Source: a virus. From it: a stretch of 21,308 nt of DNA. A program made the translations under genes and the position numbers. Below are positions 1 through 21,308 of this stretch, one piece after another; positions within the stretch are counted from its first letter, which is position 1; every line of letters starts with the position of its first letter. The stretch lies in IMG/VR virus record IMGVR_UViG_3300035682_000219, positions 1 to 21,308 of that record; one strand, written 5' to 3'. Under the pieces are notes generated by a model. The model saw only the letters and a list, made by a program, of their open reading frames with translations. It was not told the origin of the DNA and did not search any database.

Positions 1-147
1 ATTGAAAGTTGAAAGTGCATAGTCAATGTCGTTTCTGTTGATAATTCTTACATTAACTTCTGTTCCTGCAAATGGTAAATTTAAACAGTCAGCTATTAAA
101 TTGTCATCTATTTCGTCAAGACATAAGTCAATTACTGGTAATGGCAT
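1..147 (-). CDS. Partial structural protein, probably tail or connector (N-terminus only)
   Basis: An ATG at 147 opens a frame that stays open to the left edge, giving the first 49 residues (starting MPLPVIDLCLDEIDDN) of a longer protein. It is the next gene after the major capsid protein on the same strand, so a head-completion or tail-tube role is likely from position. The pattern of an acidic N-terminus, a Cys-rich first 25 residues and an INRNDID segment resembles what I recall of proteins beside the capsid gene in Bacteroides prophages, but that is memory and not a search. The 3' end is outside the window, so length and fold cannot be judged. Leader bases before the ATG are almost pure A/T, as at other starts here. 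Confidence 0.65.
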   Translation of the reverse strand, partial: MPLPVIDLCLDEIDDNLIADCLNLPFAGTEVNVRIINRNDIDYALSTFN

Positions 148-184
148 AGATTAATTTTTTATTGAGTTATTAATTTTTACAATA

Positions 185-211
185 CCCGGTGCAGTTTTAT
201 ATTGCACCGGG
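185..211. terminator. Strong hairpin after the capsid gene
   Basis: CCCGGTGCA at 185-193 pairs perfectly with TGCACCGGG at 203-211 around a 9-base loop. This is the only GC-rich perfect stem in an otherwise AT-rich 76-base gap. Read on the minus strand it follows the capsid stop codon by 12 bases and is followed by an A/T-rich stretch without a clean U-tract, so it may terminate partially or protect the 3' end of capsid mRNA. On the plus strand it is followed closely by six T's, but no plus-strand gene points at it. Confidence 0.7.
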
Positions 212-223
212 CCTGTGTGTTTT

Positions 224-1330
224 TTAATACGCAGCTACTGCCATGTATGTTTCTAAAATTTTGATGTCAACCATAACTTCACCATCTACATAGTTTTTCT
301 TATCCTTACGGTCATAGAAACTGTCTAAACTTCCAAGCATTTCAGTTGAAGGTGTTCCTACTGGAATATTGTCAGCAGTAGTTAATAAAGCACGGTGCGG
401 CTTATCCCACTTAGTACCATTATCGAACCAAGCACGAATGCTGTTGTCCCAGTATGGCATGCTGAAAATATCAATGCCGCGATATGTTCCAATATAGTTG
501 CCCTGTCCATAAGCGGAAGTTAAATCTGCCAAATCTTTCTTGATGTTGACTGCATTCTTCCATGCTGTTTCTTCATAGCTATCCATTAAGTTTTCAGCTA
601 AGCTTTCAGTCAGCAATAATATTTTGCTTGCTGATGTTTTAAGACGGCTGTCTGCTTTCTTAATCATTGCTTTGATTAATCCTTTGGTATAGTCTGCTGC
701 AAGTGTGTCCTGGAGCGCATAAGATGCAGTAGCATTGGCCGGAATAGCAACATAGTTTGCACCGCCTGAAATAGCAGGACCGTACTTTGTGAATACTTGT
801 TTCCAAAGTCCGTCTAAGCATGTAAAGTATTTCAGCTTTATTCCTGCTGTATCAACTAATACACCACCGCCTGCAACTTTCAACATTGCTGTGTCGCCGA
901 AGTGTAAAATTCTCCACAACATTTCTTCTGTTGCGTCTTCAGCTTTCATTTGAATGATAGTTTCTTCCGGGCTATTTGTCATGTCATACTGATCTACAGC
1001 ATTGCTGATTTTTTTCTTCAGGTAGAATGCAAGGCTGTTTAAGTCTTTGCTGCAATGTTCTAATCTGAAGCCCAATGTTTTTGGTGCCCATGTTTGCTCA
1101 CTCATAGGAATTGAAGCACTATCTGGAATAGCACATCCTTCAATACACTCACCAACAATTGCAATATTGCCTACAAATGGAATTTTCTTTCCATGTTGAA
1201 TGCCAGTGATTACAGCGTGGAATGCTGCAATACTTCCTTTCTCAATTTTCTTCTCAAAGATTACTTGAGAAATATCATTTGCCTGCTCAGCGACAAGTGA
1301 TAATGCGTCAATGTTAATAGCTGTTGCCAT
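224..1330 (-). CDS. Major capsid protein (HK97-fold, probable)
   Basis: This 368-residue protein is the expected length for an HK97-type shell protein and lies directly after a protease/scaffold fusion gene, the classical order of head genes. It has no signal peptide or membrane segment. The middle is Gly/Ala rich (LKVAGGGVLVDTAGIK near 150-165, GPAISGGANYVAIPANATASY near 184-204) and the C-terminal part holds mixed beta segments with GIDIFSMPYWD and RALLTTADNIPVG, similar to capsid C-terminal domains that resemble lysine/virion sheet motifs. I assign it from position, size and character and not from a diagnostic motif. It begins with ATG after a 44-base A/T-rich spacer, and a strong hairpin lies 12 bases past its stop. 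An alternative role as another abundant head protein cannot be excluded. Confidence 0.72.
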   Translation of the reverse strand: MATAINIDALSLVAEQANDISQVIFEKKIEKGSIAAFHAVITGIQHGKKIPFVGNIAIVGECIEGCAIPDSASIPMSEQTWAPKTLGFRLEHCSKDLNSLAFYLKKKISNAVDQYDMTNSPEETIIQMKAEDATEEMLWRILHFGDTAMLKVAGGGVLVDTAGIKLKYFTCLDGLWKQVFTKYGPAISGGANYVAIPANATASYALQDTLAADYTKGLIKAMIKKADSRLKTSASKILLLTESLAENLMDSYEETAWKNAVNIKKDLADLTSAYGQGNYIGTYRGIDIFSMPYWDNSIRAWFDNGTKWDKPHRALLTTADNIPVGTPSTEMLGSLDSFYDRKDKKNYVDGEVMVDIKILETYMAVAAY

Positions 1331-1374
1331 GATTTTTACTAATTTTAGGTTATAATTATTTTAAAATATTTGAA

Positions 1375-1896
1375 TTATTTTTCTTCTAAAAATTCCTGCA
1401 ATGTTCTGCCAGTTGCTTTTTTAGTTTTATTGTCTTTATGTTCCTGACTTTTTGTTGCAGGCACATAATCGCTTTTAACCATTGTTGCAAACTTCACAAA
1501 TTCGTCTTCCAGTTCTTTCATTCTTTCGTCTGCTGCTTTCTGATAGTCTGTGAATGATTTTTTCAATTCTGCATTTTCAGCTTTCAATTCATTCATTGCT
1601 TTTACTGCTTCAACATCCGGCACAACAACAGGTTCAACCACAGGATCTGTGGAAGCTGCAACTGCTGGTTCAATGCTTTCAATTTTACCGCCAGTGATTA
1701 CCCACTTGCTACCATCCGGGAAAGTATAGTCGCCGTCCGGTGCAGCAGTTCCTGCAACCTGTACTTCGTCGCCTGCTTGTGGTTCTGTGTTGTCCGTCAC
1801 AACTGTCAGGATTGTACCTGTTGCGTCTGTGACGTCAATATTTTTTTCGACTGTAATTCCTAAAGCCGCTTTCATTCTTTCTTTAAAACTTTTCAT
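1375..1896 (-). CDS. Probable internal start giving free scaffold protein
   Basis: An in-frame ATG at 1896 (residue 231 of the fusion) starts exactly where the scaffold-like part begins, giving 173 residues with the coiled coil and C-terminus. The bases before it read TTTAAAT, an A/T-rich leader like those of the other ATG starts here, while the full-length frame begins at a weaker TTG. Nested protease/scaffold genes with an internal start are known from phage lambda (C/Nu3). The internal start is an inference and could instead be only the domain boundary. Confidence 0.5.
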   Translation of the reverse strand: MKSFKERMKAALGITVEKNIDVTDATGTILTVVTDNTEPQAGDEVQVAGTAAPDGDYTFPDGSKWVITGGKIESIEPAVAASTDPVVEPVVVPDVEAVKAMNELKAENAELKKSFTDYQKAADERMKELEDEFVKFATMVKSDYVPATKSQEHKDNKTKKATGRTLQEFLEEK

Positions 1897-2586
1897 ATTT
1901 AAACTGTTTGATGTTTTAGATAAATGTGTTTCGTACTTTTTGAAGAATATGCTGAATGCATTTTCATTCTTCTCGATTGCTTCAAGCACTCCAGGGTTGT
2001 CGTCAAGAAATTCCGTAAGCTTGATGCCTATGTCGTCAGTACTTTTAAAAAGTCCGTCAGTAGCTGCCGGGCTGTCAACAATATCAGATGCAGAAAATGA
2101 AGTCAATGTAAACTTCCTTACTTCTGTTTTGTCTTCCATTGTGAATGGTTCTTCAGTTGCCCGGAACACTATACTGTTGCCAAGTTTGTCAGGATTGCTT
2201 TTTGCCATTTCTACAATGTAGTCATGGTAGGAAATTCCTTTGCCGTCAATTTGTGTCTTCTTAGAAATTTCAGCCAGATACAAGTCTGCAATAGCTTTAA
2301 ATTTTCCCTCATGTTCTACAGCGCGGAAGTTGTGAAAGTCGCCCAGATACGTTCCTAAGCTGTCCTTGCACATGTTAGGATGTCCGGCACGTGACTTGAT
2401 GCCAGTCGGTGCGCTGTTTCCATGCTCAACAATGCTTTTTATAAAGCTATCATCCATTAAGTCGCCGACCTTATCTACACCGCTTTGAACAATGACAATA
2501 TCTTTAACGACTGTAAGCCCTGCAATAGTAGCAATGGCTTTAGTTTTGTTATCAAATACTGGCTGATTTTTAAATCTGTCTGACAA
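1375..2586 (-). CDS. Prohead protease fused to capsid scaffold
   Basis: The N-terminal ~190 residues resemble assemblin-type phage head proteases (P2 gpO / Mu I type): GHPN with candidate catalytic His69, LGNSIVF with candidate Ser138, and FSASDIVDSPAATDGLF near 164-180, which is a signature-like segment with candidate Asp168/171. Residues 191-230 are a linker. From residue 231 (MKSFKERMKAALG) the protein looks like a scaffold: an acidic, Pro/Val-rich middle, a DGDYTFPDGSKWVITGGKI segment near 285-303, a charged coiled coil near 330-370, and a polar tail. The start is TTG at 2586, because a stop lies three codons upstream and the first in-frame ATG is at residue 44, inside the conserved domain. 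It would cleave scaffold and capsid N-termini during head maturation. Catalytic residues are inferred from motif position only. Confidence 0.8.
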   Translation of the reverse strand: MSDRFKNQPVFDNKTKAIATIAGLTVVKDIVIVQSGVDKVGDLMDDSFIKSIVEHGNSAPTGIKSRAGHPNMCKDSLGTYLGDFHNFRAVEHEGKFKAIADLYLAEISKKTQIDGKGISYHDYIVEMAKSNPDKLGNSIVFRATEEPFTMEDKTEVRKFTLTSFSASDIVDSPAATDGLFKSTDDIGIKLTEFLDDNPGVLEAIEKNENAFSIFFKKYETHLSKTSNSLNMKSFKERMKAALGITVEKNIDVTDATGTILTVVTDNTEPQAGDEVQVAGTAAPDGDYTFPDGSKWVITGGKIESIEPAVAASTDPVVEPVVVPDVEAVKAMNELKAENAELKKSFTDYQKAADERMKELEDEFVKFATMVKSDYVPATKSQEHKDNKTKKATGRTLQEFLEEK

Positions 2587-2598
2587 TGTTTTTTATTT

Positions 2599-2618
2599 AT
2601 GTTACTTCAAAAGTAATT
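2599..2618. repeat. 20-bp palindromic element, copy 1 (head operon)
   Basis: ATGTTACTTCAAAAGTAATT is identical to bases 14892-14911. Its core TTACTTCAAAAGTAA (2602-2616) is an inverted repeat of TTACTT around CAA. Each copy lies just upstream of a minus-strand gene and contains that gene's predicted -7 promoter element, so the palindrome may also be an operator or activator site. Confidence 0.85.
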
Positions 2619-2630
2619 TACTTATCTTTG
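2602..2630 (+). promoter_or_regulatory. Plus-strand promoter of the nuclease island
   Basis: TATCTTTG at 2623-2630 matches TAnnTTTG and would start transcription near 2637, about 17 bases before the ATG at 2654. The -33 region is poor: the nearest candidate is TTA at 2602-2604 with an 18-base spacer, lying inside the palindrome. The -7 region TTATCTTTGAAGTAC (2622-2636) matches the minus-strand element TTACTTTTGAAGTAA at 12 of 15 bases. It overlaps the spacer of the divergent head promoter, so the two probably compete. Confidence 0.55.
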
Positions 2631-2638
2631 AAGTACAA
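2608..2638 (-). promoter_or_regulatory. Minus-strand promoter of the head operon
   Basis: On the minus strand a TTG (2638-2636) is followed by exactly 20 bases and then TACTTTTG (2615-2608), matching the Bacteroidota primary sigma pattern TTG-N19/20-TAnnTTTG. Transcription would start near 2601, leaving about 15 bases before the TTG start of the protease gene. The -7 element sits inside the 20-bp palindrome shared with 14892-14911. Confidence 0.7.
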
Positions 2639-2653
2639 CTTTTAGACAAACTT

Positions 2654-2908
2654 ATGTCAAAACTCAGAAATATTTATACTGGCTGGAAGAACTACTTGAC
2701 AGATAATGAACTGGCAAACGAATTAGCACAGGAACGTGCGCCGTTTTGCTCAGAATGTACGCATGCAGTATTCAAACAACACCTGCTTGCTATGACTGAT
2801 GAAGTAAAAATCATTGAGGGCTTTGTCTGTGAATTATGTCATTGTCCGCTGTCAGCAAAATTGCGAGTGCCGGAAGAAAAGTGTCCGGACGTTCCGGCTA
2901 AATGGTAA
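2654..2908 (+). CDS. Small cysteine-rich, probably zinc-binding protein
   Basis: This 84-residue protein has two cysteine knuckles, CSEC at 32-35 and CELCHC at 59-64, and a further Cys77 in the ending EEKCPDVPAKW. The spacing fits a zinc ribbon. The N-terminus (LRNIYTGWKNYL) is basic and aromatic. I recall similar short proteins, with a C-terminal CPLSxKxRxPxEKCP segment, in Bacteroides phages, where the function is unknown. It is the first gene of a three-gene plus-strand unit, three bases before the HNH gene, so it may bind nucleic acid or assist those nucleases. A transcriptional role is equally possible. Confidence 0.72.
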   Translation: MSKLRNIYTGWKNYLTDNELANELAQERAPFCSECTHAVFKQHLLAMTDEVKIIEGFVCELCHCPLSAKLRVPEEKCPDVPAKW

Positions 2909-2911
2909 CAA

Positions 2912-3172
2912 ATGAAAGCTTATACAAAAATATATCTTGCCAATTTTCAGTACTGCTATACTGAATTTATCCCTTGTGAAATATGCGGACAGCAGGCAGT
3001 CGACATTCATCACATCCAAGCACGCAGTAAGCGCAAAGATTTGGTTAACGACATAGCAAACTTAATGGCCTTATGTCGCAATCATCATTTAGAATATGGA
3101 GACAAGAAGCAGCACATGGATTATTTACAACAAGTACACAACCAAAAACTGGATGAAGCACGAAGAATTTAA
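2912..3172 (+). CDS. HNH endonuclease
   Basis: A compact 86-residue HNH nuclease. Cys22 and Cys25 (PCEICG) with Cys55 and His58 (LCRNHH) form the structural zinc site, His33/His34 (DIHHI) supply the catalytic histidine, and Asn50 with His58/His59 complete the HNH motif. All core elements are present, so it is probably active. HNH proteins of this size beside packaging genes in HK97-type phages are known to work with terminase during DNA packaging. Here the gene lies on the opposite strand, between tail and head genes, next to a second nuclease. Its 3' end overlaps the following gene by 20 bases, suggesting translational coupling. Confidence 0.85.
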   Translation: MKAYTKIYLANFQYCYTEFIPCEICGQQAVDIHHIQARSKRKDLVNDIANLMALCRNHHLEYGDKKQHMDYLQQVHNQKLDEARRI

Positions 3173-3548
3173 TTTGCAGAAAAGTCTGGCTGCATATTTA
3201 GAAAAACAATATCCGGCTGTTTTGTTTCTGAGTGATACAATAGCAAATGTCAAGCTGAATGTCAAGCAGGCTTCACGTAATAAAAGCATTCAGAAGAATG
3301 AATTCAAATGTCCAGACTTACTGATCCTGGAACCACGCGGAAAATATCATGGATTGTTTATGGAATTGAAAATTAAAACACCTTACAGGAAAGACGGACA
3401 GCTTAAAAGTTGCAAGCACTTATCCGGTCAGGCAAAGTCTATGACACAGCTTAATTCAAAAGGTTATTTCTGCAATTTTGTCTGGACGTATGAACAGGCA
3501 AAAACCTTAATAGATAAATATTTAGCTTTGCAGCATGTAGGCAATTGA
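3153..3548 (+). CDS. VRR-NUC domain nuclease
   Basis: The protein has 131 residues when started at the ATG at 3153. A longer frame from 3096 would overlap the HNH gene by 77 bases and add 19 residues of out-of-domain sequence. Pro54-Asp55 (CPDLLILEP) and Glu71-Leu-Lys73 (LFMELKI) form the PD-(D/E)xK core, and SGQAKSMTQLNSKGY near 91-105 is the usual VRR-NUC C-terminal helix and turn. The family includes Holliday-junction or structure-specific nucleases of phages and restriction-like enzymes. In this island it may resolve branched DNA before packaging. Its last 27 bases overlap the end of the convergent helix-turn-helix gene. Confidence 0.85.
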   Translation: MKHEEFNLQKSLAAYLEKQYPAVLFLSDTIANVKLNVKQASRNKSIQKNEFKCPDLLILEPRGKYHGLFMELKIKTPYRKDGQLKSCKHLSGQAKSMTQLNSKGYFCNFVWTYEQAKTLIDKYLALQHVGN

Positions 3549-3776
3549 ACGTGTTGCAGTTCTCACGCTGCACTTGTACTTTAATGCTGTTGCTTTCAGT
3601 GCTGTTGTTCTGTTGCGTCTGTCATTACAGTAGATTGTACAATAGTATTCATACATTTGGAATTTACTCACAACGTCAATACCAATTACACCCTTTTCTA
3701 TAAGCGCATTGCTCAGCTTTTTGTTTGCAAATAGTTCCTGAAGTTCGTTGTATAGCATGTTATATGTTTGCACCAT
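3522..3776 (-). CDS. Small helix-turn-helix protein ending the tail operon
   Basis: This 84-residue basic protein has a C-terminal half (NRTTALKATALKYKCSVRTATRSIAYM, about 55-81) that reads as a helix-turn-helix with recognition helix VRTATRSIAYM, similar to sigma-like or Mor-like DNA-binding segments. The N-terminal 40 residues are helical with no recognised domain. It starts with ATG at 3776, overlapping the tape measure end by 17 bases, so it is translated with the tail operon. It could be a late regulator acting on the shared palindromic promoters, which is inference. Its 3' end overlaps the convergent VRR-NUC gene by 27 bases. Confidence 0.65.
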   Translation of the reverse strand: MVQTYNMLYNELQELFANKKLSNALIEKGVIGIDVVSKFQMYEYYCTIYCNDRRNRTTALKATALKYKCSVRTATRSIAYMLQS

Positions 3777-6324
3777 CCACTAAAGATAATCGATTATTAA
3801 CTCCGGTTATAATATCCTTAACATCAACAACTGGCTGATAGCTTTTTATGCCGTCAGTAACTCCCTTTGCAATCTGCAAGCTAATGTCAGGTATTTCAAG
3901 ACTTCTTGAAACAAGTCCGCCGTCAGCATAAATTCCATTTGATACCGGGCTACTGAAATTTGCACCGCCATAGTATTCATTAAGTGAAGAAAGTGCACCA
4001 ATAGCACGTGAAGCTTTTCTATTCAGTACATACCAGTTTTCACCCTGTTCCAATTCTACAACATGGCCATCTTCACCATAGTATTTTGTTCCGCCGGAGC
4101 TGTGCAGATTACCACCAGTAGTTCCTGCAAGTCCGCCTGCTGCAAACTTAGTTGGTACTTTTGCAATGTTTGCGACGTTTGCAATACCGGTGCCAATAGT
4201 TGTTGCAATGGCCAAAGCTTTTGTAATTGTGTTCAGCGGTTCCGGACCTGAAGGCGGTGCTGCCAGTACTTGTGAAACACCTAAATAAGTATTGATAGTT
4301 GCTTGTGCAATACCTGCTGCTTTTCCGGCAATGGTATTCTTCCCAAGTAATTCAGCAACCTGTCCAAGCCCATCTGAAAGCATGCCAAGTTGGGTGCGCT
4401 GTGTTTCTTTTTGAATAAGAGTTTTTGCCAGTTCATACTTTTCATAAATCTTATTTTTTTGTGCGCCGTTTGTGTCTGCTGCTTTTAATTCATTAGCCAT
4501 CTGGCGGTCAAGCTGTTCTTGTCTCAATGTATATTCACCTTCACCTTGCAGTCTGCGAATTTCCATTTCATTTTCCCAGTCAGTAATTAAGCGCTGTTTG
4601 TCAAATTCTTTTTTTGCTGTGGCTAAGTCGTTTGCTTCATTGGCAATTCTTATTTTTTCTTCCTGTACTTTTTTATAGTTTTCAAGTTCTGAATTGAAAA
4701 ACTTTTCTGCTTCTTCTGCAATTTTTTTATTTCTTGCGTCTGTTGCTTCATTGAATTCATCTGTGAGCTTTGTAAGATCAGTGAGATACTTAGTTTGAGA
4801 AATAAGTTTCTGTGCCAGTTGTTCATCCAGCAACTTCAATTCAAGATTGTACCGTTCAAGAATTGCACTTTCACTTTTACTGGTTCCGCTCAATGCATCC
4901 TGCAGGTCAATTTCTTCCTGCATTGCTTTTATAATTGCGTCCTGTTTTTTCTTTGCCAGTTCTTCACGTTTCTTTTCAGCGGCTTCTGCATCAGCGCGTG
5001 CTTTCTCAGCTTTAGCAATTCTTTTTTCTTCCAGGGCGTCTGATTGATTTTGTATTTTTTCCTGTCTGGTTGTGCTTTCATCCAGTATTGCAATCTTTGA
5101 TAGTGTTGCTTTTTTTAATGCGTCAACTTCTTCCTTTCCAATTAGTCCACGATTTTCTAATTGTATTGCATACTCAACACCGACTTCACGCAACTTTTGA
5201 ATTTCTTCATCACTCAGTTTGCCTTTTATTTTTGCGCTGCTTTCAGCAATAGCAATTTCTTTATTTGAAAGTTCTGTCCGGCGCTTGAAGTCTGCTTCAT
5301 CCAGTGCAGCAGCTTTTGCCAATAGTGCTTGTCTTTCAACTTCACTGGTTGATCTGTTCTTACTTTGCAGAATTAATTCCCGGACCTGCTGACTGGTTCG
5401 CGCTGTAAGCACTTCCTGGGCTTGCATACCGTCTTCTAATTCCTGTTGTTTCTCTTTCAGTTCCGCCGCAGCAATTGCTGCTTCAAGCATGCTGTCTGTA
5501 AGTTCTTTATATGCGGCTGTTGGATTGGATATAATTGCACCAAGCTTGCTTAATAAGTCACCCATTGACTTAATATTCTCAATAAATCTTACTGCTGTTG
5601 TTGTTACAATATCCATTGCTGCACCAAAGCCTGCTGTAAGCTGTGCAATCTTATCCATAACCGGATCAAGTTTTGAAAAACCATTGATTAATGCACCCAA
5701 TAAAAGAACAATTATTCCAATTCCTGTTGCGATTAATGCCCTACCAAAGCCAGTTGCACCTGCTGAGCTAATATCGAAGCCCTGCTTGACCGTAGTTAAG
5801 GCTTCTTTAGCTGAGCTAAGCTTTTGTATTACTCCGCCAAAAGTGCCAGTAAACAAGCCCATTCCCTTTGCAGCTTCAACTATGCTTCCAGTATAGTTTC
5901 CCACGTTCCGGCGGTTGTCGCCTGTTGCTGCTTCAAGCGTTCTTAATTTGTCAGACAGTTCTAATTTGTGAGCTGAAAGCTTTTGCCCTTCCTTTGTGTT
6001 CTTCTGTTCTTCTTCAGTAAGCTGTGACCATTGCACAGATACAACACTTAAAGCTTTTCGGAGCTGTTCAATAGTTGCATTCTGCCCGGTTGCTGCCTGA
6101 GTATAATCAGACATTAGCTTGATGTTTATGCGGACTTCATTTGCCTGTGCTTTCATTGCTGCTTCCAGGGCAACAGCTTCTTCACTGTTTCCCTTATTTT
6201 CTAAACGCAATTTCTTTAATGCTTCCTGCATTTCAGTCAATGCTTTTTTTGCATTAGAAGTAGACGTTACTAATTTTGTATAGTCTAAATCGAGGTCTAA
6301 GATTTTGTAGGTTTCGCCTGCCAT
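3760..6324 (-). CDS. Tail tape measure protein
   Basis: At 854 residues this is the longest protein of the window. It is mostly helical, with a hydrophobic segment at about 195-216 (LIATGIGIIVLLLGALI), long charged coiled coils from about 280 to 640 (KRIAKAEKARADAEAAEKK and similar), and a second Ala/Gly/Ile-rich hydrophobic region near 690-740 (AGIAQATINTYLGVSQVLAA). The C-terminus is Gly-rich with KFAAGGLAGTTGGNLHSSGG, a common end of tape measure proteins of Bacteroidetes phages. It sets tail length and would be injected or line the tail tube. At about 0.15 nm per residue the tail would be near 130 nm. Neighbours are two large tail proteins upstream and an HTH gene downstream. Confidence 0.87.
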   Translation of the reverse strand: MAGETYKILDLDLDYTKLVTSTSNAKKALTEMQEALKKLRLENKGNSEEAVALEAAMKAQANEVRINIKLMSDYTQAATGQNATIEQLRKALSVVSVQWSQLTEEEQKNTKEGQKLSAHKLELSDKLRTLEAATGDNRRNVGNYTGSIVEAAKGMGLFTGTFGGVIQKLSSAKEALTTVKQGFDISSAGATGFGRALIATGIGIIVLLLGALINGFSKLDPVMDKIAQLTAGFGAAMDIVTTTAVRFIENIKSMGDLLSKLGAIISNPTAAYKELTDSMLEAAIAAAELKEKQQELEDGMQAQEVLTARTSQQVRELILQSKNRSTSEVERQALLAKAAALDEADFKRRTELSNKEIAIAESSAKIKGKLSDEEIQKLREVGVEYAIQLENRGLIGKEEVDALKKATLSKIAILDESTTRQEKIQNQSDALEEKRIAKAEKARADAEAAEKKREELAKKKQDAIIKAMQEEIDLQDALSGTSKSESAILERYNLELKLLDEQLAQKLISQTKYLTDLTKLTDEFNEATDARNKKIAEEAEKFFNSELENYKKVQEEKIRIANEANDLATAKKEFDKQRLITDWENEMEIRRLQGEGEYTLRQEQLDRQMANELKAADTNGAQKNKIYEKYELAKTLIQKETQRTQLGMLSDGLGQVAELLGKNTIAGKAAGIAQATINTYLGVSQVLAAPPSGPEPLNTITKALAIATTIGTGIANVANIAKVPTKFAAGGLAGTTGGNLHSSGGTKYYGEDGHVVELEQGENWYVLNRKASRAIGALSSLNEYYGGANFSSPVSNGIYADGGLVSRSLEIPDISLQIAKGVTDGIKSYQPVVDVKDIITGVNNRLSLVDGANI

Positions 6325-6325
6325 G

Positions 6326-8284
6326 TTAATTGATTTTTATTATTTCACAGTCCGACAATTTGCCGGGCAAAAAGTTATTGATTTTATTTAGATAAAAATA
6401 AGATTGATATTGCTCGAGATAAATAATTTTGAACATGTCCAAAAAATAAATGTCAATCGGTGTGAACCAAATTGATACCGACTTTTTAACTGGATTACTT
6501 ACAGTTGCAATGTACTTCAGATAATTTTCTGCTTTTAGTACTTCCCAATGCAAAGGTGCAAACTGAGCAACAGCAAGCACTGAAGAAAAGAAAGGATAGT
6601 TACCAAGCACTGTGTCTGTCAGCGAGTCATACATTTGTATTTGAGTAGTCGGAGCTGTGGCAAGTACAACAGTCTGCAAAGTATTGTTGTCATTCAGAAC
6701 AAATGTAGGTGGATTGTCTTTGTTGTCTTCTGTGTTTTTGTATGCATGTATTGAAGCTATTTTCTGCCAGTTATCAAACAGCAACCAGTCACCGGAAGCT
6801 TGAATTATGCTGTCCATTTCTGTGCTTTCTTCCTGCAGGTCGTCAATGTCAATTAAGAATGAGCTGTCAGCATATCCGGCTGGCTGCTTATCATCATCAG
6901 TATAAGCATAAGCCATTAAATTCTTTTTTGAAAATGAACCTATTCTGTAGCTTTCTGACTTCTCGCTGTTGAAGACTGCTGTGTAGTTACTTATTCCGGC
7001 AGATCCTGTCAGCAAGTCTTCAATTTTAATGAATGAAATATTGCCTGTGCTGTCTCGCTGATAGATAAGTCCAAACTGCTGCATGATTGCTTTTAAAAAA
7101 TCAATCTGTTTTATCTTTGGCAGCCACTTTTCAAATTCAATTACAGAACCAAATGCAATTGCTTCCCTGCTTGTCTGCCGTATTTCCAAAGAATAATCTG
7201 CAATGTCCAATTGCACTGTGTTAATCGGTCCGCCTGAGTAAAAGCTTGTAAAGAATTCTACTGTGTCGCCCTGTCTTAATAATATTTCACTGACTAAAAC
7301 TGTGTTTCTAATGTATACGCCAAAAGATAATTCAATATTAATTTCTACATCAGAAATAACATCTGAAAATACACCATTTATTTTGAGTTTGAAATTCTGC
7401 TTGTGCAGATAACTTACAGCCAGCGTGCTTTTCAAAGTGAATGCAAATACACCATCTTCCGGTGCTGTGTAAATGTCAGTTGTTAAATTGTAATTTGCTG
7501 AAGCTGTAATATTAGTATTGATATTTATGGCATGTGTTACGGTACCCGGTCCGCCAGAACTTATTGTGACATTTGGTGTCAGTGGATTATTGCCGAAATA
7601 ATAATCAAACGGCGTTGTAATTTCTTTCACCCAATTTCTGCAAGCTGGTACTACTGTGTTTTTGTATTTTGTATTGGTTGAAAAAAAGCTTCCTGAATAT
7701 ACAAGCCCGGCTTCTGCAAATATTCTATCCCAAATTGTCTTGACAAAAACATGCGGAAATTGATAATTTAAATCTACTCTTAAAACATCAGTAGCTGCTT
7801 TAGTAATTCTTCCATCAAGTGTTTCAACTATTGGGTAAATGTATTCAATAGCTCCGGCAAGTGTATTGTTATTTTCCCAAGCAAACTTGTCAAACAAATG
7901 GTCAAGGTCACTCCAGTCAATATCTGTTATGTACTTGTTGCTTATCCGGCTGTACAAATCATAGTTGCCTGCATAAATTAGAAACTCAAATGCGTCTGTT
8001 GTCTCAGTAACAAATGCAACACCATCCTGCAGTATAGGAATACTATTGCTGACTATCTGTGCTGTGCTCCATTTATACGGAAGTGTTGAAGTGTTTCCCG
8101 GTGTATTCAGATGCTTAACAATGATTTTATTGGCAGGTGTTTTCAAAGCTTTAAATCTGTTTGTGAAGTCAGCTTGACGCTTTTGAATATCTGCAATGTC
8201 GTTAATCTGTTTTGTTATTGCAACAACTGCTGAAGCTGTCAGTTCTAACTTACTACCATTGATGTAAACTTCTACTGTGTTCAT
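6326..8284 (-). CDS. Large tail protein, probably tail tip or baseplate
   Basis: The protein has 652 residues with no signal peptide or membrane segment. The N-terminus (VYINGSKLELT, then ITKQINDIADIQKRQADFTNRF near 24-45) resembles a protein I recall next to the tape measure in Flavobacterium and Bacteroides phages. The middle is rich in beta-type sequence with many Asn/Thr (FDYYFGNNPLTPNVTISSGGPG near 225-246), typical of virion structural proteins. It overlaps the upstream gene by the ATGA at 8284-8281 and ends one base before the tape measure start. Position beside the tape measure suggests the distal tail or hub. No enzymatic motif was seen. Confidence 0.6.
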   Translation of the reverse strand: MNTVEVYINGSKLELTASAVVAITKQINDIADIQKRQADFTNRFKALKTPANKIIVKHLNTPGNTSTLPYKWSTAQIVSNSIPILQDGVAFVTETTDAFEFLIYAGNYDLYSRISNKYITDIDWSDLDHLFDKFAWENNNTLAGAIEYIYPIVETLDGRITKAATDVLRVDLNYQFPHVFVKTIWDRIFAEAGLVYSGSFFSTNTKYKNTVVPACRNWVKEITTPFDYYFGNNPLTPNVTISSGGPGTVTHAININTNITASANYNLTTDIYTAPEDGVFAFTLKSTLAVSYLHKQNFKLKINGVFSDVISDVEINIELSFGVYIRNTVLVSEILLRQGDTVEFFTSFYSGGPINTVQLDIADYSLEIRQTSREAIAFGSVIEFEKWLPKIKQIDFLKAIMQQFGLIYQRDSTGNISFIKIEDLLTGSAGISNYTAVFNSEKSESYRIGSFSKKNLMAYAYTDDDKQPAGYADSSFLIDIDDLQEESTEMDSIIQASGDWLLFDNWQKIASIHAYKNTEDNKDNPPTFVLNDNNTLQTVVLATAPTTQIQMYDSLTDTVLGNYPFFSSVLAVAQFAPLHWEVLKAENYLKYIATVSNPVKKSVSIWFTPIDIYFLDMFKIIYLEQYQSYFYLNKINNFLPGKLSDCEIIKIN

Positions 8285-9528
8285 AATGTTTGTGTAAATA
8301 TTTTAGGTAATATGAATTCAAATGAAACAGCATAAATATTTGCAGAACTTTTCTTTGGGTACTGGAAGCCGACTATCTGCGGAAGCTTCAGCCAAACATC
8401 TATGTTTCCATTTGCATAAGCCAGTGTGTCCTTAGGCTTCATGTACAAATAAACAGCAGGTGAAGTTGCAATGTCTGAAACATATTTAAGATAGTCGCTG
8501 TCCAGGTTCTGTGTTGTTACTTGTATTTTTTCTGTTGCTTCAGTTCCGATATTATTTTCATCACTGGCAAAGCTAAGCTCACCATCATTTGTGCTGATAG
8601 TTCCTTTTGACTTTGCATTGAATGTTGTCTTAGTGTCTTTATTAAAAAGCCAATAAGAATATCCACCACAGCTATTCAGCCATTTGATATACACGCCGCA
8701 ATCATCAACAAGCTCATACAGGAAATTGTATATTGAATTCGGTGCGGTGCCATCATCAAACATTGAAGCTATTTGCAGCTTTCCTTTTGTCTGCGGAAAA
8801 GTATTGAATATTGGCACAATGTTCTGGCCGTCACTCAAAATAATACGCTGCACATATTTGTTTGTTCTACTTCCGGCTGTAATTGTTTTATTTTCAAATC
8901 CTATATAAGTGCCTGACGGAGTGAACAGCGTAAACTGTAAATTGTTATTGACTGTTTTTGCAATTACTGATAAGTCTTGCGGATAGCCTTTGAATATTCT
9001 AAGCTTTTGCGTGAAGCCTGTTTTATTTATTCCGGTTGGCATCAATGCGCGGCATGTTTCCAATCCACCCACAGGGCTGCCAAAAATGAAGTCACTTTCA
9101 AAGTAGTACATTGATGAAGCAAACTGGTCATGGTGCTGCCTGACGGCTTTTAAATAATACCCAGTCACGTCTATTTCATCTGTTGTCGTGTCTGTATAAA
9201 TCAGCTTAAGCTTTATGGTTGTAACATTGCAAAGATTAGCATCAAAAATAACTACATCGCTGAGTATATAAGCAACAGTATCATTGAAGTTTCCGAATAA
9301 AGACTTGATAACTTCTTCAACATTGAACTGCGGACCTGCGGAACCGGGCACAAGCTTAGTGAATTTGAGTGTTCCATTGAACCAAATTTCACCTGTGGCA
9401 ATTGTTTTGATTGTGTCTGTGTTCCACTTGAACAGGTTGTTGTTGTATGCTGCTGCAAAGTAAGAAGTCCAGTAAGCAGCGTTAAAATAAACTGATCTTA
9501 CAGACTGCTTTTGAATTGTAACTCCCAT
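8281..9528 (-). CDS. Tail structural protein
   Basis: The 415-residue, Asn/Thr/aromatic-rich, beta-type sequence has no membrane segment. A motif DDCGVYIKWLNSCGGYSYWLF near 283-303 is distinctive and contains a Cys pair. It is encoded between the small connector genes and the two largest tail genes, with an ATGA stop/start overlap to the downstream gene, so it is almost certainly made in step with it. Its position in the tail operon supports a distal-tail or baseplate component. I cannot place it in a named family. Confidence 0.57.
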   Translation of the reverse strand: MGVTIQKQSVRSVYFNAAYWTSYFAAAYNNNLFKWNTDTIKTIATGEIWFNGTLKFTKLVPGSAGPQFNVEEVIKSLFGNFNDTVAYILSDVVIFDANLCNVTTIKLKLIYTDTTTDEIDVTGYYLKAVRQHHDQFASSMYYFESDFIFGSPVGGLETCRALMPTGINKTGFTQKLRIFKGYPQDLSVIAKTVNNNLQFTLFTPSGTYIGFENKTITAGSRTNKYVQRIILSDGQNIVPIFNTFPQTKGKLQIASMFDDGTAPNSIYNFLYELVDDCGVYIKWLNSCGGYSYWLFNKDTKTTFNAKSKGTISTNDGELSFASDENNIGTEATEKIQVTTQNLDSDYLKYVSDIATSPAVYLYMKPKDTLAYANGNIDVWLKLPQIVGFQYPKKSSANIYAVSFEFILPKIFTQTL

Positions 9529-9531
9529 GAT

Positions 9532-9825
9532 TTATTTATTTATTTCTGTTTCTAATTTATCCGGCAATGCTGTTGCACCATTTTCAACCATGAAGTCCTT
9601 AATAGCTGCAAGCTGTGCAGGTGATAACGACTTCAGCTTGTTGTTTCTTTTTTCTTTTGGTGTGTCTTCACGGAAGAACTTAAAAAGTATTCTGTCCGGC
9701 TGTGTAGAATAATTAATATCAACTGCTGTTGCATCTGATTGCGCTGCTTCTGTCAAGAGTGCTTTCAAATCTTTAATGCTGATTGATCTGTTGACTGGCA
9801 TTTCTGCTGTGTAAGTTTTTTCCAT
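9532..9825 (-). CDS. Small tail-module protein of unknown function
   Basis: The 97-residue acidic/basic mixed protein has no recognised domain. The C-terminal half (SPAQLAAIKDFMVENGA) is predicted helical and the N-terminal half mixed. It lies three bases before the 415-residue tail gene and one base after the preceding gene, so it belongs to the same operon. A tail assembly chaperone is possible from its place upstream of the tape measure, but no frameshift extension was found. Confidence 0.5.
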   Translation of the reverse strand: MEKTYTAEMPVNRSISIKDLKALLTEAAQSDATAVDINYSTQPDRILFKFFREDTPKEKRNNKLKSLSPAQLAAIKDFMVENGATALPDKLETEINK

Positions 9826-9826
9826 G

Positions 9827-10285
9827 TTATGCTGTTTTTAATATTTCGAATACTTGTGAAGTGAATTGTATTACATTGATAAATTTAAGTCTGTTGACAA
9901 GTTCATCAATACGTGCTTCAGTAATTACATTGCTTATGACACCGCCCTTATTAAACTTGTTCGGCACTTTAATTCCCTCGCGGAATATTTTACGCTGAAT
10001 AAGAAAAGCCAGTGAACTTTTTGGAATGTTTGAAACAATTTTCTTTTTATCAATCCAGTCTTCAATAGCTTTGCGTGGCGGCCACGTTCCGGCAAGCCTG
10101 CCGTTCTCCATCTGAAAAGAATATCTTGCACCAAACATGATTGCACGCTTGTCTGTGTTGAATGGCGTAAGACTGTCTGCAAAACCTCCGGAGCTTTTTA
10201 GTCCCAGCCTGTTGTATTCTGCTATGAGGTCAGCTTTCAGTCTTACCATCCATTCATTAATTATTTCTGTCTGTGTTACCGGCAT
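9827..10285 (-). CDS. Head-tail joining / tail completion protein (HK97 gp10-like, tentative)
   Basis: The protein has 152 residues. The core NGRLAGTWPPRKAIEDWIDKK (about 61-81) followed by SSLAFLIQRKIFREGIKVPN (about 90-109) matches the pattern of gp10-like or gpS-like virion morphogenesis proteins, in which a PP-x-IxxW segment precedes a helix with AxxIxRKI-xxxG. Such proteins complete the tail and join it to the head. It starts at ATG 10285, sharing a base with the stop of the upstream membrane protein gene (TAATG). The assignment is by motif recollection without a search. Confidence 0.6.
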   Translation of the reverse strand: MPVTQTEIINEWMVRLKADLIAEYNRLGLKSSGGFADSLTPFNTDKRAIMFGARYSFQMENGRLAGTWPPRKAIEDWIDKKKIVSNIPKSSLAFLIQRKIFREGIKVPNKFNKGGVISNVITEARIDELVNRLKFINVIQFTSQVFEILKTA

Positions 10286-10584
10286 TAAATTAATTCTTGT
10301 TTTATTATTGTAATGTTTCCATCGTCATTGCTCAGCTTGTATGTTTCACCTTTTACAAGGTTATCGTCAAACTCAGTTTTTGGTGCAGCGATTTTTATTT
10401 TTGTACTGCCGGAAATAAAAAGCAAGCAGTCATTTTTTCGCATCATGAACACAGCGCTTATTTCTTTTTTTACCAGTTCAATCTGTTCTGACTGCTGAAT
10501 AATTTGGGTGCCAAGTGTGTGATAGTATGCAATTACTATTGGAATTAAGCACAGTATAATTGCTATTAAAAGTCCTGTTGTCAT
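10285..10584 (-). CDS. Small membrane-anchored protein in the tail module
   Basis: The first 20 residues (TGLLIAIILCLIPIVIAYY at 3-21) form one clear transmembrane helix preceded by only two residues. A short helix (QIIQQSEQIELVKKEI) and a soluble, possibly beta, domain of about 60 residues follow. No lipobox or cell-wall motif is seen. The gene shares its stop/start bases with both neighbours (ATGA upstream, TAATG downstream), so it is translationally coupled within the tail operon. It could be an accessory virion protein, an infection-stage membrane protein or a spanin-like component, but nothing in the sequence decides. Confidence 0.55.
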   Translation of the reverse strand: MTTGLLIAIILCLIPIVIAYYHTLGTQIIQQSEQIELVKKEISAVFMMRKNDCLLFISGSTKIKIAAPKTEFDDNLVKGETYKLSNDDGNITIIKQELI

Positions 10585-11045
10585 ATCAAATCTTGTTTAA
10601 TGGTGAATGTCAAATAAAGTCCGTCAAGCGGAAAGTCAAATTGTGGAATGTTCATGACTTCTTTCATGCTGACATTTGACAGCGTTAAAGTATCATCACA
10701 GGTGAAAGCCTGCATCAGCCTGTCAACTGTCTTCTGATCATACAGCGGCTTGATAGTAGTTGTCCACTTTTCAAGATAGTAGTCTTCACCATTTTCGCCC
10801 GGTGTTCCGCCGTCAATGTCTCCCTTTGTGCAGATGAACATTGCAACATCCCAAGTATATGACACAGGCTTGTTGTATTCATTCAGGAATGGCTTGCAGT
10901 CTACAGGAAGAAGCCACAGGCAGTATTTGCTGTCTGCTGTCTCAGTTCCTTTGCCGTCATACAAGTTCAGCGCCGGAGCTGTGCCATAGCGGAAATACAT
11001 GTCAAGCATCTGTGTTGCTATCGTTTCAATTGTTTGAACTATCAT
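10581..11045 (-). CDS. Unknown protein, possible tail terminator/completion factor
   Basis: The protein has 154 residues with no membrane segment. It contains YCLWLLPVDCKPFLNEYNKPVSYTWDVAMFICTKG (41-75), an alternating hydrophobic stretch suggestive of beta strands, as in the mixed fold of tail-terminator proteins. That is inference from position between terminase and tail genes and from size. It overlaps the upstream and downstream genes by ATGA junctions at 11045 and 10584. No family was recognised. Confidence 0.5.
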   Translation of the reverse strand: MIVQTIETIATQMLDMYFRYGTAPALNLYDGKGTETADSKYCLWLLPVDCKPFLNEYNKPVSYTWDVAMFICTKGDIDGGTPGENGEDYYLEKWTTTIKPLYDQKTVDRLMQAFTCDDTLTLSNVSMKEVMNIPQFDFPLDGLYLTFTIKQDLI

Positions 11046-11602
11046 TCTTTTTTGCTTTTGATTTTTTGTAAACTTTTTTGTATTTCAGCTTTAGTCTTAT
11101 CCAGTTGCAGCTTTGTAAATATCCGCTTGTAAGGAAGTTCAATGATCTGTGTGTGCTGAAGAATATTTCCACCACTTAAAGTGTCAACTGTTGCAATCCT
11201 GCCGAATTTAATCATCTTGTCAATTCCTGCTTCCAGTTCGTCGCTGTCCGCTTCATAGCCCAGGATTAAATTTTCACGCTCAATCAATAAGCTGTATTTG
11301 CTGTGGACATAATTGAAAGCTTTATAGAATTCTATTATTCCTACCTGTTCAATCTGGTATGTATCTAAGCTGAAGCACACAGCAACAATGTCAATTTTAT
11401 TTTCGGGCCGGGCAGATAACTTCTTAAATAAGTTTTCAATAGTGATTATGTTTTTGAATGGTTGCTGCTCAAGTGTTGGCATTGTTTTATTCAGCAGACT
11501 GTCAGAAGCTGTCAAGTTCTTCAGCAGGTGCATGTACATAGGATAGTCAACTGGCAAGTGCTCAGTCAAAAATCTTTTTATGTCATAATTATAAACGTCC
11601 AT
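11042..11602 (-). CDS. Conserved phage protein of unknown function after terminase
   Basis: The protein has 186 residues, with a helical N-terminus (IKRFLTEHLPVDYPMYMHLLKNL), a middle YNYVHSK-like aromatic segment near 105-120, and a basic C-terminal coiled coil (LDKTKAEIQKSLQKIKSKKE). The segment IDKMIKFGRIATVDTLSGGNILQHTQIIELPYKRIFTKL is one I recall in Bacteroides prophages in the tail region, without assigned function. It begins 14 bases inside the large terminase end. In many phages this slot holds the portal, but this protein is far too short for a portal. Confidence 0.5.
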   Translation of the reverse strand: MDVYNYDIKRFLTEHLPVDYPMYMHLLKNLTASDSLLNKTMPTLEQQPFKNIITIENLFKKLSARPENKIDIVAVCFSLDTYQIEQVGIIEFYKAFNYVHSKYSLLIERENLILGYEADSDELEAGIDKMIKFGRIATVDTLSGGNILQHTQIIELPYKRIFTKLQLDKTKAEIQKSLQKIKSKKE

Positions 11603-12764
11603 TGTATCTTGTCTTATTTGTATTCACTTTGCTTGCCATGTACGAAACACCGTATCTGATTGCATCCATGCTGTGGTTGTTATCGTCAACAGGTTCGTCA
11701 ATAAACTTGCCTGCTTTCTTATCGTACACGCGGACATAGTTTTTTATTTCATTTCTTGTATTGCTACTGTTTACTGTCAAATGTATTTTGTACTTCTGTA
11801 CTGCTTCAATCCCGGATATAACAGAACCTTTTCCCTTTTCAACAGCTACTGCGTTATATCCCATCTGGACAAGTTCCTTAATACTTTCGGGCCGGGCATT
11901 GTCACAGACAAGCTTTACACTTTTGTCTATGCTGATAGTCCTGTCCATTTCAGCAACTGTCTTAAAGCTTTCATAGAATATTTCTTCAACAAACAACTGA
12001 TCATTCCAGGCACGCAAATGGTTCAACGACATTGGATCTGTGAAGCCAAAGTCAAGCGCATACACCTGCTTGTCGAATATGAACGGCATATCCTGTATTA
12101 ATTCATAGTTAGGATAGATTAGTCCGTCAAGCTTTCCAGTGCGTCCAAGACCATAGATTGAATACTTACGTGGATTTTTGAACTGCCAGCTCATTATGTC
12201 TGCAAGTATTTCAGCAGGCACAAATGGATTGTGTGTGTAATTTGAATAATAAGTCACGCAGCGTTCATCTGTTTTAATATGGTCATGGTACCAGTATTCT
12301 GTGTCAGGGTTCCAGTCAAAAAATATCTGCTTTCTGGTCCGGCTGATTAGTTGTTCGGCAATTGTGTAGTTGATACCGTTTGACTCATTAATGAATAAGT
12401 AGTCACGCTTTCCATTCTTCGCATCCTGCCAGTCGCTAAAACTTGCAAACTCAATTATGCTTCCATTGGGTAGCTTGTAAATTCTGTCTTGACTTTTGAA
12501 GTCATTGAACCACCACCGAAAGTCTTCATGCATGCTTTCCAAGATTGTTGTCTGAAAGTCACGCAGTGAACCTTTTTTTAAGTTAGGAATATCCTGTCCC
12601 ACGACTGTGATAATACACTTTTCACTTATAGCAATATGACAAAGAACTTGTAAAACACTTATTGTCTTACTGGAAGATGTGCCGCCTTGATTACCGACAA
12701 AGCGCTTTTTTGCTTGTATATTCCAGTAGAAAACATCTGTATAAGTATTGAATAATTGTACCAC
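11589..12764 (-). CDS. terL: Terminase large subunit
   Basis: The ATPase/nuclease motor that packages DNA into proheads. It has 391 residues. Walker A is GGTSSSKT (27-34, Lys33). Walker B is DYLFINE (121-127) with the catalytic Glu127. Asp218 in ALDFGF, Asp268 in VCDNARPES and Asp357 in NNHSMDAIRYG are the three nuclease acids, so both activities look intact. It resembles PBSX/Terminase_3-type large subunits. The start is GTG at 12764: an ATG two bases upstream is out of frame, and a stop follows upstream. It lies five bases after the small terminase stop. Confidence 0.92.
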   Translation of the reverse strand: MVQLFNTYTDVFYWNIQAKKRFVGNQGGTSSSKTISVLQVLCHIAISEKCIITVVGQDIPNLKKGSLRDFQTTILESMHEDFRWWFNDFKSQDRIYKLPNGSIIEFASFSDWQDAKNGKRDYLFINESNGINYTIAEQLISRTRKQIFFDWNPDTEYWYHDHIKTDERCVTYYSNYTHNPFVPAEILADIMSWQFKNPRKYSIYGLGRTGKLDGLIYPNYELIQDMPFIFDKQVYALDFGFTDPMSLNHLRAWNDQLFVEEIFYESFKTVAEMDRTISIDKSVKLVCDNARPESIKELVQMGYNAVAVEKGKGSVISGIEAVQKYKIHLTVNSSNTRNEIKNYVRVYDKKAGKFIDEPVDDNNHSMDAIRYGVSYMASKVNTNKTRYNGRL

Positions 12765-12768
12765 ATTT

Positions 12769-13266
12769 TTATCCTTTTATAGCTTCTTCACTTGTCACAG
12801 GTTCGTGCAATGCATGTCCATTGACAATTATAGTTGCGCTTTGAGTAGGGAAGTCTTTCCCGTTGGTTGTTACATCCACTTTTTTAGCCGGGTAATGATT
12901 TTCAAGCTTGCTCAGAAAGTCACAAGCTTTCAGTCTGTCGCTGTCAGTTGGAATAAGAATTTCAGTTCCGACCTGCCGACCGCCGCCTCTGGCAATAGTA
13001 CTGGCAATAGTCAAAAGTTCCTCGCGGCTCAATACGGCTTGTTTGGCACGCCCTTTTTCAAGGTCAGTCGTTTGGTCAGCAATCTCTTTTCGTCTCGCCA
13101 CGAGTGTCCTGAGGTGTGCTGTGTTGGCTTCTTTCCAGTGTCGGTCAAACGTTCTTACACTAATTTGCCATTTTTTGACAATTTTTGCCAAACAGGGTGC
13201 CCGTTCTGTGCCTGTTTCCAAGTCCAGAAGTATTTCACTGATTATATTTTGCTTGTTAGGCTTCAT
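12769..13266 (-). CDS. terS: Terminase small subunit
   Basis: The protein has 165 residues and lies immediately upstream of the large terminase. The N-terminus holds a helix-turn-helix (CLAKIVKKWQISVRTFDRHWKEA, 25-47) of the type that recognises packaging DNA. The centre (TTDLEKGRAKQAVLSREELLTIASTIA, 65-91) resembles the oligomerisation helices of small terminases of Bacteroidetes phages. The C-terminus is flexible. It starts with ATG, overlapping the methyltransferase end by 11 bases. It binds the pac or cos site and hands DNA to the large subunit. Confidence 0.82.
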   Translation of the reverse strand: MKPNKQNIISEILLDLETGTERAPCLAKIVKKWQISVRTFDRHWKEANTAHLRTLVARRKEIADQTTDLEKGRAKQAVLSREELLTIASTIARGGGRQVGTEILIPTDSDRLKACDFLSKLENHYPAKKVDVTTNGKDFPTQSATIIVNGHALHEPVTSEEAIKG

Positions 13267-14308
13267 TCGGGAACCATTGCAATTTTATCTGGTTGGCAAT
13301 TTGTGCTGTCATAACTGGCGGAACTGACATTCCAATTAAGTACTTAGGATTAATGTCAAGGAAGTTGTAGTCCATTGGATAACTTCCGCCAAGCTTCCAT
13401 TCATTGTCGTTTGTATATACCGGCATGTCAGCCCTGGAATAATGGTTCGAAGTTCCGGCTGTACTGGTCAGCGTAGGCATGCAGTCATTCATGTTTAATT
13501 TAAAACTACTGAAGCGTGAACCTGTAGGATGTGCATCTGAAAGTGATCTGCCCTCTTTTACTTTCTTCCACAGATCAAAGTAAACTTTTGTCATGCTTCT
13601 GTGCGGTTCGTCTTTTGTTACTGCTGCAATATGTTTGAAGTAGATAGGCTTTTCATTGAATTCCAGTTTGAGCTTAGGGAAGTTTAATTCTTTCAGATGT
13701 CCAATAAAGAACACGCGTTCTCTTTTCTGTGGCACTCCCATTGTTGCAGCATTCAGGCAGAAGACTTGCACAGTATATCCTGCTTCAGTCATTTTCTTTA
13801 CTATGTTTTTGGAATAGGTTTTTGCATTGCCCTGGATGATACCTTTTACATTTTCCAGTAAGAATGTTTTAGGCTTCAGCTTTATGATTGTATCACAGTA
13901 GACAAATACTAAGTCGTCAAGTGTTTGCTTTTCCTGTCCCTCACTGAATTTCTTTTGTACGCCCCAATACTTTTCTCTTGCTCCGGCCATTGAAAATGTA
14001 CTGCAGGGCGGACTTCCGTCAAGCAAGTCCAGGTTGAAAAGTTCTTCCGGCAGGTCTTCCATTTTATTGAATTCCCGGATGTCGGCGTTGTACAAGAATT
14101 TAGGATTGTGATTTGTAGCGTATATCTTTGCCACTTGCGGATCTATTTCCACGCCGCCCAGATGTGTGAAGCCTGCAAGCTTATATCCCATTGTTGAACC
14201 ACCACCGCAGACAAATGTTCCAAAGACTTTTAAATTGTTCTTAGGTATTCCATTGGCCGGGTAGCCGTCAGACAAATTCCAGTTGTAAGGAAATAAGTGA
14301 CTACTCAT
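13256..14308 (-). CDS. DNA cytosine-C5 methyltransferase
   Basis: The protein has 350 residues with the usual order of motifs: I (VFGTFVCGGGSTMGYKLAGF, 28-47) for AdoMet, IV (DGSPPCSTFS, catalytic Cys102), VI (ENV, 152-154) and VIII (QKRERVFFIG, 194-203). The target-recognition region carries PTLTSTAGTSNHY at 278-290, and the C-terminal GMSVPPVMTAQIANQIKLQ corresponds to motifs IX-X. All catalytic residues are present, so it should be active. No restriction partner is visible, so it is an orphan enzyme, likely used to protect phage DNA or mark it for packaging. It is encoded directly upstream of the terminase genes. The target sequence cannot be read from the protein. Confidence 0.9.
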   Translation of the reverse strand: MSSHLFPYNWNLSDGYPANGIPKNNLKVFGTFVCGGGSTMGYKLAGFTHLGGVEIDPQVAKIYATNHNPKFLYNADIREFNKMEDLPEELFNLDLLDGSPPCSTFSMAGAREKYWGVQKKFSEGQEKQTLDDLVFVYCDTIIKLKPKTFLLENVKGIIQGNAKTYSKNIVKKMTEAGYTVQVFCLNAATMGVPQKRERVFFIGHLKELNFPKLKLEFNEKPIYFKHIAAVTKDEPHRSMTKVYFDLWKKVKEGRSLSDAHPTGSRFSSFKLNMNDCMPTLTSTAGTSNHYSRADMPVYTNDNEWKLGGSYPMDYNFLDINPKYLIGMSVPPVMTAQIANQIKLQWFPNEA

Positions 14309-14873
14309 TGAATAAGAATTTAATAAGTGCTTCTTCTGCTGTCAGGTTCAATTCTGCCAGTCTTTCTTTTATCCGGTCATACTGATCTTCTGTATAATCC
14401 AGTTTTAAAAACATGCGGCCTGAGAAGTCGCCTGTGTCAATTTCTTTATTTTTGCCTGAGTAGGATTTTGACTCGATAACATCGACACCCAATTCCTGAG
14501 GGTCTATGTTGAATTGTTCTACAAGTTCATTGATTATCTGTGTGTCAAAGTCAATGTTCTTTTTTGCTGTGGTATTGGCCAGAATACTTGCGTCATAGAA
14601 TTCCTTTGTGTCGCTTTGTATGTCGGTCCGCTTGATAATTACAGGCCGGGTGCCGTCTGTCTCAATTACAATAGGTTCTGTCTTGAAGCTTTTTGTCATG
14701 ACTTCACTTCGCGCATTGCCGGAAATAATTTTGTTGTCAGCGCTTACAGTTATGCTTTCGATAACTCCGACCTTATTGACGGAGTGCTGCAAAAGTTCCA
14801 TCCCTTCCAGGGTGTGCCTGTTATGGTTTTTATCGTCTGGAATTAAATGACTAAGCTTAAATTTTTTGGACAT
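14301..14873 (-). CDS. ParB/Srx-fold protein (ParB N-terminal-like)
   Basis: The 190-residue protein begins with the ParB/Srx fold: IPDDKNHNRHTLEGMELLQHS (11-31), GVIESITVSADNKIISGNARSEVM (36-59). The SGNAR element (51-55) replaces the GERRYRA of chromosome-partition ParB. There is no HTH or dimer domain of classical ParB. The rest is helical, ending LNLTAEEALIKFLFNE. It is the first gene of the packaging/tail operon, overlaps the methyltransferase start by 8 bases, and sits about 21 bases from the predicted transcription start. Such proteins often accompany phage DNA methyltransferases and may process or bind DNA. Confidence 0.78.
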   Translation of the reverse strand: MSKKFKLSHLIPDDKNHNRHTLEGMELLQHSVNKVGVIESITVSADNKIISGNARSEVMTKSFKTEPIVIETDGTRPVIIKRTDIQSDTKEFYDASILANTTAKKNIDFDTQIINELVEQFNIDPQELGVDVIESKSYSGKNKEIDTGDFSGRMFLKLDYTEDQYDRIKERLAELNLTAEEALIKFLFNE

Positions 14874-14891
14874 ATTACTTGAATTGTTTAA

Positions 14892-14911
14892 ATGTTACTT
14901 CAAAAGTAATT
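14892..14911. repeat. 20-bp palindromic element, copy 2 (packaging operon)
   Basis: This is identical to bases 2599-2618, with core palindrome TTACTTCAAAAGTAA at 14895-14909. It lies in a 66-base gap upstream of the ParB/Srx-like gene. The flanks of the two copies differ outside the element except for an AAGTA nearby (14921-14925 and 2631-2635). Confidence 0.85.
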
Positions 14912-14931
14912 CAAATAAACAAGTATTCCAA
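14901..14931 (-). promoter_or_regulatory. Minus-strand promoter of the packaging/tail operon
   Basis: On the minus strand a TTG (14931-14929, within ATTTGGA) is followed by exactly 20 bases and TACTTTTG (14908-14901), the same spacing and -7 sequence as the head promoter at 2608-2638. Transcription would begin near 14894, giving a leader of about 21 bases before the ATG at 14873. No separate terminator of the upstream block was found in this gap, so the two minus-strand blocks may partly read through. Confidence 0.72.
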
Positions 14932-14939
14932 ATCAATTT

Positions 14940-15143
14940 TTACGCTGCCCGGACCGTCACAGCCGTAATTTGTTCATCTGTCATTCCATTTCGCTTGCAG
15001 ATTGCTTTGATTTTAGTCTTCAGGCGTCCATAGGTGAACCTTCTGTCAAAGTTAGCTGAATGTATCAGCCCAAAACTTACGTCAATACAGACATAGTGTG
15101 TGCCTGTCGTTAACTTCTTACTGATTTTTACTTTTGCTTTCAT
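14940..15143 (-). CDS. Small basic protein of unknown function
   Basis: The 67-residue, Lys/Arg-rich protein (MKAKVKISKKLTTGTHYVCIDVSFG...) is probably a small beta-alpha fold, with a C-terminal RLKTKIKAICKRNGMTDEQIT helix pair. It lacks recognised motifs. It is the last gene of the first minus-strand block, seven bases after the previous gene, and it ends just before the promoter gap. Net positive charge would suit nucleic acid contact, but this is only suggestive. Confidence 0.5.
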   Translation of the reverse strand: MKAKVKISKKLTTGTHYVCIDVSFGLIHSANFDRRFTYGRLKTKIKAICKRNGMTDEQITAVTVRAA

Positions 15144-15150
15144 GATGTTT

Positions 15151-15378
15151 TTATTGATAAGTGAATTTTTTAATTGCCTGCTGATTAGTTTTTTTATACC
15201 GGTGTTCTTTTATTTCACATACATACGCTTCAAGCACTTCCTGAAGCGTTCCGGTGAATGTTGTTTGATTTTTAGTTATGTTGACAGTCCAGTTGTTGCC
15301 GTTCGTGGTTATGTAAAAACCAGCGCCGGAAGTTTCTTTTGTCAGATCATTAACCTGCTGTTCTAAATTACTTTGCAT
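15151..15378 (-). CDS. Small protein of unknown function
   Basis: The protein has 75 residues from the ATG at 15378. A frame two codons longer would need a TTG, and ATG is preferred. It begins with a short coiled helix (MQSNLEQQVNDLTKET) followed by alternating strands (GFYITTNGNNWTVNITKNQTTFTG) and a helix (TLQEVLEAYVCEIKEH). The start overlaps the end of the preceding gene by 11 bases, indicating coupled translation. No family was recognised. Confidence 0.5.
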   Translation of the reverse strand: MQSNLEQQVNDLTKETSGAGFYITTNGNNWTVNITKNQTTFTGTLQEVLEAYVCEIKEHRYKKTNQQAIKKFTYQ

Positions 15379-16105
15379 ATTCAATCCTGTATTTGTTGTG
15401 ATTGTAGATAGACTGTTCCTGTGTTATCTGTCCGGAAGAAACAAGCTTGACCTGTTCTTCCCAGTGAATTTGCATATCGTCCAGAAACTTTTTTGTGTCT
15501 GCTGCTCTCTCATAAATTCCGGCTGTTTTTTTATTTTCATTTTCAGTCAGTTTTTTTGCCAGTTCTGAAAAGCGAGTGTCTTTGAATTGTTCGTCAGTAC
15601 CTATCAGCTTCTGACCGCCAAGCATAAGCCGTTCTTCCTTTGTGCCATGTACAAGCTTGCTTGTTTCCTGTTGGTGCCAAATTGTCCGGGCTATTGCTTT
15701 ATGGTCTTCATAGACTGCTGCAAGCTTATTAAGAACCATTGGAGTAATTTTGAAAGCATTGCCGAAGATTTTTGTTTCTTCCAGGTCTTGACGTTGCCGG
15801 ATGAATTTAAAAAAGTTCAACACATCAAGCAGTGACCAGTCACAGCGCATGTCAATCAGATCAACTGCAAATTGATTTGCGACGTCAGCCGCATTGACAT
15901 CCGGGAAATTGACTTGCAAAAACCTTTGAGCCAATATGCTGATTGAATTTAAAAGTTCACCCTGTCTGTCCGCAGGCACATTCAGGAACGGCTTGTTGTT
16001 AGTTTCGAATATCAGATTAAAGCTGACAGCTTTCTCTGCTTTGAATAAGTCCATGGAGTTACCAGTTTCCAAAAACATTTTGAGTTGTTGACGTACTATT
16101 TGCAT
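15368..16105 (-). CDS. Conserved phage protein of unknown function, replication block
   Basis: The 245-residue, all-helical, charged protein has no membrane segment. Notable segments are LFKAEKAVSFNLIFETNN near 20-37, DWSLLDVLNFFKFIRQRQDLEETKIFG near 89-115 and a C-terminal ITQEQSIYNHNKYRIEYAK. I recall similar helical proteins beside initiator genes in Bacteroides phages, with no assigned role. The ATG at 16105 follows an A/T-rich leader and overlaps the upstream gene by 47 bases. Met10 (16078) or Met18 (16054) are alternative starts that reduce the overlap. It may load or partner the upstream winged-helix protein. Confidence 0.55.
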   Translation of the reverse strand: MQIVRQQLKMFLETGNSMDLFKAEKAVSFNLIFETNNKPFLNVPADRQGELLNSISILAQRFLQVNFPDVNAADVANQFAVDLIDMRCDWSLLDVLNFFKFIRQRQDLEETKIFGNAFKITPMVLNKLAAVYEDHKAIARTIWHQQETSKLVHGTKEERLMLGGQKLIGTDEQFKDTRFSELAKKLTENENKKTAGIYERAADTKKFLDDMQIHWEEQVKLVSSGQITQEQSIYNHNKYRIEYAK

Positions 16106-16901
16106 AATTGTTTTTTATTGCTTTTACAATGATTGTGTCAAATTTGCTGTCAAGCAATGAAAGAGTTAAATTCTCTTTAATCCACTTGTCAGAAATTGCA
16201 ACTGTTAAAAATTTATTTATTGCTTGTTCTGCTGAGTCTTCTGTCCATTCAAAGTTCTGTTCCCTGGACTTCATTTCCAGTTTACTGATAATTGACTTCA
16301 GCTTCTTTCCCTCAAGTGCTCCGAATGTCGGCTTGATGTTGAAAGTGTTTTTGTAGAAGACGAACCATGCAGCAGTAATTTTTTGATAAAAGTCATTTAC
16401 TGGCTGTGCTGTTGTTTCCAATTTCAGCAGACTAATTTTTTCAATTACAGGAAGCGTGCTTTCTGATATTCTTTTAATCTGTTTAATCTGTTTTACTTTA
16501 GTTTTGTTTACTTTATCTTTAGTAGCAACAACCTCGTCAGATTTTGATGAGGTTTTTATTGAGGTTACTACTAAGGTTGTTGGTTGGGTAGTTGCTGATT
16601 GCTCAATAGTAAGCTCGTCAATTTTTGATAAGGTTATTATGTAGGTTACATCTGAGCAGCCTGTCTTTCCACTGAATGAAATGACATGTGCTTCAGCCAG
16701 TCTTTTGCGTGAATTGCTCATAGTATTAAAACTAATTCCAAGATCAGCACAGGTCTTTGTATTGTTCCGGCGGAATGTTTCTTTCCATGCACACTGGTTG
16801 TTGACTTTCAGTAAGTAAAAGAATAAAGCAATATCAGTAGGGCAGAACGTGACTTCTTCCTGCAGTAACCAAAAGCGGTTAATAAGTTGGATGTAATTCA
16901 T
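16059..16901 (-). CDS. Winged-helix replication-initiator-like protein
   Basis: The protein has 280 residues. Residues 1-85 form a winged-helix domain: TDIALFFYLLKVNNQCAWKETF, then ADLGISFNTMSNSRKRLAEAHVISF, with a recognition helix and wing as in phage replisome organisers. A low-complexity Thr/Lys/Ser linker runs from about 98 to 150. The C-terminal domain is helical (PVNDFYQKITAAWFVFYKNTF... to SLLDSKF, about 165-255), consistent with a helicase-loader or DnaD-like part. It overlaps the helicase gene end by the ATGA at 16901-16898. The role as origin binder is inferred from this architecture and its position next to a helicase. Confidence 0.65.
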   Translation of the reverse strand: MNYIQLINRFWLLQEEVTFCPTDIALFFYLLKVNNQCAWKETFRRNNTKTCADLGISFNTMSNSRKRLAEAHVISFSGKTGCSDVTYIITLSKIDELTIEQSATTQPTTLVVTSIKTSSKSDEVVATKDKVNKTKVKQIKQIKRISESTLPVIEKISLLKLETTAQPVNDFYQKITAAWFVFYKNTFNIKPTFGALEGKKLKSIISKLEMKSREQNFEWTEDSAEQAINKFLTVAISDKWIKENLTLSLLDSKFDTIIVKAIKNNYANSTSTTQNVFGNW

Positions 16902-18547
16902 ATCAGTAGATTTTTAATCTTGTCAATAATTGCGCGCTGAATGTTGTCTTCTGTTCCGGTAACTTCATTTGCTACTGTCCGCTTTTTTTCAATGATGTCG
17001 TAAATATGTTCGTCAATAGTTTCACTGCCTAAGAAATAAGTAACCTGGACACTTTCCTTTTGGCCTATCCTGTGGCACCTGTCTTCGCATTGGTCACAGT
17101 CAGCCGGATGCCAGGGCAATTCTACAAAAGCTACTCTGGAGCTTGCTGTCAGCGTTATTCCTACACCTGCTGCTTTGATACTGCATACAATTACATTTGT
17201 CTGTGGATCAGTCTGGAACTTGTCTATGTTGATTTGTCGTTCTTCCTGTGTGTCTGCACCTCTTACAGATACTGCTTGACTATACCTGTTTAGGATATTC
17301 AATGCAATTTCTTTTTGATGAATAAAGACAACAACCTTTTCACCGCTGTCAGTTACTTCGTCAATGTATTCAAATACTTCATTGAGCTTTCCGCGTGCTG
17401 CTATATTCTTACAGACACCAATCTTGACCATGACTTCACCATTCATGGAACGCTGCACTTGTGCGTCTGTCTTTTCTCTGTACTGCTTCAGGTACACAGC
17501 CAAGTCATTCAGCGCGTCATTGTATTCTTTTCTGGTTGTTATGTCACAGGTTATAATATTGCGCATCTTGTCCGGCAGATCTTCCAGCACATCCTTTTTT
17601 TGACGTCTGAAAAAACAGGTAGTGCTTAACTTGTAATTAAGTTCCTGCAGGTTGAAAGCGCCCTGTCCATTTCCGCCGCAATACCTGTCCATGAAATACT
17701 TGTAATTTGGTACCACGCTTGACAACTGGTTAATGATATACAGTTGACTGATTAAATCTTTAGGCTTGTTTACAACAGGCGTTCCTGTAAGTCCCATGAC
17801 ATATTCTTTTCCACGTGTCAGGCCCATGACAAATTTTGCCTGCTGAGTAGAACCGTCTTTGCATCTGTGTAATTCATCTATAATAACACAGTCAAACAAT
17901 TCAATTTCTTTTTTGAATTCAATGTACTTTAATGAAAGTGGCTTTCCTGCAGGTGTATTGATTTTTGCTACAAAGTATTTTTTAAGACTTTCATAGTTGA
18001 CAATGAAAATATTATTCATGCCTGCTGCATAATACTTATGCCATGTAGTTTTTACGCTGTCATTCAAAATCATTGCTTTTCTTCCGGCCACAATTTGCCA
18101 TTCACGTTGCCAGTTTATTTTCAGTGAAGCCGGACAGATAACTAAAATACATTTGCATTCTGCACCAACTGCTGTTGCAATTGATTGTGCTGTCTTACCA
18201 AGTCCAGGTTCGTCGCCATTGATAAAACGTTTATAGATTAATCCCTGAGCGACACCCTTTCCTTGATAGCGAAACAGTGGACGCTTCAGCGGTATGTCCA
18301 TAGTCAGTTCCGGCAATGGCGGAATGTTATTTATTTCCTGTGGCTTTGTAAATACTTCTTTATCCGGCAGGCCGCCAAATTTCGCCTGTAGTGCTTCAAC
18401 TTCTTTGTGCTTGTCTTTGGGTAGCGTCCATGTTTTGTTGACTGGATTGAACCTGTGACCATCAATGCCTTTTACGGCATTGATGATGTAAGGATTGTAT
18501 GTGAAGTCCAGTTCTATTCTGTTATTATTAATGCTTGCTTTTATCAT
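16898..18547 (-). CDS. SNF2-family DNA helicase/translocase
   Basis: The protein has 549 residues. The N-terminal ~85 residues (FTYNPYIINAVKGIDGHRFNPVNKTWTLP) resemble the HARP-type domain found before SMARCAL1-like helicases. The ATPase core has GDEPGLGKTAQ (111-121, Lys118), DELH (224-227), LTGTP (253-257), RRQKKDVLEDLP (314-325), KAAGVGITLT (458-467) and HRIGQ (492-496), so both RecA-like lobes are complete. Phage proteins of this kind remodel forks or anneal strands during replication. It is the only helicase in this window. It lies three bases after the 159-residue gene and overlaps the initiator-like gene by 4 bases. Confidence 0.9.
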   Translation of the reverse strand: MIKASINNNRIELDFTYNPYIINAVKGIDGHRFNPVNKTWTLPKDKHKEVEALQAKFGGLPDKEVFTKPQEINNIPPLPELTMDIPLKRPLFRYQGKGVAQGLIYKRFINGDEPGLGKTAQSIATAVGAECKCILVICPASLKINWQREWQIVAGRKAMILNDSVKTTWHKYYAAGMNNIFIVNYESLKKYFVAKINTPAGKPLSLKYIEFKKEIELFDCVIIDELHRCKDGSTQQAKFVMGLTRGKEYVMGLTGTPVVNKPKDLISQLYIINQLSSVVPNYKYFMDRYCGGNGQGAFNLQELNYKLSTTCFFRRQKKDVLEDLPDKMRNIITCDITTRKEYNDALNDLAVYLKQYREKTDAQVQRSMNGEVMVKIGVCKNIAARGKLNEVFEYIDEVTDSGEKVVVFIHQKEIALNILNRYSQAVSVRGADTQEERQINIDKFQTDPQTNVIVCSIKAAGVGITLTASSRVAFVELPWHPADCDQCEDRCHRIGQKESVQVTYFLGSETIDEHIYDIIEKKRTVANEVTGTEDNIQRAIIDKIKNLLI

Positions 18548-18550
18548 GAC

Positions 18551-19030
18551 TTATGCTTGTGCTTCTTCAAGTTCAGGAAATAGTGCCAGTTGATTATCTT
18601 CTTCGTGCTTACCCTCAAAAAGATAGGCCAGTATTTCTGTTTTACATACTTCAATGGAAAGCATTAAATCTTCCGTGTCTTTGTAGTCGTAAAAGTCGCC
18701 GTCCAATTTCTGTGACGGTGAACTAAGGTTCAAATCTTTGTCGGATGTCAGTGTGCGCGTACCGGATAACACAACGCCGCCATTGTCAGTAATTGAAAAA
18801 CTATTGCAGGAAATGGAAGGAAAGTCAACCTTGCCTTTTTTGTCATGCTGAAAAGTCAATGCAGCAAGATGTGCGTCCAGTGATTTGAAAGCATCTTTCA
18901 GGTCCGGGTGAACTGGTATCTTGCATTGTTTTTTGATGTCAGAAAAGCCATCTGGCTGTTGCTCGCTGTAGCCTACATTTAAGTACTGATTGTCTTTAAG
19001 GCTTGCACTTTTGATTGTGATGTTGTTCAT
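18551..19030 (-). CDS. Conserved phage protein of unknown function
   Basis: The protein has 159 residues from the ATG at 19030; a GTG at 19066 would add 12 residues (MQNHSSLNYSNN) that look like non-conserved leader. The body begins MNNITIKSASLKDNQYLNVGY, with HPDLKDAFKSLDAHLAALTF in the middle, a pattern I recall from Bacteroides phages beside replication genes. The C-terminal half is acidic and ends ELEEAQA. No catalytic motif is visible. It overlaps the preceding small gene by 35 bases. An ssDNA-binding or recombination accessory role is possible from its position before a SNF2 helicase. Confidence 0.55.
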   Translation of the reverse strand: MNNITIKSASLKDNQYLNVGYSEQQPDGFSDIKKQCKIPVHPDLKDAFKSLDAHLAALTFQHDKKGKVDFPSISCNSFSITDNGGVVLSGTRTLTSDKDLNLSSPSQKLDGDFYDYKDTEDLMLSIEVCKTEILAYLFEGKHEEDNQLALFPELEEAQA

Positions 19031-19208
19031 GTTGTTTGAGTAATTTAATGATGAATGATTTTGCACTTCTGCGTGACTTATATTGTTTTTTTATTTCGCT
19101 GTTGACAATTACTTCATAAAGCTTTCCTGTCACAACCGGAACAATACAAGTAACAATGTCCAGTTCGTCCAGTTGTCTTTGTATTATTCCGAATTGCTCA
19201 GGCTTCAT
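18996..19208 (-). CDS. Small basic protein of unknown function
   Basis: The 70-residue basic protein has MKPEQFGIIQRQLDELDIVTCIVPVVTGKLYEVIV, two likely strands and helices, then a Lys/Arg-rich stretch (KKQYKSRRSAKSFIIKLLKQ) resembling a nucleic acid contact region. It has no family match that I recognise. It begins one base after the ParB-like gene ends and overlaps the following gene start by 35 bases, so it sits inside the same operon. Confidence 0.5.
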   Translation of the reverse strand: MKPEQFGIIQRQLDELDIVTCIVPVVTGKLYEVIVNSEIKKQYKSRRSAKSFIIKLLKQHEQHHNQKCKP

Positions 19209-19209
19209 A

Positions 19210-21009
19210 TTACTTCTTAGCTTTTTTGGTTGGCAATTGTTTCTTCAGTTCGTCAATTTCTGTCTGAGCTTTCTCTAATCGCTTTGCACTTTTACTTTCC
19301 AGTTCCAATTGAAAAGCTGTGATCTGTTTATTGGAAACTTCAAACGTATTGACAATTTGTAAGAGTGCTGCACCCTTTGCTGTGCTGATAGTTATTGTGC
19401 CCTGGCTGAATTCTCTTATCAATGTTTCCTGTTTCCATTGGATGTGTTCTTCCGGTGTGCTGTGCTCAGCAATTTTCTGCAATAAAATAGCAGGTGAATT
19501 CCATGTATCAATTTTATGTTTCCGGCAGAAAGCTTCACGTGTGTCATGGTCACAGTTAAGCAGGAAGTAATAATTGACCAGAACGCCGCTGTGGTCGTAC
19601 TGGTTGAATTCTTTTGCTGAAGCTATACGTTTACACTCTTCAAAAGTTTTCTCGTTATTCAGCTCCACAACGCGGTCCATCTTGCTTTTAAGAATTCCGA
19701 TATTATAATTCAGTTGTGAGTTGTCCAGTTCTTCACCATCTGCCGGAGTTGCTGGCTTTAAATTTACAGGTGTGCGCTGTTCATTTACATTCACAAAGCC
19801 TGAAGTATTGTGACGGTTACCAAACATAAATTCAACAGGAATTGCTGTTAATGCATCCGCTTCATATTCTGTCAGTTCTTCCGCTTTGTCTTCGCAATAT
19901 CGTTTGTAGTCTTCATCTGTCTCAGTCTTTTCTTCTTCATCCATTTCTGCATAGTCATACTGTTCACTTTTGCACCAGTCTTCAAAGCTTTCTACTGCAT
20001 TAGATTTTTCAAGTGCATTGTAGCCATAGTATTCCAACACAGTCAGCCCGGCTTCTCTCATTCTTTGTATTGTTGCTTTGCTTCTGTCGTTATTAGAATA
20101 ACCACAGGCAACAGTTGCACCCTGTTCAATAAGACGCTTGATTTGTTTTTCTTCTGATATAATTTCTTTTTCATCAAAGCACTTTACTTTTGTGCAGTAA
20201 CTTTTGCCTGACATATCCGGGAATAATAAAGTAGCTACTGCTGAATTGAATGGACAGGTAGTGCAAGCACCGGCGCCCTTAATTAGTTTCTTATCTGTAA
20301 GGTCGAACTTTGCTTCATTCAGATCATAGCGGAAGCTGTTGAAGTCCCAGTGACGGAATTCAATTAAAGAATTATCTGCTGTTGTTACCTGTCCGGCTAA
20401 GTCATTTTCATCGTCTTCAAATTCTTCGTCCTCATCTGCTGTAGTGCCATTCAGGTTTTTGTCTTCCAACAATACAAGCTGTTGCTCCGGTGAAAGTCTT
20501 GCTACTTTAAAAGCATCCATATAAGCCAGACGTTTGTCATAAAAAAGTTTCTGCCATTGCTCAATAAGATTTGTAAACTTTAAGCGCTGAGTAATATAAG
20601 CCAAAGACTTGCCAAGCTTTATTGAAATATCCTGCTCAGTCATTCCGGATGTAAGCATTGACTCCATAGCCTGTGCTTCTTCCATTGGGTGCACGTCCTG
20701 TCTTTGTAGATTTTCAGTTATCATTAACTCCAATGCTTCAGCATCTGTCAGCTCACGGATAACAACAGGGAATGTTTTGAGCTTTGCAATAACTCCGGCG
20801 CGGTACCGTCTTTCGCCGCATACAATTTCATACTTGACACCCACAGGCCGGGCTACCATTGGCTGGATAATTCCTTTTTGAGAAACACTTTCTGCAAGTT
20901 CCTGAAGTGCTGCTTCATTGAAGTACTTCCGTGGATTAAGTGTGCTTCCAAAAAGTTGTGCTGCTTTCAGTTGCTGAAAGTCTTGTGCTGTTGTTGTTTT
21001 GTTTGACAT
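19210..21009 (-). CDS. Large ParB-like protein with cysteine cluster
   Basis: The protein has 599 residues, nearly twice a typical ParB. The N-terminal fold is classic: NPRKYF (25-30), GIIQPMVARPV (46-56), CGERRYRAG (64-72, the CTP-binding loop) and ENLQRQDVHPMEEA (99-112). A HTH follows at 122-142 (MTEQDISIKLGKSLAYITQRL). An acidic run (191-203) separates it from a four-Cys cluster, CTTC (249-252) with CTKVKC (272-277), likely binding zinc. The remainder is helical, acidic at 360-390, and ends in a Lys-rich coiled coil. Phage and plasmid ParB-like proteins with such a Cys motif are known. No ParA is visible, so it may act in replication or silencing and not partition. Confidence 0.83.
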   Translation of the reverse strand: MSNKTTTAQDFQQLKAAQLFGSTLNPRKYFNEAALQELAESVSQKGIIQPMVARPVGVKYEIVCGERRYRAGVIAKLKTFPVVIRELTDAEALELMITENLQRQDVHPMEEAQAMESMLTSGMTEQDISIKLGKSLAYITQRLKFTNLIEQWQKLFYDKRLAYMDAFKVARLSPEQQLVLLEDKNLNGTTADEDEEFEDDENDLAGQVTTADNSLIEFRHWDFNSFRYDLNEAKFDLTDKKLIKGAGACTTCPFNSAVATLLFPDMSGKSYCTKVKCFDEKEIISEEKQIKRLIEQGATVACGYSNNDRSKATIQRMREAGLTVLEYYGYNALEKSNAVESFEDWCKSEQYDYAEMDEEEKTETDEDYKRYCEDKAEELTEYEADALTAIPVEFMFGNRHNTSGFVNVNEQRTPVNLKPATPADGEELDNSQLNYNIGILKSKMDRVVELNNEKTFEECKRIASAKEFNQYDHSGVLVNYYFLLNCDHDTREAFCRKHKIDTWNSPAILLQKIAEHSTPEEHIQWKQETLIREFSQGTITISTAKGAALLQIVNTFEVSNKQITAFQLELESKSAKRLEKAQTEIDELKKQLPTKKAKK

Positions 21010-21033
21010 AAAAAATTTGTTTATTAATGTGAT

Positions 21034-21308
21034 TTATAAAAATTTACTTAATCCAGTAGCTGTTCCATGTATGCTACTGGCGCGCTCATTAAGCGACTTA
21101 ATTTGTGACTGAATAATTTGCTTGTCATAATCTACAAAGTAGCCAGAACTGGTTGCTATCAGTGGCAGTAGTGATTGTGTACGGATGTAGTTGCAAAGTC
21201 TTCTTAACTTTGGTTCACTGAATTTCTTTTTCAATCCAAATTTCTCGCTGTTGCTGTTGACACTTGCAATGATTTGCGGTGCTTTAATTGGATTGTCTTT
21301 TGTGTACT
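21034..21308 (-). CDS. Partial C-terminus of a replication-block protein
   Basis: The frame is open to the right edge, and a TTG at 21234 is not needed as start. The visible 91 residues read YTKDNPIKAPQIIASVNSN... and then SEPKLRRLCNYIRTQ, LPLIATSSGYFVDYD, IIQSQIKSLNERASSI and a final GLSKFL. The KLRRLCNYIR helix followed by a short strand and SGYF turn looks like a winged helix, seen in several phage DNA-binding proteins. The gene ends 24 bases before the large ParB-like gene on the same strand, so it belongs to the same operon. The 5' end is outside the window and function is unknown. Confidence 0.6.
   Translation of the reverse strand, partial: YTKDNPIKAPQIIASVNSNSEKFGLKKKFSEPKLRRLCNYIRTQSLLPLIATSSGYFVDYDKQIIQSQIKSLNERASSIHGTATGLSKFL

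Follow-up and report, generated by a model that had tools for sequence, protein, structure and literature searches.

The 21,308-base virus record analysed here over its whole length, hereafter the window, is from a Bacteroidota phage, and its minus-strand genes form two operons, one running from 14873 down to 3522 and the other leftward from 2586. It also encodes a ParB with an HTH (19210-21009) and a ParB-like N-terminal protein (14301-14873). Only 224 bases in total are intergenic between the outermost genes, and the two largest gaps, 2587-2653 and 14874-14939, each hold one copy of the same 20-bp sequence, ATGTTACTTCAAAAGTAATT. The features that bear on the argument are as follows.

224..2586, minus strand: start of the head operon, with a prohead-protease-like gene (1375-2586) and a major-capsid-like gene (224-1330); the operon continues past the contig end
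2599..2618, minus strand: 20-bp repeat, copy 1, with its dyad core at 2602-2616 and the -7 box TACTTTTG at 2615-2608 on the minus strand
2608..2638, minus strand: predicted sigma-ABfr promoter of the head operon, TTG-N20-TACTTTTG (consensus from PMC7366714)
2623..2635, plus strand: divergent -7-like element TATCTTTGAAGTA, with TTTGAAGTA in common with the two main sites; it forms an inverted repeat with 9-bp arms with copy 1 (2603-2635)
2654..3548, plus strand: divergent cassette coding for an 84-aa Cys-rich protein, an HNH endonuclease and a VRR/Holliday-resolvase-like nuclease
3522..3776, minus strand: small HTH protein of 84 aa, a divergent Mor-like family member coded by the last gene of the packaging/tail operon and a candidate dyad reader
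3522..14873, minus strand: packaging/tail operon, with ParB-like, C5-methyltransferase, TerS-like, TerL, neck/tail and tape measure genes and the small HTH gene
14892..14911, minus strand: 20-bp repeat, copy 2, with its dyad core at 14895-14909 and the -7 box TACTTTTG at 14908-14901 on the minus strand
14901..14931, minus strand: predicted sigma-ABfr promoter of the packaging/tail operon, TTG-N20-TACTTTTG

The gap at 2587-2653 is divergent, as the plus-strand cassette begins there behind TATCTTTGAAGTA, and with this element, at 2623-2635, TAYYTTTGAAGTA is present three times. The cassette, with its three genes, breaks the run of minus-strand late genes, the HTH gene lying on one side and the protease gene on the other. 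Its Cys-rich protein has homologues after the tape measure in two other contigs (L209 and L277), and the HNH and VRR-like nuclease genes overlap by 77 nt in different frames (3096-3172, plus strand).

The preliminary description of this DNA had placed an identical 20-bp palindrome at 2599-2618 and 14892-14911. Both positions were recovered, and no third copy was found in the window even with up to 3 mismatches, but the dyad symmetry is confined to a 15-bp core, TTACTT-caa-AAGTAA, so that the 20 bp are an exact repeat and not a palindrome over their whole length. ATGTTACTTCAAAAGTAATT is the sole exact 20-bp repeat in the window and also its sole exact repeat of 17 bases or more. The number of direct 20-mer pairs expected from base composition is 0.0008 (~0.001), and none of 100 dinucleotide shuffles held two copies of ATGTTACTTCAAAAGTAATT. 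Two extensions of this observation were rejected: the 15-mer is no general viral marker, being present in at least 120 contigs with one copy each, mostly within genes, and the idea that TACTT half-sites extend into longer helical-phase arrays around the two sites of the window was dropped, since the spacings differ.

The consensus of the primary sigma factor of Bacteroidota, sigma-ABfr, has been described as TTTG at -33 and TAnnTTTG at -7 (PMC7366714), and both window sites fit it, with TAnnTTTG at -7, a TTG near -33 and a suitable spacing of 20 bp. TTG-N20-TACTTTTG is exact on the minus strand at 2638-2608 and 14931-14901, with the head operon downstream of the first and the packaging/tail operon downstream of the second, just as had been noted at the outset (TTG, exactly 20 bases, then a -7 element within the palindrome in both copies). 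These two are the sole matches to TTG-N20-TAnnTTTG in the window, and relaxing the spacing to N17-23 gives five more, all inside or overlapping coding regions. The sigma-ABfr consensus includes no perfect overlapping dyad common to two operons, whereas the window has one. Across all viral contigs, TTG-N20-TACTTTTGAAGTAA gave 12 matches, about the chance level, none of them a two-site relative.

The relatives found for this phage are distant, with TerL at no more than 43%, capsid at no more than 35% and helicase at 45% (best protein ~45%), and single-sequence searches with TerL and the protease found no close relative. Conservation of the genes together with loss of the palindrome in related phages had been named beforehand as evidence against a shared operator. 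This is the case for the sequence itself, as none of the relatives found shares ATGTTACTTCAAAAGTAATT, but it is not the case for the layout, since relatives have their own dyad at both operon heads. BS-TP3 (PQ571276) has the late gene order of the window, with ParB-like, methyltransferase, TerS, TerL, tail genes, tape measure, a Mor-domain protein, protease and capsid, and extra genes between Mor and protease. Its dyad before the protease, TGACA-N5-TGTCA, has a single further copy in the 57.5 kb, ahead of the ParB-like gene, and both copies are 43 nt upstream of a -7-like box. The window likewise has its dyad at both operon heads and nowhere else, at an equal dyad-to--7 distance, but it differs from BS-TP3 in the sequence of the dyad and in its position, since the BS-TP3 dyad lies upstream of promoters without a -33, whereas both window sites have a TTG at spacing 20 and a dyad that overlaps the -7.

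To describe this layout across phages, the 130 nt before the protease gene were compared with both strands of all the available genome sequence, and the location of the best other match was recorded. The best match lay before the packaging operon, at rank 1 and with 0 of 317-914 other windows equally good, in the window, BS-TP3, L351 (a Phocaeicola faecium prophage), G017, L366, G007, G019, G012, G001, G023 and L357, while in L376 the match upstream of the packaging operon was at rank 2; homologous genes were used to set the operon heads manually in G012, L357 and L376, and likewise the protease start in G023. The paired layout recurs in BS-TP3, in one Phocaeicola prophage and in at least 8 further contigs, which amount to about 6 independent dyad types including that of the window, as BS-TP3, L351, G017 and L366 share one type and are not fully independent.

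The dyads of the relatives differ in sequence (TGACA/TGTCA, GTCGCA/TGCGAC, TTGCCA/TGGCA, TGTGTA/TACACA and GCTTAT/ATAAGC), and in the sequence available each phage's own dyad is present in exactly two copies in BS-TP3, L351, G017, G007, G019, G012, G001, G023 and L376, with additional weaker matches in G007 and G019 under a looser GTCGCA-type pattern. Where both boxes are clear, the distances from dyad to -7 in the two operons are closely matched, at 43/43, 42/43, 42/42 (three phages), 44/43 and 8/9, and they are -14/-14 in the window. G001 has a clear -7 box in one operon only, L357 has a longer promoter stretch common to both operons, no clean dyad and no Mor-like gene, and in L352 (B. clarus) a dyad like that of G017 precedes the packaging operon, the one of the two heads that was mapped there. 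A different dyad at the same two heads, in two copies and at a matched distance from the -7, is as expected from a regulator coevolving with its site. These comparisons support the view that one phage-specific dyad marks both late operons and that the sequence and position of the site have undergone unusual turnover.

Eight relatives have no shared dyad, namely G014, G016, G002, L378, PM116P4, BV283P3 and BC669P3 in the layout test, and L209. A Mor-like gene is nevertheless present in four of the non-sharers in the tested set and in L209. Among the eight, the isolated Bacteroides phages PM116P4, BV283P3 and BC669P3 lack both a Mor-like gene and a shared dyad, although a -7-type sequence precedes the protease gene in each.

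Some of these genomes have further features of their own. G007 (L309) has a third GTCGCA-type dyad near position 41893 of its contig; it is weaker, lies upstream of a different gene and may be one more target of the same regulator. In a clade formed by L229, L235, L236 and L224, a dyad TAACA-N6-TGTTA lies upstream of the protease, ~22 nt before the -7 as judged by eye and near the position used by Mu Mor. The Parabacteroides phage PM116P4 (L129; positions 1892, 4294 and 9134) and BC669P3 (L128; positions 6782, 9249 and 36609), both without a Mor-like gene, have their own repeated promoters at several genes, such as TTGGCGG..CCGCCGTATATTTG and TTGTAGT..CCGTATCTTTG. PP511318.1 (Dulem virus 31, L126) is filed under Microviridae, a placement that looks wrong for a tailed phage of 35.8 kb that has sheath and terminase genes.

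The protein coded at 3522-3776 belongs to a family of HTH proteins of ~75-90 aa with 55 related loci, always on the same strand, in which the gene lies between the tape measure and the protease/head operon in the 45 relatives with a mappable position. No match for it was found by phmmer and Pfam alone, and the family emerged only through iterative HMM searches on relatives; its placement in this phrog_17790-like family is given by its location and by an E value of 1.5e-15, the window sequence having been a seed of the model. Each searched contig has at most one such gene, which closes the packaging/tail operon in nearly all of these phages; of the dyad-sharing phages tested, L357 alone lacks it. 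Family members match the Pfam Mor and PHROG late-activator models weakly: the window protein has no hit to Mor (PF08765), and L244, identical to BS-TP3 gp61, reaches 18.6 bits against a gathering cut-off of 24.9. PPR hits of one profile (A6) were dismissed as short repeated stretches only. AlphaFold models of the window protein and L244 are helical and confident, with mean pLDDT of 86.8 and 94.1, respectively; Mu Mor (1rr7) is the top PDB match to the window model, at a non-significant E of 2.5, and the L244 model has no significant match. Dyad similarity tracks recognition-helix similarity in 10 phages (Mantel r 0.45, p 0.0045, uncorrected for shared ancestry), and G012 and L376, both with GTGTA-type dyads, also both have a tryptophan in the recognition helix. 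We regard the 3522-3776 protein as the best candidate reader of the dyads.

In our reading, the 20-bp repeats serve as the two operators of a single circuit that controls the late genes. A dimeric DNA-binding protein coded by the phage, likely the small HTH protein at 3522-3776, would read the 15-bp dyad at both heads and so couple the packaging/tail operon to the head operon in expression. We consider this probable. Since the gene of the candidate regulator closes the packaging/tail operon, its product would control the very operon that encodes it in addition to the head operon, which would build feedback into the circuit. The preliminary proposal of a phage-specific promoter/operator through which one regulator switches both units gains support from the finding of own dyads at both heads, mostly two per genome and at a matched -7 spacing, and of a candidate regulator gene. 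Joint control of both late operons is well supported by these comparisons, while binding, the identity of the regulator and the sign of control are what we infer from them.

In the bacteriophage Mu promoter Pm, a Mor dimer sits on two 5-bp inverted repeats in a 16-bp element centred at -43.5, which replaces the -35 (PMC4390567). The dyads of the relatives lie 8-44 nt upstream of the -7 box, and a -33 TTG is present in only 1 of 18 of their dyad-bearing promoters (window, L357 and G001 excluded). With Mu Pm as a guide, an upstream dyad together with a missing -33 suggests activation in the relatives. The window differs: each of its two promoters carries a -33 TTG and has the dyad over the -7 box, an arrangement that suggests instead a repressor-like operator at which initiation is blocked. 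As the dyad there lies over the -7 box and the start region of an otherwise complete host-type promoter, the simplest effect of binding would be to keep RNA polymerase out for as long as the regulator stays in place. It is possible, although we hold this only tentatively, that a Bacteroidota phage circuit of one small HTH regulator, two dyads and two operons keeps its layout while the sequence and position of the dyad drift, and that in the lineage of the window the site moved from an activating position onto the -7 of a promoter with a -33, turning an activator-dependent pair into a repressible one.

The repeat could also be no more than a strong host-type promoter used twice, a -7 box with a favoured start region, TTTGAAGTAA, whose symmetry is a by-product and which needs no regulator. 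The ideal TTG-N20-TAnnTTTG in both main copies fits this, as does the less symmetric divergent third copy, TATCTTTGAAGTA, which retains the -7 plus AAGTA. However, a 20-bp identity far exceeds what a promoter needs, and in the relatives the shared unit is a dyad set apart from the -7 box (~42 nt), with the remaining promoter differing between the operons, so that we regard this explanation as quite improbable. A recent duplication that moved the promoter to a second place, without shared regulation, would account for the perfect 20-bp identity, but that identity ends abruptly at 20 bp around the dyad, and one such event would not account for the recurrence of this pairing, with other sequences, across many lineages; this explanation is already disfavoured and very improbable.

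Alternatively, the reader of the dyads may be some other protein of the phage or of its host. A ParB-like protein that works as a KorB-type repressor is one example, and a lysogeny repressor coded beyond the contig is another. The contig is incomplete, the window encodes both the ParB with an HTH and the ParB-like N-terminal protein, and a dyad over the -7 box is often seen with repressor operators. Dyad sharing across phages, however, tracks the small HTH gene and not a full ParB, the recognition helix of the small HTH protein covaries with the dyad, and the ParB-like gene at the operon head is absent or undetected in some dyad-sharers, such as G017, G012 and G001. A reader other than the small HTH protein seems unlikely to us.

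Little has been described of how Bacteroidota phages control their late genes, and no report of a shared late operator or of a Mor-type regulator in these phages was found in the open-licence literature. What we describe looks like a switch for late genes with a conserved layout and a DNA sequence that differs between phages. A two-site layout with a changing sequence offers a simple rule to find late promoters and their regulator in a large group of phages from the gut and the environment, most of it unannotated, and it provides a natural series for the study of regulator-site coevolution and of whether activation can become repression.

Among the known systems closest to the proposed circuit is Mor/C of phage Mu, a small phage HTH regulator whose dimer site of two ~5-bp inverted repeats has the geometry of the dyads seen here. 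The promoters of the relatives keep a -10/-7 box and lack a -35/-33, as in Mu. The differences are that the promoters here are of the host sigma-ABfr type, that the regulator is only ~80 aa and scores weakly against Pfam Mor, and that the position of the dyad varies, from ~42 nt upstream of the -7 box to an overlap with the box, the window being the case in which a promoter with a good -33 has its dyad over the -7. In Mu, one regulator, C, serves several late operons.
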